From an uncultured Spirochaetales bacterium (GTDB lineage Bacteria; Spirochaetota; Spirochaetia; Sphaerochaetales; Sphaerochaetaceae), in assembly GCA_949282255.1 (NCBI GenBank), contig CASDPA010000012.1, positions 1 through 64,000 of the forward strand: a stretch of DNA of 64,000 bases, in the 5' to 3' direction. The notes under the pieces are model-generated. The model was not told the origin of the DNA, searched no databases, and saw only the letters and a program-made list of their open reading frames with translations. Shown one piece after another: positions 1-64,000 of the stretch (positions within the stretch are counted from its first letter, which is position 1; each line of letters opens with the position of its first letter). A program made the position numbers and the translations under genes.

Positions 1-81
1 GAGCGGTTGCAGTTCTTCCTGTACCTCGGGCTTCATCCAGTAACAGCGCCCGTCCGCACTATTTCGTTTTGGTAAACTCAT
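1..81 (-). CDS. 5' end of an unknown gene, running off the window
   Basis: An ATG at 81 on the minus strand is preceded by a good ribosome binding site (AGAGGTGG, about 8 bases upstream), and the frame stays open for 27 codons to the window edge. The visible N-terminus begins MSLPKRNSADGRCYWMKPEV. I do not recognise the family. It lies downstream of the TetR gene on the same strand with a 184-base gap, so the two could be co-transcribed. The ribosome binding site and open frame are seen directly; everything else is unknown. Confidence 0.45.
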   Translation of the reverse strand, partial: MSLPKRNSADGRCYWMKPEVQEELQPL

Positions 82-265
82 ATCAGGCCACCTCTTTCCA
101 GATAATAAAAATCCCGCGTCGCACCGGCACAAGAGCAGATGAACACGAGATAGAAAAAGACCACACGGCCCATTTTTCTAAGGCTCTGTGACTGACAATA
201 TTCTGATGTCTTTCCTGTCCGCCTGAACCGGAATATTGATCTCTATCTATAGCTATTTGCTTCAC

Positions 266-883
266 TTACCGCGTCTCCTTCTTTACACGCTCCATTCCGT
301 CTACCAGTCCCCTGACCTGGAAGTTGACCATGTCATCAGCCACCTCAGGGAACAGAAATGGCATGGTGTCTGGAATAGCCTTTTGTACCATCATCATGAC
401 CAAAGCCAGATTGCCGAATAGTCGAGGGTCAATGCCATCCGCAGGAAGACCAAAGATAGAAAGCAGTTTTTCATAAAAACTGACCTGATCCTGTCGAAAG
501 GCATGGAAACTTTCATTGGAAAGGCAGTGGTGCACCTGCTGCTCCTCCTCAATGGACAAAATGGCAACGCCACTTTTGCCCCCGTAGCAGCAGTTTTTCA
601 GAAATGTCTCCACGCCCTCCCGCCAACTGAGTGCTGGATCCTCCATCAGCTGATGGGCATAGTCCAGCAACCGGGGCTGCTGATACCTAAGGGCTTCAAG
701 GACCAGTTCTTCTTTAGAGGAAAAAAAGGTGTAGAAAAAAGTTTTGGAAATGCCAACTCTTTTACACAGCACATCAATACTGCTGTGAATTAGCCCTCTG
801 TCCACGATACACTGGATCATGGTGTTTATCAGAGCTTTCCGCACTTTCTCTCTATCTTCTTCAGAATAAACTTTTCTTGCCAT
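266..883 (-). CDS. TetR/AcrR family transcriptional regulator
   Basis: A 205-residue DNA-binding regulator. The N-terminal helix-turn-helix occupies roughly residues 12-58 and includes the typical VLCKRVGISKTFFYTFFSSK recognition region; the rest is an all-helical ligand/dimerisation domain with no recognisable specificity. I chose the ATG at 883 (MARKVYSEEDRE) because it has an AGGGA ribosome binding site and fits the family's length; an upstream in-frame ATG at 961 would add a hydrophobic, cysteine-containing tail that TetR proteins do not have. The ligand is unknown. Its likely target is its own promoter or the gene that starts at base 81. Confidence 0.85.
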   Translation of the reverse strand: MARKVYSEEDREKVRKALINTMIQCIVDRGLIHSSIDVLCKRVGISKTFFYTFFSSKEELVLEALRYQQPRLLDYAHQLMEDPALSWREGVETFLKNCCYGGKSGVAILSIEEEQQVHHCLSNESFHAFRQDQVSFYEKLLSIFGLPADGIDPRLFGNLALVMMMVQKAIPDTMPFLFPEVADDMVNFQVRGLVDGMERVKKETR

Positions 884-1201
884 ATTTTTCCCTACTTCGC
901 AAAAAGAATAAAATTGAAAAATGGTATTTATATAGTATATTACGCAAATGAAAATATGCAACCACAGAAGTTTTATAGTTGATTAACATCATTGCATATA
1001 GATAATTGTCTACCAACAAGAAATTGATATTACATAAATCAGCTTTTCTTCGTATATGTTATTTATCCTGCCCAATGTACACATTTCAGCAAACTGAGAG
1101 ACTCATGAAATGAGAAGCAATTGCAATCATTAGAGGAAAATTGAAATTTTAGTTTAATCGTATTATTATGCTTATTCATACTTGTATGTATTGGAGGCTG
1201 T
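884..1201. other. AT-rich divergent intergenic region
   Basis: This gap separates the minus-strand TetR gene from the plus-strand AbrB operon, so it should hold both promoters. It is AT-rich with several TATAAT-like stretches. GGAGG just before 1202 is the ribosome binding site of the AbrB-like gene. I see no RNA gene and no convincing long palindrome. Confidence 0.5.
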
Positions 1202-1435
1202 ATGGAAACACCAAAGGGACATTATGTTTTCGGAACCGTTAAAGTCGGAGAACGTGGACAGATAATCATACCTAAGGAAGCAAGGGAGACATTTGATATC
1301 AAAGCCGGAGATACGCTTATAGTCCTTGGCGACGAGAAGTGGGGAATCGCTGTCACAAAGTCGGATGTCCTGCAGAAGTATGCTGCAGATGTATTTGCAA
1401 AGATCGCCGGAGACAATGAGAATGAGGATAAGTGA
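1202..1435 (+). CDS. AbrB/SpoVT-fold DNA-binding protein
   Basis: A 77-residue protein with the swapped-hairpin AbrB domain at residues 10-55; GQIIIPKEARETFDIKAGD is the classic signature. Such proteins act as dimeric transition-state regulators or as antitoxins. Here it is the first gene of an operon with an amino-thiazoline-hydrolase-like protein (20-base overlap) and a transglutaminase-like protein, and no toxin is visible, so operon autoregulation is the simpler reading. The ATG at 1202 follows GGAGG at good spacing. Confidence 0.8.
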   Translation: METPKGHYVFGTVKVGERGQIIIPKEARETFDIKAGDTLIVLGDEKWGIAVTKSDVLQKYAADVFAKIAGDNENEDK

Positions 1436-2027
1436 GGCACCGTTTGCCTTTCTTCTGGATGACTGCGTCAGGGAATTTGGAGAAGAGGATGGCAGGAAGA
1501 TCTATCAGGAGGCAGATGACGTATTTTCAAAGCTCGAGGCTGAATCTGACTATAAAGGCAATGAAGCCATAAGAGAGCACATCCAGATGAAGTTTCTTCC
1601 TCCCCTTGCCTACTACAAGGCCCTTCTCTCTGCCGGATATTCCAAGACAGAGGCCCTGGATTACGTCAGGGTTGAAGAGAAGAAGACTGCAGAGAAAAAG
1701 AAAGAGTCCATGTCGAAGATGGCAAGGCTGCTATTCGCATATTCAATCTACCGCATGGGCGTCAGGAAGTTCATGGCAAAGAACTTCCCTGAAGAAGGCT
1801 GGAAGACCGAATGGATAAGATGCGATGGAAAGGAGATACACTTCAATCTCCACAGCTGCATCTACCATGACCTGTGCAGTAAATATGGATGCCCTGAGCT
1901 GTGCACTGTTTACTGTGAGAATGACGAGATCGCTTTTTCCGGGCTGCTGCCGAAAATCAGGTTTGAGCGCAGCGGAACTCTTGGAAACGGAGCTGAATGC
2001 TGCGATTTCCACTTCAGGAAGGGATGA
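1416..2027 (+). CDS. L-2-amino-thiazoline-4-carboxylate hydrolase-like protein
   Basis: A 203-residue protein resembling the ATC hydrolase family (PF14196), which in Pseudomonas opens the thiazoline ring on the way to L-cysteine. In anaerobes the family is widespread and mostly of unknown role. The conserved C-terminal part is visible as HSCIYHDLCSKYGCPELCTV followed by a C-D pair near ECCDFHF. The ATG at 1416 overlaps the end of the AbrB gene by 20 bases and is preceded by CCGGAGA, which suggests translational coupling. A longer in-frame ORF starting at 1326 is an artefact, since it would lie mostly inside the AbrB gene. Substrate not predictable. Confidence 0.65.
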   Translation: MRMRISEAPFAFLLDDCVREFGEEDGRKIYQEADDVFSKLEAESDYKGNEAIREHIQMKFLPPLAYYKALLSAGYSKTEALDYVRVEEKKTAEKKKESMSKMARLLFAYSIYRMGVRKFMAKNFPEEGWKTEWIRCDGKEIHFNLHSCIYHDLCSKYGCPELCTVYCENDEIAFSGLLPKIRFERSGTLGNGAECCDFHFRKG

Positions 2028-2029
2028 AT

Positions 2030-2734
2030 ATGGGAAATGAACATCTAAGGGAAACAGAGCTTCTCGATTACAGTTCGCCTTCAATTCAGTCTCTTATTTC
2101 CGATAAAGGATGGCGGGATCTCTCCGAATATGATGCCATAGGGGCCGTATATCATTTCGTCAAGGATGAGATTCTATTTGGCTACAACAGGTGCGACACT
2201 CTCAAAGCCTCTGAAGTGCTGGACGATGGCATAAGCCAATGCAATACGAAATCTACCCTCCTCATGGCTCTTCTCAGAGGGCTTGGCATAGCCTGCCGTC
2301 TTCATGGTTTCACAGTCTCAAAGGATTTTCAGAAAGGAGCAGTTTCAGGGATTATAGCCTTGATGGCACCAGATGAGATTGTTCACACCTGGGTAGAAGT
2401 CTTCTTTGACGGGAAATGGATTGCGCTTGAAGGCGTGATAATCGACAAGAAGTTTCTTGATGCAGTGAAAAGAAGATATCCAGATACGAAAGGAGCTTTC
2501 CGTCAGTATGCGATAGCTGTTGATGACTTCCCGCACTTTGCTGTTGACTGGAATGGCTGCGATACGTTCATCCAGAGTAAGGCGATAGTGCAGGATTATG
2601 GCATATACCCGGATCCTGATTCATTCTTCATGGATCATTCCCAATCTTTAGGATCTGTCCGTTCGTTTCTGTATGAGCATATCGGCTGCAGAAAGATGAC
2701 AAGAAATATAGCGAGAGTGAGAAACAATGATTAA
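2030..2734 (+). CDS. transglutaminase-like cysteine protease-fold protein
   Basis: A 234-residue protein with the transglutaminase-like core: the catalytic cysteine sits in GISQCNTKSTLLMALLRGLG (about residue 68) and the histidine in EIVHTWVEVFFDGKW (about residue 114). The usual third acid is probably an Asp or Glu shortly after, but I cannot fix it. The family includes peptidases and amidases acting on peptide or isopeptide bonds. It has no signal peptide, so it is cytosolic. The ATG at 2030 has AGGAAGGG at proper spacing; an alternative ATG at 2024 overlaps the previous stop but sits directly against the ribosome binding site. Third gene of the AbrB operon. Confidence 0.7.
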   Translation: MGNEHLRETELLDYSSPSIQSLISDKGWRDLSEYDAIGAVYHFVKDEILFGYNRCDTLKASEVLDDGISQCNTKSTLLMALLRGLGIACRLHGFTVSKDFQKGAVSGIIALMAPDEIVHTWVEVFFDGKWIALEGVIIDKKFLDAVKRRYPDTKGAFRQYAIAVDDFPHFAVDWNGCDTFIQSKAIVQDYGIYPDPDSFFMDHSQSLGSVRSFLYEHIGCRKMTRNIARVRNND

Positions 2735-2789
2735 AGCAGCCGCCATTGGTGTTGAAAATCCCGTATCTTTATTGATAAAGCAAACCATT

Positions 2790-2825
2790 AGTGCTATATT
2801 GATATAGCAGTGTTATATAGCACTG
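2790..2825. promoter_or_regulatory. tandem palindromes upstream of TetR-A (probable autoregulatory operator)
   Basis: Two adjacent near-palindromes built from AGTGCTATAT and CAGTG/CACTG arms: 2790-2811 (10-base arms, one mismatch) and 2808-2825 (16 of 18 bases symmetric). They lie 20-55 bases before the TetR-A ATG at 2846. The same CACTGTTAT word occurs in the palindrome in front of TetR-B, so the two regulators may read related sites. Confidence 0.6.
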
Positions 2826-2845
2826 TTATAAAAGGCTTGGGAAAA

Positions 2846-3466
2846 ATGGAAAAACAAGAATCTGGCACTCTTGAGAAAATCCAGCAAATTGCTATTGCGG
2901 AATTTCTGGACAAAGGATTCAGAGGTGCCTCCCTTAGGCAGATCGTACGAAATGCAGGTGTGACGACAGGCGCCTTTTATGGATATTTCTCCTGCAAGGA
3001 AGCTCTTTTTGCTTCAATAGTCGAACCTCATGCAAAAGCCTTAATGAACAGATTTGTAGATGCGCAGCTTTCATTCTCTGCCCTGCCCTCAAGCGAAAAG
3101 CCACAGCATGTCGGCGTTGAGTCAGGAGAGTATATCGACTGGATGGTTGACTATGTTTATGAGCATAAAGACCCTGTAAAGATTCTCTTCTCCTGCGCGG
3201 AAGGGACAAGTTATGACAACTTCATCCACAACATGGTGGAAATCGAAGAAGAGGCAACTCTCAATTATCTAGATGAGCTCAGGCAGATGGGAAAGGATAT
3301 CCCCACCCTGGATAAGTCTCTCTGCCATATCATTGCAAGCACCATGTTTGACAGCATCTTTGAGATTGTGATCCATGACATACCATACGATGAGGCAAAA
3401 AGAAATATCAAACTGCTAAGAGACTTCTATTCAGCAGGATGGCAGAGGCTGATGGGCCAGATTTAA
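2846..3466 (+). CDS. TetR family regulator (cassette A)
   Basis: A 206-residue regulator with an N-terminal helix-turn-helix at residues 5-55 (ASLRQIVRNAGVTTGAFYGY) and a helical C-terminal sensor domain of the size usual for the family. It shares a signature with the other two cassette regulators (FLDKGF near the N-terminus, a GTEY/GTSY-like turn in mid-protein, a SAGWQ-like C-terminus), so the three are paralogues. The ATG at 2846 was chosen because the helix-turn-helix starts directly after it; the upstream ATG at 2810 lies inside the operator palindrome. The ABC pair follows 79 bases downstream on the same strand. Confidence 0.85.
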   Translation: MEKQESGTLEKIQQIAIAEFLDKGFRGASLRQIVRNAGVTTGAFYGYFSCKEALFASIVEPHAKALMNRFVDAQLSFSALPSSEKPQHVGVESGEYIDWMVDYVYEHKDPVKILFSCAEGTSYDNFIHNMVEIEEEATLNYLDELRQMGKDIPTLDKSLCHIIASTMFDSIFEIVIHDIPYDEAKRNIKLLRDFYSAGWQRLMGQI

Positions 3467-3506
3467 AAATGAAAAAAAGAGAAAAGGTAAATTTTTTTGC
3501 GATATA

Positions 3507-3524
3507 AGTTAGCCAAAGCTAACT
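3507..3524. promoter_or_regulatory. shared operator, copy 1 (ABC cassette A)
   Basis: AGTTAGC-CAAA-GCTAACT, perfect 7-base arms. It overlaps a TATAAG -10-like box (gcgaTATAAG) and ends 21 bases before the transporter start codon. One member of the window-wide repeat family. Confidence 0.85.
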
Positions 3525-3545
3525 AAGAAATATAACGGAGGTTTT

Positions 3546-5348
3546 ATGAAAGGCGAAAGACAAAATGACATCTCTGAGCTTCTTGCGTTCGCAGGAAGCC
3601 GGAAAGTCCTCACCTTTATCGGACTGATTCTTTCTGGAATCTCAATGCTTTTCAGCATGGTTCCATATATCTGCATCTGGCTGACTGCCAGAAGTCTTAT
3701 CGAAGCTGCTCCACACTGGAGGGAGGCTGTGGACATAACCCGTTATGGATGGACGGCCTTCATTTTTGCGTTCGGAGGAATTGCAATCTATTTTGCTGGT
3801 CTGATGTGCACGCACCTTGCCGCATTCAGGACCGCATCGAATATCCGCAAACAAGGGGTTCATCATGTGATGGATGCACCACTCGGATATTTCGACTCAA
3901 ATGCCTCAGGACTCATCAGAGGACGCCTTGATGCAGCAGCTGCGGATACGGAAACGCTTCTTGCACACAATCTTGCAGACATCGTGGGGACAATTGTCCT
4001 GTTCGTTGCAATGATTGTACTGATGCTTGTCTTTGACTGGCGCATGGGGCTTGCCTGCATGATCGCAGCAGTCATCTCAGTCTCCACGATGGCAGCCATG
4101 ATGGGAGGTAAAAATGCAAAACTCATGGCAGAGTATCAGGCGGCACAGGACAGGATGACGAAAGCTGGAACCGAATATGTACGCGGCATCCCAGTCGTGA
4201 AGATATTCCAGCAGACAGTCTATTCATTCAAGGCATTCAAGGAAGCGATAGAAGAATACAGTGCCAAGGCTGAGTATTATCAGGCAAAAGTGTGCAGGGT
4301 TCCGCAGGCGATAAACCTTACATTCACAGAAGGTGCATTCGTATTCCTGGTACCAGTTGCATTGCTGCTCGCACCAAGAGCCATTGCAGATGGAAGTCTC
4401 GTATCCCTTGTCACGGATTTCGCCTTCTATGCAGTCTTTTCAGCGATAATATCCACTGCTCTTGCGAGAATCATGTTCGCTTCAGCCGGCATGATGCTTT
4501 CACATACAGCACTAGGACGCATCAACAAGATAATGGATGCTCCGTTGCAGAAGAACGCAGTCAGCCCCCAGGTTCCCAAGAGCAACAAAGTTGAATTCAG
4601 AAATGTAAGCTTCACCTATCCCGGATCCACCACCCCTGCCCTCTCTGGGGTCTCATTTACGGCTGAACCAGGAAAGACCATCGCCCTTGTAGGCCCTTCA
4701 GGAGGTGGAAAAACCACAGCTGCCAGCCTGATACCAAGGTTCTGGGATGCAACGGAAGGAGCTGTAGAAATCGGGGGAGTAAATGTGAAGGATATAGACC
4801 AGAAAGTCCTAATGGATCATGTGTCATTTGTCTTCCAGAACAGTCATCTCTTCAAGGCGTCCATATTCGAGAATGTACGCGCAGCAAAACCTGAGGCGAC
4901 GAGGGAGGAAGTCATGAAAGCACTTGCCTCAGCCCAGTGCCTTGACATACTTGAAAAACTTCCCGCAGGAATGGACACAGTCCTGGGATCCGAAGGGACG
5001 TACCTTTCCGGCGGAGAACAGCAGCGCATAATACTGGCAAAAGCCATACTGAAAGACGCTCCGATTGTTGTCCTGGATGAGGCTACTGCATTTGCAGACC
5101 CTGAAAATGAGGTGCTCATCCAGAAGGCATTCTCAGCTCTGACGAAAGGAAAGACCGTCATCATGATTGCCCACAGGCTTTCTACAGTCACAGGAGCAGA
5201 CAAAATCATTGTCCTCAGCAATGGGTCAATAGCAGAGGAAGGTTCACATTCCCAGCTACTTGAATACAACGGTCTGTATGCCCGCATGTGGAGCGATTAC
5301 ACGAAAGCGATACAGTGGAAGATTTCCAGCACAAAGGAGGCGATGTGA
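3546..5348 (+). CDS. ABC transporter half-subunit, membrane plus ATPase domain (cassette A, first)
   Basis: A 600-residue half-transporter with six N-terminal membrane helices (about 20-320) and a C-terminal nucleotide-binding domain. Walker A GPSGGGKTT is near residue 382, signature LSGGEQQR near 487, Walker B IVVLDEATA near 506, and the switch histidine is in IAHR near 541. The D-loop reads FADPE rather than the consensus SALD; the first subunit of each of the three cassettes shares this deviation (FADPE or YMDPE). The start follows GGAGG. It overlaps the next gene (TGATG) and should form a heterodimer with it. Fold is that of type IV exporters, a fold also used by siderophore importers of the IrtAB/YbtPQ kind; direction and substrate are not determined. 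Confidence 0.85.
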   Translation: MKGERQNDISELLAFAGSRKVLTFIGLILSGISMLFSMVPYICIWLTARSLIEAAPHWREAVDITRYGWTAFIFAFGGIAIYFAGLMCTHLAAFRTASNIRKQGVHHVMDAPLGYFDSNASGLIRGRLDAAAADTETLLAHNLADIVGTIVLFVAMIVLMLVFDWRMGLACMIAAVISVSTMAAMMGGKNAKLMAEYQAAQDRMTKAGTEYVRGIPVVKIFQQTVYSFKAFKEAIEEYSAKAEYYQAKVCRVPQAINLTFTEGAFVFLVPVALLLAPRAIADGSLVSLVTDFAFYAVFSAIISTALARIMFASAGMMLSHTALGRINKIMDAPLQKNAVSPQVPKSNKVEFRNVSFTYPGSTTPALSGVSFTAEPGKTIALVGPSGGGKTTAASLIPRFWDATEGAVEIGGVNVKDIDQKVLMDHVSFVFQNSHLFKASIFENVRAAKPEATREEVMKALASAQCLDILEKLPAGMDTVLGSEGTYLSGGEQQRIILAKAILKDAPIVVLDEATAFADPENEVLIQKAFSALTKGKTVIMIAHRLSTVTGADKIIVLSNGSIAEEGSHSQLLEYNGLYARMWSDYTKAIQWKISSTKEAM

Positions 5349-7090
5349 TGTTCTCAAAGAAATTCCAGCGTAAATATGCTCTCACGGATCAGGGAATCAG
5401 GAATACAAGAAAAGGTGCATTCTGGACTGTTGTCGTCAACCTTGTTGTAATGGGAGGAGTCGGCATACTCTATCTTGCAATGTCCTCGTTCATGGCAGAG
5501 CTGACAGAAACAGGACATATTTTAAGCGCGGGTCTTGCGGCTACATTGATAATCCTTTTCATCATACTGTCGTTCCTGACACATCTGGAACAGTATAATG
5601 CGACTTACGGCCTTGTATACAATGAGGTGAAAGCGACACGCATATCCCTTGCAGAGAAGCTGCGAAGGCTCCCTCTGAGTTTCTTCGGCAAGAGGGATAT
5701 CGCTGACCTGACAGAGACCATAATGGGAGATGTGAACCGTATGGAGCATGTCTGGTCACACGTTCTCGGCTACCTGTACGGAGCCTATATTTCTACTGCG
5801 ATCATTGCACTATGCCTGCTCTTGTATAACTGGAAACTTGCCATCGCTGCCCTCTGGGGCGTGCCTGTAGCATTCGCGCTCCTCTTCGGAAGCAGGAAAT
5901 TCGCCTCAGGCAGTGCCGAGCGTACGAAAAAGGCTGCATTGAGAGTTTCTGACGGAATACAGGAAGCTCTTGAGAACGTCAGGGAAATAAGGGAGACAAA
6001 CCAGAAGGAAGGATACCTTGCTGAGCTTGACAGGAAGATTGATGAGCATGAACGCATTCAGACAAAAGGAGAGCTGGGAACCGGAATCTTCGTAAACGGC
6101 GCCAGTGTCATCATGAGGTTAGGTATCGCAACAACCATTCTCGCAGGAGCATCCCTGATACTCTCAGGCGAGATAGACTTCATGCTGTTCTTCATGTTCC
6201 TTCTTGTTATAACCCGCGTCTACGCTCCATTTGACCAGAGCCTTACGCTGATTGCAGAGATGTTCATCTCCCAGGTATCTGCAGACCGCATGATGGAAAT
6301 CAGCAACACTGCCACAGCAAGCGGAAGCGATACATTCCAGCCGGACGGACATGACATCGTATTTGATAATGTCTCCTTTGCATATGATTCAAAAGATGTC
6401 CTCACCAATGTAAGCTTCACGGCAAAGGAAGGAGAAGTGACAGCACTTGTAGGACCTTCAGGGTCAGGCAAAAGCACATGTGCCAGACTTGCCGCCAGGT
6501 TATGGGACGTTACAAAAGGAACGATACGGGTCGGAGGTGTGGATATATCAACAGTAAATCCAGAAGTCCTTCTCACAGATTACTCGATGGTATTCCAGGA
6601 CGTCATCCTCTTCGACGACACCGTCATGGAGAACATAAGACTTGGAAAACATGGTGCCACAGATGAGGAAGTCAAGGCTGCGGCAGAGGCTGCAAACTGC
6701 ACAGAATTCATCAGCAGGCTTCCACAGGGGTACAACACCATGATAGGAGAAAACGGCACAAAGCTTTCGGGAGGAGAGCGACAGAGGATATCGATAGCAC
6801 GAGCGCTGCTCAAAAATGCACCGATAGTTCTTCTTGATGAGGCCACGGCGAGCCTTGACGTCGAGAACGAGACCAAGATTCAGGAAGCCCTCTCAAGATT
6901 GCTTGCAGGCAAGACAGTTCTTGTCATTGCACACAGAATGCGTACTGTGGAGAATGCTGATAAGATAGTTGTGCTGAAAGACGGCATGGTTGAGGAAACA
7001 GGAAAACCTTCTGATCTGATGACCAAGAATGGGCTCTTTGCCCATATGGTCGAGCTTCAGAAACAAAGTGCGGCCTGGAAGCTTGCCTGA
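5348..7090 (+). CDS. ABC transporter half-subunit (cassette A, second)
   Basis: A 580-residue half-transporter. Membrane helices occupy about residues 20-310; Walker A GPSGSGKST is near 368, signature LSGGERQR near 472, Walker B IVLLDEATA near 492 and IAHRM near 527. The D-loop SLDVE is close to consensus. The ATG at 5348 shares its A with the stop codon of the first subunit (TGATG) and follows GGAGGCG, so the two proteins should be made in equal amounts. A longer in-frame ORF beginning at 5288 would overlap the first gene by 60 bases and is less likely. Confidence 0.85.
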   Translation: MFSKKFQRKYALTDQGIRNTRKGAFWTVVVNLVVMGGVGILYLAMSSFMAELTETGHILSAGLAATLIILFIILSFLTHLEQYNATYGLVYNEVKATRISLAEKLRRLPLSFFGKRDIADLTETIMGDVNRMEHVWSHVLGYLYGAYISTAIIALCLLLYNWKLAIAALWGVPVAFALLFGSRKFASGSAERTKKAALRVSDGIQEALENVREIRETNQKEGYLAELDRKIDEHERIQTKGELGTGIFVNGASVIMRLGIATTILAGASLILSGEIDFMLFFMFLLVITRVYAPFDQSLTLIAEMFISQVSADRMMEISNTATASGSDTFQPDGHDIVFDNVSFAYDSKDVLTNVSFTAKEGEVTALVGPSGSGKSTCARLAARLWDVTKGTIRVGGVDISTVNPEVLLTDYSMVFQDVILFDDTVMENIRLGKHGATDEEVKAAAEAANCTEFISRLPQGYNTMIGENGTKLSGGERQRISIARALLKNAPIVLLDEATASLDVENETKIQEALSRLLAGKTVLVIAHRMRTVENADKIVVLKDGMVEETGKPSDLMTKNGLFAHMVELQKQSAAWKLA

Positions 7091-7100
7091 GGGAACATCA

Positions 7101-7123
7101 GGGAAGGGAGAGCATCCCTTCCC
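7101..7123 (+). terminator. hairpin after ABC cassette A
   Basis: A perfect 9-base stem, GGGAAGGGA / TCCCTTCCC, with loop GAGCA, 10 bases after the stop codon of the second subunit. The following tract is only moderately T-rich (TGCTTCTTT), so termination may be partial. Confidence 0.6.
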
Positions 7124-7190
7124 TGCTTCTTTCCGGCAGACAAGCAGCGGAAAAGCGAAAGAATTTCCATAGTACCGAGCAGTCTTTTAT

Positions 7191-7266
7191 GGAGGAAGGA
7201 CTGGTTAGAGTAGCCCAGGCATGCAGCCTGGCAAGGCGAGGAGGTTCTATCCCCTCTCCGCTTTCA
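7191..7266 (+). other. tRNA-like sequence, probably degenerate
   Basis: About 76 bases resemble a tRNA. There is a short D-arm with loop GGTTAG closed by ACT/AGT, a 5-bp arm CCAGG/CCTGG with a 7-base loop (7220-7226), and a T-arm-like TTCTATC loop at 7245-7251 with four of five stem pairs. Against a working tRNA: the acceptor stem pairs poorly, the base before the anticodon position is not T, and the variable region is long. It lies between convergent cassettes A and B. Possibly a tRNA remnant, possibly chance. Confidence 0.25.
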
Positions 7267-7272
7267 GAATAA

Positions 7273-9006
7273 TCAGACCTTCCAGCCTGAAGCTTCCTCA
7301 CGATCTGCGACAAAGGCTTTATACAGCCCATTTTCCTGCATGAGGGCTTCGTGATTTCCTTCTTCAGTTATCACACCGTCATCAAGGACTATGATGTTAT
7401 CAGCATTTCTTATTGTCTTCAGCCTGTGGGCGATCATTATGACTGTCTTATCCTTTGAAAGTGACTCCATGGCTTTCTGGAGCTTGTCTTCATTCTCAGG
7501 ATCTACATTTGCCGTCGCTTCATCGAATATGATGATTGGAGCATCCTTCAATATGGCTCTGGCGATCGAGATTCTCTGTTTTTCTCCTCCGGAAAGATCC
7601 GCTCCTCCTTCTCCGATTACTGTGTCATATCCATCCGGAAGAGCCTCAATGAAATCTGCACAACACGCTTTCTGTGCTGCACGTCTGATTTCATCCATTG
7701 AAGCGTTCGGACGGCCAAAGCGGATGTTCGCAGCTATTGTATCATGAAAGAGATACACTCTCTGAAAGACCATGCTGATCTGATCCATCAGGGAAGGAAG
7801 TGAGTATTCCCTGATGTCATGGCCTCCAATCCTGATTGAACCGGATGACACATCCCAGAACCTGGCAATGAGAGAACATAGCGTACTCTTGCCGCTGCCA
7901 GATGGGCCGACAATCGCAAGAGACGTCTTTTCTGGGATTCTGATAGACACATCTTTCAGAATTGGTTTTCTGTCATATGCAAAAGACACATTTCTGAATT
8001 CAATGGAATGGGTCTGAGGCCGGATTACCTGTCCTTTCTCATCAAGCTCAGGAATGCTGTCAACGCTCTCGGCCTGATCTATTGAGCTGGAGACGATGCG
8101 CAGCATCTGCATTGCACTTCCTGCCGTCTGGATCTGGGCAAAACAGAGAAATGAAATCACAATAGTCATCAGTGCATCGGCGAGTGTAATGGCTCCGGAT
8201 AATGCAAAGAAGCATCCCGCAGTCATTATGATGACGGAAAACAGGCGCAGAGAAATCTCCTCAAGAGTTATATAAGGGGTGAAAAGCATTTCAAGAGAGA
8301 TGTTGCTGTCCCTGTTGTCATTAAGGGCCTTTTCTACTTTGCTGTCATCCCTACCAGAAAGGTTGAATGATTTTATCACGCTCATTCCCTGAATTCTCTC
8401 AAGAACCATTGAGACAAGAGCCATTTCGGATTTCTGTCTTCTGGGTGCGATCTCTCTCGATTTCTTTTCCATCTTTCCGACAAAGAGAAGATAGACCGCA
8501 TAACCTGCAAGGGCAAGGAGCCCTATTCTCCAGTCGAATATGAAGATGAAGATGGCGAACACAATGCTGTTGACAATGCTGGAAGTGAAGTTGACCAGCA
8601 TCACGGGGCCTGAGTTCTCAAGATCCCCAAGTACCGTTGACAGAATGCCGGAAAGCTCGCCCTGGCTCCTGTCATTGAAATATCCCATAGGGATCCTCTT
8701 GATCTTGTCCGCTATGGCAATACGCTTGTTCGCGACCATGAAATATCCTGCATGGGTCTGCTGCAGCTGGCTGAATCTGTTTGTGGCCGCCTTGCCCAGA
8801 ACAGAAACAGCCATGAGAGCCAGTGACGTCAATGCGGGGCTGCCTGTCCTGTCATTTCCGACAAGAGCGACAATGATGAAATACACTGCTGCGACCTGAA
8901 GCATATTGAATATGGCATAAAGAAAATTCAGTGCAGTAGATTTCCATATGTTTGCTTTTTCCTTTCCTGCAAATGCAAGGATCTTTCGTATTGTACTTAC
9001 CATCAT
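7273..9006 (-). CDS. ABC transporter half-subunit (cassette B, second)
   Basis: A 577-residue half-transporter with an N-terminal membrane domain and a C-terminal ATPase: Walker A GPSGSGKST, signature LSGGEKQR, Walker B IIIFDEATA, D-loop NVDPE, and IAHRL. It starts with two consecutive ATGs (9006, 9003); the first overlaps the stop codon of the upstream subunit and has AAGGATGG in front. It is the paralogue of the second subunits in cassettes A and C and should pair with the 9003-10739 product. It converges on cassette A across a 180-base gap. Confidence 0.85.
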   Translation of the reverse strand: MMVSTIRKILAFAGKEKANIWKSTALNFLYAIFNMLQVAAVYFIIVALVGNDRTGSPALTSLALMAVSVLGKAATNRFSQLQQTHAGYFMVANKRIAIADKIKRIPMGYFNDRSQGELSGILSTVLGDLENSGPVMLVNFTSSIVNSIVFAIFIFIFDWRIGLLALAGYAVYLLFVGKMEKKSREIAPRRQKSEMALVSMVLERIQGMSVIKSFNLSGRDDSKVEKALNDNRDSNISLEMLFTPYITLEEISLRLFSVIIMTAGCFFALSGAITLADALMTIVISFLCFAQIQTAGSAMQMLRIVSSSIDQAESVDSIPELDEKGQVIRPQTHSIEFRNVSFAYDRKPILKDVSIRIPEKTSLAIVGPSGSGKSTLCSLIARFWDVSSGSIRIGGHDIREYSLPSLMDQISMVFQRVYLFHDTIAANIRFGRPNASMDEIRRAAQKACCADFIEALPDGYDTVIGEGGADLSGGEKQRISIARAILKDAPIIIFDEATANVDPENEDKLQKAMESLSKDKTVIMIAHRLKTIRNADNIIVLDDGVITEEGNHEALMQENGLYKAFVADREEASGWKV

Positions 9007-10739
9007 TCACCATCCTTGGCACTCATATGGGCCTGATACATGCTGCGGTAAAGAGGACATGAAGCAAGAAGCTCATCGTGCTTCCCTTCTGCCTCAATCC
9101 TTCCTTTGTCAACGACAAGTATGTTGTCCGCATCCGTGATTGTAGATAGTCTGTGAGCTATCATAATGACAGTCTTTCCCTGGATCAGCTTTCTTATCGC
9201 ATTCTGGACCTTCGTCTCATTCTCTGGATCCATATATGCTGTTGCCTCATCGAAAATGACAACCGGAGCGTCTTTGAGCATGGCACGGGCTATGGCAAGG
9301 CGCTGCCTTTCGCCACCAGAAAGATGGGTTCCACCACTTCCGACTCTTGTTCCAAAACCGTTTTCAAGCTTTGTGATGAAATCGAGACAGCCGGAAAGCT
9401 CAGCTGCCTTCATGACATCCTTATCACTGGCACTCTTTTTTCCAACCCTGATGTTTTCCATCACGGTATCATCGAAAAGGAAATTGTCTTGTCCGACATA
9501 AGCGGTCATGTCATAAAGCTGCGAAAGAGGAATAGCCCTTATATCCTTTCCGCCTATCGTCAGTTCTCCCTGCTTTATATCCCAGAATCCCGCAATCAGC
9601 TTTGCTATTGTCGACTTTCCGCCTCCGGATGGACCGACAATCGCAGTTATGCCTCCTTCCGGTACTGTGGCTGTGACATCATGAAGAATTTCCGTCTTCC
9701 CATCATATGAGAAACTGACGTTTTTCAGCATTATTCCATGATTGTTCATCTCAACCGGTTTGTCCGGATGATTCTGCTCTTCTGCCTTCAGAAGAGAATC
9801 GACATTGTTCACGATTGTTCCAATCTGTGCCAGGGTATCCGTGAAATCAAAAGCATGAAGAAGCGGTTCTGCTATTCCCATCGACAGCATTATCGTTAGT
9901 AGGAAAGTTGCAGAACTAAGCGTCCCTGAAGAGTAAAACAACCAGCCGACGGGAAGTATCGTTATGAGAGTCGCCGGTGCCAATGCTTTTGAGAAGGATA
10001 CTTTCGTCTGGCACTTTCTCATCCAGTTGTAATAGTAGGAAGCATTTTTCTTTGCTCTCTCGGCAAGTGTCTTGTATGAGCCTTCCGCCTGATTGAATGT
10101 CTTTATCACTTCAATGCCGTTAACATATTCTGTGATTGAGGAGTTCAGTTCCTGTGATACCTTCACAGAACCTTCGTAGTCTTTTCCATATCCGGCCATC
10201 ACCAGCATCATGAATGCCATGCCGACAGGTACTGAAACCAGAGACAAAAGAGCCATTCTCCAGTCAAGGAAAAGCAGGAAGATGAATATCAGAACTGGAG
10301 TCAGGATATTGCTTGAAAGCTCAGGAAGAAGATGTGCAAGCGGCCTTTCCATTGTCTCCACCTGGTCAACTATAATCTGCTTCAGTTTTCCTGAAGGGGT
10401 ATCTATTATCGTTCCAAGAGGCAGACGTGGCAGTTTATCCAGAATTGCGGCACGGATATTCCTCATTATCTGGAACGTGGCTCTGTGTGAAAGTGAAAGC
10501 GCTTTTGAATACATGAGGCTCTTCAGGACAAATGCAGCAAAAGCGATAATTGCCGCTGTCATGACGGTCTTCGCAATGATCTCATGATTAAGCAAGCCTT
10601 CTATCAGGAATGCTGCGATGAAGTATGGGATTACGCCGAACATTACAGCGGCCGAAGCAAGCACGATCGCTGCTATGAGCTTTCCGTGTTCGTCCTTCCC
10701 CATTTCCCACAGCCTTTTAAGTGGACTTTGAGTAGACAT
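9003..10739 (-). CDS. ABC transporter half-subunit (cassette B, first)
   Basis: A 578-residue half-transporter: membrane helices in the first 310 residues, then Walker A GPSGGGKST, signature LSGGERQR, Walker B VVIFDEATA, D-loop YMDPE and IAHRL. The D-loop deviation marks it as the counterpart of the first subunits of cassettes A and C. A strong AAGGAGG lies 6 bases before the ATG, and the shared operator overlaps the leader just upstream. It overlaps the next subunit by 4 bases. Confidence 0.85.
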   Translation of the reverse strand: MSTQSPLKRLWEMGKDEHGKLIAAIVLASAAVMFGVIPYFIAAFLIEGLLNHEIIAKTVMTAAIIAFAAFVLKSLMYSKALSLSHRATFQIMRNIRAAILDKLPRLPLGTIIDTPSGKLKQIIVDQVETMERPLAHLLPELSSNILTPVLIFIFLLFLDWRMALLSLVSVPVGMAFMMLVMAGYGKDYEGSVKVSQELNSSITEYVNGIEVIKTFNQAEGSYKTLAERAKKNASYYYNWMRKCQTKVSFSKALAPATLITILPVGWLFYSSGTLSSATFLLTIMLSMGIAEPLLHAFDFTDTLAQIGTIVNNVDSLLKAEEQNHPDKPVEMNNHGIMLKNVSFSYDGKTEILHDVTATVPEGGITAIVGPSGGGKSTIAKLIAGFWDIKQGELTIGGKDIRAIPLSQLYDMTAYVGQDNFLFDDTVMENIRVGKKSASDKDVMKAAELSGCLDFITKLENGFGTRVGSGGTHLSGGERQRLAIARAMLKDAPVVIFDEATAYMDPENETKVQNAIRKLIQGKTVIMIAHRLSTITDADNILVVDKGRIEAEGKHDELLASCPLYRSMYQAHMSAKDGE

Positions 10740-10752
10740 TTTTATCCTCCTT

Positions 10753-10770
10753 AGTTAGCACAGGCTAACT
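10753..10770. promoter_or_regulatory. shared operator, copy 2 (ABC cassette B)
   Basis: AGTTAGC-ACAG-GCTAACT, perfect arms. On the minus strand it follows a TATAAG-like -10 box (cattATAAG) directly and ends 13 bases before the start codon, almost touching the ribosome binding site. Confidence 0.85.
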
Positions 10771-10789
10771 TATAATGCAATAAAACAGA

Positions 10790-10804
10790 CTCCATGTTAT
10801 GGAG
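10790..10804 (-). terminator. weak terminator after TetR-B
   Basis: CTCCAT-GTT-ATGGAG stem; on the minus strand it is followed by TCTGTTTTATT. It separates the TetR-B transcript from the cassette B transporters, which have their own promoter and operator. Confidence 0.4.
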
Positions 10805-10813
10805 CCTTCCGTT

Positions 10814-11428
10814 TCAATAAAGGACGGTGCTGAATCCCGCCATATGGTAGTCTGACAGCATGGCTACATATCTTTCTGCTTCCTTTTTCGGCATTTGATG
10901 ACGTATGATCTCAAAGAAACCGTTGAAATAAGCTGTCACGATGATGTGGATAAAGGTTTCTGAGACTTCTCCGCTTTCTGTACTGTGGCATCCAGTGACC
11001 TTCATATAGCGGTATGTGTAATCGACCTCAATATCAACAAGCTCATCCAGGAAACTCTGGTACTCTGTACCGTATGAGGCATCAAGCAGAAGCCGGAATT
11101 CGTCATAGTTGTCATAGATGAAGTCAATCATGTCCTGGATACGCGACTTTGTGTATTTACCCATGCTCTCTTTCTGAACATCAGCAGGGAAGCTGTGGAA
11201 ATCATCCTGTATGGAAAGGAACATGTTCTTCAGGCCGTCAATGGCAGGAGAGACAATGGCATCAAATAATCCCTCCTTGTCTCCGAAGCGTGTGTAAATC
11301 GACCCTGTACTTGTATCTGCGGCGGCCGCTATTGTCCTTAATGACGCGTTGAGGAAGCCCTTTTCCAGGAATTCCTTCTTCGCACATTCAATTATCTTCT
11401 CGTATACTCCTGCAATCTGATTCGCCAT
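10814..11428 (-). CDS. TetR family regulator (cassette B)
   Basis: A 204-residue regulator with a helix-turn-helix at residues 7-55 (ASLRTIAAAADTSTGSIYTR) and a helical sensor domain containing the GTEYQSF turn shared with the cassette C regulator. The ATG at 11428 has no Shine-Dalgarno and begins only 4 bases after a 28-base palindrome, so translation may be leaderless or weak; no later in-frame ATG would keep the helix-turn-helix. It lies upstream of the cassette B transporters on the same strand, separated by a small hairpin. Confidence 0.85.
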   Translation of the reverse strand: MANQIAGVYEKIIECAKKEFLEKGFLNASLRTIAAAADTSTGSIYTRFGDKEGLFDAIVSPAIDGLKNMFLSIQDDFHSFPADVQKESMGKYTKSRIQDMIDFIYDNYDEFRLLLDASYGTEYQSFLDELVDIEVDYTYRYMKVTGCHSTESGEVSETFIHIIVTAYFNGFFEIIRHQMPKKEAERYVAMLSDYHMAGFSTVLY

Positions 11429-11432
11429 AATT

Positions 11433-11460
11433 CATAACACTGTTTTAAAACACTGTTATG
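11433..11460. promoter_or_regulatory. 28-base near-perfect palindrome before TetR-B
   Basis: Outer arms CATAACAC / CACTGTTATG flank a perfect inner palindrome TGTTTTAAAACA; 26 of 28 positions are symmetric. Its position 4 bases before the TetR-B ATG fits an autoregulatory operator. It resembles the CACTGTTATA words before TetR-A. Confidence 0.7.
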
Positions 11461-11509
11461 AATATAGCCTGATTATACTCTGTTGTCAATAGATTTTCCC
11501 AAACTGCTG

Positions 11510-11994
11510 TCAGAGAATGGCTGTCATCATTCCGACGGCAATACAGGCGGGAAGACCTAGAAGCATGCCAATGCAGGACTGCTTGATATGGAAAAGATAA
11601 TCCTTTTCATGCCTTCCGTGCCTAGTATCCTGATTCTTCTACAATGACAGAACCAGATGCAGTCAAGAACAAGCGCATCATACCAATCGATGATCAACCA
11701 GATCAGGTATGAATCCCTGAATCCTTCCCGCAACGTATCAGCTCTGTTGAAATTTTTCAGAACAAACGCAAAGGCAATCACAAAAACGACCAGGGCCATT
11801 CCCTTCCGGATGATATCTGCCCGTGTGAACCGCTGTTCTCTTTTCTCGATCAGACCTAATTCAATGCACTTTTCCCGAATTGCGGGAGGATAATCGCCTA
11901 CCGAGACAAGCGGATTTCTGAGTGTAAATGGCACGATTATGATAGTGAATAAAACTATCACGACAAGGCTTTCCATGACCACTGCAGTACTCAT
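11510..11994 (-). pseudogene. small membrane protein, probably interrupted by a frameshift
   Basis: The intact frame (11557-11994, 145 residues) has membrane helices at about residues 8-25 and 63-85, then DWYDALVLDCIWFCHCRRIR. After GTEGMK it turns into a low-quality serine-rich tail and stops. Reading on in the neighbouring frame from the same AAAA run gives KDYLFHIKQSCIGMLLGLPA and a further hydrophobic helix, ending at a TGA at 11510. This is a far better membrane-protein ending, so a one-base deletion in the A-run is likely, either real or from sequencing. The start overlaps the acetyltransferase stop (ATGA). Function unknown. Confidence 0.6.
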
Positions 11995-12650
11995 TCTGCC
12001 CCCTTTCCCACATCTTTCTCACTGTCTCTTAAAATGTATTCATAAACAAATGATTTGTTTCCTGAGTTGTCTTTGAATGGTTTCTCCGAGACCTTTGAGA
12101 ATCCACTTTTCTCATAAAATTTCCATGAGGCTAGAGTGTTGGTGAAAAGCCTTACGCATTCTGCTCCATCAGCTTCTGCCCGTTTCAGGAATTGTGTTAC
12201 CAGTGCCGTTCCAAGTCCCTTTCTGAAATCCTTTTTTGAGGAAAGCGCAACAAGTTCCAGATCACATTTTCCAAATGTCCTGCTGTCCCTTTCTTTCAGC
12301 TGACGGAAAAACAAGTCAAACTGTTTCTGAAACTTTGCTGACATCCTGTATTTCTTCAGATAAAACTTAAGAAACATCCTGCACCATAGGCCGTAATGCT
12401 TTCTTGTCTCATACCGGTTTGCCAGCGTCCTGCTAAAACGCTTATCGTATTTCCCACATATGAATCCAACAACCTGATGATTATCTGTTTCAGCAACATA
12501 TGTGAAATTGCATTTCTCAATCAGAACCTGCGCGTAATCATGCAGTAAAATTCGATCATACTGATCGACAGGACATGAGAAAAAACCTTCATAGAAGCAA
12601 TCCGCACACGCCGATGCATCCCCTTCTCTATATGGCCGGACAATAAACAT
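11991..12650 (-). CDS. GNAT-family N-acetyltransferase
   Basis: A 219-residue acetyl-CoA-dependent acetyltransferase. The pyrophosphate-binding motif is visible as RKGLGTALVTQFLKRA (about residues 145-160), preceded by the LELVALSSKKDFR strand and followed by LASWKFYEKSGF, the typical C-terminal GNAT pattern. Substrate unknown. AGGAG lies 9 bases before the ATG. It is the first gene of a two-gene unit with the frameshifted membrane protein and sits directly behind a copy of the shared operator, so it is probably co-regulated with the transporters. Confidence 0.8.
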   Translation of the reverse strand: MFIVRPYREGDASACADCFYEGFFSCPVDQYDRILLHDYAQVLIEKCNFTYVAETDNHQVVGFICGKYDKRFSRTLANRYETRKHYGLWCRMFLKFYLKKYRMSAKFQKQFDLFFRQLKERDSRTFGKCDLELVALSSKKDFRKGLGTALVTQFLKRAEADGAECVRLFTNTLASWKFYEKSGFSKVSEKPFKDNSGNKSFVYEYILRDSEKDVGKGAE

Positions 12651-12674
12651 AGTGAATTACTCCTGTAACTTAAA

Positions 12675-12692
12675 AGTTAGCTTATGCTAACC
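12675..12692. promoter_or_regulatory. shared operator, copy 3 (acetyltransferase)
   Basis: AGTTAGC-TTAT-GCTAACC, one mismatch. On the minus strand it is preceded by gaTATAATatg, a consensus -10 box. It ends 25 bases before the start codon. Confidence 0.8.
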
Positions 12693-13126
12693 ATATTATA
12701 TCAAAAGATTTCTTCTGTACACTTACTTTTCTTCTTCGCTGAATACAGGAGATTCATGGCCAAGGATCCGATCTTTTGATAATCAGTTCTATTGTTCCTT
12801 TGCTATCTACAGAACAAGAATAAACGCATTCTTTTATCTTTTTCTACCAAAAGAAATTGATATTATTTCCAGGGCTCAATTCCTATGCGCACACGACCTT
12901 TTCCAGTCATCAGAGACTGATCTGCTCGTGACAATTCCGAAACAGCCGTTGATATGCCTTCATCACGATGACAACAGCATCAAGGACATCCTAATCAGCG
13001 TTGCCAGGCAGATAGCTTGAACCCAAAACACAAGTTCTCGAACAGAATAAAATGCCGCAGAATCTGCGGAATGTATTTACGGTCAGTAATTTCAGGCCGC
13101 CGGTTTCCCAGCGGCCATGAGGAAAT
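12693..13126. other. intergenic region with a start-less open frame and two hairpins
   Basis: On the plus strand a frame stays open from about 12700 to a TGA at 13020 but contains no good start codon; its end reads DILISVARQIA. It may be a gene remnant; I do not recognise it. Then CCGCAGA-A-TCTGCGG, and at 13095-13116 GGCCGC / GCGGCC with a 10-base loop, lie just downstream of the cassette C operon end; neither has a T-tract on the minus strand, but they could still attenuate transcription. Confidence 0.35.
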
Positions 13127-14860
13127 TCACCACCCCAGAGAGGAGGTTCTTGCCTCAATGAAGCGTGTATAGATACCGTTTTCAGCAAGGAGTCTTTCAT
13201 GCGTGCCTTTTTCTGCAATCCGGCCATCTGATATCACAATTATCTGGTCAGCGTTCATGATTGTGTTGAGACGGTGGGCGATTACGATGAGCGTCTTGCC
13301 CTTCACAAGCTCGCTGATCGCCTCCTGAATGTACCGTTCATTATCCAAATCAATGCTTGCGGTGGCCTCATCAAGTATGACAATCGGCGCATCCTTGAGA
13401 ATACATCTGGCTATAGATATACGCTGTTTCTCCCCTCCGGAAAGAGAAGCTCCGCCTTCACCTATAATCGTGTCAAATCCGTCAGGAAGAGACATGATGA
13501 AATCATAGCATCTGGCCTTTCTGCAGGCTTCGAACACCTCCTCTTTTGTGGCATCCGGCCTGCCCATCACAATATTGGCATAGACCGTATCCTGAAAAAG
13601 ATATACACGCTGGAAAACCATGCTGATCTGTTTCATGAGTTCAGACAAAGGCAGATCTCTTATGTCAACGCCTCTTACCATGATGCTGCCATTATTTATA
13701 TCCCAGAAACGGGCAAGAAGGTTTGCGAGTGTAGTCTTACCTCCGCCGGAAGGTCCGACAAGAGCTGTCATGGTGTCTTTCGAAGCAGTAAAGCTTACAT
13801 CATGGATGGTCTCCTTATCCTCATAGGAAAATGAAACATGTCTGAACTCAATCTCAGGGCCTTCTGTCACGGCTTCTATATGTTTCCTGCCTTCATCTGG
13901 AAGAGTCCTCTCCTCAAAAAGTGCTTCAATCCTGTCAAGACAGCTGGCCATGACAGTAAGGCGCGAAGACTCTGCATAGAGTGTCTTGAGAGGCACAAAT
14001 ATGGAAAAAGAGAACAGCATGGCTCCGATAAGATATGGCAATGTTATCGCGCCTGAAGCAAAAAGGATGAATGCAAGCGCTATTACACCAGTAATGCCTG
14101 CTGTATAAAGCGCATTATGCAATACCATCCACGGCACCTGCGATGATTCATATCTGAGAGCTGCCCTGCATGTCTCTTCGATATTTTTCGTCAGCTCTTT
14201 TGATTTCTTCCCTGTAAGATTGTAGCTCTTGATGATCCCGATTCCTTCTATATGGGAGATGACGGCATCGGTAAGCTTTTCGTTCTGCTTCTGTCTTATT
14301 GCGGCATGCTTCAGGCTTGAAGTGTTCATGAAATGCGATGAAATTACCACAAGGAGACTCACAACAGCCGTGAGCAGACCTATTCTCCAGTCAATGAAGA
14401 ACATGAAGAGATTGATTACGATGGCAGCGAAAGCATTGGAAAGCACTTCAGCTATCGACTGCATCACGTTCTCTTCCACAAAGACCATGTCAGAGCTGAG
14501 GACAGAACTTATTCGTCCGATATTGCCAGCTGTAAAGAACCCCATGGGAAGCTTGCGCAGCTTTTCGCCCAGCGCGATGCGCTTATCTACAAAAATCTTG
14601 TATCCCGCAGTGCTCTGCATCTGGTCTGAAAGCCTTGTCGCCGCAATATTGAGCAGGACTGTTACGACCATTGCCAATAGATAATTCCAGCAGCTCCTGA
14701 TTGTTATCGTCCCGTCATAAAATGAAGAGAACATCAGAAAGCCAAGAAAAAGCGGCATCATGACACATACACCTTTTATGAATGCAAAGACAGCGGCAGA
14801 CAGCACCCTGTTCCTGTATGGACCGGAGAACTTCAATATTCTGATAAAGAACTTAGTCAT
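13127..14860 (-). CDS. ABC transporter half-subunit (cassette C, second)
   Basis: A 577-residue half-transporter. Membrane domain in the first 320 residues, then Walker A GPSGGGKTT, signature LSGGEKQR, Walker B IVILDEATA, D-loop SIDLD and IAHRL. It starts within the stop codon of the upstream subunit (ATGA at 14857-14860). It is the paralogue of the second subunits of cassettes A and B. Confidence 0.85.
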   Translation of the reverse strand: MTKFFIRILKFSGPYRNRVLSAAVFAFIKGVCVMMPLFLGFLMFSSFYDGTITIRSCWNYLLAMVVTVLLNIAATRLSDQMQSTAGYKIFVDKRIALGEKLRKLPMGFFTAGNIGRISSVLSSDMVFVEENVMQSIAEVLSNAFAAIVINLFMFFIDWRIGLLTAVVSLLVVISSHFMNTSSLKHAAIRQKQNEKLTDAVISHIEGIGIIKSYNLTGKKSKELTKNIEETCRAALRYESSQVPWMVLHNALYTAGITGVIALAFILFASGAITLPYLIGAMLFSFSIFVPLKTLYAESSRLTVMASCLDRIEALFEERTLPDEGRKHIEAVTEGPEIEFRHVSFSYEDKETIHDVSFTASKDTMTALVGPSGGGKTTLANLLARFWDINNGSIMVRGVDIRDLPLSELMKQISMVFQRVYLFQDTVYANIVMGRPDATKEEVFEACRKARCYDFIMSLPDGFDTIIGEGGASLSGGEKQRISIARCILKDAPIVILDEATASIDLDNERYIQEAISELVKGKTLIVIAHRLNTIMNADQIIVISDGRIAEKGTHERLLAENGIYTRFIEARTSSLGW

Positions 14861-16602
14861 CTTTCCACCTCCCTGTTTTTCACATTCCAGGCAATGCTTT
14901 CCTGGCTTATCTTCCCCAGCCTTGAATAGGTCTCATTCGTCCTGAGCAGGTCTTCGTGTCTGCCGTTTCCCGTTATCCTCCCATTCTCAATCACATAAAT
15001 GCAATCAGCATTTTTTATTGAGGAAATACGGTGCGCGATTACTATCAGGGTCTTATTCTTGACAACCTCTGAAATCGCCTTTTCCATCTTCTCCTCATTC
15101 TCCGGATCTGCGAAAGCCGTGGCTTCATCAAGAACAACAATCGGGGCATCCTTGAGAATCGCACGTGCAATGGAAATCCTCTGCCGCTCTCCTCCAGACA
15201 GCTTCGTTCCACTGTCTCCGGCCAAGGTATCCATGCCATGTTCAAAACGGGAGATGAAATCGAGACACTGGGCCTTTCCTGCAGCTTCCAGCACTTCTTC
15301 ATCACTTGCACCTGGTTTACCGATTCTGATGTTCTCTTTAATGGATGTATTGAACAGAAACTGCTCCTGAGACACAAAAGATATCCTCTCATTCAGTGCT
15401 TCAAGCGACATGTCTGTGATATCCTGACCGCCAATCGTAATGTGCCCTTTGCTGACGTCATAATAATGCACGATGAGTTTCGCAAGTGTGGACTTTCCTG
15501 CACCCGACTCTCCAACAAATGCAACAGTCTCGCCTTGTCTTATATTGAAGCTGACATCTTTTATCACCTCATCCTGTCCATATGAGAATGAGACATGGTC
15601 AAAGACTATATCATCGTTCCTGCCTGAATAAGGCTTGTCACTGCATATCAGACTTTTTTCATTGACTGTATTTTCAATCTCATCAAGTTTTCGTCCGACC
15701 TGAGCAAGAGAGGGAATGAATCTGATTGCCTTGAGAAGCGGTGTTCCAAGACCGAATGACAGGCATAGGACAAGAATAAGATCTGAAAGGGTTGAGTATC
15801 CGTGAAGCACGAGCATGGCGCCAAACGGCAGTGAGAAAAATGCGGGACAGGCAAAGATGCCAGCATAAAGTGCCATCCAGGGCCAGCAGGCTTTATACCA
15901 GTCGAGAGTGAAGTCCCGGTACGCCTTAACGTCGTTCTGATAACGCTTGTAAGACTCACCGTCCTTGTTGAATATCTTAACGACTTCCATGCCGTTGACA
16001 TATTCTATGATCGTGGAGTTCATCACCTGTGCAGCTCTGTAGTAATTCTCCATCCTGTCGAAGCCTGTCTTTGTCATACAGGATACAGCCCAGAGTCCGA
16101 TTGGAACTGTGATGATTGTGAGCAGCGCCAGTTTCCAGTCTATCAGTACCAGCGCAATGAAAATGCAGAGTGGAACAAGCAGATTGCCAAAACCTTCCGG
16201 AATCGCATGAGCCAGAAGGAGTTCAAGGCTTTCCACATCATCGACAACAAGCTTCTTGAGTCTGCCAACCCCTTTGTCCTGTATAATGCCCAGAGGAAGT
16301 CCTTCAAGCTTTTTCTGTATGTATTTCCTTATGTTTGCCAGTATGTTGAATGCCGCTATATGTGACAGCGATAAGCCTCCAAGATAAAGGGCAAAGTTAA
16401 GCACCAAGAAAACAAGAATCAATACAATCCTTGAGACTGCGGCCTCAATGCTTATCCCACTGCCGGTTATCAGCGGATTGATGATCTGATATACAAAGAA
16501 ATACGGGATAATCGAACAAAGAACGGCAATGAAAACCATTATTGTCGCAAACAGAGTATACCGCTTATATCCATTTGCATATTTCATAATCTTCCTGATC
16601 AT
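14857..16602 (-). CDS. ABC transporter half-subunit (cassette C, first)
   Basis: A 581-residue half-transporter with Walker A GESGAGKST, signature LSGGERQR, Walker B IVVLDEATA, D-loop FADPE and IAHRI. I placed the start at the ATG at 16602 (MIRKIMKYANGYKR), which shares its A with the TetR-C stop codon (TAATG) and follows AGGAGG; an upstream in-frame ATG at 16662 lies well inside the TetR gene. Membrane protein, expected to pair with the 13127-14860 product. Confidence 0.85.
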   Translation of the reverse strand: MIRKIMKYANGYKRYTLFATIMVFIAVLCSIIPYFFVYQIINPLITGSGISIEAAVSRIVLILVFLVLNFALYLGGLSLSHIAAFNILANIRKYIQKKLEGLPLGIIQDKGVGRLKKLVVDDVESLELLLAHAIPEGFGNLLVPLCIFIALVLIDWKLALLTIITVPIGLWAVSCMTKTGFDRMENYYRAAQVMNSTIIEYVNGMEVVKIFNKDGESYKRYQNDVKAYRDFTLDWYKACWPWMALYAGIFACPAFFSLPFGAMLVLHGYSTLSDLILVLCLSFGLGTPLLKAIRFIPSLAQVGRKLDEIENTVNEKSLICSDKPYSGRNDDIVFDHVSFSYGQDEVIKDVSFNIRQGETVAFVGESGAGKSTLAKLIVHYYDVSKGHITIGGQDITDMSLEALNERISFVSQEQFLFNTSIKENIRIGKPGASDEEVLEAAGKAQCLDFISRFEHGMDTLAGDSGTKLSGGERQRISIARAILKDAPIVVLDEATAFADPENEEKMEKAISEVVKNKTLIVIAHRISSIKNADCIYVIENGRITGNGRHEDLLRTNETYSRLGKISQESIAWNVKNREVER

Positions 16603-17219
16603 TACGGCCTCCTGAATCCCAGCATTCTGTGCCAGTTGAAAAGATTGCAGATATGACCGCAAAGGCTTTCAAGTTCATCCCACTCAAAGTAGTGGACGAT
16701 TGGTTCATATATTGTCATCCAGAAAGACGAGAGCATCACATGCATCTCTTCTTCGCTTATTTCATTCTCAACCAAGCCCCTGTCCCTGGCCTTCAGATAG
16801 TAGGCATATGTTGACTGGCACATGCTTTCTACCCACTCATGTTCAAAGTGCGAATACTTCGTTCCTTCGCTGGACGAAAGAAGAAGGCGCATGGCGTCAA
16901 TACGGTCATACAGAAAGCGGAACCACCACATCATATACCCTTCCTCCATATTCCAGGCCCTCCACAGTTCCTCATCGGTTATATCATCCCGAAGCGCCGC
17001 TTTTTCCTCCCTCACTCTCCTCAGTTCATCCACCGTATCATCGACAAGAGCAGAAAAGAGCTCTTCCTTGCCCTTGAACCGCTTGTACAATGCTCCAGTC
17101 GTGACGCCTGCCTTTCTGCATATATTGTTCAGAGACGCACCTAAAAAACCCTTATCAAGAAATTCTTCCTTGGCGCTTTCAAGTATCCGCGGGTCAATCG
17201 ATCTATCTGGTTTTGACAT
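16602..17219 (-). CDS. TetR family regulator (cassette C)
   Basis: A 205-residue regulator with a helix-turn-helix at residues 10-58 (ASLNNICRKAGVTTGALYKR) and a helical sensor domain. The ATG at 17219 follows GGAGG at ideal spacing; the upstream ATG at 17240 lies within the operator palindrome. Unlike in cassettes A and B, it is translationally coupled to both transporters (TAATG, then ATGA), so the whole cassette is one operon. Two candidate operators lie upstream: its own 32-base palindrome and a half-conserved copy of the shared operator. Confidence 0.87.
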   Translation of the reverse strand: MSKPDRSIDPRILESAKEEFLDKGFLGASLNNICRKAGVTTGALYKRFKGKEELFSALVDDTVDELRRVREEKAALRDDITDEELWRAWNMEEGYMMWWFRFLYDRIDAMRLLLSSSEGTKYSHFEHEWVESMCQSTYAYYLKARDRGLVENEISEEEMHVMLSSFWMTIYEPIVHYFEWDELESLCGHICNLFNWHRMLGFRRP

Positions 17220-17230
17220 ATTGCCTCCAT

Positions 17231-17262
17231 TGATAATCATATTATCGATAATTAGATTATCA
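17231..17262. promoter_or_regulatory. 32-base palindrome before TetR-C
   Basis: Arms TGATAATC / GATTATCA surround a perfect inner TTATCGATAA; 26 of 32 positions are symmetric. It starts 11 bases before the start codon. The sequence is unrelated to the palindromes before TetR-A and TetR-B, so the cassette C regulator probably has its own specificity. Confidence 0.7.
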
Positions 17263-17271
17263 GTTGCAATA

Positions 17272-17289
17272 GGCTAACTTAGTTTTTTT
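17272..17289. promoter_or_regulatory. shared operator, copy 4 (cassette C), one degenerate arm
   Basis: AGTTGCA-ATAG-GCTAACT: the right arm is perfect, the left arm differs at three positions. On the minus strand the perfect arm is the promoter-proximal one (CTAAGTTAGCC). Confidence 0.6.
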
Positions 17290-17312
17290 TCTAATTTTCC
17301 CGTTTTTCCAGA

Positions 17313-18113
17313 TTATTTTCTTCCAACAAGCATGCGGGAGTGCCCAAGCATCACCAGCGCGGCCCTGCGGTGCGAACCGAATACCTCTTCAGCCGTATCT
17401 ATTATCCGAACATCCTCATATCCCATGTTGTGGAGTTTCTTCGCAAATGCTTCGATATCGCCATAAAGCCTTGGCTTCATTTCATCATTCAGTGCGAAGA
17501 CCCCGCCCTTTTTCAGGACACGCAGCGTCTCAAGCAGAAGTTCCTGCTTATCCGCCCCTGTTATATTGTGATAAACATAGTTGCTCACCACAGCATCAAA
17601 GCTCTCATCTGGAAAATCCAGCCTGTTCGCATCACCATGCTGAAATATACACTGGGAACCAACCCCTTCACTGACAGCGTTTTTCTCGCACATGACCTGA
17701 CCGTATCCGTAGACAGCTCCCCAGTAGTCGATACCTGTTACTTTTGAATCCGGCCATGTCAGTGCAGCCCGTATGGACAGTGCTCCGGAACCGCAGCCCA
17801 CGTCCAGCAGCGAACCTTCTCCATCATAATCCAGATATGAAAGAAGGGTGGCATGTACACGTCCCATCATACCTCCTCCATTAAAGGCATACTGCCGGCG
17901 GATCCAGGTGATCCAGCCAAGCATGATAAGTAAAAGGACTGAAGCGATTGCGAATATCACGCCAAGTACTGTCAGTCTGAACAATGTAAACGACATCACC
18001 ATCAGCACTACGGAAATAACCAGAAGGGCACCCAGCATATAAAACACAGGACTGGACATCCAGTTTCCATAATCCTCGCCATGTGTGCCTATTCGTATTT
18101 TTTCTTCTGACAC
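17313..18113 (-). CDS. membrane-anchored SAM-dependent methyltransferase
   Basis: A 266-residue protein. Two hydrophobic segments (about residues 24-46 and 50-70) precede a class I methyltransferase domain with the SAM motif LLDVGCGSG near residue 103 and the motif IV-like DAVVSNYVYH. The substrate, small or lipid, cannot be told. The start is GTG at 18113, four bases after GGAGGAG. It follows pflA on the same strand by 84 bases and may be read from the PFL transcript. Confidence 0.75.
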   Translation of the reverse strand: MSEEKIRIGTHGEDYGNWMSSPVFYMLGALLVISVVLMVMSFTLFRLTVLGVIFAIASVLLLIMLGWITWIRRQYAFNGGGMMGRVHATLLSYLDYDGEGSLLDVGCGSGALSIRAALTWPDSKVTGIDYWGAVYGYGQVMCEKNAVSEGVGSQCIFQHGDANRLDFPDESFDAVVSNYVYHNITGADKQELLLETLRVLKKGGVFALNDEMKPRLYGDIEAFAKKLHNMGYEDVRIIDTAEEVFGSHRRAALVMLGHSRMLVGRK

Positions 18114-18197
18114 TGCACTCCTCCATTAAATAATTTGCTTACAACAACCAATAACATTACAAGATGTTCATTCTCGCAGGAAATCAAAGCAGTATTT

Positions 18198-18968
18198 TCA
18201 ACTGTCGTATTTCAGATTCAGCCTGCTTCTTTCCTTGTGATACGCCTCTATGATGATATCGCGGTTCTTCCTTGCCTCATCCCTAGCCATGGCAGGAACA
18301 CCTTCAAGATGATATGGGATATCCATCTCGTGGTATTTCCTTATTCCCATCGTATGATACGGCAGGACATCCAGGCCGGTTATGTTATCGTGATGGGCAA
18401 GGATTCGTCCCAGCTCAGAGAGTTCATCCTCTGAATCCGTAATGCCTGGAACGGAGACATGCCTTATCATGGTTGGGATATGCTTCTCATCGAGCTTTGA
18501 TAGGAATGCAAGCACTGGTTCCTGAGTCTTTCCTGTCAGGTCGATATGTCCCTGTGGATTGGAGTGCTTTATATCCAGAAGCACATAGTCCGTGCAGGAG
18601 AGAAGCTCATCATAATCAGAATCCAGCTCCTTCCTGTAAAGCCACCCGGATGTATCTAGGACCGTATGAATGCCCCTCCTCCTGGCTTCCGCAAAGAGAG
18701 ATGTGAGAAAGCCGAGCTGCATCAACGGCTCTCCTCCTGTAGCGGTTATGCCTCCACGGGGCTCATAGAAAGCCCTGTTCTTTTCATACATGGAGAGGAT
18801 GTCATCTGCACTCATCTCCTCTCCCCTGTCCATTTTCCAGGTATCTGGGTTGTGGCAGTACAGGCAGCGGAGGGGACAGCCCTGGAAGAAGATTACCATC
18901 CTCACCCCAGGACCATCCACGGTTCCGAAACTCTCTATGGAATGTATAAGACCTTTCTCACATCTCAT
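18198..18968 (-). CDS. pflA: pyruvate formate-lyase activating enzyme
   Basis: A 256-residue radical SAM enzyme that abstracts a hydrogen from the PFL glycine to make the glycyl radical. The iron-sulfur motif CPLRCLYC is near residue 28, in the usual GTVDGPGVR...FFQGC context; ATGGEPL (SAM-binding) and DIKH follow. The ATG at 18968 gives the normal family N-terminus ([13 protein letters not shown]) and overlaps the end of the glycyl-radical gene by 11 bases; the ATG at 18995 would add nine residues. Translation is probably coupled to the upstream gene, because no strong ribosome binding site is seen. Confidence 0.92.
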
Positions 18969-19200
18969 CGTGGAATGTACGTGAAATGACCTCATCCTGC
19001 TGCTCTTTCGTCAGCTTGTTGAAATTCACTGCATATCCAGAGACCCTCACAGTAAGCTGAGGATATTTTTCTGGATGCGCCTGGGCATCAAGAAGCGTAT
19101 CCTTCGTGAAGACATTCACATTCAGATGATGCCCGCCCTTTGCAGCATATCCATCGAGAAGCGATACGAGATTATCTATCTGTGATTCTGTAGCTTTCAT
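18958..19200 (-). CDS. stand-alone glycyl-radical domain of pyruvate formate-lyase
   Basis: An 80-residue protein equal to the C-terminal domain of [19 protein letters not shown], then [19 protein letters not shown], with the radical glycine at residue 55, and a normal PFL end. It starts at an ATG directly after the TAA of the PFL core gene, in the same frame, so one TAA separates two halves of an otherwise complete PFL. Its own ribosome binding site (ATGGAGGAAGA) lies 5-8 bases upstream, inside the last codons of the core gene. It resembles the spare-part protein GrcA/YfiD of Escherichia coli, but here no full-length PFL copy is seen. A nonsense mutation is the alternative; the well-placed ribosome binding site argues against it. 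Confidence 0.85.
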
Positions 19201-21291
19201 TTATTCTTCCTCCATTTCATCGTCCGCTGCATTCGGTTCCATGCACGCCATGCAGGGCTCCATCGAGAACGAGATGCCATTCATAATCGAGGCATCATCC
19301 TTTCCAAGCGCATCCGGGATTATCGAAAATGTATTCGAGATACCATCCTGGGCATCCCGGAACGGAAGCTTCGAGACAGACGAGAGTGATGCTACTGCAC
19401 CATGGGAATCCCTGTGATGCATCGGGTTCGCTCCCGGAGCAAATGGTTCTCCAGCCTTTCTTCCATCAGGAGTGGAGCCCGTATTCTTTCCATACACGAC
19501 ATTGCTTGTGATCGTGAGTATCGAGGTCGTCGGGATACTCCTTCTGTATGTATGGTTTCCCTTCACATATGACATGAAGTCATGGACGACATCGTAGGCG
19601 ATGCTGTCCACGCGGTCATCGTCATTGCCATACTTCGGGAACTCTCCCTCGGTGACATAGTCGATGACAAGCCCCTGCTCATTCCTCACGGTCCTTACCT
19701 TCGCATATTTGATTGCAGAGAGGGAATCAGCAACAACGGACAGTCCTGCAATCCCTGTAGCAAACCACCTCTTCACAGGATCATCATGGAGTGCCATCTG
19801 CAGTCTTTCGTAGCAGTACTTGTCATGCATGTAGTGGATGATGTTGAGAGCATTCGCGTATACACCCGCAAGCCATTTCATCATATCGTGGAATCTCTCC
19901 ATCACCTCATCGTAGTCGAGGTACTCGCTTGTGATTGGACGGTATTTCGGCCCGACCTGCTTCCCAGATATCTCATCGACACCGCCATTGATGGCATAGA
20001 GGAGGCACTTCGCGAGGTTTGCCCTGGCTCCGAAGAACTGCATCTCCTTCCCGACCCTCATTGATGAGACACAGCATGCGATTGCATAGTCATCACCATG
20101 AGTCACGCGCATCAGGTCATCATTCTCATACTGGATGCTTGATGACTCAATCGAGGTCTTTGCAGCAAAGCGCTTGAAGTTCATTGGCAGATTCCTAGAC
20201 CAGAGTACCGTGAGATTAGGCTCAGGGGCAGTTCCAAGATTGCTCAGCGTATGGAGGTATCTGAAGCTCATCTTCGTTACAAGATGGCGGCCATCGATTC
20301 CTACCCCTCCGATGGATTCCGTCACCCATGTAGGATCTCCGGAGAAGAGCGCATTGTACTCAGGGGTACGGGCGAACTTCACCAGCCTCAGCTTCATAAT
20401 GAAGTGATCGATGATCTCCTGAACCTCCTTCTCTGTTATCTTTCCCTCCCTGAGATCACGCTCTGCATATATATCGAGGAAGGTGGAAGTGCGGCCGAGA
20501 GACATGGCCGCTCCGTTCTGCTCCTTGACTGCAGCAAGATAGCCGAAATAAAGCCACTGCACGGCATCATGGAACGAGGAAGCCGGTTTCGAGATATCAT
20601 AGCCATAGATGGCTCCAAGCATCTTGAGCTCCTTCAGTGCCTTGATCTGCTCGGAAAGCTCCTCCCGCTCCCTTGTGACATCGCTGTACATGGTGGTTCT
20701 GGTGGATGCCTTTCTCTGTTCCTTCTCCTCTATTAGTCTGTCGACGCCATAGAGAGCAACACGGCGATAATCGCCGATGATCCTTCCTCTGCCATATGCA
20801 TCGGGAAGCCCTGTGATGATATGGCTTGAGCGGCAGAGCCTCATCTCCGGAGTATAGGCATCGAATACACCTTCATTGTGCGTCTTCCTGTACTTCGTAT
20901 AGAACTCGACAATCTGAGGATCTATCGTATAGCCATACTGCTCAGCAGCCTTCACCGCCATCCTTATCCCGCCATTCGGCTGCAGAGAACGCTTGAACGG
21001 CTTGTCAGTCTGGAATCCAACAATCTTCTCCTTTGATTTATCCAGATACCCGGGCCCATGCGATATTATCGTGGATACGATCTTCGTATCCATATCCAGC
21101 ACACCGCCCTTCTTTCTCTCCTCCTCGCTGAGATCAAGAACCTGATCCCAGAGAGCCTTTGTATCATCGGTAGGCCCTTCGAGGAAGGAATCATCCCCGT
21201 CATACGGCGAATAGTTGCGCTGTATGAAGTCACGTACATTGATTTCCTTCTCCCAGACGCCTGATGTGAATGTTCTCCATTCTTGTCTCAT
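19201..21291 (-). CDS. pflB: pyruvate formate-lyase core, lacking the glycyl-radical domain
   Basis: A 696-residue protein covering the PFL barrel (usual full length about 750). The catalytic cysteine pair is C406-C407 in [13 protein letters not shown]. The PFL end of the core is recognisable at [20 protein letters not shown]. The protein then runs through a variable, cysteine-containing linker ([10 protein letters not shown]) and ends in MEEE, just where other PFLs continue into the radical domain. It converts pyruvate and CoA to acetyl-CoA and formate, and needs the 18958-19200 product and PflA. The ATG follows AGGAG; a perfect copy of the shared operator ends 14 bases before it. Confidence 0.92.
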
Positions 21292-21304
21292 ATATATTCT
21301 CCTG

Positions 21305-21322
21305 AGTTAGCCATAGCTAACT
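21305..21322. promoter_or_regulatory. shared operator, copy 5 (PFL operon)
   Basis: AGTTAGC-CATA-GCTAACT, perfect arms. On the minus strand it follows a CATAGT -10-like box directly and precedes the pflB ribosome binding site. Confidence 0.87.
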
Positions 21323-21665
21323 TACTATGCAGTAGAATAAAGAAAAACTTATCGTGTGACAAGTAATTTCGATAAATCTGCATAAATAAAAGAAAAAGCA
21401 GCGTCAATACAGGCTAATAATAATCTGAAACGCACATATACAAGGAACTTTATCACATTATTTGAATGTTCAGCGAATTATGTTCTCGACAGCATAAAAA
21501 GGAATAATGGCAATAAATAAATGATTGCTTAAAATCCTGATCTGCTCCCGGAGAACATCAGCACGATTAAACCACTCCGTCATGGCTGAGCACCAACAAA
21601 TCTTGTACACGGAAATCATATCCCTCCATTCCGTTGGACAAAACAAGGGATAATTGATATATTAT
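21323..21665. other. divergent promoter region between PFL and peroxiredoxin
   Basis: About 340 AT-rich bases between two copies of the shared operator that face divergent genes. I see no gene, no long hairpin and no RNA signature. The distance is long enough for additional activator sites. Confidence 0.5.
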
Positions 21666-21683
21666 AGTTAGCATAAGCTAACT
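21666..21683. promoter_or_regulatory. shared operator, copy 6 (peroxiredoxin)
   Basis: AGTTAGC-ATAA-GCTAACT, perfect arms. It follows TATTAT directly (-10-like) and ends 14 bases before the start codon, next to AAGGAGG. Confidence 0.87.
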
Positions 21684-21697
21684 CAAGGAGGAAACAT

Positions 21698-22363
21698 ATG
21701 GACGAAAGAATACAGATGCCTCTTATAGGAGATAAGGCACCAGCTTTCAAAGCTGTCACAACACAGGGAGAAATAAGTTTTCCTGAGGATTACAAGGGAA
21801 AATGGGTAATACTTTTCTCCCATCCGGCGGACTTCACTCCGGTATGTACGACAGAATTCATGACGTTTGCATCTATGATTGAAGAATTCAAATCTCTCAA
21901 CACGGAACTGATTGGGCTGTCCGTGGATTCTCTCTACTCACATATCGCATGGCTGAGGAAGATCCAAGAACTGGAATGGAAAGGGATGAAGAATGTTGAA
22001 GTGACATTTCCGCTGATTGAAGATATAAGGATGGAAGTCGCAACAAAATACGGAATGATACAGCCAGGCGCGTCAAACACCCAGGCTGTAAGGGCTGTTT
22101 TCGTGATTGACCCGGAAGGGATTGTCAGGACAATACTCTACTACCCTCTCTCGACTGGCAGGAACTTCCAGGAGATCAAGAGGATCATACTTGCTCTCCA
22201 GAAAGCTGACAGCGACAATGTTGCTACACCAGCTGACTGGCAGCCTGGCGATGATACAATCGTACCGACAGCTGGAAGCTGTGGAACAGCAAAGGAAAGA
22301 ATGGAATCAAATGATGACGACATGTACTGTCTAGACTGGTTCCTATGCTTTAAAAAAGGATAA
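21698..22363 (+). CDS. peroxiredoxin, Prx6/1-Cys type
   Basis: A 221-residue thiol peroxidase that reduces hydrogen peroxide and organic peroxides. The peroxidatic cysteine is C50 in SHPADFTPVCTTEF, and the Prx6 subfamily markers ATKYGMIQPG and YYPLSTGRNFQEI are present. The C-terminus carries extra cysteines (GSCGTAKERM, and YCLDWFLCF at the very end) that could act as resolving residues. AAGGAGG precedes the ATG. Monocistronic, ended by the hairpin at 22395, and divergent from the PFL operon under the same kind of operator. Confidence 0.92.
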   Translation: MDERIQMPLIGDKAPAFKAVTTQGEISFPEDYKGKWVILFSHPADFTPVCTTEFMTFASMIEEFKSLNTELIGLSVDSLYSHIAWLRKIQELEWKGMKNVEVTFPLIEDIRMEVATKYGMIQPGASNTQAVRAVFVIDPEGIVRTILYYPLSTGRNFQEIKRIILALQKADSDNVATPADWQPGDDTIVPTAGSCGTAKERMESNDDDMYCLDWFLCFKKG

Positions 22364-22394
22364 ACCATCCGCTGTCAAATGATGCAAATAAAAT

Positions 22395-22419
22395 GACCGG
22401 GGATGAAACATCCTCGGTC
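22395..22419. terminator. bidirectional terminator between peroxiredoxin and ferritin
   Basis: GACCGGGGATG-AAA-CATCCTCGGTC, 11-bp stem with one G-T pair, followed by TTCTCTCTTT on the plus strand and by an ATTTTATTTGC tract on the minus strand. It serves the two convergent genes. Confidence 0.8.
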
Positions 22420-22483
22420 TTCTCTCTTTGAAACAACGGCCTTTTCCATCAGCTAACGTTTTCTCTGCAGAAACGAAAGCAAA

Positions 22484-22972
22484 TCACTTTCTTTCGCCCA
22501 GTTTCGAATCAAGCATGAACAACCCTTGGCTTGTCGACCCAAAAAGATCGTACTCAGTGACCAGGTCTGAAGCATTTTTCTCTTCCTCTGCCTGTTCGTC
22601 AATGAACCAGCCAAGGAATCTCTTTGTTCGATAGTCTCCTTCATCATCCGCAGCTCTGAAGATATCATTAATTGATGAAGTAATGAATTTCTCATGCTCA
22701 TATGCTGCAACAAGCGGCGCTTTCAGGTCCTCAAATCTGCTGTCGGGTGCGGCAATCGCACCAAGGACTGGCGTTATGCCTTCATCCAGGAGATAGCCAT
22801 TGATTTTCCTTGCGTGATCAAGCTCCTCTCCCGACTGGATTGCAAACCATTTTGAAAAGCCCTTCAGCCCCTTTACTGCGTAATAATTCGATATATCCTG
22901 ATAAAGATACGCAGAATATATTTCCTTATTGATCTGTTCATTCAGCTTTTCCGATAATTTCCTTGAAATCAT
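22484..22972 (-). CDS. ftnA: bacterial non-haem ferritin
   Basis: A 162-residue four-helix ferritin that oxidises Fe(II) and stores it as mineral inside a 24-subunit shell. Ferroxidase ligands are in their expected places: E17, E50, H53 (SGEELDHARK) and the acidic EQAEEEK segment near residue 127. No haem-binding bacterioferritin methionine pattern is obvious. The ATG follows AAGGAG. A half-conserved copy of the shared operator is 14 bases upstream. Confidence 0.93.
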   Translation of the reverse strand: MISRKLSEKLNEQINKEIYSAYLYQDISNYYAVKGLKGFSKWFAIQSGEELDHARKINGYLLDEGITPVLGAIAAPDSRFEDLKAPLVAAYEHEKFITSSINDIFRAADDEGDYRTKRFLGWFIDEQAEEEKNASDLVTEYDLFGSTSQGLFMLDSKLGERK

Positions 22973-22986
22973 AATATTACTCCTTC

Positions 22987-23004
22987 TGTTGCCTGAAGCT
23001 AACT
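22987..23004. promoter_or_regulatory. shared operator, copy 7 (ferritin), one degenerate arm
   Basis: TGTTGCC-TGAA-GCTAACT. The perfect arm is promoter-proximal and touches a TTATAG -10-like box on the minus strand (aaTTTATAGTTAGC), the same geometry as in the other copies. Confidence 0.7.
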
Positions 23005-23055
23005 ATAAATTGTGCAAACGTCAATGTCCTGTCATAGCTCGTTGTACTCCACTCC

Positions 23056-23655
23056 TCACTTCATCCCTTTCACAAGACACCAGTCCTTCTTGCAAAGAAT
23101 TTCTACATGACGGAAGCCAACTTCCTCTGCAAATGATTTGAGTTCTGCTGGCGAATAGACAGTCATTCCAGGAATCATCTTCATCCAAGTCTCACCCTTT
23201 TGCTTATCTGCTGACTCAACCGCAAAAGCAAACACAGATCCTTCTTTAAGAACCCTCTTTACAGCAAGAAGACAAGAAGGAATATCATTCCAGAAATAAA
23301 TCGACTCTGAAGAAAGCGCAAGTGAGAACGTATTATCAGGATATGGGATTTGTCTGATATCACAGCAACGCGCTTCTACGCGTTCAGAAATGGAAGATAC
23401 CATCTTTACGCTCTCTTCACTTATATCGATTCCAACAGCCTTGAGACTATCATTTCGCGAGAGCACTGACTTAATCAATGCACCGCCCCCGCATCCTACA
23501 TCAAGAACTGTACCGCTTTCAGGAATCTCCACGTTTTCCAGAAGCCATGAATGAAGCTTCCTGTGTCCGCTATTCATACCTTTCAACACCAGACGCCCAA
23601 ATCCATTAGCTTCAGGCTTTGCGCAATTCTGGAGATAACGCTTCAGCGGATTCAT
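23056..23655 (-). CDS. class I SAM-dependent methyltransferase
   Basis: A 199-residue cytosolic methyltransferase. Motif [13 protein letters not shown] is near residue 50, the acidic loop [10 protein letters not shown] follows, and [13 protein letters not shown] takes the motif IV position. Substrate unknown. The start overlaps the phosphoglycerate mutase stop by 4 bases (ATGA), so the two are coupled and share the operator at 24412. Confidence 0.8.
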
Positions 23656-24398
23656 TTTGCTTCTCCCTGCTTCGCAACGCTCTGGATCTTCGCTTCAAGC
23701 TCTTTCGCATCCCCAAGATAGCGATGGCTTATAGCCTTCAGATCATCATCAAGTTCATAGACAAGCGGTACACCAGTGGGAATATTGATACCGACAATAT
23801 CATCATCGCTGATTTCATCAAGATATTTGACAAGAGCCCGGAGGGAATTGCCATGGGCTGCAATAAGCACGTTCCGGCCAGCCTCTATATCCTTCTTTAT
23901 GACGTTCTCGTAGTACGGGACAACACGTGCAATGGTATCCTTAAGGCTCTCAGTAAGCGGAAGCAATGATTTTTCGACATTCCTGTACATTTTCTGCAGC
24001 GCCGGATTCCTCTCATCCGCTGGCTCCAGCGCCGGTGGTTGTATGTCAAAGGAACGTCTCCAGATCCTGACCTGCTCCGCCCCATATTTAGCAGCTGTCT
24101 CAGATTTGTTGAGCCCCTGAAGTGCACCATAATGCCGTTCATTGAGGCGCCAGTCCTTGACTACAGGAATCCATTCTTCATCAAGTTCTCCAAGAACTGC
24201 CGATGCAGTGTGTATGGCCCTCTTCAGATACGATGTATAGCAGATATCAAAAGAAAGCCCCTCTTCCTTTAAAAGTCTGCCACCTTGATGTGCCTCATTC
24301 CAACCATTTTCAGATAACTCGACATCAGTCCATCCTGTGAAGAGGTTAGCTTTATTCCACTCACTCTCTCCATGCCTTATCATTACAAGTATATGCAT
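23652..24398 (-). CDS. gpmA: 2,3-bisphosphoglycerate-dependent phosphoglycerate mutase
   Basis: A 248-residue glycolytic enzyme interconverting 3- and 2-phosphoglycerate. The phosphohistidine motif is RHGESEWN near residue 8, followed by [28 protein letters not shown] and the second catalytic histidine in [15 protein letters not shown]. This is the metal-independent isozyme, in contrast to the manganese-dependent GpmI. The ATG at 24398 has GAGGTGG at good spacing and gives the standard N-terminus; the in-frame ATG at 24410 lies within the ribosome binding site. It sits behind a perfect shared operator. Confidence 0.93.
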
Positions 24399-24411
24399 AA
24401 TCCACCTCATT

Positions 24412-24429
24412 AGTTAGCTAATGCTAACT
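24412..24429. promoter_or_regulatory. shared operator, copy 8 (phosphoglycerate mutase)
   Basis: AGTTAGC-TAAT-GCTAACT, perfect arms. On the minus strand it merges with TATAAG (aaaTATAAGTTAGC). It ends 14 bases before the gpmA start. Confidence 0.87.
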
Positions 24430-24577
24430 TATATTTTATCTGATTCTTCCTCATATAGAAACCCCAAATCGAAAGCTGGATACGAACCAAGGGCCTTTAA
24501 CGCATGCTTCCAACACTATTTGGACAATACGCAGTTGTTTCAAACTCCAATGAACGTTGACCTCCCTGATATGAAAA

Positions 24578-24928
24578 TCAAGTATTCAAGAGGAGGCGTC
24601 TCTTTATTTCTGGAAGCGCTGCTGATGCCTGCGAAATAGCAGAAAGAATTGCACCCTTGTCCTGTGGGGTGTAGTAAAGTATGCGGAACTTCAGCCTGGC
24701 CAACTGAGGCATATAGGTGGATGCGAATCTGATAAGATTCTCGGCAGAAGGTATGCACTCCGCTCTATATGAAACAAGGAAACTTCCTGTATTCGTATTT
24801 CGTTCTATGCCAGTAACGATTCCTGTTGCATCAAGGAGAGATGTAAAGGCAGATGCGATATCATCATCACGGAAAATCCGGCTACGCAACCTTATACGTC
24901 CCGGGATGAAACTTGTCACAATTCCCAT
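24578..24928 (-). CDS. small HMA-like protein encoded after the metal ATPase
   Basis: A 116-residue protein beginning MGIVTSFIPGRIRLRS. The IPGRIRLR stretch matches the start of the metal ATPase encoded just upstream (HSIPGRIRLEY), so both carry the same HMA-like ferredoxin fold domain; no CxxC metal motif is present. The start shares its A with the ATPase stop codon (TGATG) and has AAGGAGG. Likely a partner or regulator of the ATPase; a direct metal-carrying role is doubtful without cysteines. Confidence 0.6.
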   Translation of the reverse strand: MGIVTSFIPGRIRLRSRIFRDDDIASAFTSLLDATGIVTGIERNTNTGSFLVSYRAECIPSAENLIRFASTYMPQLARLKFRILYYTPQDKGAILSAISQASAALPEIKRRLLLNT

Positions 24929-27030
24929 CAGAAATCCTCCTTGATAAGTGGTTTTGAAGACTGCAGAGCAAATGCAACTGTCGAGGCGTTATGAAGAAGT
25001 GCTGACACAGATGGGGGCAGCAGACCAGCAAGGCCAAGAAGAATCAATGATGTATTGACCAGCACAATGCTTCTATTTGTCTGATCTATACGGCGAAGCA
25101 ATCCACGCCCCAGTTCTCTGGCTGTAACGATTCCCTCCAGTCCGCTATCCCCGGAAAGGACAATATCCGCAGTCTCTCCGGCAATTGCCGCACTCTCGCC
25201 CATTGCAACTCCGACATCCGCAGCTGCAAGAGCCGGAGCATCATTAATGCCATCGCCGAGCATGATCACTTTATGCCCATCATTCCTGCAATCTTTCACA
25301 TAACGGCTTTTATCTTCTGGAAGAGCACGTGAGATATACCTATCCAGACCGGCACTCTCTGCCACGGATTTCGCCGCACCCTCATCATCTCCTGTAATCA
25401 TCACACATCGGGAAACACCGCTCTCTCGAAGCTTTAGTATTACCTGGGCGGCATCTGTTCTGACAGGATCTGAAAGCGCGAACAAAGCAATAAGACGGCC
25501 ATCCTCCACAAGATAGAGAAGAGATTCACCACGCTTAATCGCTTCTTTCTGAATATCATCCAGACTATCAGGGGCTTCAGAATGTTCATCATTGATCACG
25601 AAATGCCTGCTTCCTACAAGTACCCTGTGATCAGCTACATAGCTTGCAATCCCATGTGCCACGATATACTCAACCTTCGCATGCTTCTCTGGATGTTCAA
25701 GATTTCTCTCATCCGCAGCTCGTACTATAGCCCTGGCAATCGGATGCGCATAATGCTCTTCCAGGCATGCAGCAAGCCGCAGGATTTCATCATCGCTTCT
25801 GGCCGAGAAGTTGATGATCCGGGAGAGCATCGGAGAAGCGTTCGTAAGCGTTCCTGTCTTATCAAAAACAACAGTATCAGCTTTGGCGGCTTCTTCAAGG
25901 AATCGTCCTCCTTTGACCAGAAGCCCATGTTCTGCTGCCTCCTTCATAGCACTGAGCACAGCAATCGGGGCTGACAGCTTCATAGCACATGAATAATCAA
26001 CCATCAGCGTTGAGAGCACTTTTGCTGTATTTCGCGTAAATAGAAAAGTAAGCGCAGTAAAGAGGAAATTATATTTGACAAGCCTGTCTGCGAGAATTTC
26101 CGCATTTTTCTGCGATGAGACTTTCAGTTCATTTGAGGAGCTGATTTCTGCCAGAATCCTGCTTACTTTTGTCTGGCTACCAATCTGCCGCACACAAACA
26201 TGAATCTCGCCTTCCTCAACAACTGTGCCAGCAAAAACTGTACTGCCCTCCCTTTTCTCAACGGCCAGGGGTTCGCCTGTGATAGTAGCCTGATTTACAA
26301 GAGCTTCTCCTTTTGCAACACTTCCATCTGCCTGTATCACATCACCTGTCCGGGCGATAATCACATCACCTTTCCTGACAGCAGAAAGAGGACGGACCTC
26401 TTCTGTATCCTCACCAGCAAGAACATGCACGCTTTCATTGCCTGAGAACATCGTGATAGCCAGATCATCAAGGCTTTTTCTCTTTGTGTACTCCTCTATC
26501 GTCTCGCCAACAGACAGCAGGAAACCAATATTATCTGCAGTACGGCTGTTACCAGAGGCAATCGCAACAGAAATTGCAGCGGCATCAAGTACGCGAGTAT
26601 CAGATATATGGCCAGAAAGAAGACATTTCGCACCTGCCATCACACGAGGGAAGGCTCTCCAGACTCTCATGATACTTCTGATGGAAACAGGCAGTAATTT
26701 TCTTAATGCATATGAAACTGTCATTGAAACCAATGTTCCAGCAAGGCTGATACTGACATCCGGTTCACGAACGGAGGCCAGCATTGACGAATCATCAAGA
26801 TACTGGCCATCAATTGCTCTGAAAAAAGCAAGAACCTCACACTCAGAAAGCTTTGAGATATCATAATACACTAGGAATGTCCCGACATTTGAGTTGAAAC
26901 TTATCCCCGTAATCCCTTCCTGAACAGCGATAAGATTCTCTGCAAGAGTAGCCCTTATTGGGTCAATGTTCCTATTATCATATTCCAGTCGTATCCGTCC
27001 TGGAATTGAATGTCTGACATGATAATACAT
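24928..27030 (-). CDS. P1B-type heavy-metal ATPase
   Basis: A 700-residue metal-transporting ATPase. Order: HMA-like N-terminal domain (residues 1-80, no CxxC), membrane helices, actuator loop with TGEP, transmembrane motif SCAMK (C348) where most family members have CPC or SPC, phosphorylation site DKTGTLT (D390), and hinge motif GDGINDAPA. The unusual intramembrane motif argues against a plain copper or zinc pump; iron or manganese fits the regulon but is inference. GGAG precedes the ATG. It is the second gene of an operon that begins with the small 27081 protein. Confidence 0.85.
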   Translation of the reverse strand: MYYHVRHSIPGRIRLEYDNRNIDPIRATLAENLIAVQEGITGISFNSNVGTFLVYYDISKLSECEVLAFFRAIDGQYLDDSSMLASVREPDVSISLAGTLVSMTVSYALRKLLPVSIRSIMRVWRAFPRVMAGAKCLLSGHISDTRVLDAAAISVAIASGNSRTADNIGFLLSVGETIEEYTKRKSLDDLAITMFSGNESVHVLAGEDTEEVRPLSAVRKGDVIIARTGDVIQADGSVAKGEALVNQATITGEPLAVEKREGSTVFAGTVVEEGEIHVCVRQIGSQTKVSRILAEISSSNELKVSSQKNAEILADRLVKYNFLFTALTFLFTRNTAKVLSTLMVDYSCAMKLSAPIAVLSAMKEAAEHGLLVKGGRFLEEAAKADTVVFDKTGTLTNASPMLSRIINFSARSDDEILRLAACLEEHYAHPIARAIVRAADERNLEHPEKHAKVEYIVAHGIASYVADHRVLVGSRHFVINDEHSEAPDSLDDIQKEAIKRGESLLYLVEDGRLIALFALSDPVRTDAAQVILKLRESGVSRCVMITGDDEGAAKSVAESAGLDRYISRALPEDKSRYVKDCRNDGHKVIMLGDGINDAPALAAADVGVAMGESAAIAGETADIVLSGDSGLEGIVTARELGRGLLRRIDQTNRSIVLVNTSLILLGLAGLLPPSVSALLHNASTVAFALQSSKPLIKEDF

Positions 27031-27080
27031 TCAAGGCTCCATAAAATTCAAAGCCCTCCGCCGAAGCGGAGAGCATGACA

Positions 27081-27308
27081 TTAATTTGCGGAGGGTGCAG
27101 ACTGGGCTGCCCTGTATTCAGCCTCTGCCGCGGCGTCCTCAGCATCTTCTTTGATGGACTCCACGAAAGCAGATGCATCTTTCTTGAGCTGCATTCCTGC
27201 ACTGACAAGCCTGGAAGCCCCCTTCCTGAAAGCCGGCGTACGCATGAATGTGACAAGAGCTGCACCAGCTACCGCTCCAACAAGAAAAGCCGTAACTGTT
27301 TTGTTCAT
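27081..27308 (-). CDS. small membrane-anchored protein preceding the metal ATPase (PacL-like)
   Basis: A 75-residue protein: one glycine/alanine-rich membrane helix at residues 5-22 (TAFLVGAVAGAALVTF), then an amphipathic, charged tail ending in an acidic, alanine-rich stretch (EDAEDAAAEAEYRAA). Size, topology and position before a P-type ATPase match the PacL (DUF1490) metallochaperones of mycobacteria, but the histidine-rich metal motif of those proteins is absent. YtxH-like stress proteins are an alternative. GGAGG precedes the ATG, and one operator copy lies directly over the leader. Confidence 0.6.
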   Translation of the reverse strand: MNKTVTAFLVGAVAGAALVTFMRTPAFRKGASRLVSAGMQLKKDASAFVESIKEDAEDAAAEAEYRAAQSAPSAN

Positions 27309-27326
27309 TGTTAGCCTCCACTAACT
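27309..27326. promoter_or_regulatory. shared operator, copy 9 (metal ATPase operon), diverged
   Basis: TGTTAGC-CTCC-ACTAACT, two mismatches to the consensus. It overlaps the ribosome binding site and touches the start codon of the 27081 gene. Confidence 0.6.
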
Positions 27327-27344
27327 TCAATATATTATCACTAT

Positions 27345-27362
27345 AGTTAGCAAAGCGCAACT
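27345..27362. promoter_or_regulatory. shared operator, copy 10 (divergent, faces the island)
   Basis: AGTTAGC-AAAG-CGCAACT: left arm perfect, right arm diverged. On the plus strand it follows CTATAG directly and precedes a ribosome binding site and an 11-codon reading frame. It may serve both directions. Confidence 0.65.
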
Positions 27363-27377
27363 GTTTGGAGGAATTTT

Positions 27378-27413
27378 ATGAAAGCCAGAAGTAAAAGAGG
27401 AATAGAAGATTAA
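27378..27413 (+). pseudogene. 11-codon reading frame with full expression signals (truncated gene or leader peptide)
   Basis: ATG at 27378 preceded by GGAGGAA; the product would be MKARSKRGIED. Upstream are a -10-like box and an operator copy, the same arrangement as before the regulated genes, but the reading frame stops after 11 codons and the genomic island follows. The simplest reading is the 5' remnant of a regulated gene cut by island insertion. A leader peptide is the alternative. Confidence 0.45.
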
Positions 27414-27845
27414 AGAACAATCACCTACAGGTCTAGTTTCTTTCTTACTGCCCTTACATTCACTGTGCCCTAGAGTGAGTACGTATGGGTTGCAAGGACA
27501 GCATTTAGTACATGTGCGTTGTAATCAGCCTGCGTATCAGAGCAGAAATGATGGATGACTCTAGGACACAAATTCCTTGTGTTGTATGATTATTCAGCCG
27601 AATCCAGGAAGTTAGGGCCATAAGGGAAACTCCTTATCAATATTACGCATCATTGCCCTACCCTAAAAGGCTTTATAGCAATCTTTTGGGCTTTAACTTG
27701 GCCCACAAAGATTTGGGCCGATGCACTTAAGAGTGTTTTTCCTGAAACAGGGTTATATATTATGGAATCAGCAGCCATGCCGTTATCACGTCATAATAAA
27801 GAAGAAATAAACTTCAGCGCTTTCAGCGCCCTTCTTCATTGATGT
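27414..27845. other. long leader of the island, no gene found
   Basis: About 430 bases without a supportable gene. It includes short repeated words and a small hairpin (AGCGC-TTTCA-GCGC) about 20 bases before the AAA+ gene. No Shine-Dalgarno is visible before 27846, so the start of that gene or its leader may be unusual. Confidence 0.45.
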
Positions 27846-29636
27846 ATGAAAAACAAAGATACATCAACAATAGCAACGGCATTGAGTTGGATTGAAGGGC
27901 CTAACTTCTTCGAAAGCTCAGAACGGCTTGCAGGTTCGCTGATTTCATCCTTTCCCCTTTCGAGAGTAGAAGCACTTACAATCGTGATCATCGAGGCAAT
28001 GTGCAACCACAATGTCATAGCCACAAAGAAGAAAATCCGTGACGTACTCATCGAACAGTTTGGAATCGTATTAACAGAAGCTGAGAAGAAATCGGTCGAG
28101 AGGATGTTCGACATCATAGCGGCAGGAAGGACAAGGTTGAACAGCATCTCGACTCCTTGGGTCTCTTATCTCTGGGAGAATGTGGCATTCAGCAATGAAC
28201 TGCTTGAGAAGACGGATATTCCAGACTGCAGCGATGTCGCAGGCTTCTATGAGATAGATCCAAGGGTAATCAGCCTGATAAAGCACGCCATATCATCGAA
28301 GTCACCGATTGCAATCATGATTGACGATTTCCTTCAGCATATGAGCCTTGGAATCATCAAGAGTCTTCTCGAAAAGGAAGGAATCTACTGTCTGTTAGGC
28401 TCTGAGATGAACAGCGATGACGCTGGGGTATACGCGATGCAGGCAATACAGGCGATGCATCTTGGAGGCATAGTCCTTTTCTCTGAGAGCGCTCCTGCAA
28501 AGATGGATAAGTTCATCAATATGGCTCAGATATTCGGATTCAGATTCGGAACTTTGAGAACAACGGGTTCTGGTGAAATCAATCTTACTGAAGATGAAGA
28601 AGCGTCCTCTAATAATGGCGATGATGTACCAGCTATCGAATATGTCCCCATCATCAATCTCATGCCCAGCCATATATCAGGGGAGAAACTAAGAAATAAA
28701 GCAGCAGAATACTTCTCCGATGATCCTGAGTTCCTAAGGATTCTTATTAGTTCTAAGGCCAATGTCGCGACACTCTGTTATTCCAAGACGCTGATAATGG
28801 AGATTGCAGCAAAACAGGACTGGGAAGCATTGTCGAAGTTGCTTGGAGATGCACAGAAGGCTGAGATATCAGAAGATACGAGAAAGAGGAGACAGGTCAA
28901 TTCCGATCAGTATGATATCAGGGTAATCAACAGCGACACTCCCATAGATATCCTCGATAAGATGGCGGAGAAGGCAGTCAGACAGCACTCTCCGTGGAAG
29001 TTGATGATACATGGACCGAGCGGCAGCTCAAAATCTAGTTACGCGTACCACGTTGCAGAAAAGCTCGGAGTGGAGATTATCGTCAAGCGTTATCACGATC
29101 TCGTTAGTAAATGGATGGGACAATCCGAAGAACAAATTTATCAAGCCTTCAAAGAAGCAGAAGATAAACGTGCTCTTCTTCTCCTAGATGAGGTTGATGG
29201 GTACATATCACGCAAAACCGATGTCTATAGCGGAGGTGATAAGGCCCACAATGATATCACCACGTCATTCATGGTCAACCTTGAGGAATACAACGGACTC
29301 GTCATCGCAACGACCAATCGCCCTGAGCTGATCGACCCATCTCTTGTGCGCCGCTTCCATAAGATTGTCGAATATAAGTTCCCGACCTATGACGGCATGA
29401 AACTCCTAATAGAAAGATACTTCCCTGATGTGGACTTTGACAAGAGGGAACTTGAGAGAATCTGCTCACTCGGATCAATAGGACCTGGCGACTTCGTCGC
29501 AGTGAAGGAACTGACAGAGTACATGGAACCAGAAGATGTCACAGGAGAAATCATCCTCGAATCGCTTTATTCAAATGCAGCCGCACGTAATGCATCCATA
29601 CGCAGATCACCTGAAATTAGGGGCTTCAGATCCTGA
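27846..29636 (+). CDS. AAA+ ATPase with a large uncharacterised N-terminal region
   Basis: A 596-residue protein. The C-terminal third is a classical AAA+ module: Walker A GPSGSSKSS (about 389-397), Walker B LLLLDEVDG (about 446), sensor 1 ATTNRP, and the arginine pair in DPSLVRRF (about 502). The Walker A has serine where the third glycine of GxxGxGK is normal. KWMGQSEEQI is a substrate-pore-like loop as in FtsH or proteasomal ATPases. Residues 1-380 match nothing I know. No ribosome binding site is seen before the ATG at 27846; upstream ATGs are out of frame. First gene of the island cassette, probably a remodelling ATPase for a neighbouring protein. Confidence 0.75.
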   Translation: MKNKDTSTIATALSWIEGPNFFESSERLAGSLISSFPLSRVEALTIVIIEAMCNHNVIATKKKIRDVLIEQFGIVLTEAEKKSVERMFDIIAAGRTRLNSISTPWVSYLWENVAFSNELLEKTDIPDCSDVAGFYEIDPRVISLIKHAISSKSPIAIMIDDFLQHMSLGIIKSLLEKEGIYCLLGSEMNSDDAGVYAMQAIQAMHLGGIVLFSESAPAKMDKFINMAQIFGFRFGTLRTTGSGEINLTEDEEASSNNGDDVPAIEYVPIINLMPSHISGEKLRNKAAEYFSDDPEFLRILISSKANVATLCYSKTLIMEIAAKQDWEALSKLLGDAQKAEISEDTRKRRQVNSDQYDIRVINSDTPIDILDKMAEKAVRQHSPWKLMIHGPSGSSKSSYAYHVAEKLGVEIIVKRYHDLVSKWMGQSEEQIYQAFKEAEDKRALLLLDEVDGYISRKTDVYSGGDKAHNDITTSFMVNLEEYNGLVIATTNRPELIDPSLVRRFHKIVEYKFPTYDGMKLLIERYFPDVDFDKRELERICSLGSIGPGDFVAVKELTEYMEPEDVTGEIILESLYSNAAARNASIRRSPEIRGFRS

Positions 29637-29976
29637 TCTAGAGAAAAGGAACCTTCAGCACCTTCGGTGCCTCCAGTAATGGAATGTAAATCAAGTCAGA
29701 TGATTGGTTCTGACAGATCTGGCACGCCTTCAGAGGAGGGAAGGTCCTACAGCTTAGTTCATGCGTAGAGAGAAAAAGTGCCAGTACATCGGAAGAGCTA
29801 CGGCTCGCAACAACTATTCATTCATACGGAAGAATCAAAGAAATCGAAGGAGGTGAAAGGAAAGAACAGCAAGGGCTTCCAGCCCTTATCCAATCAATCG
29901 TTCGTATATAGGTGAAAGCCTATCCAAACCAGACCTTGCAGAAAGCAAGAGAATATCAAGAAGAAGGAGAACTAAC
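29637..29976. other. 340-base spacer with four short stem-loops
   Basis: No gene. Stem-loops on the plus strand: GCACC-TTC-GGTGC (29658-29670), GAGC-TACG-GCTC (29795-29806), AAGGGCT-TCC-AGCCCTT (29871-29887) and ATAGG / CCTAT with loop TGAAAG (29908-29923). Similar small stem-loops recur in the following spacers of the same cassette. A 31-codon frame at 29761 lacks a ribosome binding site and is not called. Confidence 0.5.
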
Positions 29977-30351
29977 TTGTTCGACAACCCGGACTCAGCT
30001 TACAACATTTCAGAAATCGTATGTGGGGAAATAATCCCCGGCCCAGACTCAGATTACGGTGTTTTCGTATTCAGGGGAGAATCGAAATACGGCCATAACA
30101 GAGTACTGATACTCGCAATCATGAAGACCGATGGAAAGTCCTTCTGGTTCCTCTCAACAGATATCGTATCAGAGGAACATTTCACATCAGAGACGATACT
30201 CAGCACGAGGGACAGGAACCTCTCTGCGATTCTCCAGACTATCGACGGACAGCTCATCGTAAGCTTCTTCGATACTGCTATGGATGGAACGGTCACAGAG
30301 AGCAGTCACGTGATAACGCTTCCTGTAGAAACATCTCTCAGGTCCAAGTAA
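29977..30351 (+). CDS. uncharacterised island protein (paralogue 1)
   Basis: A 124-residue protein of unknown function, predicted all-beta and cytosolic. It starts with TTG at 29977, preceded by GAAGGAGA at good spacing. Its middle (VFVFRGESKYGHNRVLILAI) aligns with the next gene product (IVFIGRKQNATLNRIIFALL), and both end in alternating hydrophobic strands, so the two are distant paralogues. No known domain recognised. Followed by a strong GCAA-loop hairpin. Confidence 0.55.
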   Translation: MFDNPDSAYNISEIVCGEIIPGPDSDYGVFVFRGESKYGHNRVLILAIMKTDGKSFWFLSTDIVSEEHFTSETILSTRDRNLSAILQTIDGQLIVSFFDTAMDGTVTESSHVITLPVETSLRSK

Positions 30352-30354
30352 GCC

Positions 30355-30374
30355 AGCGCCCCGCAAGGGGCGCT
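30355..30374 (+). terminator. stable GNRA hairpin after paralogue 1
   Basis: AGCGCCCC-GCAA-GGGGCGCT, perfect 8-bp stem with a GCAA tetraloop, followed by CTTCCTTC. It starts 4 bases after the stop codon. Either a terminator or an mRNA end-protecting hairpin. Confidence 0.6.
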
Positions 30375-30454
30375 CTTCCTTCAAAAGAGGATGGAAAAAT
30401 GGGCTTTCAGCCCAATCAGAATTAATTGAAAGACAATCAAAAGGAGAAAACGCT

Positions 30455-30811
30455 ATGCAGTTTAACATCCAGAATTACGAGGTTGAGACGATAATCTTCG
30501 CTCACGTGCTTCCAGTTAGCAGAGAATACACAATCATTGTATTCATAGGGAGGAAACAAAACGCCACCTTGAATCGCATCATTTTCGCTCTGCTGAAAGT
30601 TGAGAATGGCGAAACGACAGTTGCAGATGAAATCTCTGTACCCTCATGTGGAGTGATCAGGGAAAATACGGAAGTACTGCTTGCATCCGAATCAGTGAAC
30701 ATCCATTTCACAATCGTTAATGAAACGACAGTGGATATTTCATATACCGATACAGATTATTGCAGTGCCTCAGCAAAAGAGCATTTCACCCTCAAGCTTC
30801 AGTCAGATTAA
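30455..30811 (+). CDS. uncharacterised island protein (paralogue 2)
   Basis: A 118-residue protein with AAAGGAG before the ATG. It shares a VFxG....LNRII.A..K pattern with the preceding gene product and appears to have the same beta-rich fold. No signal peptide, membrane helix or known motif. Role unknown; conserved order with the AAA+ gene suggests a substrate or adaptor, which is inference. Confidence 0.55.
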   Translation: MQFNIQNYEVETIIFAHVLPVSREYTIIVFIGRKQNATLNRIIFALLKVENGETTVADEISVPSCGVIRENTEVLLASESVNIHFTIVNETTVDISYTDTDYCSASAKEHFTLKLQSD

Positions 30812-30831
30812 GGGATAAGAGGAGCCTTCGG

Positions 30832-30940
30832 CTCTCTCAGTTTTAAACATCAGAACAATGAACAGACGCATATATCACTCAGGCTTTCCGTAAGGAGAAG
30901 CCAAGCCAGACACGCACTTACAACATATAGCTTCGGCTAT
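30832..30940 (+). repeat. two further short stem-loops of the cassette
   Basis: GAGCC-TTC-GGCTC (30832-30844), 20 bases after the stop codon of paralogue 2, and ATAGC-TTCG-GCTAT (30927-30940), a UUCG tetraloop, before the next gene. They continue the stem-loop pattern of the earlier spacers. Confidence 0.55.
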
Positions 30941-30983
30941 CCATCAAAGACTGGGATAACCCAGAAAAGAAAAGGAGTTCCAT

Positions 30984-31346
30984 ACGGAAAAGACAGAAAA
31001 GAAGGATAAGTACGGAACGGTCATACTCAGCCTCAAGACAACAGTCGAAGAGCTGGCTGACCATCTCGGCGAAATGGAGATAAGCGGGGCATGCTTCTTC
31101 ATCGGAGTTAATAACAAGACAAAAAAGCTTTTCTCCACTCTCGCGAGAGTTGACGTACCTGCAGGTGCGGACATAAAGAAGTCAGTAAGCGTCCAGATGT
31201 TTGATTATGAGTATCTCATGAAGCATGAAGAAACGGAGATGCTCAAGTACGGTAATACAAGGCTCTATATCGGACACGATAAGAACGATTTCATCATACG
31301 AGTTGGAGAGGCAGATGAAACTGCAGGAGATGAAGAGGATACTTGA
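30984..31346 (+). CDS. uncharacterised island protein with apparent ACG start
   Basis: About 120 residues. The frame carrying the coding sequence is open upstream to an in-frame TAA near 30966 but contains no ATG, GTG or TTG before the internal ATG at 31074. An AAAGGAG at 30971-30977 is placed exactly for ACG at 30984, which would give a normal-looking N-terminus (MEKTEKKDKYGTVILSLK). So either ACG is used as a start or the ATG was lost by one substitution and only the shorter form from 31074 (no ribosome binding site) can be made. The C-terminus is acidic (DETAGDEEDT). Function unknown. Confidence 0.5.
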   Translation, partial: TEKTEKKDKYGTVILSLKTTVEELADHLGEMEISGACFFIGVNNKTKKLFSTLARVDVPAGADIKKSVSVQMFDYEYLMKHEETEMLKYGNTRLYIGHDKNDFIIRVGEADETAGDEEDT

Positions 31347-31426
31347 TTCCTGATCAGTCATTCACCAGCAACCACGCCCTCGGAAAAAGGGCGCTTCAAT
31401 CTCAACATACATAGGAGAAAACAAAA

Positions 31427-31948
31427 ATGAGAACAACACAGATCTTTTTCAGAAACCTTATGGCAATCCTCGAAAGCAGAGGGCTTTCACTCACATGGAT
31501 TGAGGATAAGACAGGCATCAGCGAAGTTTTCCTCTCTACCTTCGAGTGGATAGCATCAGGACTCAGCTTCCAGCTTGTACTCAGGGTGGCGGTAGCTCTC
31601 GAGGTTTCGATTGAAAGCCTGATTTCTGAAGATGGCAAGACAGAAACGGCGTTTTATGAGAAATCCAATCCCAAGGAGGCATATCTTGATATCTACAGGC
31701 GTTTCTGGACTGCCGTGGATTACGAGGCGAACAGGAAAGACAAGGATTTGTACGACATCGCATGGGTTGCAGGTAAAACAATTGCCGGAATCGTCAGCTG
31801 CGCTACAAGAGATAAGGATATTGATATCCAGAGAGCAGAAGCGATAGCCCTCCTCCTCGATACGACTATTGACAGGCTCATCTGGGAACCAATCCCCGAA
31901 TATGCGTATGAAGAATCACTTGAAGATCTGCTTGTAGCAGGGTTCTAG
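31427..31948 (+). CDS. Cro/CI-type helix-turn-helix protein
   Basis: A 173-residue protein with a Cro/CI-like helix-turn-helix at residues 5-65 (GLSLTWIEDKTGISEVFLST, then LRVAVALEVSIESLIS). A second stretch at about 115-155 (AGIVSCATRDKDIDIQRAEA and after) looks like a diverged second copy. ATAGGAG precedes the ATG. Likely controls the island cassette or the excisionase/integrase genes just downstream; no peptidase or sensor domain is visible. Confidence 0.65.
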   Translation: MRTTQIFFRNLMAILESRGLSLTWIEDKTGISEVFLSTFEWIASGLSFQLVLRVAVALEVSIESLISEDGKTETAFYEKSNPKEAYLDIYRRFWTAVDYEANRKDKDLYDIAWVAGKTIAGIVSCATRDKDIDIQRAEAIALLLDTTIDRLIWEPIPEYAYEESLEDLLVAGF

Positions 31949-32218
31949 CAGGAGGCTACGGGTAATGGCTAGGGAACCGCCAAAACACATTATGAAAACA
32001 GCACCCCAAACGATATAGGAAACATCATCCATAACCGACAAATTTCAAAATTAAACCGGCAACTAAGGAGACTCGCACTCTCCTAGTCTGGCAGGTGAAG
32101 GTCCACCAGCCAACGGAACAACCGCACCGGCATATATTACGGTACTCTAAATCCGCACTGGCCACAAGTCAAAAAATACATCCTTCATCTGCCTCTGCCA
32201 TCAAAAGAGGTAAAGACT
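31949..32218. other. structured spacer before the excisionase
   Basis: About 270 bases without a gene. It can fold into AGGAGA-CTCGCAC-TCTCCT and then a second stem with GGTG / CACC pairing in front of the excisionase leader. Integrase arm-binding sites would be expected here, but I cannot identify them. Promoter for excisionase/integrase presumably lies near its 3' end. Confidence 0.4.
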
Positions 32219-32410
32219 ATGAATTCAACTTTTCTGAAGGCTCCAGAAATCGCAGACCTTATGGAAGTGTCAATTCCATATGCATACAAGATTATCCGTA
32301 ATCTCAACCATGAGTTACAGGACAAAGGATATCTGACAGTGAGTGGGCGCGTATCAAGAAAGTACTTTGAAGAAAAGTATTATGGCCATATTGGCGCAAC
32401 GGAGGTGTAA
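32219..32410 (+). CDS. excisionase-like helix-turn-helix protein
   Basis: A 63-residue MerR/AlpA-like DNA-binding protein: the helix-turn-helix LKAPEIADLMEVSIPYAYKI leads into a short wing and a basic segment (SGRVSRKYFEEKYYG). Such proteins set the direction of integrase reactions. It ends one base before the integrase start, sharing its ribosome binding site region. AGAGG precedes the ATG. Confidence 0.75.
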   Translation: MNSTFLKAPEIADLMEVSIPYAYKIIRNLNHELQDKGYLTVSGRVSRKYFEEKYYGHIGATEV

Positions 32411-32411
32411 G

Positions 32412-33518
32412 ATGCCTGCATACAAAGACAACGCTTCCGGAAATTGGTACGTAAAGTTCCAGATAAAAGGAAAGGATGGCCAGATAAAGCAGATCAAGCG
32501 TCGCGGATTTCAGAAGAAAAAAGATGCGATTATGTGGGAAGCTGAAACCAGAGCTTCGTATACAAACAGTTGCTCTATGAAGTTTTCCACTTTCGTTTAC
32601 GAGAAGTATCTCCCATACGAGGAAGGCATCATAAAAAGGGTGTCATACATAAGCAAAGTCAGTATCATTGATACTCATATCATGCCTTTCTTTGGAGATA
32701 TGAAAATCGATGAAATTGATGTACAGGATGTAATTGACTGGCATTCATGGTTGATGGAGAAACCAGCCAGAAACAAAATGGGACATCTTTCCAGTTCTTC
32801 TCTTGCAAACATTCATGGGCAAATGCATCACATCATGAAACATGCAATGAAGGTCCTCTCTCTTCAGCGGGATGTAGTTGACATTGCAGGAACTATCGGC
32901 CATCAGTCGAAGATCCGCAATACATACTGGACACTTGAGGAATATAAGGCTTTCGATAAAGAACTTGTGAATGGAAAGTATAATCCACAGTGTCATTATG
33001 CTTTCCTTCTTATGTTCTTCTGCGGTCTAAGAACAAGTGAGACACTGGCTCTCCTTCCTTCTGATTTTGATTTCACAAAGAAAACTGTTTCAATCACAAA
33101 GAACTATCTGCGTAGGAATGGAGAGAATCTTGTAAGTACACCAAAGACAGAATCGTCAAACAGAACCCTGGGAATGCCCGATATTGTTGCGGACGAGCTT
33201 AAGAAATACATCGAAGGGCTCTATGACATTGGTCCAGACGAAAGGATATTCACAATTTCCCGCTATACGCTCAGAAGAGTTCTCAAGGTTGCAGGAAAAG
33301 CGGCAGGTATTGAAACAGAAGTGAGTCCGCATTCGCTCAGGCATAGCATGGCAACGCTTTTGATGGAAAGTGGGTACTCCTTGACAGATGTGGGTAAGCG
33401 ACTAGGGCATGCCTGGTATGGTTCTACCCTGCGGTATGTCCACACATACAATTCCGTTCAGGACAAGATGGTCGAAACGCTTAACGAATTGTCAAAGGAT
33501 CAGTCTAAGACATCCTGA
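32412..33518 (+). CDS. int: phage-type tyrosine integrase
   Basis: A 368-residue site-specific recombinase. The N-terminal arm-binding domain (NWYVKFQIKGKDGQIKQIKR) is followed by a helical core-binding domain and a catalytic domain. Visible catalytic residues: Arg in CGLRTSETLALL, His/Arg in SPHSLRHSMATLL, His in RLGHAW and the nucleophile Tyr in TLRYVHTY. The start at 32412 follows GGAGGTG; the longer frame from 32343 overlaps the excisionase gene. It ends the cassette and is followed by a strong terminator. Confidence 0.9.
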   Translation: MPAYKDNASGNWYVKFQIKGKDGQIKQIKRRGFQKKKDAIMWEAETRASYTNSCSMKFSTFVYEKYLPYEEGIIKRVSYISKVSIIDTHIMPFFGDMKIDEIDVQDVIDWHSWLMEKPARNKMGHLSSSSLANIHGQMHHIMKHAMKVLSLQRDVVDIAGTIGHQSKIRNTYWTLEEYKAFDKELVNGKYNPQCHYAFLLMFFCGLRTSETLALLPSDFDFTKKTVSITKNYLRRNGENLVSTPKTESSNRTLGMPDIVADELKKYIEGLYDIGPDERIFTISRYTLRRVLKVAGKAAGIETEVSPHSLRHSMATLLMESGYSLTDVGKRLGHAWYGSTLRYVHTYNSVQDKMVETLNELSKDQSKTS

Positions 33519-33539
33519 AAGGAATCGCCAAACTCAAAG

Positions 33540-33576
33540 AGGTCTGCTGTCAAAGCAAAACAGCAGACCTTTTTTA
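33540..33576 (+). terminator. rho-independent terminator after the integrase
   Basis: AGGTCTGCTGT / ACAGCAGACCT, perfect 11-bp stem with a 9-base loop, followed by TTTTTT. It isolates the integrase transcript from the helicase gene that starts 21 bases later. Confidence 0.92.
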
Positions 33577-33596
33577 TCATAAAACAGGAGCTTCAA

Positions 33597-34880
33597 ATGA
33601 AAAATAATGCAAATATAAACACTGAAATCAATGTCACCATCCATCAAGGACCAAGCGGAAGTGGAAAATCAACACTGCTGAAAGAACTCTGGAGTAAAGA
33701 CCCATCTCACACTCTTTGCTTGGCCCCAACAGGCATAGCTGCAGAACGTCTCAGAGATGAAGGCTGCCCTGCTCTAACCATACACGCAACATTTAACCTG
33801 CCACCAGTTGCAATCCCAGTTTTCAAGGAGTCTGATTATAGGAAGAATAAAGAGCTTCTTGACTCCTTAAACCAAATACTGATTGATGAAATGTCGATGA
33901 TCAGCTGTGCTCTAATGGATTGGATTCTTTCTTTGCTTAATGCTTCCGCAGTGAATGGACATCATATTTACCTTCACCTTTTCGGCGATGTAATGCAGTT
34001 ACCACCTGTTTTTAAGGTTCCAAAAAGAATAGAAACATATAAAACCCAGCTTTATGGGCAAAATAGATTCTTTTTCAACGCAGTTGGTTTCAATACTATC
34101 CATCCAGAGGTACATTTCATGGAGAAAAACTATCGCCAAAGAGACAGCAAATTTATTGATGCCTTGTCTAGATTCAGATTCGGAGATGAGACAGAGAACG
34201 ATATCAAGCTGTTAGATAGCCGAGTAATATCACGCGATGTTTTTGCCTTACAAAGAGGTGCTCCTTTTCTCACCCTTGTATCAACAAATAAAGAAAAGGA
34301 TGAAATCAATTCAAAAGAACTCTGTAATAGGAATCTCATAGGAAAAGGCGTTTCCTATTTTGCAGATATTATTGGAGATAACAGCATGGAAACACTTAGC
34401 CAGATTCATGAGGCTATCACATTGCATATAGGCGAGCAGATTGTGTGCACCAGCAACTCCAAATCATATAAGAACGGAACAATAGGAAAAATTGTTGACT
34501 TCACGGATGATGACATACCCCTCCCTATCGTCATAACAAGTTCTGGAAAAGAAGTGACGGTAAAGCAGAAAACAATAAAGACTCTTGTACCGGTCATCAA
34601 TGATGAATGCATATCTTATATTGAAACAGGATCTGTATCTCAAATTGCCTGCCAGAGTGCCTATGCTGTTACAATTCACAAAGCTCAAGGGCTTACCCTT
34701 GATGCCGTATATATCATGCTGGGAAACTGGGCAGCAGAGGGCTCTCTTTACGTAGCCCTTTCTCGTTGCAAGACAATAGATGGAATCGGCCTGAATCGCT
34801 CAATAGAACCAAAAGATGTCAAAATGGATAAAGAAGCATTAAAATTCTTCGAACAATACGATTACCAACGAGTCTCATAG
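33597..34880 (+). CDS. Pif1/RecD-like superfamily 1 DNA helicase
   Basis: A 427-residue helicase. Motif I GPSGSGKST (residues 18-26), Ia LAPTGIAAERL, II LIDEMSMI (about 94), III GDVMQLPPV, V VTIHKAQGLTLD and VI LYVALSRCK are all in order. Pif1-type enzymes unwind 5'-3' and clear structured DNA; small stand-alone versions are common in mobile elements. CAGGAG precedes the ATG. Its 3' end overlaps the convergent 34862 gene by 19 bases, which ties it physically to the recombinase operon. Confidence 0.85.
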   Translation: MKNNANINTEINVTIHQGPSGSGKSTLLKELWSKDPSHTLCLAPTGIAAERLRDEGCPALTIHATFNLPPVAIPVFKESDYRKNKELLDSLNQILIDEMSMISCALMDWILSLLNASAVNGHHIYLHLFGDVMQLPPVFKVPKRIETYKTQLYGQNRFFFNAVGFNTIHPEVHFMEKNYRQRDSKFIDALSRFRFGDETENDIKLLDSRVISRDVFALQRGAPFLTLVSTNKEKDEINSKELCNRNLIGKGVSYFADIIGDNSMETLSQIHEAITLHIGEQIVCTSNSKSYKNGTIGKIVDFTDDDIPLPIVITSSGKEVTVKQKTIKTLVPVINDECISYIETGSVSQIACQSAYAVTIHKAQGLTLDAVYIMLGNWAAEGSLYVALSRCKTIDGIGLNRSIEPKDVKMDKEALKFFEQYDYQRVS

Positions 34881-35884
34881 TATTTTTGTCCGATTCTTTC
34901 ATGGAAGCTGCTCAGATCTTCTCGGAACATCGGTTCAGAGAGATCAGCGAATTGTCTCATATTTCTTATATATCCAAAAACAACGGGGCGCTCAGTGAGC
35001 GCCTTATAGTCGTCATCTGTCTGGCTTGGACAATGAGTCCTTATGAACTCAACAGCAGGCACCCAATCTGCAAGAATAAGATAAAGGTCGTTATTTGTCC
35101 TGCGGTTCCCATTAGAATCATAGCTTACCTTCCTTGTGACTCTTTCTGAAATCCTCCTTAAATTAACATTTTCCTTATCAGGAGTTTTGCGGTCACCGTA
35201 AAGGATAAAACAGATTCGGTCGCTAGGGTCTGAATATTCATATGGATCCTGCATAAGCCAAGAATCCTGATCTCTAAAAGTTTCCCTACAATAATCTCCT
35301 ATATTCTTGTCATACGCTGACATAGCAATAACAAGCATAGGACCATGAACTAGCCGTGTCTTTTCCCTATACAATCTATAGGTCCTTGAACTAAAAAAAA
35401 TATCAGCAACATCAAGTTCAGAATCCTTGGTTTTCAGGTGCAGTTGGGCCCCGGAAAGTTTTTTATACAGTTCTTCAAGATTCTTTGGTTCCCTGTATAT
35501 CATTCCATCAGGAGCTTCTATTCTGTGATCATAGCTGTAACCTTTGCATATTGAATTATAGAAATCCTTGATGGAGAACTCGGAAATCCTGCGGGAGATG
35601 CGACAGTCCGAATCCTCCTGAGGTTCATCGAATTTAAAAGCCTGATCACACCCTTTGATGTGCATTTTGCTCTTTAGTTTGTATTCGTATTTAGCATCTT
35701 TAGATAAATTCAGATTGAGTTCTGCGTTACAATAATTCCCAAACCTATCCATTCCGCAGCAATAAAACCTGCACGCTGATTCCTGAACTGCACATTCCAG
35801 TGACTTAATACGTGCTTCCTGTGCAGTATAAAGTTTATCGCGCCATATGGTCTCACCATCCCCGAAGTAAGCTTTCCTATCCAT
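34862..35884 (-). CDS. uncharacterised protein with an N-terminal zinc-finger-like cluster
   Basis: A 340-residue protein. Residues 31-79 hold C31, C38, C42, C43, C52, H75 and C79 in a pattern (CRFYCCGMDRFGNYC, later HIKGC) that looks like a zinc-binding module of the kind found at the start of CoiA-like and other DNA-associated proteins. The rest has no motif I recognise. The ATG at 35884 follows AAAGGAA and overlaps the recombinase stop by 8 bases; the ATG at 35899 has no ribosome binding site. Last gene of the three-gene minus-strand operon. Confidence 0.6.
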   Translation of the reverse strand: MDRKAYFGDGETIWRDKLYTAQEARIKSLECAVQESACRFYCCGMDRFGNYCNAELNLNLSKDAKYEYKLKSKMHIKGCDQAFKFDEPQEDSDCRISRRISEFSIKDFYNSICKGYSYDHRIEAPDGMIYREPKNLEELYKKLSGAQLHLKTKDSELDVADIFFSSRTYRLYREKTRLVHGPMLVIAMSAYDKNIGDYCRETFRDQDSWLMQDPYEYSDPSDRICFILYGDRKTPDKENVNLRRISERVTRKVSYDSNGNRRTNNDLYLILADWVPAVEFIRTHCPSQTDDDYKALTERPVVFGYIRNMRQFADLSEPMFREDLSSFHERIGQKYYETRW

Positions 35885-37376
35885 TTGTTTCCTTTCCATG
35901 AGCTAAAGCAGTCTTTTCTTTTCGATTCTCCTTTGCTATTGCATCCGCGTAAACGCCATAAACAGCCTCATTGATGTTTACAGTCTTTCTAATATCTCCC
36001 ATCTGAGGTATAGAGAAAGCAGCCCCTTTCAAACCATCACAAGATGACTTTACTCTTACATTATCATAAGTTTCATTTGCTATTACCTGAATGAAAACAG
36101 TTTCTCCTGGATGTTTGAATGAGTACGTATTCTCAATATGATGATGGTTCTTCCCATCTTCAAAATAAATATGATCATAAATGAATTGAAATGGATGCTT
36201 TTTCATTTTTGAACATATACTTTCAAGCTCATCACCAGAAGAAAAATAGCTACGTTGATATCCCTCTTCTTCGATATCGTGGCCAATGAGATATTGTATC
36301 TGCCGGGATTCCATGCCAAGATTTCCAAGATGCGTAGCGAAATTCCGTCTGAAAAGATAAGTTGTCGGATCTTTTTCATCTATACCAGCATCTCTTAGTT
36401 TCGATGAAAAGTCCTCAGTAAGAGCTATAATCCGTTTATCAGATTCTGAATCGTATCCAAGAATTTTATTGAAAAGCTTTTTGCCTGCTGCAGAAAGATC
36501 AGAGGCACTTAGGTTATCGGTAATATTATTTCCATTCGCAATAAAAAGTTTTTCTACATTCTTACTTTTATCCTCTGCAGAATTATCTGAAGAAATGATA
36601 CTGCTCATATAGGTCTTCCTATTTTCAAGAATTTCACATGCAAAAGGATATATTGGTATGACCCTAAATGCATTTTTTGTTTTACCCCCTATGCGGACAG
36701 TTTTAGAGCCGGCAACTGTTGTCTGTTTAATATAGAAGGCTTTCATGCCATTAGGTAAGTCTTTAATATCCCCAAAGGTCAGCCCGCATGCCTCGCCATT
36801 GCGAATCCCGAAGAGGAACATAAGCATCAGTCCAATGTCTTCTCCTTTGGCTTTTTCCATATCCAGTTTTTTTATCCATCTAACGAGTTTTATCTCCTCT
36901 TCTATTCCAAAGGATTTCTTCAGCAATAGCCTAGTTCCTCTTTTCTTGACAGCCTTGCTTTTTCCTTCTTCGTAATCATCTGGATAAGCCCTCTGGATAA
37001 ACCCCTCTCCATTGACTGCCGATAGATAAGTTCTTGATACAAGCCTGTAATAATGTGCTAATCTCTGCTCCTCTGCTTTTGGACGGATATTCTTGATTTC
37101 ATCATGAATCCTTTCGATTATCTCATTGGTGAATGATTCTATCGCAATTTCTGTTCCAACCCTCTTAATCGCAGGCAAAACAGTATTGATATAATCTATG
37201 AGGTATTCTCTTGCTGTCTCGTCTGACCATCCTTTTGATACTGCTCCTTCAGCATACCTGTCATCACCAAAGTATCTGATTAAAGCACCAGAGAAGGTCA
37301 ATTTGCCGCTTGTTGTATACAAAGGGAAATTTGCTTCAACCCTAGCTCTAAGACTTATATCCATTCTCGTCGACAT
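35877..37376 (-). CDS. tyrosine recombinase of an unusual two-recombinase operon
   Basis: A 499-residue protein. A helical N-terminal half leads to a catalytic domain with Arg in FGIRNGEACGLTFGDI, then TTYLFRRNFATHLGNLGM (Arg kept, the first His replaced by Tyr), the His of YLIGHD and a plausible nucleophile Tyr in RSYFSS. About 140 residues follow the catalytic domain, which is unusual. GGGGAG precedes the ATG, and only 3 bases separate it from the large upstream gene, so the two are co-translated. Probably an active partner; substrate sites unknown. Confidence 0.7.
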   Translation of the reverse strand: MSTRMDISLRARVEANFPLYTTSGKLTFSGALIRYFGDDRYAEGAVSKGWSDETAREYLIDYINTVLPAIKRVGTEIAIESFTNEIIERIHDEIKNIRPKAEEQRLAHYYRLVSRTYLSAVNGEGFIQRAYPDDYEEGKSKAVKKRGTRLLLKKSFGIEEEIKLVRWIKKLDMEKAKGEDIGLMLMFLFGIRNGEACGLTFGDIKDLPNGMKAFYIKQTTVAGSKTVRIGGKTKNAFRVIPIYPFACEILENRKTYMSSIISSDNSAEDKSKNVEKLFIANGNNITDNLSASDLSAAGKKLFNKILGYDSESDKRIIALTEDFSSKLRDAGIDEKDPTTYLFRRNFATHLGNLGMESRQIQYLIGHDIEEEGYQRSYFSSGDELESICSKMKKHPFQFIYDHIYFEDGKNHHHIENTYSFKHPGETVFIQVIANETYDNVRVKSSCDGLKGAAFSIPQMGDIRKTVNINEAVYGVYADAIAKENRKEKTALAHGKETNG

Positions 37377-37379
37377 TTT

Positions 37380-40300
37380 TTACTCCCCAACTATCTCTGG
37401 TTTTTCCTTAATTTCAATCTGTGGATATACCTTAAGTGTTACCCCATGCGGGCTTTCAGTGCTGAAAACTATTTCCTTGCCTATTTCAGCTGTAATCTCA
37501 AGATTTATTGCATCATGCAAAGTCTCAGGGCCTGAACTGCTTTCCCATTTTGCTTCAGAAAAACCCAAATCAACAGGTCTATTAATATGATGCTCATCAG
37601 CAATAAGAATGGATTGCAGCCTCAAGAGTTTTGAGTACAGCCTGAACTGTGCCGCATCATTGCTGAAATCACAATAGTACCTGCCAAAAGTTGTCGGCCG
37701 TTTATTTCCAAGTAAATATGCGATTTCGTCTGTATTAAAACCTGAATTAAGAATCCAATATCGGAAGTTTTCTCTGAAAATATCTCCTTTGTATTTACCC
37801 AAATCAAGCTCTAAGCCTGTATTATCATCCGCCGATATTGAAATCTCGACCCCTTTTATTCCGGCTGCCTGAATGATGTCTTTTGCACAACTATCCAATG
37901 CAGAAGGTTTCATCGTCTGTTTTCCTTTTTGTCTGTCGACTGTGCTTTGCACAAGAAATCCAGATTTTGACTTCACAGACAAATCAATCCTCTCTGCAAG
38001 AATTGGCATGCAGGGGATTCTACGTATATCATCATCACTGATAAGAGTTAGAATATCATTTCCATCACCTGTAGCCTGCTTGTATATATCCAGCTGGTTG
38101 AAAGCATATGATTTGCATGTAGTGAACTCTGAATCTGTCAGAGCGCAAACGATATGGCTCTCCAATCCTGTAAGGAGTTTTATAAGAACTCCAATATATT
38201 CAGAGTTTCCAGAGCGCAATTTATCAAGTATCGCTTCATATACTGCTCTAAACTCAGAGAGACTGAAAATTTTCTTGACATATGCCTGCCTAAGATGGGA
38301 TAAGGCCGTACTTACCCGTAGCTCATCAGCAAGGAATTTTCCAATGAGATTTTCTTTGAGAAGACGCTTTTTCCTTATCTCTTCGAATATACCATATAAA
38401 GCTCTGAGAATCTTTGCATTCAAAGACTCGCTTCTGTCCGGAATGAAACTGTCCAGTGCATCAATGATATCATCAGCTGTAATGAAGCTGAGAGGTTTCG
38501 ATCTGATTGGATCAAGTAGTTCGTATATATAATATGCCTTCTTATCCGTCTTCAAATACTCCGGCATTATAAACGGTTCCTTATCCAATTCCGGATGAAT
38601 GTATATATACGCTCCTACAGAAACCATGCTGCTTGAAAGCTTGTCTCTGTATGCAGTGGCTATCGCCGTTCTTATTTCTCTGTATTTGTACGGACAGAAA
38701 GTATAGGAATCCTCTTTTTCAACTTGCTTTCGCTCGACAGGATCAAGTGGAATATTTACCCGCGCATTCAGATATTCTTTCAGGATTATCTCTTCAATGT
38801 CCGCATCTGTGGCAGATAGTGGTGCGGTCAATGCCTTATCACTCGACTGAAGCTTTTTACCTGTAGCTTCATACACATCGCTTTCTTTATATTCATTGAC
38901 ATATACGTCAAGTTTGTACGCTGTTATACTACCATTTCTCTGTTTGTGAAGCCTCTTTGTATAGTAAATGCATATTTCTGGCGTGAATTGAACCTTTTGA
39001 GGGGAATTCTTCTTTTTGTCTTTCTTCAAATATCTACCAGAAATAAATGCCCTTAAGCTTGCAGGATAGGTTACAAGCTTCGTCATATCGGCCTGCATTA
39101 TCTTCTCAGGGTCGGCTATATAGGCACGAGGGGATTCTATATAAAGCGGTTTCTGTTGTGAAGATAGAGCAATCATGGTAGCGGCTTTCAAATACTGGCA
39201 TTTTGATAGTGCATTATTTTCATCTTTCGCCATTGCTTTCCAGAAAATCTTCTTTTTAGAGCTTTGCCCTGTATCTACGCCACTCTTAGATCTTCGTGGG
39301 ATTATATAAATATCGCTTATGTATAATGAATCAGAAGATGGTGATGAAATCAGCTTGCCTGGTAGATAGAGGAAGTCCTTCATAGCTGAATCAGGAGAGA
39401 ATCCGAAAAGAACCGAATCTGACGGCAATTTAGAAAGAATCAATTCTGTCGTATTTCCTATCACCGATTCCTGAGCCGTCTTTTCTTTATTAGAAAGCCG
39501 GGTTTTTCCTGCCATATATGAATATCTGTTTTCAAATATCAGAATCCTGATTGAAGAAGCAAATGATTCAATATGCTCAATCTCCTTTATCCATTCATGA
39601 AATCCTAGAAATGAGAATTCGGGTCTAGGCGAAGGGGCAGCAAAACTATCTGGGCTGAAGTATGAATCAAGGATTTGTGCAGACTTTTCATCTGTCATAA
39701 CAAATGTAACATTTACATTATTAAGCAGAGGCTCTGAAGCCCAAGCAGTGACAAATGCAACAGAGGGAAGGATGATTAGACATTGGGCAGATCCCAATGA
39801 TGCAACTTCTGAAACAAACAGCCTCATTGCAATGCTGATTTCAATCGCTGTGTCATTCCGTTTATAGGTAGAACCCAACACTGATTGGCTTTTCTCTTCT
39901 GAATTTCTCCTGTTTAGTCGCTTTGATTTGCTCTCCTTCTTAAGCACGTCAAGACATTCCAGAAGTTCGTTTGGACTGACCTGCCCACTAATCATATAAT
40001 ATAGGTGATCTATCTCTTTCTTTGTTTCTGGAAAATCCAGATAGCCTCGTGAGAATCGTGATTCCTTTATTTTTCCTTCCCAGCCATTACCAGCAACAGC
40101 ATTGAAAACAAAATCGATGATTTCATTGTTTGAAGCATTCAGTTCTGCGGATAAAACATGTATCAACCTCGAAGCACACACTACAGCGTCTGGAGCGAGA
40201 AGCTGGCGTGGCGAGGTCTGGCTAATATAGCAGATCTGTTCAACATACAACCTGAAAGACCGTTTTGTCAGGAAAGGAATCCCATTAGCCGCAGCCTCAT

Positions 40301-40868
40301 CCGCATATCTATCATAGAGTGCCGAGTAATTGAGTACAGCGTTGTTCCCGATATTTTGATATTTGTTTGGATTATCGCTTTCGTTCTCAATTTGCAACTC
40401 ATTCGTCTTGATTGTATTTGGACACAGTTCTTTATAGATATCCTTGATCGTAACTATCGCAAAGCCAAAGGAGAATGCACACAGTTCTCGATTCCCGGAA
40501 TTTGCTAGAATCATGTCTCTGTCAGGCTCAGTCCTGTTCGTTGTAAACGAAACGGAGTGCCTTTCCTGATTTCTCCAAATCCCCAACGGATCACCACAAT
40601 AACATGGGATTGCCGATAGTATGAATCTTGCAATACTGAATCGAGAGAATGCAATATCGCACTGTGCAAAAGCAGTATTTGATGTATCCAGATCAAGAAC
40701 AAAGGAGCATCTGGGAGGGCGATTAGCCTCAGGAATTCGATTGTATTGGAAGGCACAATAAGCACGCAATAAAGTAGCTTCGCTTATATGCGTACCCGTT
40801 GGTAAAAGTGGACTTAGGAATTCAGTCAATCTCTTACCGAACCTGGTCATGAACATATTCGGCAACAT
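37380..40868 (-). CDS. large protein with degenerate tyrosine-recombinase-like C-terminus
   Basis: A 1162-residue protein. The last 330 residues follow the tyrosine recombinase plan but with key losses: LLTGLESHIVCAL stands where GLR..E..AL is normal (the first catalytic Arg is Glu), DIFRENF stands for HDLRHTF (His lost, Arg kept), LLGNK for LLGH, and GRYYCDF keeps a Tyr. Residues 1-800 match nothing I can name. I placed the start at the ATG at 40868, 8 bases after GGAGG; two in-frame candidates at 40874 and 40883 are too close to the ribosome binding site or are TTG. First gene of the operon. May be a structural or targeting partner of the 499-residue recombinase. Confidence 0.6.
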   Translation of the reverse strand: MLPNMFMTRFGKRLTEFLSPLLPTGTHISEATLLRAYCAFQYNRIPEANRPPRCSFVLDLDTSNTAFAQCDIAFSRFSIARFILSAIPCYCGDPLGIWRNQERHSVSFTTNRTEPDRDMILANSGNRELCAFSFGFAIVTIKDIYKELCPNTIKTNELQIENESDNPNKYQNIGNNAVLNYSALYDRYADEAAANGIPFLTKRSFRLYVEQICYISQTSPRQLLAPDAVVCASRLIHVLSAELNASNNEIIDFVFNAVAGNGWEGKIKESRFSRGYLDFPETKKEIDHLYYMISGQVSPNELLECLDVLKKESKSKRLNRRNSEEKSQSVLGSTYKRNDTAIEISIAMRLFVSEVASLGSAQCLIILPSVAFVTAWASEPLLNNVNVTFVMTDEKSAQILDSYFSPDSFAAPSPRPEFSFLGFHEWIKEIEHIESFASSIRILIFENRYSYMAGKTRLSNKEKTAQESVIGNTTELILSKLPSDSVLFGFSPDSAMKDFLYLPGKLISSPSSDSLYISDIYIIPRRSKSGVDTGQSSKKKIFWKAMAKDENNALSKCQYLKAATMIALSSQQKPLYIESPRAYIADPEKIMQADMTKLVTYPASLRAFISGRYLKKDKKKNSPQKVQFTPEICIYYTKRLHKQRNGSITAYKLDVYVNEYKESDVYEATGKKLQSSDKALTAPLSATDADIEEIILKEYLNARVNIPLDPVERKQVEKEDSYTFCPYKYREIRTAIATAYRDKLSSSMVSVGAYIYIHPELDKEPFIMPEYLKTDKKAYYIYELLDPIRSKPLSFITADDIIDALDSFIPDRSESLNAKILRALYGIFEEIRKKRLLKENLIGKFLADELRVSTALSHLRQAYVKKIFSLSEFRAVYEAILDKLRSGNSEYIGVLIKLLTGLESHIVCALTDSEFTTCKSYAFNQLDIYKQATGDGNDILTLISDDDIRRIPCMPILAERIDLSVKSKSGFLVQSTVDRQKGKQTMKPSALDSCAKDIIQAAGIKGVEISISADDNTGLELDLGKYKGDIFRENFRYWILNSGFNTDEIAYLLGNKRPTTFGRYYCDFSNDAAQFRLYSKLLRLQSILIADEHHINRPVDLGFSEAKWESSSGPETLHDAINLEITAEIGKEIVFSTESPHGVTLKVYPQIEIKEKPEIVGE

Positions 40869-41090
40869 GTGCATTTCCTCCAAGATATCTAGCTTTCAAG
40901 AAGCACCTAAAAATGGTACTATAATCAATATATACCACAATTACAAAACATATGCGTTAAAAACATTAAAGAATTTATGGTATAAAAACGTACCGAAACG
41001 TTCCACGACTTCATCGCCAATTGTAGATAATTCTATATACAATAAGAAATTATCTGCAATATACCATACAAATCAACAATTTAAAACAAA
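40869..41090. other. AT-rich island end with inverted repeats
   Basis: About 220 very AT-rich bases upstream of the recombinase operon. TATACCA or its complement occurs three times (near 40929, 40977 and 41060). The promoter of the operon must lie here. No gene is seen. Confidence 0.45.
41020..41060. repeat. 13-base inverted repeat near the island end
   Basis: ATTGTAGATAATT (41020-41032) and AATTATCTGCAAT (41048-41060) pair with one mismatch across a 15-base spacer. This could be an operator of the recombinase operon or a recombination site; tyrosine recombinase core sites usually have shorter spacers. Confidence 0.5.
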
Positions 41091-41117
41091 AAAGGCGGCA
41101 TGAGCCATGCCGCCTTT
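41091..41117 (-). terminator. terminator after the sigma factor gene
   Basis: AAAGGCGGCAT-GAGCC-ATGCCGCCTTT, perfect 11-bp stem. On the minus strand it is followed by a run of T (TTTTTTGTTTT), and it sits 34 bases after the sigma factor stop codon. It marks the edge of the core genome next to the island. Confidence 0.92.
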
Positions 41118-41150
41118 AAAAGTTAGCTGAAAATTTTACCTTACAGCCTA

Positions 41151-42026
41151 TCATATTGCAATTGTATAATCCTCAAGGTCCAATCCCTTGCTGTTTTCTC
41201 TCAGTCTCTCGAGTGCACGCTTCTCAATCTGTCTGATTCTTTCCTTTGTAAGACCGTAGTTCTCCCCTATTTCCTTAAGGCTCATAGGCTTTCCTCCGCC
41301 TATACCAAATCTCAACTCCACAATCTTCCTTTCTTTTTCAGGGAGAGTCATCAAAAGAGAGCGTACGTCATTCTTGAGGCTCTCATCCACAACCTCTTCC
41401 TCCGGTGTCCTTGAAGGGTCGACAAGGAATTCTGTAAGGGTCGAATCGCTGTCATCCTTGCTCCTTATGTTGGAATCAAGGTTGATCATATCCTGAGTTA
41501 TGTTAAGGAGGTCTTTGACCAGATCCTTATCCAAACCGGTGCGGTGCGAAATCTCTTCAACATCCGTCGTATCGCTCTCCATTTCGTGCATGATCTCGCT
41601 CTGCGCTTTCTGGATCTGCACAAGTTCGTTGGCTCTGTTAAGCGGGAGACGAACCGCACGCGCCTTTTCGCTTATGGCTTTCATTATGGACTGTCTTATC
41701 CACCATACGGCATAAGAAATGAAATGATATCCCTTCTCCGGCTCAAACTTCTCGAGTGCGGTTATCAAACCAATATTTCCCTCGTTAATAAGATCGGAAA
41801 GGGCAAGCCCCTGTCCTCTATATTTCTTCGCTACGGATACGACAAAACGCAGGTTGGCATTGATTATTCTGTCAAAAGCCTTCTTGTCCCCTTCCTTAGC
41901 TTTTAAGGCAAGCTGATACTCTTCCTCATAGCTGAGCATGGGAATCTTGTTTATTTCATTGAGATACATGGAAAGGACTTCATCATCACTATCCAAGAAA
42001 GCTGCATTCATTTTTTCGTTTGACAT
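41151..42026 (-). CDS. sigma-70 family RNA polymerase sigma factor
   Basis: A 291-residue sigma factor with region 1.2 (VLSMYLNEINKIPMLS), regions 2.1-2.4 (IINANLRFVVSVAKKYRGQG, then YAVWWIRQSIMKAI), region 3 and a complete region 4 helix-turn-helix (LKEIGENYGLTKERIRQIEK). It lacks the long 1.1 and non-conserved regions of a full RpoD, so it is of group 2 (RpoS-like) or a minimal housekeeping type as seen in some spirochaetes. AAGGAG precedes the ATG. Monocistronic. Confidence 0.88.
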   Translation of the reverse strand: MSNEKMNAAFLDSDDEVLSMYLNEINKIPMLSYEEEYQLALKAKEGDKKAFDRIINANLRFVVSVAKKYRGQGLALSDLINEGNIGLITALEKFEPEKGYHFISYAVWWIRQSIMKAISEKARAVRLPLNRANELVQIQKAQSEIMHEMESDTTDVEEISHRTGLDKDLVKDLLNITQDMINLDSNIRSKDDSDSTLTEFLVDPSRTPEEEVVDESLKNDVRSLLMTLPEKERKIVELRFGIGGGKPMSLKEIGENYGLTKERIRQIEKRALERLRENSKGLDLEDYTIAI

Positions 42027-42145
42027 TGTTTTGTCTCCTTAAATATTCATATGAAAAAAACGTGCCAACTAAATAAAATGCATATTAATTTGTTATGTAT
42101 TAAAGAAATATCAATATGTGCAAAATATGTAGAAAAACAAAAAAC

Positions 42146-42240
42146 GGGTCATTTTGACCCTTTTTAAGCTTTTACTCCCCTTCGTGTGTCATTTTGACAC
42201 TGCTATTTTTGAAGGACAGTCTTCTGTGTCATTTTGGACC
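42146..42240. repeat. three copies of a GTCATTTTGAC hairpin, the first a terminator
   Basis: GGGTC-ATTTT-GACCC followed by TTTTT (42146-42165), GTGTC-ATTTT-GACAC (42186-42200) and GTGTCATTTTGGACC (42226-42240). The first is a terminator on the plus strand; the other two lie in the 3' end of the 42189 gene. The repeated ATTTT loop suggests local duplication. Confidence 0.55.
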
Positions 42241-42578
42241 GGAAAAATGATTTCCAAGTTTTCAAGAAGTCTGAGCCTACCCAAAGATGTCCTGCAAAAA
42301 GGACTTTCTTTCAAAGTTGAGACAAACTGGTTGTAGCAGCCTTTTATCAGATCGCTTACCATATCACCTTCGGCAAGAGAAAGGAACACATTCTTTTTGC
42401 AAGAGAAATATTTTGCCATCTGCAGACGATAAAACAATGAGAACTCGCATTCCCGCCCTATTTCACCCATCCTGCAGAGGAAGGCATCACAGTAAAGGTC
42501 GAAAGCCTCTTCTATCATGCCTTTCCCCATCATTTCTCCAGCTTCGGAATATAATTTCATAGATTCTTTGATATCCAT
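42189..42578 (-). CDS. small helical protein of unknown function
   Basis: A 129-residue protein, mostly helical, with a TPR-like start (MKLYSEAGEMMGKGMIEEAF) and several cysteines. No known family recognised. The ATG at 42578 has AAGGTGAAGG in front; a GTG at 42587 is an alternative. It stands alone between the sigma factor and groES, divergent from groES. Its 3' end contains two of the GTCATTTTGAC repeats, which shape the last codons. Confidence 0.5.
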   Translation of the reverse strand: MDIKESMKLYSEAGEMMGKGMIEEAFDLYCDAFLCRMGEIGRECEFSLFYRLQMAKYFSCKKNVFLSLAEGDMVSDLIKGCYNQFVSTLKESPFCRTSLGRLRLLENLEIIFPVQNDTEDCPSKIAVSK

Positions 42579-42747
42579 GTCCTTCACCTTAATCTCAAGA
42601 TAATAAAAAAATGGAAAAAGTTAATACTGAAAACAGGAAAAAATTTCATATGTGCGAAATTATTTCTCACCATATCTTATTGCCTGTTTGAAAAACCTTA
42701 TATATATTACATATGGAAAGAAAAAAATCATATCGAGGTGATATTTT

Positions 42748-43011
42748 ATGAAAATCATTCCACTTGGAGAGAGAGTTCTTCTAAAGGCAGCAAAGACCGA
42801 AGAAAAGACAGCTTCCGGAATCTATATTCCTCAGGCTGCACAGGAAAAGACGCAGATCGCCACCGTCGTCGCTGTGGGCACCAGTGAGGAGATCACTGTA
42901 AAAGTCGGGCAGAAGGTTCTGCATGACAAGTATGCGGGAACCGAGATCAAGGATGGTGGGGAAGATTATCTCATCCTCAATTACCAGGATATCCTGGCGG
43001 TGATCGAATAA
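42748..43011 (+). CDS. groES: co-chaperonin GroES
   Basis: An 87-residue GroES; seven copies form the lid of the GroEL folding chamber. The conserved start (MKIIPLGERVLLK), mobile loop (EEKTASGIYIPQAA) and KYAGTEIK...YLIL end are present. CGAGGTG precedes the ATG. It is monocistronic, with its own terminator and no groEL next to it, an arrangement known from spirochaetes. I see no CIRCE-type inverted repeat upstream. Confidence 0.93.
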   Translation: MKIIPLGERVLLKAAKTEEKTASGIYIPQAAQEKTQIATVVAVGTSEEITVKVGQKVLHDKYAGTEIKDGGEDYLILNYQDILAVIE

Positions 43012-43022
43012 AAGGTCTTTCG

Positions 43023-43047
43023 GGGTCGGAGTTTCCGACCCTTTTTT
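43023..43047 (+). terminator. terminator after groES
   Basis: GGGTCGG-AGTTT-CCGACCC followed by TTTTTT, 11 bases after the stop codon. It also lies at the 3' end of the convergent helicase gene. Confidence 0.92.
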
Positions 43048-45118
43048 AATAAAGGAAATTCTCTATCTTGCTTCCGACATTGCTAATCATGCAATCTTCT
43101 GGGACATAGCATTCGGGCAGACTGGAAAGAAGCGTGCGTCCATAATTCTTTGCAAGAATCCTATTATCGAGTATAAGCACCACGCCACGGTCATCCTCAC
43201 TTCTGATAAGACGTCCAAGCCCTTGCTTGAGCTTTATTGCAGCCTCAGGAACGGTGATCGACATAAATGATGATGAGCCTTTTTCATCCAAATGCCGGCA
43301 TCTTGCCTGATAGATCGGGGTCGTCGGTACGGTAAAAGGCAGCTTGACTATTATCACCAGCCGCAATGTGTTTCCCGGAGCATCAACCCCTTCCCAAAAA
43401 GATGAAGTTGCAAAGAGTGAAGAATCAACATGTTTCTTAAACGTATTAAGCAGTGTGTTTCTTGAGCCGCTGATGCCTTGGCAGTAAATCTCATGGCCTT
43501 TGAGGTTTTCCTTGACAATATAAAAAACCTCTTCAAGCATCTTTTTTGAAGTGAAAAGAACAAGTGCTCCTCCACCACTGTGGCAGATCGCTTCAGTGAT
43601 AACAGTAGAGGTATAGGTCATATATTCCTGCGAAGCCTCATTGCGGTACTGCTTGCCATCCAAAGGAAGGAGAAGCATAAGATTTTTCTTGTAAAGGAAC
43701 GGGGATTCAAACGATCCCTCCACGATGCTCCTGTCAGACAAGCCTATTTCAGATTTGAAATATCCGAAGCTTTTTGACACGGATAATGTTGCAGAGCAGA
43801 AAACAATACTTTTCAAATTATCATAGAAAATCGTTTTCATCATTTCTCCGACATTCATCGGGCTGATCTTGAGCTCGTATCTTGCACCGTTGTTTCTTTG
43901 TGCATAAGGTATCTGGTTCTCAAAATCCGAGAACCTTATCATATCTCGCAAATTGTCCGCAAGAAATAAAAGGACCTCGGACTGACGGAAAAGATTCTGC
44001 GCATGCTGGGCATCCTCCTCTGCAACTTCACCATCGATCATTGTAGAAAGAACCACATACAAATCGGCGATGTCCTTAGCCAGAGCCTCCGCTTCCTGCA
44101 GCACAGGGCGCACAAGCTGAAAAGCCTCGGGAGTCAGAAGAACCTCGGAGCCAGGGAAATTTGAAAGTATCACAGTAAGGCGCTCATCAAAGCTTTGGGA
44201 GGCCTTTCTCAGCTCCCTGATTCTTGAAAGCGCTTCTTTTCCAATGCCATGGCTCTTTTCATATTTCGAAAGATATTCGATCAAAGAGAGGTCAAAGAGA
44301 CGGGCATCCTTTTTCGTCAGAAAATCCAGAACAGCCTTCAAATCATCAAAGCAATAATTGCGGCTGAGTATTTCAGTAGCTTCTGCATCGAGGTGATGGG
44401 CTTCATCAAGGATGGCATAATCATATGATGGCAAAATCGCATTCTCGGTAAAATCGATCGAACACTCCTGGCGATGCTTTCCATCAATAAGGAAAATATG
44501 ATGATTAGTGACAACAAGGCGGGCCTTCAACGCTTCATTTCTTGCTTTATAGTAGAAGCATTCGTTTATATACGGGCACTTGCGACCTTTACAATCGTTT
44601 TCATCACTGCAAACATTTTGGAAAAAATCCACAAGCTTCCGGTCCCCCAAATCGGTCTTCTCCCCGGTTGTTGTACTTTTTATCCATTTTGAGAACCTTT
44701 TCAATTCCCCATCCTCATCCAGAGCTATGAGGCTTGACTGCTCCTCAAGATCCTTAAATCGTCTTATACAGGCATAGTTGCTCCTTCCATATAGGATTGC
44801 AATATTCTCGGTGAAATTCATTGCAGAGACCAGAAGAGGTATGTCCTTTTCAAAGAGCTGTTTCTGCAGGGTTATAGTGCTTGTGGCAACAACGACCTTG
44901 GCAGACCTGTCGGACATCAGACGCCTTATTGCAGGAACAAGATAAGCAAATGATTTTCCGGTTCCGGTTCCAGCTTCAATAACTGCCACAGTCCCATTCT
45001 CAAAAGCCTTTTCGATATCGAGGGCCATCTCGATCTGGCTATCCCTGTAGCAGTATGAACCGAGTACGGAAGAAAGAGGGCCATCAGGAGAGAAGAAAAC
45101 CTCCAGTGACTCACTCAT
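43046..45118 (-). CDS. dinG: DinG/XPD-type iron-sulfur DNA helicase
   Basis: A 690-residue superfamily 2 helicase. Walker A EAGTGTGKS is near residue 50, then TSTITLQKQL, the DEAH box (YAILDEAHHLDAEA) and C-terminal motifs ATSSFWEGVDAPG and GLGRLIRSEDDRG. Four cysteines between motifs I and II (VCSDENDCKGRKC...ECFY) fit the iron-sulfur cluster of the family. It lacks an exonuclease domain. The start at 45118 overlaps the response regulator stop; an ATG at 45124 has AGGGAG closer by and cannot be excluded. Last gene of the cvpA operon. Confidence 0.88.
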   Translation of the reverse strand: MSESLEVFFSPDGPLSSVLGSYCYRDSQIEMALDIEKAFENGTVAVIEAGTGTGKSFAYLVPAIRRLMSDRSAKVVVATSTITLQKQLFEKDIPLLVSAMNFTENIAILYGRSNYACIRRFKDLEEQSSLIALDEDGELKRFSKWIKSTTTGEKTDLGDRKLVDFFQNVCSDENDCKGRKCPYINECFYYKARNEALKARLVVTNHHIFLIDGKHRQECSIDFTENAILPSYDYAILDEAHHLDAEATEILSRNYCFDDLKAVLDFLTKKDARLFDLSLIEYLSKYEKSHGIGKEALSRIRELRKASQSFDERLTVILSNFPGSEVLLTPEAFQLVRPVLQEAEALAKDIADLYVVLSTMIDGEVAEEDAQHAQNLFRQSEVLLFLADNLRDMIRFSDFENQIPYAQRNNGARYELKISPMNVGEMMKTIFYDNLKSIVFCSATLSVSKSFGYFKSEIGLSDRSIVEGSFESPFLYKKNLMLLLPLDGKQYRNEASQEYMTYTSTVITEAICHSGGGALVLFTSKKMLEEVFYIVKENLKGHEIYCQGISGSRNTLLNTFKKHVDSSLFATSSFWEGVDAPGNTLRLVIIVKLPFTVPTTPIYQARCRHLDEKGSSSFMSITVPEAAIKLKQGLGRLIRSEDDRGVVLILDNRILAKNYGRTLLSSLPECYVPEDCMISNVGSKIENFLY

Positions 45119-46475
45119 TTTCATTTTCTCCCTTCCATGTGGAAATTTTTCTATAAAGGGTTTTTCTTCCAATCTGAAGAAGATCCGCAGCCTTGCTCAT
45201 GTTGCCGGAACAATAGGATATCATGGAAGTGATGATTTTCTTCTCTGCATCATCCATCGTAGTCGGTAAGCCTATTGAGACGGAGGAGGAAGGAACCGCT
45301 TCCGATATCTGCGCGGGTAAATCCTCAAGCTGGATGATGTTCCCCTTGGCCAAAACCACGGAACTTTCGATGCTGTTTTTCAGCTCCCTTATATTTCCCG
45401 GCCAGTCGTAACTTATCAGGGCTTTTCTTGCAGCAGTTGAAAAACCCTCGATCTTCCGCCCATCCTCCTCATTGAACTGCTTGAGAAATTCAAGCGACAG
45501 AAGCTCTATGTCCCCTTTCCTTTCCCTAAGCGGAGGAACCTCTATATGCACGACATTAAGCCGATAAAAAAGGTCCTCTCTAAAACGCCCGTTCTTAACC
45601 TCCTCTGCAAGATTGCGGTTTGTTGCAGTTATGATCCTGACATCGACATTGATTGTTTTTTCTCCACCTACTCTCTCAAACTGCCTCTCTTGAAGCACAC
45701 GAAGTATCTTGACCTGGGTGGACATATCTATCTCTCCGATCTCATCTAAAAAGATCGTACCACCATCTGCAAGCTCAAAACGTCCCTTTTTCTGGGCCGT
45801 GGCGCCTGTGAAAGCCCCTTTTTCATGACCAAAAAGCTCGCTTTCAAGAAGAGAAGAGCTCAAGGAGGCGCAATGGACCTTTATAAACGGCTTATCTTTC
45901 CTTGTAGACAGGGCTTGGAGTGCATCGGCGACAAGCTCCTTGCCTGTTCCGCTTTCCCCTGTGATAAGGACGCTTGCCTTTGTCGGGGCAACCTGGTTGA
46001 TTATCTGCATCATCTGCGCAACCTTGTTGCTCTTACCGATTATCTTCGAATACTGCTGCTGCCGTCTTAATTTGTCTATCTCCTCGGTAAGCTTACGGTT
46101 CTGCTCGGCAAGCATGCTGTTATAAATGCTTTTTTTGACAACAAGAATAAGCTTTTCGAGATCGACAGGCTTGGTGAAGAAATCTATAGCTCCATCACGC
46201 ATGGTCTCTACAGCCGTTTCAATCGTTCCATGCCCGGTCAAAACGATTACAGGAAGCGTTGGATAGGATGCACTGATTTTTTTCAAAAGATCATAACCTG
46301 ACATTCCAGGCATCCTCAAATCGGTTATGACAAGATCAATATTGTTGCTGTTTATCTTTTCCCAAGCCATCTGTCCGTCACTCGCGGTCAAAACATCATA
46401 TCCCTCGTCTTCGAAGGCATATTTCAAACCACTGACGATATTGGCCTCATCATCGCAGATCAAAAGAGTCGCCAC
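45111..46475 (-). CDS. NtrC-family sigma-54-dependent response regulator
   Basis: A 454-residue regulator with receiver domain (phospho-acceptor D52 in DLVITDLRMPG), AAA+ domain with Walker A GESGTGKE and the sigma-54 contact loop GAFTGA, and a Fis-type helix-turn-helix at the end (MSKAADLLQIGRKTLYRKIS). It activates sigma-54 promoters when phosphorylated by the kinase encoded directly upstream. The start is GTG at 46475, immediately after the kinase stop (TAGGTG) with GGAGG overlapping the kinase end. Target genes unknown. Confidence 0.92.
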   Translation of the reverse strand: MATLLICDDEANIVSGLKYAFEDEGYDVLTASDGQMAWEKINSNNIDLVITDLRMPGMSGYDLLKKISASYPTLPVIVLTGHGTIETAVETMRDGAIDFFTKPVDLEKLILVVKKSIYNSMLAEQNRKLTEEIDKLRRQQQYSKIIGKSNKVAQMMQIINQVAPTKASVLITGESGTGKELVADALQALSTRKDKPFIKVHCASLSSSLLESELFGHEKGAFTGATAQKKGRFELADGGTIFLDEIGEIDMSTQVKILRVLQERQFERVGGEKTINVDVRIITATNRNLAEEVKNGRFREDLFYRLNVVHIEVPPLRERKGDIELLSLEFLKQFNEEDGRKIEGFSTAARKALISYDWPGNIRELKNSIESSVVLAKGNIIQLEDLPAQISEAVPSSSVSIGLPTTMDDAEKKIITSMISYCSGNMSKAADLLQIGRKTLYRKISTWKGENENE

Positions 46476-47639
46476 CTATTCCTCCTTGCTTTCAATAGCC
46501 TTGCGTTCCGAAGGCGGAATGGGGAATTTGAAGGAAAAGGAAGTTCCCATCCCGACCTTGCTGTCGAATTCTATATCCGCTTTGTGTGCATTCATTATTT
46601 TCAAAACTGCGGTAAGCCCGAGACCGGTCCCGCCTTCACTCTTGGTGGTGTAATAAGGCTCAAAAATCTTTTTCTGCTGCTCCTCGGTCATACCACATCC
46701 ATTGTCGGAGATGGTAACACGTACAAAATCTCCATCGGGCTTGCTTTCAAGGATGAGAACACCTCCTGTCTTCATCGCATAAAAACTATTGTTGATGATA
46801 TTCAAAAACGCCCGGCGAAGAAGCTTTGAATCCAGCATAATAGAAGGCAGGAACGGCTCAAGATGAAGTTCAACCGTGATATTCTTCTGCAGGGCCTCAA
46901 CTGCGATGAAATCTGCAAGCTCATTGAGAATATCATTGATCCTATCAAGCTTGAGGTTTATATCAATCGGTTTTACAGCAAAAAGGAAATCCACTGCAAT
47001 CTCATTGAGCCTTTCCGTCTCCTGGTCAAGCACATCAAGAAATTCCTCCGCCTTGTCCATCCCCTTGCCGCTGGAGACAGCTTTTCGCAACAAAGAAATA
47101 TATATACGCATCGCAGCAAGAGGATTTTTTATATCATGAGCAACTCCGGCTGCCATTGTGGTCATGCTTGCAAGGGCTTCGGTGTTTCTCAGCTTCATCT
47201 CCTTTTTAAGCATTTCCGTAATATCCTCAAAACAGATATCAAGGTATTCCGAATCCGACAACATGAATGGAGTAAAAGAAATCCTTATTGTTTTTATCTC
47301 CCCTTCTCCAAAAGAAAAATCCCTGCTTTCAAGACTTTCCTCACCGGTAGATATCTTTAGAAGATATTTTTTTATGTCCGGATCCTTTACAACATCCAAA
47401 AGACTCTTACCCTCTTTGAATGAAATCTGATGCAAAGGAATCATTTTCGAAAGGCTGCGGTTCAAAAGGCATATCCTCCAGCTTTTCTTATCGACTATTA
47501 TATGCCCGGTCTTTTCCCTGTCGAATGTTTCACGGAGAAGATCATACTCTCCCATCACCCCTTCCAAAATGGTATTGAGATGCTCCTTTCCTACCTCTTT
47601 GCCTTCTTCAAGTATCTTTCTAAGAATTTTTGTAGACAA
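46476..47639 (-). CDS. PAS-domain sensor histidine kinase, NtrB-like
   Basis: A 387-residue cytosolic kinase: helical N-terminus, PAS-like domain (about 40-150), phospho-acceptor motif AAGVAHDIKNPLAAMR (about 165) and an ATPase domain with NNSFYAMKTGG, DNGCGM and GGTGLGL. No membrane helix, so it senses an internal signal. I chose TTG at 47639 as start because GGGAGG lies 6 bases before it; this gives a 20-base overlap with the delta-prime gene. Upstream in-frame ATGs would lie deep in that gene. Pairs with the NtrC-type regulator. Confidence 0.85.
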   Translation of the reverse strand: MSTKILRKILEEGKEVGKEHLNTILEGVMGEYDLLRETFDREKTGHIIVDKKSWRICLLNRSLSKMIPLHQISFKEGKSLLDVVKDPDIKKYLLKISTGEESLESRDFSFGEGEIKTIRISFTPFMLSDSEYLDICFEDITEMLKKEMKLRNTEALASMTTMAAGVAHDIKNPLAAMRIYISLLRKAVSSGKGMDKAEEFLDVLDQETERLNEIAVDFLFAVKPIDINLKLDRINDILNELADFIAVEALQKNITVELHLEPFLPSIMLDSKLLRRAFLNIINNSFYAMKTGGVLILESKPDGDFVRVTISDNGCGMTEEQQKKIFEPYYTTKSEGGTGLGLTAVLKIMNAHKADIEFDSKVGMGTSFSFKFPIPPSERKAIESKEE

Positions 47640-48774
47640 GAGAAGCCTCCCGTAAAACCAGGTCATACCCGTTTCGGAGCCCCTGATTGAAAATGCCGAT
47701 GCTTTCAGAAGCATCATCCATAAGCCCCATCATCCGTGCAATCATATGATAAGGCCTGCAAGATGTCTGCATATCACTTTTCAAATGCTTTATAACCAAT
47801 TTCTTAAAATACTCCTCTCCTCCACTCTTTTCAAGAAAGGAGAAAAGTGAATTAAGCGTGTCCGGATCCCTTTTCTGAAGGCCAAAAAGCATCTGGTGAA
47901 AATCAGATGCATATTTTTCAAGCATCTGTCTTTCTTTTTCCTCAACTGCCTGACGGAAGAAGAACTCATCAAGATCATCAAATTCCCTTTGGCTGTAAAA
48001 TTCTTCCTTTAAAAAAGCATTCAGATGATCTTTGGAAGGAGAAAAGAACGTGAATTTGACAACCCTGGAAAGGATTGTCGGTAAAATTCTTTGTGGATTG
48101 TCACTTATCAAAAAGAAATAGCCATTCTCCGGCGGTTCTTCTAGAATCTTCAAAAGAGCATTTTTCGAAGCATCCTGAGCCTGTTCAATGTTCTCAACGA
48201 TCACAAATCTCCGCTCTCCTCCACGCCGGAGATAATTCTGTATCAGGCGGACATCATCGACCATCAGCCCACCCTTTTTCCTTCCTTTTGTAAGAAAATC
48301 CTTGCTCAGGACATCCTCCATTATCCCTTCTGAAATCGAAAAGAGTTTCTTCTTATCCTCTTCGGATGTGGCTGTAAGATCAAAAAGCTTTTCCTGTATC
48401 GAAGCGGCCTTGTCAAAGAGTCTGTCTTTCTTTTGGTCCGTCCCCTGTTCCTGCAAAGCAGGATGATATTGCAAAAGCGCCTTCCTGATTTCCCGGATAA
48501 AATGATTTTTCATCTTAAGCGATGTTTTTTCTTTCAAAAGGTTATATGCGCTCGTCACCGATACAAGAAGATTTCTTTGGGGAATATAAACTATGTTGTC
48601 GCAATCAAGCAGCACAGCCCTGTCATCCCTGTTGTCTATGTGAAAGGCAAGTTCAAGCGCGGTTGTGAGACGTCCGGACATTCTTGGTCCTGCAAAAAGA
48701 AGGGATCTTGACAGTTTTCCGCTGTCAAAACCACCGAATACACCGTCATGGACAAAAGAATCCGCCAGCCTCAT
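47620..48774 (-). CDS. holB: DNA polymerase III delta-prime-like clamp loader protein
   Basis: A 384-residue protein with the clamp loader AAA+ pattern: GPRMSGRLTTALELAF in the Walker A place (the P-loop is degenerate, as usual for delta prime), MVDDVRLIQNYL, VENIEQAQDASKNALLKILEEPPE and ILSRVVKFTF. It helps load the sliding clamp during replication. The first 53 residues of the longer frame are an overlap with cvpA; the ATG at 48774 shares its A with the cvpA stop (TGATG). An inserted segment of about 70 residues follows the P-loop. Confidence 0.82.
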   Translation of the reverse strand: MRLADSFVHDGVFGGFDSGKLSRSLLFAGPRMSGRLTTALELAFHIDNRDDRAVLLDCDNIVYIPQRNLLVSVTSAYNLLKEKTSLKMKNHFIREIRKALLQYHPALQEQGTDQKKDRLFDKAASIQEKLFDLTATSEEDKKKLFSISEGIMEDVLSKDFLTKGRKKGGLMVDDVRLIQNYLRRGGERRFVIVENIEQAQDASKNALLKILEEPPENGYFFLISDNPQRILPTILSRVVKFTFFSPSKDHLNAFLKEEFYSQREFDDLDEFFFRQAVEEKERQMLEKYASDFHQMLFGLQKRDPDTLNSLFSFLEKSGGEEYFKKLVIKHLKSDMQTSCRPYHMIARMMGLMDDASESIGIFNQGLRNGYDLVLREASLVYKNS

Positions 48775-49283
48775 CAAAGGGACCCCTTTACAAAACCGAC
48801 CGTACCGGAATAAAACGGCCTGATTATATGCTTGACTATGAACGAGGAATCGAGATGCGGGCGAAGTGATGAGAATACAGGAATCCCGTCGACTGCAGCA
48901 GCAAGCACTCCGATTATTATCAGGCAAAGACACAAGGAAAACAATCCACCGAGTATCTTATCTATCGCGCTCAGTCCGACCTCTTCCAAAAAGGAAGCAA
49001 AAATGCATGCCAGAAGCCTTATCACAAGATATACCCCACCCATTAAAAGTATGACCGATATATATGTAGCCCAAAGCGGTGTAAGAACGCTGTTCTCAAT
49101 AATGATTGCAGCCAGAGGCTTTGTAAAAAAATGCACGGACAAGAATCCCAACACTATCCCTGGAAGCCAGCTTATGCTTCTGATCACTCCCTTGAGCACG
49201 CCTCCTAAAACCGAAAGAATAAGGAAAACAGCCAAAACGAGATCAAGGATGCTTATGCCGAGTCCTGATATCAAAACAATCAT
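48774..49283 (-). CDS. cvpA: CvpA family membrane protein
   Basis: A 169-residue membrane protein with four hydrophobic segments (about 10-27, 33-53, 66-95 and 105-130) and the family's [20 protein letters not shown] start. Known roles of the family are in envelope homeostasis and colicin V export; the molecular function is unclear. GGAGAG precedes the ATG. First gene of the operon that runs through holB and the two-component system to dinG; divergent from secA. Confidence 0.8.
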
Positions 49284-49367
49284 CCAAAACTCTCCATTAT
49301 AAATATAATAGCCAAAAAAAGGGCTGTCTTCCTACCATTTTTTCAATCTTTTTATTATTATTCAGTT

Positions 49368-52118
49368 ATGGCTAATTTTTTATATGCACTCTTCGGAGGC
49401 ACCAAACACGACAGGGACATGAAACATCTTTCCCCGATTGTAGAGAAGATAAACAGTGAAGAGAAATGGGCGCAAAGCCTTGATAAGGAAGCTTTTTCAG
49501 CCCAGACTGAAGAATGGAAAAAAGAAATCAGGGACGGAAAAAGTCTCGATGAAATCCTGCCAAAAGCATTCGCCCTCGCCCGAGAAGCTGCAAGAAGGGT
49601 TCTGGGAGAAAGGCATTATGATGTGCAGATGATGGGAGCCATCACCCTCCACGAGGGTAAAATCATGGAGCTTAAGACGGGAGAGGGAAAAACCTTGGCC
49701 TGCGTCCCTGCCGCATATCTTAATGCGCTTGAGGGGAAAGGCGTCCATATCGTTACAGTCAACGATTATCTTGCCAAGCGTGATGCCGAGTGGATGGGTC
49801 CTGTATACGAGTATCTTGGATTGAAAACAGGCGTGATAACAAGCGAAATGGATCCCCAGACCAAAAGAGAAAACTATCAGGCCGATGTGACATATGGAAC
49901 AAATAACGAATTTGGTTTCGATTATCTGAGGGATAATATGAAGCTGCGTCTTTCCGACAAGATCCAGCCAAGACATCACTACTGCATTGTCGATGAAATC
50001 GACTCTATCCTCATTGATGAGGCGCGCACACCTTTGATCATATCCGGCCAGGGAGAGGATGATACGCCGAAAGTGAGGGCTGCAAACGCCATCGTGCCTC
50101 TTTTGAAAGAATGTGAGAAAAATCCTGAGACAGGCGATTACTACGAGCTGACAGCAATGGAAAAGCTTGACAGGGAAACCGCGCTGAAATTCGATGAGAA
50201 AGGTGATTACAAGCTTGATGAGAAAAGCAAGCGTGTCACCTTCACAAAACAGGGAATGACGCATATGGAAAGCCTGTTGAAATCGACTGGCGCGCTTGCA
50301 CCTGCAAAGGATGAAGAAGGAAACACCGTATACAGCCTTTATGACGGAGAGAATTTCGAGCTTGTGCACTACGTGACACAGGCTGTCAGGGCACACCGTC
50401 TTTTTGAAAAGGATGTCGATTACATGGTGAAGGATGGAGAGGTTCAGATAGTCGACGAATTCACCGGCCGGGTACTTCCCGGAAGAAGGTATTCCGACGG
50501 ACTTCATCAGGCAATTGAGGCAAAAGAGAATGTCAAGGTGCTTGGACAGAGTAAAACCTTTGCTACCATCACATTCCAGAATTTTTTCAGGATGTATGAT
50601 AAGCTTTCCGGCATGACCGGTACGGCAGATACCGAAGCGGGAGAATTCAAGCAGATATATGGACTTGATGTTGTGGTAATTCCTACAAACAGACCTGTCA
50701 TAAGAAAAGACCTGAAGGATCTCATCTATTATGACGAAAAATCGAAATTCAACGCAATCGTCGAAGAGGTGAAAAAGATCCATGAGACCGGCCAGCCTAT
50801 TTTGATCGGTACGGTATCCATTGAGAAATCAGAAATCCTTTCTGCGTTGCTGCGGCGTAATGGTATAAAGCATGAAGTGCTCAATGCGAAGAACCATGCA
50901 AGGGAAGCCTATATAATTGGAGAGGCGGGAAGCAAAGGAGCAGTCACAATAGCAACAAACATGGCTGGACGAGGAACCGATATCAAGCTCGGAGGAAGTC
51001 CGGAACACCTTGCAAGAAAAAAATGCGGGACAGAGGCAAGCCTTGAAGAATATCAAGCCGCGCTCAAAGAGGTTGAGGGAGAATGGAAAAAAGCCCAGCA
51101 GGAAGTCATAGCTCTTGGAGGACTTTATATCATAGGTTCTGAAAGGCATGAATCAAGGAGAATCGACAACCAGCTCAGAGGTAGAAGCGGAAGACAGGGA
51201 GACCCTGGTACAAGCAGATTCTATGTATCTTTGGAAGACAGCCTGATGAGACTGTTTGCTAAAGAAGGGCTGAGGGAAATGATCGGACGTCTTGGACTAA
51301 AGGATGGTTCGGCAATAGAGCATAAAATGCTTGACAATGCAATCGAAAAAGCCCAGGAAAAGGTTGAGGCGAGGAACTTTGAGATACGTAAGCATCTTCT
51401 TGAATATGATGATGTGCTTAACGAACAGAGAAACTACATATATTCGGAAAGGGACAAGATACTTTCCTCAAACGATCTCAGCGTCCGTGTTCTTACTAAC
51501 ATTTCCAACATACTTGATTACCTTAAAGAGGAAAATAAAGGGGATGGTAAAGCCTATCTTGAAGCGGCAAAATCGTTCTTCAACCTCAATATGGAAGGGC
51601 TTGATGAGAATAATGTATATCAGCTTATAGAGCAGGATATCAGACAAAAAGAGGAAAAAGCCAGTAAGGAAGAATTCAATTCTTTTATACGCTATGTTTA
51701 CCTTCGCAATATAGACAGGCGTTGGATAGACCACCTGGATGCGCTTGAAGAGTTGAAGGAAGCGGCCCATCTGATGAGCTATGCGCAGAAAAATCCCCTT
51801 GTCGAATATAAGAACACAGCAAGCGACGCATTCGATGAGATGATTTCCGAGATCTCAGATGCGGTTGCCAAGACTGTTGTGTCTGTCAGGATCATGACAG
51901 AAAGGGAGCGCAAGGAGCAGATACTCCGCGCCCAGCACAAGAGTCTTTCAACAGCTTCAGAGGAAAGAAAAGGTGTAAGCCGCGGCACCGCAGTATCAAG
52001 CCAGCAGGACGGAACTTCAATCCAGGTCAGACGTACAAGCCCCAAAATCGGAAGAAATGATCCCTGTCCATGCGGCTCAGGGAAAAAATATAAGAACTGC
52101 TGCGGACGTAATCTTTAG
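49368..52118 (+). CDS. secA: preprotein translocase ATPase SecA
   Basis: A 916-residue motor that pushes unfolded proteins through SecYEG. Walker [11 protein letters not shown] is near residue 103, [15 protein letters not shown] follows, then the preprotein-binding insert, [23 protein letters not shown] and a C-terminal zinc motif [13 protein letters not shown]. That motif normally binds SecB and lipids. No clear ribosome binding site precedes the ATG, yet the protein start ([11 protein letters not shown]) looks right. Monocistronic with a hairpin after it. Confidence 0.96.
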
Positions 52119-52124
52119 CCATAA

Positions 52125-52140
52125 AGGGCCTCACGGCCCT
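52125..52140 (+). terminator. hairpin after secA
   Basis: AGGGCC-TCAC-GGCCCT followed by ATTTGG, 6 bases after the secA stop. Short T-tract, so possibly leaky into the esterase gene. Confidence 0.6.
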
Positions 52141-52158
52141 ATTTGGGGGAGATATTTG

Positions 52159-52953
52159 ATGAAAGATAAAATCGATCTTTTCCTTTTTGTCGGGCAGTCA
52201 AACATGGCGGGACGCGGAGATGCGGAAATTGCTGAAAAGCCGATTGAAGGTGCCGCTTATGAATTTCGTGCGGTTTCAGATGACAGCAGACTATATCCGC
52301 TCCATGAGCCTTTTGGAAAATTTGAAAACAGGGAAGATGGAATTGACGACAGATGGGGAAGCATATATGCTAAATCAGGAGACCTTGTCTCTGCATTTAC
52401 GAATATGTGGTTCAAAAGAACCGGCACTTCAATTGTAGGAGTATCTGCATCCAAGGGCGGATCTTCAATAAAGGAATGGATTCCTGGAACGAAATATCAT
52501 CAGGACATGTTGTCCCGCCTTGATCGGGCAGTTTCATTTTTACAGCGTGATAATATTGAAATAAGACATGTTTATGCCTTGTTCTGCCAAGGGGAGACCG
52601 ATGGGGATCTGAAGACGGATAAAGACCAATACAAATCCATGTTCAAGGAGTTTTTGTCATCTTTGAAGGAGAATGGAATAGAAAAGATATTCGTGATTCT
52701 TATCGGTAAATGTAATATTGAAGGGAAATACGATTCATATGATGAAATCAGAAAAGCCCAGGAAGAACTCTCAAAGGAAAATGAGGATGTGGTTATTGTC
52801 AGCAGGCTTTTGGAGACATTTCTGGAAAAAGGGCTTATGAAGGATGAATTCCATTACTTTCAAAAAGGCTATGATATCGTCGGGAGGGATGCCGCACAAA
52901 ATGCAGCAGACCATATCATCTCCTCTATAGGAAAAGCATGGGATCAAGCTTGA
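52159..52953 (+). CDS. SGNH-fold carbohydrate esterase (sialate O-acetylesterase-like)
   Basis: A 264-residue esterase. The nucleophile S14 is in FLFVGQSNMAGRGD, the typical start of the SASA/DUF303 family; SASKGGSSIKEW and FCQGETDGD provide the oxyanion residues, and the DEFHYFQKGYD end the Asp/His pair. It should remove acetyl groups from sugars such as xylan side chains or sialic acid. No signal peptide, so it acts in the cytosol. The start at 52159 follows GGGGGAGA; a longer frame starting within secA is an artefact. Converges on the M23-like gene with a 29-base overlap. Confidence 0.8.
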   Translation: MKDKIDLFLFVGQSNMAGRGDAEIAEKPIEGAAYEFRAVSDDSRLYPLHEPFGKFENREDGIDDRWGSIYAKSGDLVSAFTNMWFKRTGTSIVGVSASKGGSSIKEWIPGTKYHQDMLSRLDRAVSFLQRDNIEIRHVYALFCQGETDGDLKTDKDQYKSMFKEFLSSLKENGIEKIFVILIGKCNIEGKYDSYDEIRKAQEELSKENEDVVIVSRLLETFLEKGLMKDEFHYFQKGYDIVGRDAAQNAADHIISSIGKAWDQA

Positions 52954-53935
52954 GTGCACCCTGCTCCAATGTCAGATAAAGCGTTGAGGAAGGAAAGAAC
53001 TTCGTACTGGTTCCCACAGTCCCTACTATCTCCCCTTTCTTGATGCTTTGGCCTAGTTTCACATTTACAATTTCAAGGCAATAATAAGAGCTCTTATAGC
53101 CACCGGCGTGTATTATTGTGACAAAGCGTCCAAAACGTTCGTTGTTACCGGCATCCGAAACAAAACCATCTGCAACCGCTTTTACCGCAGATCCGGCAGC
53201 CATTGAAAAGCCTACCCCCTCAAGCTTATAGCCGTTCAAAACCTCTCCGAATGCAAATGAGACATTTCCTTCTCCCGGGCGGGAGAACATGCTCTCCTCT
53301 TCTGAGACGACAATTCCAGGAATAAACAGATAGGAACCTTCTTCAAGAACATCGGAATCAAGATTGTTGAGTTTCATGAAATCCCGGTTGCTCATTGAAA
53401 TATCAAACCGTTTCATCACAGAGGCCATATCATCGCCATTGGTAACCTGGTATAACTGTCCGTCCATTGGAGGGACTATCAACCTTCGCCCCTCAACCAA
53501 AGCTGTCTGATCTGCAATCCTATTCACATTTGCAATACTGGAAGCGGACACAGAGAATTTCTGCCCAATCAATGCAAGCGTATCGCCACGCTCGACAATA
53601 TAATCGGTAAATCCGGGTTCCTCATTGCTTTTTGAAACATCATCCTCTTGAACAACAGGCTCCTCTTCCTTCTTCTCTTCGAACTTTGGAGCGGCGCTGC
53701 TCGGTTTGTTCACCGTAACCCTGACGACTTCTCCAACATCAAGATTCATTTCGCTTTGGACGGGAAGGCTATTGTCAGCAGATGGGGAATCCACAGGCTT
53801 GAAAAGCATGTAGAAAAGAAAAGCGATCAGGATTATCAATACACCCATAAACGACACCAAGACGGTTTTACTGCTATTTCCTCTCTTTTTTCTGGAAAAG
53901 GTGGAAGGCATGTCGTCATAATCGTTTCTGCTCAT
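52925..53935 (-). CDS. LysM and M23-fold protein lacking metal ligands (NlpD/EnvC-like)
   Basis: A 336-residue envelope protein: basic cytosolic start, one membrane anchor (about 22-45), acidic linker, LysM at about 105-150 (DYIVERGDTLALIGQKFSVS), a second LysM-like repeat, then a C-terminal M23 domain. The domain keeps the fold markers (VKLGQSIKKGEIVGTVG) but the zinc ligands are replaced (YYCLEI for YaHL, LYLTLEQ for HLHFE), so it is probably not a peptidase but an amidase activator of the NlpD/EnvC kind. The start at 53935 excludes an upstream frame that overlaps the divergent gene. Confidence 0.75.
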   Translation of the reverse strand: MSRNDYDDMPSTFSRKKRGNSSKTVLVSFMGVLIILIAFLFYMLFKPVDSPSADNSLPVQSEMNLDVGEVVRVTVNKPSSAAPKFEEKKEEEPVVQEDDVSKSNEEPGFTDYIVERGDTLALIGQKFSVSASSIANVNRIADQTALVEGRRLIVPPMDGQLYQVTNGDDMASVMKRFDISMSNRDFMKLNNLDSDVLEEGSYLFIPGIVVSEEESMFSRPGEGNVSFAFGEVLNGYKLEGVGFSMAAGSAVKAVADGFVSDAGNNERFGRFVTIIHAGGYKSSYYCLEIVNVKLGQSIKKGEIVGTVGTSTKFFPSSTLYLTLEQGALKLDPMLFL

Positions 53936-53975
53936 CTTGCTGTCAACCCCTGCTTGGATTATAGTATAAAGCGTC

Positions 53976-54965
53976 ATGAAAAAAAAGAGGAATAAGAAAG
54001 AAGGCCGTATCATTCTCTTTATGTTGAGCCTCGCCTTTTTAATCGTCATAGCCCGCCTTTTGTGGCTGTACGTATCAGAAGGAATCATAAACACCAACTA
54101 CAAGGACCCCGAAATCACAGGAGAATACTATAGGGGCACCATATATGACAGAAACAACGAAATACTTGCAATGGACAGCATTGAATACCTGATCAAGATC
54201 AATACGAAAAGCCTGACAGGAATAAGCAAGGCTGCCTCACTGCTTGCCCCCTATACACAGCTGAGCGCATTGGAAATCGAAGGTCTTCTTGCGCAGGAAA
54301 AAGCACAGATCACTCTTGAAAGCAATTTGAGCTCGAGCAGCCTGGATGAGTTTGCCACTCTCATAGAAAAGGAACGGCTTGATAGAGCAATAAAAGTTGA
54401 AAAGGTATTGAAAAGAGCATACCCGACAAATGATCATGGAAAAAATATGATTGGACGCGTAGATGAAAGACTCAACGGAACAGGCGGTGCAGAATTATAT
54501 TTTAATGAGACCCTTGAGCCACCATTGATTCTTGAAGACGGTGTGATAAAAGGTGAGGACATACATCTTTCCATGGATATTGAAATCCAATACATATGCG
54601 ATTTCGTTCTCTCCTATTTTGTCGAAAGTGAAACAGGCATGGTCTCAGTGCTTGGAAAAAACGATGGACAGCTTTATGCCCTCAGCAGCAATGGCTATGA
54701 ATGGCAAGAGATTCTTGAAATAATCAGACACCCTATTTCACCTTCATTCGTGCCAAGCATGCTGGCAGCAGAAAAGTCGGACATGCAAGCATATGACGGA
54801 GCAACGCAACCATTCAATGCATCGGGCTATGAAGCATATGTCTTGGAGAGCGCGAATTATGTCATTATTGCAGCATCTGAAAACAGCGATACATCGCGTG
54901 GTATTGCACAAGAGACAATGGAAGTGATGATCCAACGGGGCAAGATCAGGACAATTGACCTTTGA
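53976..54965 (+). CDS. penicillin-binding-protein dimerisation-domain protein without transpeptidase
   Basis: A 329-residue membrane protein with an N-terminal anchor (about 12-33), then the pedestal/dimerisation domain of FtsI/PBP2-type proteins: YRGTIYDRNNEILAMDSIEY, a variable helical part, GRVDERLNGTGGAELYFNE and LSMDIEIQYICDFVLSYF. Where a transpeptidase would begin (GMVSVLGKNDGQLYALSS) the chain ends after about 100 more residues and has no SxxK, SxN or KTG. So it cannot cross-link peptidoglycan; a scaffolding role in division or elongation is plausible. Divergent from the M23-like gene by 40 bases. Confidence 0.75.
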   Translation: MKKKRNKKEGRIILFMLSLAFLIVIARLLWLYVSEGIINTNYKDPEITGEYYRGTIYDRNNEILAMDSIEYLIKINTKSLTGISKAASLLAPYTQLSALEIEGLLAQEKAQITLESNLSSSSLDEFATLIEKERLDRAIKVEKVLKRAYPTNDHGKNMIGRVDERLNGTGGAELYFNETLEPPLILEDGVIKGEDIHLSMDIEIQYICDFVLSYFVESETGMVSVLGKNDGQLYALSSNGYEWQEILEIIRHPISPSFVPSMLAAEKSDMQAYDGATQPFNASGYEAYVLESANYVIIAASENSDTSRGIAQETMEVMIQRGKIRTIDL

Positions 54966-54983
54966 TCTGCCCCTCAGCCTCTT

Positions 54984-56045
54984 TCATATCAAGACCTGGA
55001 AGCCGAAGATTCTCAAAATCATTGTGCTGGATGCTTTTTCTATATCACCCGGAACATGCTGCCCGTTTGTCAAGAACGCAAGCGCAAGCTCATTCTCATA
55101 GCAGAAAGAGATGATATCCCCTATTCCGGAGCTCTCGTCAAGCTTTGTCGCAATAACTGCAGCAACCCCATAATCCCTATATCGTGCAAGAATATTTTCC
55201 ATCTCCTGCTTCCTCAATGACGCAGGAAGGACCAGAAGATATTCAGTCTCCGATTTATCAAGCAGGCCCAACATACCTTTTAGCTTCAGATTCAGCGATA
55301 GCTCACGCGGGCTTATGCCCATGGTATCTATGATAACCAGGGATGAGGATTTTACCTCCTCCAGCGCCATCAGCATCCCAGACTCATCCTCAACAGGAAA
55401 AAAAGGGATTGCAAAAGCATCACAAAATCCTTTCAGCTGGCTGAAAGCACCAACCTTGAAACTATCCAGACTTACAAGTGCTGTGGAAATGGACTGGCTT
55501 CCATAAAGAACCGCAAGTTTTGCGGATGTGGTAGTCTTTCCACTTCCAGTAGGCCCCAAAAGCACAAGGTTTTTTTTCGGGTGTATCTGCACATCCCTTG
55601 CAAAAGGACAAAGCTTGATTATCCTTGTTGCAATTTCCATGTTGATATCACCGGATCCGATTGTACTTAAAATTTCGGATTTAAGCGGATCGAAGATATC
55701 GTTCTCAATCAGGAGCTTTTCCGCCTGTTCCGATCTTTTTGAATCAAAAGCACCGCGAAAAACCTCGGTATTGAGACGCTCGGAAGATGAAAGGGTGCCG
55801 GGGTCTGGAGTCTGTGCTTCCTTTTCAAATTCCTTCATGGAAGCCTCATCTGTACGGCCCATGTCTCGCTCTGCCTGCGATGAAAGATATATTGTCAGAT
55901 CACATCGGGTCTTTTTCTTGGAAAAAAGCCCTCCTCCCACCGTATAATCACGGCGGGAGAGGACCCGTACCTCATCACCATATTCACTATGTGCTTTTTT
56001 CAGCGCCTCCTCAAAGGAAGAAGAAGTTATGGTAATGTATTTCAT
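54984..56045 (-). CDS. flhF: flagellar-type SRP GTPase FlhF
   Basis: A 353-residue signal-recognition-particle GTPase. N-terminal basic/acidic B domain (1-90), then N and G domains: G1 GPTGSGKTTTSAKLA (164-178), DTMG at the G3 place, and TKLDE at G4. FlhF usually places polar flagella with FlhG/FlhA. Here no flagellar gene is near; it is the last gene of the division/protease operon, 10 bases after hslU with CGGAGA. In non-motile relatives it might have another role. Confidence 0.85.
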   Translation of the reverse strand: MKYITITSSSFEEALKKAHSEYGDEVRVLSRRDYTVGGGLFSKKKTRCDLTIYLSSQAERDMGRTDEASMKEFEKEAQTPDPGTLSSSERLNTEVFRGAFDSKRSEQAEKLLIENDIFDPLKSEILSTIGSGDINMEIATRIIKLCPFARDVQIHPKKNLVLLGPTGSGKTTTSAKLAVLYGSQSISTALVSLDSFKVGAFSQLKGFCDAFAIPFFPVEDESGMLMALEEVKSSSLVIIDTMGISPRELSLNLKLKGMLGLLDKSETEYLLVLPASLRKQEMENILARYRDYGVAAVIATKLDESSGIGDIISFCYENELALAFLTNGQHVPGDIEKASSTMILRIFGFQVLI

Positions 56046-56055
56046 GGCGTCTCCG

Positions 56056-57405
56056 TCATAGGATATATTTCGTAAGATCCTGATTCTCTATTATGTCTCC
56101 AAGCTTGTCGGAAACATATTCTTCTGTAATCTCCACCGTCTCACCTTTTTTCAGATCCGCATCGAATGAAATGTCCTCCAAAAGCTTTTCCATGACCGTG
56201 TGCAGTCTTCTGGCTCCAATATTATCGGCACTGGAATTAGCTTTTTCTGCTATTCTGCTGATGCTTCTCAATGCCTGATCCGTGAATTCAAGCGTGACCC
56301 CCTCCGTCTCAAGCAATGCCTTGTATTGCTTCACAATTGCATTGCTGGGTTCTGTAAGGATACGATAAAAATCATCAGCGCTCAAATCGCAAAGTTCGAC
56401 GCGCAGTGGGAAACGGCCCTGGAGTTCAGGAATGAGATCACTTGGCTTGCTCATGCTGAACGCACCTGCAGCGATGAAAAGGATGTTCGTTGTATCGACA
56501 ACACCCCACTTCGTGCTGACCTTGGTTCCTTCGACAATCGGAAGAATGTCCCTCTGCACACCTTCTCTGGAAACATCCGTGTTGTTAGTGCTTCCCTTTG
56601 AACAGATCTTGTCTATCTCATCTATGAAGATTATACCCATCTGTTCGCATCTATCCTTAGCCTCTTCCGCAACCTTGTCGTTGTCGACAAGCTTATCGAG
56701 CTCCTGCTCCTTCAATATTTCGCGGGCATGCTTTATCGTGACCTTCCTTGTCTTACTGCCGTTGTTTGAAAACAGATTGTTAAGGTCGGAAAAAATGCTT
56801 CCCATATCCTCCTGTGGTGAACCGGAAAAAACACCAAGCCCACTTATCTTCATCTGGCTCTGGATGTTCATCTCGACTTCTTTTTCATCGAACACGCCAT
56901 CCTTGAGCATACGGCGGAATTTCTCCCTGGTCTCAAGAGTCTGGACGTCGTTTTCCTTCTTTTCCGAATCCAATGCGGGAAGAAGCAGATCGAGAAGCCT
57001 TTCCTCAACCTTATCGTCCACATCCTTTTCCTTCATCTTGAACATCTCTTCTTTGACAAGGGTATAGGAAGCGGCCATAAGATCTTTGACCATCGATTCA
57101 ACATCCCTTCCAACATATCCCACCTCGGTGAATTTAGTCGCTTCCACCTTGATAAACGGTGCATTGGCAAGCTTGGCAATACGCCTTGCTATTTCCGTTT
57201 TTCCGACACCGGTGGGTCCAATCATTATGATGTTTTTAGGTGTGACCTCGCTTTTCATCTCTTCAGAAAGGGCTTTTCTCCTCACCCGGTTGCGGATTGC
57301 GACAGAAATCAGTCTTTTCGCCTCATCCTGTCCGATTACATATTGATCCAAAGCCGCCACTATCTCGCGCGGCATCATATCATCAAGTTTCTTAGCATTT
57401 TCCAT
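56056..57405 (-). CDS. hslU: ATPase subunit of the HslUV protease
   Basis: A 449-residue AAA+ unfoldase. Walker [11 protein letters not shown] (61-70), Walker [11 protein letters not shown] (about 255), the intermediate domain between them and the C-terminal tail ([10 protein letters not shown]) that inserts into HslV. The ATG at 57405 follows CGGAGG and overlaps the hslV end by 14 bases, so the two subunits are coupled. Confidence 0.95.
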
Positions 57406-57940
57406 CGATAACCTCCGTGATGATGCTATGGTTGGTATAGATACAAATATCTGCTGCTATGTTGATGCTTTTCTTTGCAATGGTCTCGGCATCCCAGTCG
57501 ACCCCGCTGTCAAGATAGGCTCTTGCCGCAGCCTCTGCAAAATTGCCGCCGCTTCCAATTGCAAGCACATCTCCTTCCGGTTCCAGCACATCGCCCACCC
57601 CGCTTATCAGGAACATGGTTTTGCCGTCGCTTGCCAGCATCATGGCCTCAAGATTCCTCAGCTGTTTATCCATCCTCCATTGTTTTGCAAGCTCGACTGC
57701 ACTTCTTGTAAGATCACCATTGTATTGCTTAAGCTTGGCCTCAAAGAGTTCAAAAAGGGTGAATGCATCTGCAGTGCTTCCTGCAAAACCGATTATCACC
57801 TTGCCATCATAAAGCCTTCTGACTTTTCTTGCATTCCCTTTGACGACAGTATTTCCCTGTGTCACCTGTCCATCACCTGCTATGGCGACCATTCCGTTTT
57901 TTCTTACTGCTACAATAGTAGTTCCCTGCATAATCCTCAT
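57392..57940 (-). CDS. hslV: proteolytic subunit of the HslUV protease
   Basis: A 182-residue threonine protease that forms double hexamers. The catalytic threonine is the first T of [11 protein letters not shown]; the short propeptide before it (MRIMQG) must be removed. [20 protein letters not shown] and [10 protein letters not shown] are family hallmarks. The start overlaps the xerC stop by 4 bases (ATGA); an internal ATG at 57931 would give a shorter propeptide and is equally possible. Confidence 0.95.
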
Positions 57941-58833
57941 CCTTGTTTTTTCGCATGCGGATGGGTCGAATCATAAACCCTTTTCAGCTTGGCTGAAGAC
58001 ACATGCGTATAAATCTGGGTTGTAGAAATGCTCTCATGCCCCAAAAGCTCCTGTACAAGACGTATGTCGGCTCCCTTATCCATCATATGTGTGGCAAAGC
58101 TATGCCGAAGCGTATGGGGTGTGAAGGTTTTCTGAAACCCAAGAATTTTCCTATACTCATCAAAAATAATATGAGCTGAGCTAAAAGGCAACCGCTGCCC
58201 CCTCTCGCCCAAGAACAAAGCGTTTTTTTCTTTTGCTCCCGTCTCGGCTATGAAAGATTTTCTTATCTCAAGATACTCCTTGAGCTCAGTGCAAACATCC
58301 ATGCGAAGAAAAAGATAGCGTTCCTTGCTTCCTTTTCCCCGGATAAGAATCCTTCTTTTTGACCACTCTATATCTGCGACATCTACGCTGAGAGCCTCTG
58401 AAATTCTTGCCCCTGTAGTATAGATGAACAAAAAAAGGATATGGTTGCGCCTTGCCACATAATCTTCCCCGTTTATGGACAACAGCCTTGCAACTTCAGC
58501 CTCGCTTAAAACGGAAGGAAGCCTTTTTGCATTATTCTTAAGGCTGATCATATCAAACGGATCGCCCTCAACAATGCCACGCTTTTCCAAATACTTGAAA
58601 AAAGAGCGTATCGAACTAAGCTTCCTGAGCATGCTGCGCTCCTTATAGCTTTTCATAAGATGGCGTACATACTCCCTTGCATCATGAATCTCGAAATCAT
58701 CTATTTCAATTGACCTTTTTCCAATATATTCGGAAAAACCTTCGAGGTCGTTCTTATAGCTGATGATGGTGTTTTCCGAAACCCCCTTCATGGTTTTGAT
58801 ATAAGACAGATACTCACTTATCAGCTCTTCCAT
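57937..58833 (-). CDS. xerC: tyrosine recombinase XerC
   Basis: A 298-residue recombinase that resolves chromosome dimers at dif. Catalytic set complete: Arg in [10 protein letters not shown], Lys in [25 protein letters not shown] and Tyr in [10 protein letters not shown] chose the ATG at 58833 ([13 protein letters not shown]); an upstream ATG at 58857 overlaps the dprA-like gene. Named xerC by position next to hslVU, the usual Firmicutes/spirochaete order; a second Xer lies next to ftsZ. Confidence 0.9.
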
Positions 58834-58847
58834 GGCCACATTATATT

Positions 58848-59474
58848 TTAAAAACAAAAATTAAACACTCCATATCCCCTGTTTCCTATCCTATATCTTC
58901 CTTCTTCTGAAGAAAAAGATATGCATTTAGGCATGTAAAGTGCATCAGAAAGACTGTTTATGACAGGACATCCTGCTCTCAGAAGCTTCTTATTGTTTTC
59001 AAAATCCAGACTGTTGCGAAGAATAAAAACATTACTTCCCTGATCAAGAGCTGCCTCGGCAAGATAAATATCCGCCCTGCCGGAGAAAACGATGATTTGG
59101 GACTTTGAAAGGACAAACCTGTTCAAAAGGCAATATGTATCATCTCTTTTTTCCGGAAAAATAAAGCCGCCTGCTGTAGAAAACACATCGTAATCAAGCG
59201 CAGAAAAACTTCCATTTTTTTTATAAGGAAGAAGTACATATAGCGGGTTATCCGTAAAAAGACAGGCATCGGCAACGAGCTGAAGACGGGTAGAAAGGTT
59301 GCAAATGACTGAAAAGCCCGCAGCTTTTGCTTCCAATGCGGAAGTCACCAGGCTTTCCCTTGTCCTTTCATCCCCATCCCAGCTGTGCAGAAAAAGGCAC
59401 ATCTCATCTACCTTGGGAAATCTTCCAAGACAGAAATATCCATCATTTTCAATAAACAGTTTTCTTTTATGCAT
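58848..59474 (-). CDS. short DprA/SMF-like protein
   Basis: A 208-residue protein resembling the Rossmann-like domain of DprA, which loads RecA on incoming single-stranded DNA. Visible traits: AKAAGFSVICNLSTRLQLVA, VLSKSQIIVFSGRADIYLAEAALDQGSNVFILRNS and LRAGCPVINS. DprA proteins are usually 280-380 residues, and the typical GSR and GSLITA motifs are eroded, so it is a shortened or diverged version. Its place before xerC-hslVU matches the dprA-(topA)-xerC-hslVU order of other bacteria, which supports the call. Confidence 0.6.
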   Translation of the reverse strand: MHKRKLFIENDGYFCLGRFPKVDEMCLFLHSWDGDERTRESLVTSALEAKAAGFSVICNLSTRLQLVADACLFTDNPLYVLLPYKKNGSFSALDYDVFSTAGGFIFPEKRDDTYCLLNRFVLSKSQIIVFSGRADIYLAEAALDQGSNVFILRNSLDFENNKKLLRAGCPVINSLSDALYMPKCISFSSEEGRYRIGNRGYGVFNFCF

Positions 59475-59493
59475 GACTATGAATCCGGCAGAC

Positions 59494-60240
59494 TCAAAAA
59501 ACGTTCAATACTTCCAGATATAAAAGAGCCAAGACAATTATCAGCATGGGCTTGATTATTTTCGTATTGAATCTCAAGGCCAATGAAGAGCCTAGAAGAT
59601 TTCCTGCTATGCTGAAAGCGGCACAAGGGATTCCCAAAGAGAAATCAACACTTCCATTGCGTATGAAAACCAAAAGAGCAATCACATTGCTGGCGAGATT
59701 AAGAACCTTGCTGTTTCCCGCTGCCTCAAGAAGTGAAAAACCTATAAAGGAAAAAGAAAGTGTTAAAAACATTCCTGTCCCAGGACCGAAAAAGCCGTCA
59801 TACATTCCAATGATGAAACTGAAGGAAGCAATCAATATCAGTTCTGTGGAATGGGAGAACCTTTTTTCAGCCTCATAAGATTTTTTCTTGATAGTCAAAA
59901 GAGTGACAACAGGAATCGCCACCATCATAAGATAGCGGAAATAGACATCGGAATAGATTGTCGCAAGACTGGACCCGATGAAAGAGCCGGATAAGGAAAA
60001 GAGGATGCCGAACAGACAGGTTTTTACTTCCACAGCTCCTCCTTTAAAATAATTGGCTACAGAAAAAAGGGTTCCGAATGTGGAGCTGAACTTATTGTTT
60101 GATAATGCGGAAATGGGATTGAGTCCATATGCATAATATCCGGTAAGGCTCAAAAGACCGCCTCCTCCTGCAATCGAATCGACAAATCCAGCAAGAAAAA
60201 TGATGAAAAAGAGGAAAAAGCTATTTTGAAACATCGTCAT
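59494..60240 (-). CDS. TauE/SafE (TSUP) family membrane transporter
   Basis: A 248-residue membrane protein with eight hydrophobic helices in two repeats, each with a conserved loop: GFVDSIAGGGGLLSLTGY near the start and GMYDGFFGPGTGMFLTL in the second half. The family exports sulfite, organosulfur or similar anions. The start overlaps the xerD end by 20 bases (ATGs at 60240 and 60234, GTG at 60243; choice uncertain). It sits inside the cell-division cluster, probably by co-transcription only. Confidence 0.85.
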   Translation of the reverse strand: MTMFQNSFFLFFIIFLAGFVDSIAGGGGLLSLTGYYAYGLNPISALSNNKFSSTFGTLFSVANYFKGGAVEVKTCLFGILFSLSGSFIGSSLATIYSDVYFRYLMMVAIPVVTLLTIKKKSYEAEKRFSHSTELILIASFSFIIGMYDGFFGPGTGMFLTLSFSFIGFSLLEAAGNSKVLNLASNVIALLVFIRNGSVDFSLGIPCAAFSIAGNLLGSSLALRFNTKIIKPMLIIVLALLYLEVLNVF

Positions 60241-61156
60241 CACCCGAGAGATTCAAAAGGGATGCGAATCTATCATAGGAATCCAAAAGTTCCTTTGTAT
60301 CAAGATGTGTGTATATCTGCGTTGTCTTCACATCACTGTGCCCAAGCATCTCCTGTATGCTTCTTATATCCGCGCCATTTTCAATCATATGAGTTGCAAA
60401 ACTGTGCCGAAGCGTATGCACTGTTGCATCCAGTCCAAGCTTTTCCACCTTTTCATGAAACCTCTTATGCACAGCCTGACGGGTGAGTCGTTCCCCCCTT
60501 CTATTCAAAAAAAGCGCCTTTTCTTTCACATTTTTCTTATCCAAAAGAAGAGGACGGACAAAATCGATATAATTGATAACTGCACGGGATGCTATTTCTC
60601 CAATAAAAACGACCCGCTCCTTGTTTCTTTTTCCGACAACACGGATAAAACTCTCTTCGCGGGAAAAAGAATCCACATCAAGGCTGATAAGCTCGCTTAT
60701 CCTCATACCGGAAGAATAGATCAGCTCAAAGATCGTATAATCCCTCATCATCAAAACATCCCCATCATCACGAAATTCGTCAAGGATTTCCTCAACTTCC
60801 TGCTTGCTGAGTGTCCGCGGAAGATAAAGCCTTGTCTTAGGCCGGTCTACAGATAAGACCGGATTATCCTTGCGGATACCTTCCTTGATCAGAAAATTGA
60901 AAAAACTTCTAAGTGCGCTGAGGATTTTAGAGATTGTCCGCTCGGTAAGGTTGCCATTTTCCTTTCTGAAAACAAGAAAAGCATCCAAATCAGAAAAAAG
61001 AAGAGAGGAAACATCTTTTTTTTCTTCATTGCACCAGGAAAGTAAAACGGATGCCTCCTCTACGTAGGCATCCTTTGTTTTTTGGGATAATCTTTTCTCG
61101 AATGTCAGATAATCGGAAAAAAGTTCAAGAAGATCCGAATCATCATTTCCTGTCAT
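60221..61156 (-). CDS. xerD: tyrosine recombinase XerD
   Basis: A 311-residue recombinase with full catalytic set: [31 protein letters not shown] and TQIYTHLD. Together with XerC it resolves chromosome dimers at the septum. It overlaps ftsZ by 14 bases, so it is translated with the divisome genes, which fits a role at cell division. The C-terminal tail is longer than usual and ends in an acidic stretch. Confidence 0.88.
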
Positions 61157-62435
61157 CTTCGTTTCTTGAATACCTCAGTACCGCGGGAATGCTGTAATCA
61201 TTACTTTCCCGTGCTCTCTTTCCAAGCTGCTGCTGGAGATCCTGCCATCTGTTGACTGTGATCGCAGCTGGATCGGATGGGGTTTCCTTCGCAGCTGGAG
61301 ATGGGGAAGACGAAGGACGCGAAGGCTGGGGGCTTTCCTGTCTTGCAGAAAAGCCAAGAGCTTCTCTCACCCCCTGATCATCATGCTGCTTATCAGCTCT
61401 GGTGAAACTCTTATTGAACATTTCCGCCTCGGCTTGGCTTGCTGCAATATCCGGTTTCTTTTCAAAGCCGGTTGCAACAACCGTCACCTTGATCCTGTCT
61501 CCTAGAGCGGGATTGTAGCTCTGTCCTGCAATAACGAGAACATCTTCAGCACAGTTCTGTGTGATGATCTCGACAACATCCTGATACTCCTGGATGGTAA
61601 GGCTGTCACCACCGGCAAGATTGACAAGAACGCTCTTTGCACCGTCGATGCTTGCATTCTCAAGCAAAGGATTGTTAACGGCAAGCTTTGCAGCCTCGAC
61701 AGCACGGTTGGCCCCTTCCCCGAAGCCAAGACCTATCAGCGCATCCCCCTTGCCTTTCATGACAGTCTTGACGTCAGCAAAATCGATATTGATTTCACCC
61801 GGTTCTGTTATGAGATCCGATATTCCTTGTACAGATTGCAGAAGCGCACTGTCGGCAATGATGAATGCCTGTTTGATCGGAGTATTGGCATCAACTATGT
61901 TCAAAAGATGCTGGTTCGGAATAAGAATGAGCGTATCAACCTGCTTCCTCAGCTTCTCGATTCCAGCCTGAGCAAGGACAAGCTTCTTCTTGCCTTCAAA
62001 TGCAAAAGGTGTTGTGACAACAGCAACAGTAAGAGCGCCGCATCCCTTTGCTATCTCCGCAACAACAGGAGCTGCACCGGTACCGGTACCGCCACCCATT
62101 CCAGCGGTTATGAACACCATGTCGGCATTATCGATAGCTGCCCTGATCTCTTCTTTAGACTCCACTGCAGCCTTTTCACCCACTTCAGGCTGTCCTCCAG
62201 CACCAAGGCCACCGGTAAGTTCTTTTCCTATGGCGATTCTTGTCTGGGCATTAGATCTCTGAAGGGCTTGGACATCGGTGTTCAATGCAACGAAAGAAAC
62301 CTTTTTTAGACCAGCGGCGATCATGCGGTTGATTGCATTTCCTCCACCGCCACCTACTCCGACAACCTTGATTATAGTCGGTGCAGCCTGCTCTCCTGTA
62401 GTTGTATCTTCAATGTCGAAAATATCAAAGTTCAT
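61143..62435 (-). CDS. ftsZ: cell division protein FtsZ
   Basis: A 430-residue tubulin-like GTPase that forms the division ring. [15 protein letters not shown] at 24-38, the tubulin signature GGGTGTG at 114-120, and T7 loop [11 protein letters not shown] proline/serine-rich linker leads to the conserved C-terminal peptide [11 protein letters not shown] that binds FtsA. AAGGAGAG precedes the ATG. 10 bases after ftsA. Confidence 0.97.
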
Positions 62436-62445
62436 CTATCTCTCC

Positions 62446-63678
62446 TTAAAACAGCTTGCCAAGCAAGCCCTTCATCTTTTTTGAAAAACCAACCTTGTCT
62501 TTTCTTGATGAGACAAGGGCTCCGCTGTCCCGGAATTTCTTGGCCTCTATCTTAACAAGGCCAAGCACCGTTGCATACTTTGGATCTATATACTGTCTGT
62601 CCAGGCCATTGATAGCAACAGGAAAACCGATCCTCGCAGGAAGTCTGAAGATCTCGGCTGCAAGCTCGGTCGCACCTGAAAGGAGCGCTCCACCTCCGAC
62701 CAAAACGATTCCTGCACCAAACGGGCCGTTTATCTCCTTTTTCTCAAGCTCCCCCTGAAGCAATGAGAATATTTCCGCCATCCTGGGCTCTATCACCTTT
62801 GCAAGCTCCCGTTTTGGGAACCTGAAGGAAGGTTTGCCACCTACAGCAGGAGTTATTATCATATCATCCGGGCTTACACTTGGGGTATGACAGGAACCAT
62901 CTGATAGCTTTATCGATTCGGCTGCAACACGCGGCAGTTGGAGCATATATGCAATATCCCCTGTAACGTTATCCCCTCCGAATCCGACACCTCCTACATA
63001 AACAGGTGAGCCTTGACAATAACAGATCATGTTTGTTGTGCCGGCCCCAATGTTTATGATGATGGCACCCATCTCTTTTTCCTCGCTTGTAAGAACAACC
63101 TCGCTGTCGGCCAATGATTGAAGAACCATCCGCTGAACCTGGATTCCCGCCTTTTGAATGCATTTTCTCTGATTCTGACAGATTGATGAAGAACCGGTGA
63201 CAAGAAGGACCCTTGTTTCAAGCCTATGTCCAAGCATGTCAATCGGATCCTTGATTCCGGAACGGGAATCCACTTGAAAATCCTGGACCAGGGTATGGAG
63301 TATTTCTGTATCCTGGGGCAAATCATGAGCCCTTGCTATATCGATGGACTTTCTTATATCCTCACTGGTTATTTCCTGATCCTTGTTTGTGATTCCAACA
63401 GCTCCATTGGAACTGATTCCCTGTATATGATCACCACCGATGCCTAAAATCACGCTGCTGACTTCGGTGCCGCTCTGAAGCTCTGCATCACTTATTACAG
63501 AATTTATTGCCTTCAAAGTTTGCTCTATGTTGACAATACTGCCGGATTTGACCCCTTCGCTGGGGCGTTCTGCAATAGCCTCTATCATCAGCTGACCGTC
63601 ACGCGAGACGCTGGCGATCACGGCCCTGATGGAGGAAGTGCCGATGTCCAATCCTAAAAGTGTCTTATCCGTTGCCAC
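62446..63678 (-). CDS. ftsA: cell division protein FtsA
   Basis: A 410-residue actin-like protein that anchors FtsZ to the membrane. ATP-binding motifs LLGLDIGTSSIRAV, IINIGAGTTNM and IVLVGGGALLSG, with the 1C subdomain in the first half and a C-terminal amphipathic helix (KKMKGLLGKLF). The start is taken as GTG at 63678 (ATDKTLLGLDIG), directly after the ftsQ stop; another GTG at 63696 would overlap ftsQ. Confidence 0.94.
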   Translation of the reverse strand: MATDKTLLGLDIGTSSIRAVIASVSRDGQLMIEAIAERPSEGVKSGSIVNIEQTLKAINSVISDAELQSGTEVSSVILGIGGDHIQGISSNGAVGITNKDQEITSEDIRKSIDIARAHDLPQDTEILHTLVQDFQVDSRSGIKDPIDMLGHRLETRVLLVTGSSSICQNQRKCIQKAGIQVQRMVLQSLADSEVVLTSEEKEMGAIIINIGAGTTNMICYCQGSPVYVGGVGFGGDNVTGDIAYMLQLPRVAAESIKLSDGSCHTPSVSPDDMIITPAVGGKPSFRFPKRELAKVIEPRMAEIFSLLQGELEKKEINGPFGAGIVLVGGGALLSGATELAAEIFRLPARIGFPVAINGLDRQYIDPKYATVLGLVKIEAKKFRDSGALVSSRKDKVGFSKKMKGLLGKLF

Positions 63679-63679
63679 C

Positions 63680-64000
63680 TTATACCACCACTTCACGTCT
63701 GATCAAGACGTTATCCTTAATCTCATATCTTCGCATCCCCAACGAATAAGGAAGCACCGCCTCCTCATAAAGTTTTCCCAAGAACGTAACCAGATATGCT
63801 GCATCGGTGTTTTCCTTTATGTCGATCCAGCAATCCTGATCTGCCATTTTGAGCGTCAGGGTTCCAAATCTATTGCCGTCACCAGGCTGATAAACAGCAA
63901 AAGATATCAACCTCTGATTATACATAAGAAGCGAAGATATTTCCAATAGTAATGCTATCACCGAACCGAAGCCGTTTTCAATGCCGTAGACGGAAATATA
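63680..64000 (-). CDS. ftsQ: C-terminal part of FtsQ/DivIB-like division protein
   Basis: The frame is open to the window edge; 106 codons are visible. The sequence (ISVYGIENGFGSVIALLLEI, then LVTFLGKLYEEAVLPYSLG) matches the soluble end of FtsQ/DivIB proteins only weakly, but its place directly before ftsA-ftsZ with a 1-base gap to ftsA makes ftsQ the natural call. The membrane anchor and POTRA domain would lie outside. Confidence 0.65.
   Translation of the reverse strand, partial: YISVYGIENGFGSVIALLLEISSLLMYNQRLISFAVYQPGDGNRFGTLTLKMADQDCWIDIKENTDAAYLVTFLGKLYEEAVLPYSLGMRRYEIKDNVLIRREVVV

Follow-up and report, generated by a model that had tools for sequence, protein, structure and literature searches.

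Gene organization of the locus

The window analyzed here, a stretch of 64,000 nucleotides from an uncultured gut spirochaete, contains three closely packed minus-strand genes, called A, B, and C below, that lie at one end of a large genomic island. The features of the window and the other end of the island are as follows.

1-27845, island cargo: TetR and ABC exporters, glycyl-radical enzyme, peroxiredoxin, ferritin, P-type ATPase
27846-31346, plus strand, AAA ATPase (596 aa) and small genes (124, 118, and 90 aa), syntenic in L017 and L018
31427-31948, plus strand, small regulator (173 aa) with a weak HTH, kept beside Int
32412-33518, plus strand, Int391, a complete tyrosine integrase (the ORF opens at 32343; 32412 is the conserved start)
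33597-34880, plus strand, Pif1-type SF1B helicase (427 aa), convergent with C
34862-35899, minus strand, gene C (345 aa; 340 counted from the next ATG)
35877-37376, minus strand, gene B (499 aa)
37380-40883, minus strand, gene A (1167 aa from a TTG; 1162 from a later ATG)
40921-41097, plus strand, RE, the right island end, 97% conserved in G045 and 85% in G025
40988-41004, plus strand, paired arm-type repeat ACGTACC-GAA-ACGTTCC, the single occurrence in the window
41019-41062, inverted repeat TTGTAGATAATTC...GAAATTATCTGCAA inside RE, its center inverted in G025
41073-41095, plus strand, attR core TCAACA-ATT-TAAAACA-AAAAAGG
41088-42026, minus strand, host flank with a terminator and a sigma-70-type gene, which is next to ppdK in island-free species
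G000:C23:2330-2480, LE, the other island end, on a separate contig of the same genome

Genes B and C overlap by 23 bases, A and B are separated by 3 bases, and the helicase gene overlaps C by 19 bases (34862-34880). An earlier note on this DNA had described three packed minus-strand genes facing a Pif1-like helicase, and this arrangement proved to be real, with protein sizes of 1167, 499, and 345 aa and the same 19-base overlap. The helicase is a true SF1B Pif1 enzyme, with a full-length match to solved Pif1 structures (best PDB entry 8bns, E 2e-49). The note had omitted from the unit a fourth conserved gene, that of the integrase Int391 at 32412-33518, which is on the strand opposite to A-B-C.

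When other genomes were searched for the gene trio, as the earlier note had proposed, the same order recurred, and the unit is thus far beyond what would be expected by chance. The arrangement A-B-C-Int is rare and was found in Spirochaetales and Clostridia, with Int present wherever contigs reached far enough except in the decayed pair L220. The helicase was found only in spirochaete elements and is missing in L156. A NikA-like mobilization protein is encoded between Int and the helicase in L018, and similar ORFs were found in L154 and L155; no mobilization protein was seen within the window, and no relaxase was identified. A phage origin was rejected, since no relatives were found in the viral_contigs and phages sets. 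Homologues were thus not confined to a described transposon or phage family, the case that the earlier note had named as contrary to a new element, and neither SE proteins nor GmtY (see below) gave a match. No published description of this unit was found in the literature searched.

Insertion site and ends of the island

Homology to the host begins at 41088, beside the terminator of the sigma gene. The ppdK and sigma-factor genes are adjacent in seven related species and are parted only in the present genome (G000), where ppdK (C23:2476-6113) lies beside LE and the sigma gene, at window position 41088, lies beside RE. This comparison shows that an island was inserted between ppdK and the sigma gene, with the link between contigs C23 and C12 resting on synteny and no single contig carrying the whole island. 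Window positions 12847 to 30950 are 94% identical to contig C43 of a second genome, G045, and the A end is 94% identical to its contig C47. The G045 island, 94 to 99% identical, is at another location; the G045 sigma gene is only 70% identical, and the ppdK-sigma site of that genome is empty, a pattern that points to horizontal transfer of the island. Further copies were found in the present genome. Because of the empty sites in seven species, the defined ends, the near-identical G045 island, and the further copies, mobility of the island is well supported by these genome comparisons, which bears out the suggestion of the earlier note that this could be a mobile element. Direct repeats sought within the window alone gave nothing useful, the other end being on another contig. 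Breakpoints in G025 and in the homology to L017/L018 had suggested element ends at 27353 or 27816 and an element of 13 kb; this reading was rejected, as both the comparison of the ppdK and sigma genes and the copy in G045 make clear that the island runs past the contig start.

The ends have in common a TGCAACA-type core, GCAACA-N3-TGCAACA-WAAAAAG, and paired ACGTWCC arm repeats, and they form imperfect direct repeats (attL, AATAACA-TAA-TGCAACATAAAAAGAC; attR, ATCAACA-ATT-TAAAACAAAAAAGG) on either side of tens of kilobases of cargo. The arm repeat ACGTWCCRAAACGTWCC occurred once in the 64 kb, against an expected 0.00, and ACGTWCCNAAAACGTWCC was present in 31 of 207 loci, these being loci with an LE copy. 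The spacer next to the core is 3 to 4 bases long and differs between copies, which suggests that the exchanged strands may differ and need not match, as in Tn916 and in strand-biased circularizing integrative elements (SEs).

LE was present in 34 of the 48 genomes of the genus, up to 99% identical and usually before a carbamate-kinase gene, and the target TGCAACA-N3-TGCAACA before carbamate kinase was also seen without LE. These data reveal a family of mobile islands, unnamed in the family libraries searched, whose end sequence occurs in most species of a single genus of gut spirochaetes, at a conserved site before carbamate kinase. Most LE copies were without A-B-C in the same assembly, and because A was found in 7 genomes versus 34 for LE, LE could also be part of non-autonomous units or be used by other recombinases. 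Tandem LE units were observed, but folding of LE in the manner of integron attC sites was unconvincing (single-strand fold z -1.3).

Domains of the encoded proteins

The A protein starts with a helical region of ~340 aa, followed in a low-confidence structure model (pLDDT 61) by a Rossmann/methyltransferase-like middle (~344-550), and it ends in a tyrosine-recombinase domain (~794-1151) in which Tyr1070 and Arg1037 are retained and Arg-I is missing. Homology to B extends over residues 794 to 1151 (hhalign 97.5%, E 6e-12), which places A in the tyrosine-recombinase fold, and lambda Int was among the fold-search matches obtained with the weak model of A. There was no convincing match for A in Pfam, NCBIfam, PADLOC, or PDB sequences. 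The fold search with A gave mainly methyltransferase-like Rossmann folds, but these came from the low-confidence model and no SAM motif is visible in the sequence, so that no enzymatic role is assigned on this basis. The large start of A is not universal, being missing in L218.

B matches Phage_integrase (PF00589, E 8e-8), and R192, K232, R238, Y340 (in place of His), R343, and H366 are invariant in the 13 B sequences. Its nucleophile position is occupied by Arg or Lys, and a beta domain and a conserved Y476 follow downstream. This beta domain past the usual tyrosine position is common to A and B, and in A the tyrosine precedes it. C has an invariant Cys-Cys-His-Cys set (C47, C57, H80, and C84) and probably binds zinc; its structure model was of low confidence (pLDDT 63), its fold search gave chance-level matches only, and it had no recombinase match. 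Int391 is made up of arm-binding, SAM-like, and catalytic domains with a complete catalytic set (R230, K268, H330, R333, H356, and Y365), and its PDB relatives include 6emz, a transposon enzyme called "Int protein."

Complementary active-site residues in A and B

The comparison of active-site residues covered 13 B and 14 A sequences. All 13 B sequences kept Arg-I, Lys, Arg-II, and His, and none had a conserved nucleophile Tyr. The nucleophile Tyr (Tyr1070) was kept in all 14 A sequences, Arg-I in 0/14, and Arg-II in most. The earlier note had assigned most catalytic residues to B and called A degenerate; the nucleophile at its usual position is in fact conserved in the "degenerate" A and not in B. 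Its view that one recombinase is degenerate and the other catalytic needs revising, as complementary sets have been lost and the unit has a third, complete recombinase.

From these residue patterns, we infer that A and B are partners in a single heteromeric tyrosine recombinase, to which A contributes the Tyr. The trio and Int391 probably make up the recombination machinery of a large integrative island with site-specific insertion, with A and B acting as one enzyme. That this enzyme is an obligate two-protein tyrosine recombinase, its active site permanently split between the A and B families, is proposed more tentatively, at somewhat below an even chance. The pocket that binds the phosphate would come from B (Arg-I, Lys, Arg-II, and His), and the nucleophile, tyrosine Y1070, would be supplied in trans by A, in the way that one Flp subunit serves another. 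The tyrosine of yeast Flp is donated in trans by a protein that has all of the residues, whereas here the residues would lie on two proteins. Int391, through its arm-binding domain, would bind the arm repeats and join in or complete strand exchange; the zinc-finger-like C could be a DNA-binding accessory protein that takes the part of TnpC, Srap, or GinD, and the helicase may unwind or aid replication of the junction or circle.

If this is true, cutting would require A and B to be positioned next to each other, which would build in a choice of strand and half-site, and perhaps only one strand exchange would be carried out by A and B, with the remainder left to Int391 or replication. A natural recombinase that works only as a heteromer and whose cleavage is inherently asymmetric would be relevant both to mechanism and to controllable DNA integration tools. 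To our knowledge, it is unexplained why SEs, GInts, and Tn554 need several recombinases, some of them apparently dead, and the pattern described here offers a testable answer, that partners may hold parts of one active site.

Several observations given above count against this explanation: the island is spread over separate contigs, most LE copies are without A-B-C, neither the helicase nor the large start of A is universal, and the models of A and C are of low confidence. It is further weakened because the complete Int391 might catalyze everything alone and because Y476 of B (not kept in L220) could be a displaced nucleophile. In the first of these two cases, which we consider unlikely, Int391 would carry out both integration and excision, and A and B would serve, without catalysis, as architectural DNA-binding proteins comparable to Tfp of SEs and GinC of GInts. 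Int391 does have the whole catalytic set and resembles the enzymes of one-integrase elements, and essential recombinase-fold partners without catalytic residues are known in SEs and GInts (PMC10214605, PMC5385486), but the invariance of the R-K-R-H pocket of B (13/13) and of the A tyrosine (14/14) at 20 to 35% identity would be unexpected if these proteins were merely structural. In the second case, B would be active by itself, with Y476 as a nucleophile relocated behind the beta domain and A dead. Y476 does not vary among the 10 closer B sequences and is kept in 12/13 overall; however, it is an addition behind a domain common to A and B, it lies ~110 residues from His366, L220 has Gln at this position, and the placement of the B C terminus is uncertain in the most distant sequences, all of which make this reading improbable. 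That A-B-C is a defense or other cargo module traveling on an island moved by Int391, as the earlier note had alternatively suggested, is very improbable: related islands do carry defense-like genes (an AAA protein with an IetA-like domain; a kinase/phosphatase cluster beside L151), but none of the three proteins was matched in PADLOC, the attachment end is immediately next to A where that flank is readable, and Int stays the neighbor of the trio across two phyla.

Comparison with known systems

The unit was compared with described multirecombinase systems, and it is proposed to operate in the manner of the SE, GInt, and Tn554 islands. SEs carry intA-tfp-intB-srap (PMC10214605) and resemble the present unit in having two catalytic-type recombinases, a partner without the full motif, and one accessory protein, as well as core genes at one end with cargo behind, a variable spacer at the core, and few selected target sites. 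The present unit differs in that Int is on the opposite strand, A keeps the Tyr and B does not, a helicase is present, and it occurs outside Gammaproteobacteria. A, B, C, and Int had no similarity above noise to the four SE proteins of pAQU1 in a profile search and hhalign, and neither approach gave a significant Tfp or Srap homologue. Membership in the SEs, with their one-operon order, was therefore rejected.

GInts, which carry ginABCD (PMC5385486), are likewise large islands, one end bearing the recombinase genes and the other being short and AT-rich, with imperfect direct repeats (also found here), a GinC without the first Arg, and insertion beside conserved genes. The GInt operon has three integrases and GinD, whereas the operon here has two recombinase-fold genes and the third is on the other strand; by this description, the unit is set apart from GInts as not being one four-gene operon, by an A of ~1100 aa, and by the complementary residue loss.

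Tn554 and its actinobacterial relatives have TnpA/B/C, with both recombinases reported to have the catalytic motif (PMC3414803). They share with the present unit a normal-sized and a very long recombinase, the latter with an unrecognized N-terminal extension, and a third small protein. Membership was rejected by the residues of A, which lacks Arg-I, and of B, which lacks the tyrosine, and an extra integrase is present here. RIT elements, which have three adjacent overlapping recombinase genes, were also rejected, since C was matched to no recombinase and the Int391 gene is not next to the others in the operon.

The Gamma-Mobile-Trio (GmtXYZ) is likewise a trio with a recombinase that is carried by islands; B was not among the matches of the GmtY model NF040693, even at E 10, and membership was rejected. 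We know of no A-B-C partners in Tn916/Tn1549-type elements, which the unit does resemble in the domain layout and PDB relatives of Int391 and in the variable coupling-like bases.

Gene content of the recombination unit

When ORFs were re-read in the window, the gene coordinates and sizes given in the earlier note proved correct. Its unit of A, B, C and a helicase was also right, but it omitted the integrase gene Int391, which precedes the helicase. The genes are:

32412-33518, plus strand: Int391, a complete integrase comprising arm-binding, SAM-like and catalytic domains
33597-34880, plus strand: helicase, Pif1-type, convergent with C
34862-35899, minus strand: C, Cys-rich
35877-37376, minus strand: B, tyrosine recombinase (Pfam, E 8e-8)
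37380-40883, minus strand: A, recombinase-like

The helicase and C overlap by 19 bases, and the helicase aligned over its full length with solved Pif1 structures. The catalytic residues of Int391 were checked and its active site is complete; its relatives among solved structures include a transposon enzyme, "Int protein" 6emz, known as Tn1549 Int. Neither A nor C matched any named family in family-library and solved-structure searches, and C carries an invariant Cys-Cys-His-Cys set. Structure prediction for A and C with AlphaFold, from seven sequences, gave low-confidence models (A, pLDDT 61 and pTM 0.38; C, pLDDT 63). In fold searches with these models, the middle part of A resembled Rossmann-type methyltransferases (E about 2e-4), with no recognisable SAM motif in its sequence, and C found no match.

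The unit lies on a mobile island

Homology to the related genome G003 was 90% to the right of window position 41088 and absent to its left. In G003, the gene beyond the matching point is ppdK (pyruvate phosphate dikinase, named from its protein), and ppdK and the sigma gene are adjacent in seven species. The window begins at base 1 of its contig, C12, in a genome of 2.35 Mb in 51 contigs; ppdK lies on another contig, C23, where G003 homology ends just before ppdK and the left island end (LE) starts. Given the adjacency in seven species and ppdK beside LE, the island lies between ppdK and sigma, with LE on one side and the right end (RE) just upstream of A on the other; from synteny, we infer that it is continuous across the C23-C12 gap.

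The island has a copy in genome G045: both an 18 kb stretch (12847-30950) and the A end (39053-41097) are 94% identical, and cargo proteins share 98 to 99% identity. The G045 sigma gene, in contrast, is just 70% identical, and the G045 ppdK-sigma site is empty. The island has thus been transferred horizontally, to a different site in G045. Taken together, the ppdK-sigma junction unbroken elsewhere, the defined ends and this near-identical island bear out the suggestion that the trio belongs to a mobile element, and its role as the recombination module of a mobile island is well supported; the alternative of a defence module was not.

Island ends and target sites

Comparison of flanks revealed the target sites. 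The unoccupied site in G003 reads AATGGGAAAAGCACAAAAAAAGACGGC, the LE junction AATAACA-TAA-TGCAACATAAAAAGAC and the RE junction ATCAACA-ATT-TAAAACAAAAAAGGCGGC. In G025 and G045, RE was joined straight to an LE copy via the same core, as expected of tandem insertions. Of the 48 genomes examined in the genus, 34 contain LE, at identities of up to 99% and in some cases as two copies 1.5 to 7.5 kb apart. Most LE copies directly precede the start of a gene for carbamate kinase (named from sequence). TGCAACA-N3-TGCAAC(A) occurs before carbamate kinase even at loci without LE (e.g., L179, L184, L196, L200 and L207) and is a conserved chromosomal target, its 3-base spacer varying from copy to copy. 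The site upstream of carbamate kinase is a genus-wide insertion hot spot: in most species the LE of about 130 bases recurs there (L101-L130 and L178-L207), and the cargo behind it differs.

Paired repeats that look like arm sites are found in LE (ACGTACC-AAAA-ACGTACC) and RE (ACGTACC-GAA-ACGTTCC). The RE form has a single occurrence in 64 kb versus 0.00 expected; the LE form is found at 31 of 207 loci, those holding LE copies. The window junction abuts the terminator of a neighbouring gene; likewise, in five relatives (L017, L155, L156, L157 and L158), A adjoins the 3' end of a GMP-synthase gene, past its terminator, by our own reading.

Same-direction LE copies 1.5 to 5 kb apart (L098:846-2480, L132:11657-15150, L131:2455-5736 and L134:2360-7146) enclose small cargo units, such as a kinase-like gene or TetR with a pair of ABC exporters; the arrangement is reminiscent of a cassette array, with no known integron integrase beside it. 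An inverted repeat in RE (window 41019-41062; L068:2990-3036) has the same centre orientation in the window and G045 but a flipped centre in G025, as though by recombination between its arms.

Distribution

The search for the trio in other genomes, proposed earlier, showed that its gene order recurs. Besides two further copies in the window's genome (C35 and C27), A was found in six more species of the genus, making 7 of 48 genomes altogether, and the order (regulator)-Int-helicase facing C-B-A was identical on the longer contigs L017, L018 and L020. Public records label the relatives as uncultured Spirochaetaceae or Spirochaetales. A B profile matched one further Spirochaetales genome, Clostridia (Dysosmobacter, two Lachnospiraceae and one Ruminococcaceae) and an Aristaeella rumen plasmid; this search found no relatives in viral_contigs or phage records. 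At E 1e-25, only 2 of the 391 genomes in G102's class gave a match, so the unit is rare. Int neighbours the trio wherever the contig is long enough, except in the Clostridia pair L220, which has no Int nearby and is probably decayed, since its A-like gene (4601-6240) is broken in two. Only spirochaete elements have the helicase; L155 has a RecD-like one.

Three relatives, though not the window, carry a NikA-like mobilization protein between Int and helicase (L018:8918-9244, Pfam E 2e-12; L154:17012-17335; L155:16752-17102), which hints at mobilization by conjugation.

Complementary catalytic losses in A and B

The C-terminal part of A is homologous to most of B (hhalign 97.5%, E 6e-12). The alignment covered all pairs, among them three highly divergent Clostridia pairs (L218, L219 and L220). 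R192, K232, R238, Y340, R343 and H366 of B were present in 13 of 13 sequences; most recombinases have His at the position of Y340. In 12 of 13 sequences, the nucleophile position of B is taken by Arg or Lys, and no tyrosine nearby is conserved: only 4 of 13 have one two or three residues past it. A retains Y1070, in the motif TTxGxYYxD, in all 14 sequences; most also keep Arg-II, and none has Arg-I. The earlier picture of a degenerate A and a B with most catalytic residues needs revision: A keeps the tyrosine that B has lost, and the losses are complementary, each protein retaining what its partner lost. In L218, A has only 491 aa and B bears a long extension instead, so the conserved heart is the pair of recombinase domains rather than the first 740 aa of A.

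The simplest and most interesting reading, which we advance tentatively from this conservation and which is directly testable, is a heteromeric recombinase with a split active site, in which A would donate its tyrosine to the pocket of B. Alternatively, B's one other conserved tyrosine, Y476, could be its displaced nucleophile; this is less likely, because Y476 comes after a beta domain that A also has after its own tyrosine.

Comparison with known systems

The islands known as SEs and GInts encode two or three recombinases, of which one lacks catalytic residues, together with a small accessory protein, and every component is essential (PMC10214605, PMC5385486); the A-B-C-Int unit works in the same manner. 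Profiles of A, B, C and Int gave nothing significant against the four SE proteins of pAQU1, so SE membership by sequence was rejected, and GMT membership was rejected by a GmtY test on B. From GInts the unit differs in operon layout. In Tn554, a catalytic motif is reported for the long recombinase as well as for the short one (PMC3414803), whereas A and B each lack part of the set.

Island cargo

Island cargo at 17313-21291 comprises a glycyl-radical enzyme (PFL-like), a radical-SAM gene and a methyltransferase, adjoining peroxiredoxin, ferritin and P-type ATPase genes. An AAA ATPase (27846-29636) with a domain like the defence protein IetA (PADLOC E 3e-24) is followed by three small genes, kept in L017 and L018; together they are possibly a passenger defence operon. 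L017:16489-20000 and L021:349-10760 share another cargo cluster, one of whose products is a 482-aa protein (METRPAVPSAYNTISSNRSIGYSMPSAVADIIDNS...). The cluster follows the AAA gene in one element, whereas in another species it is found on the opposite flank of A.
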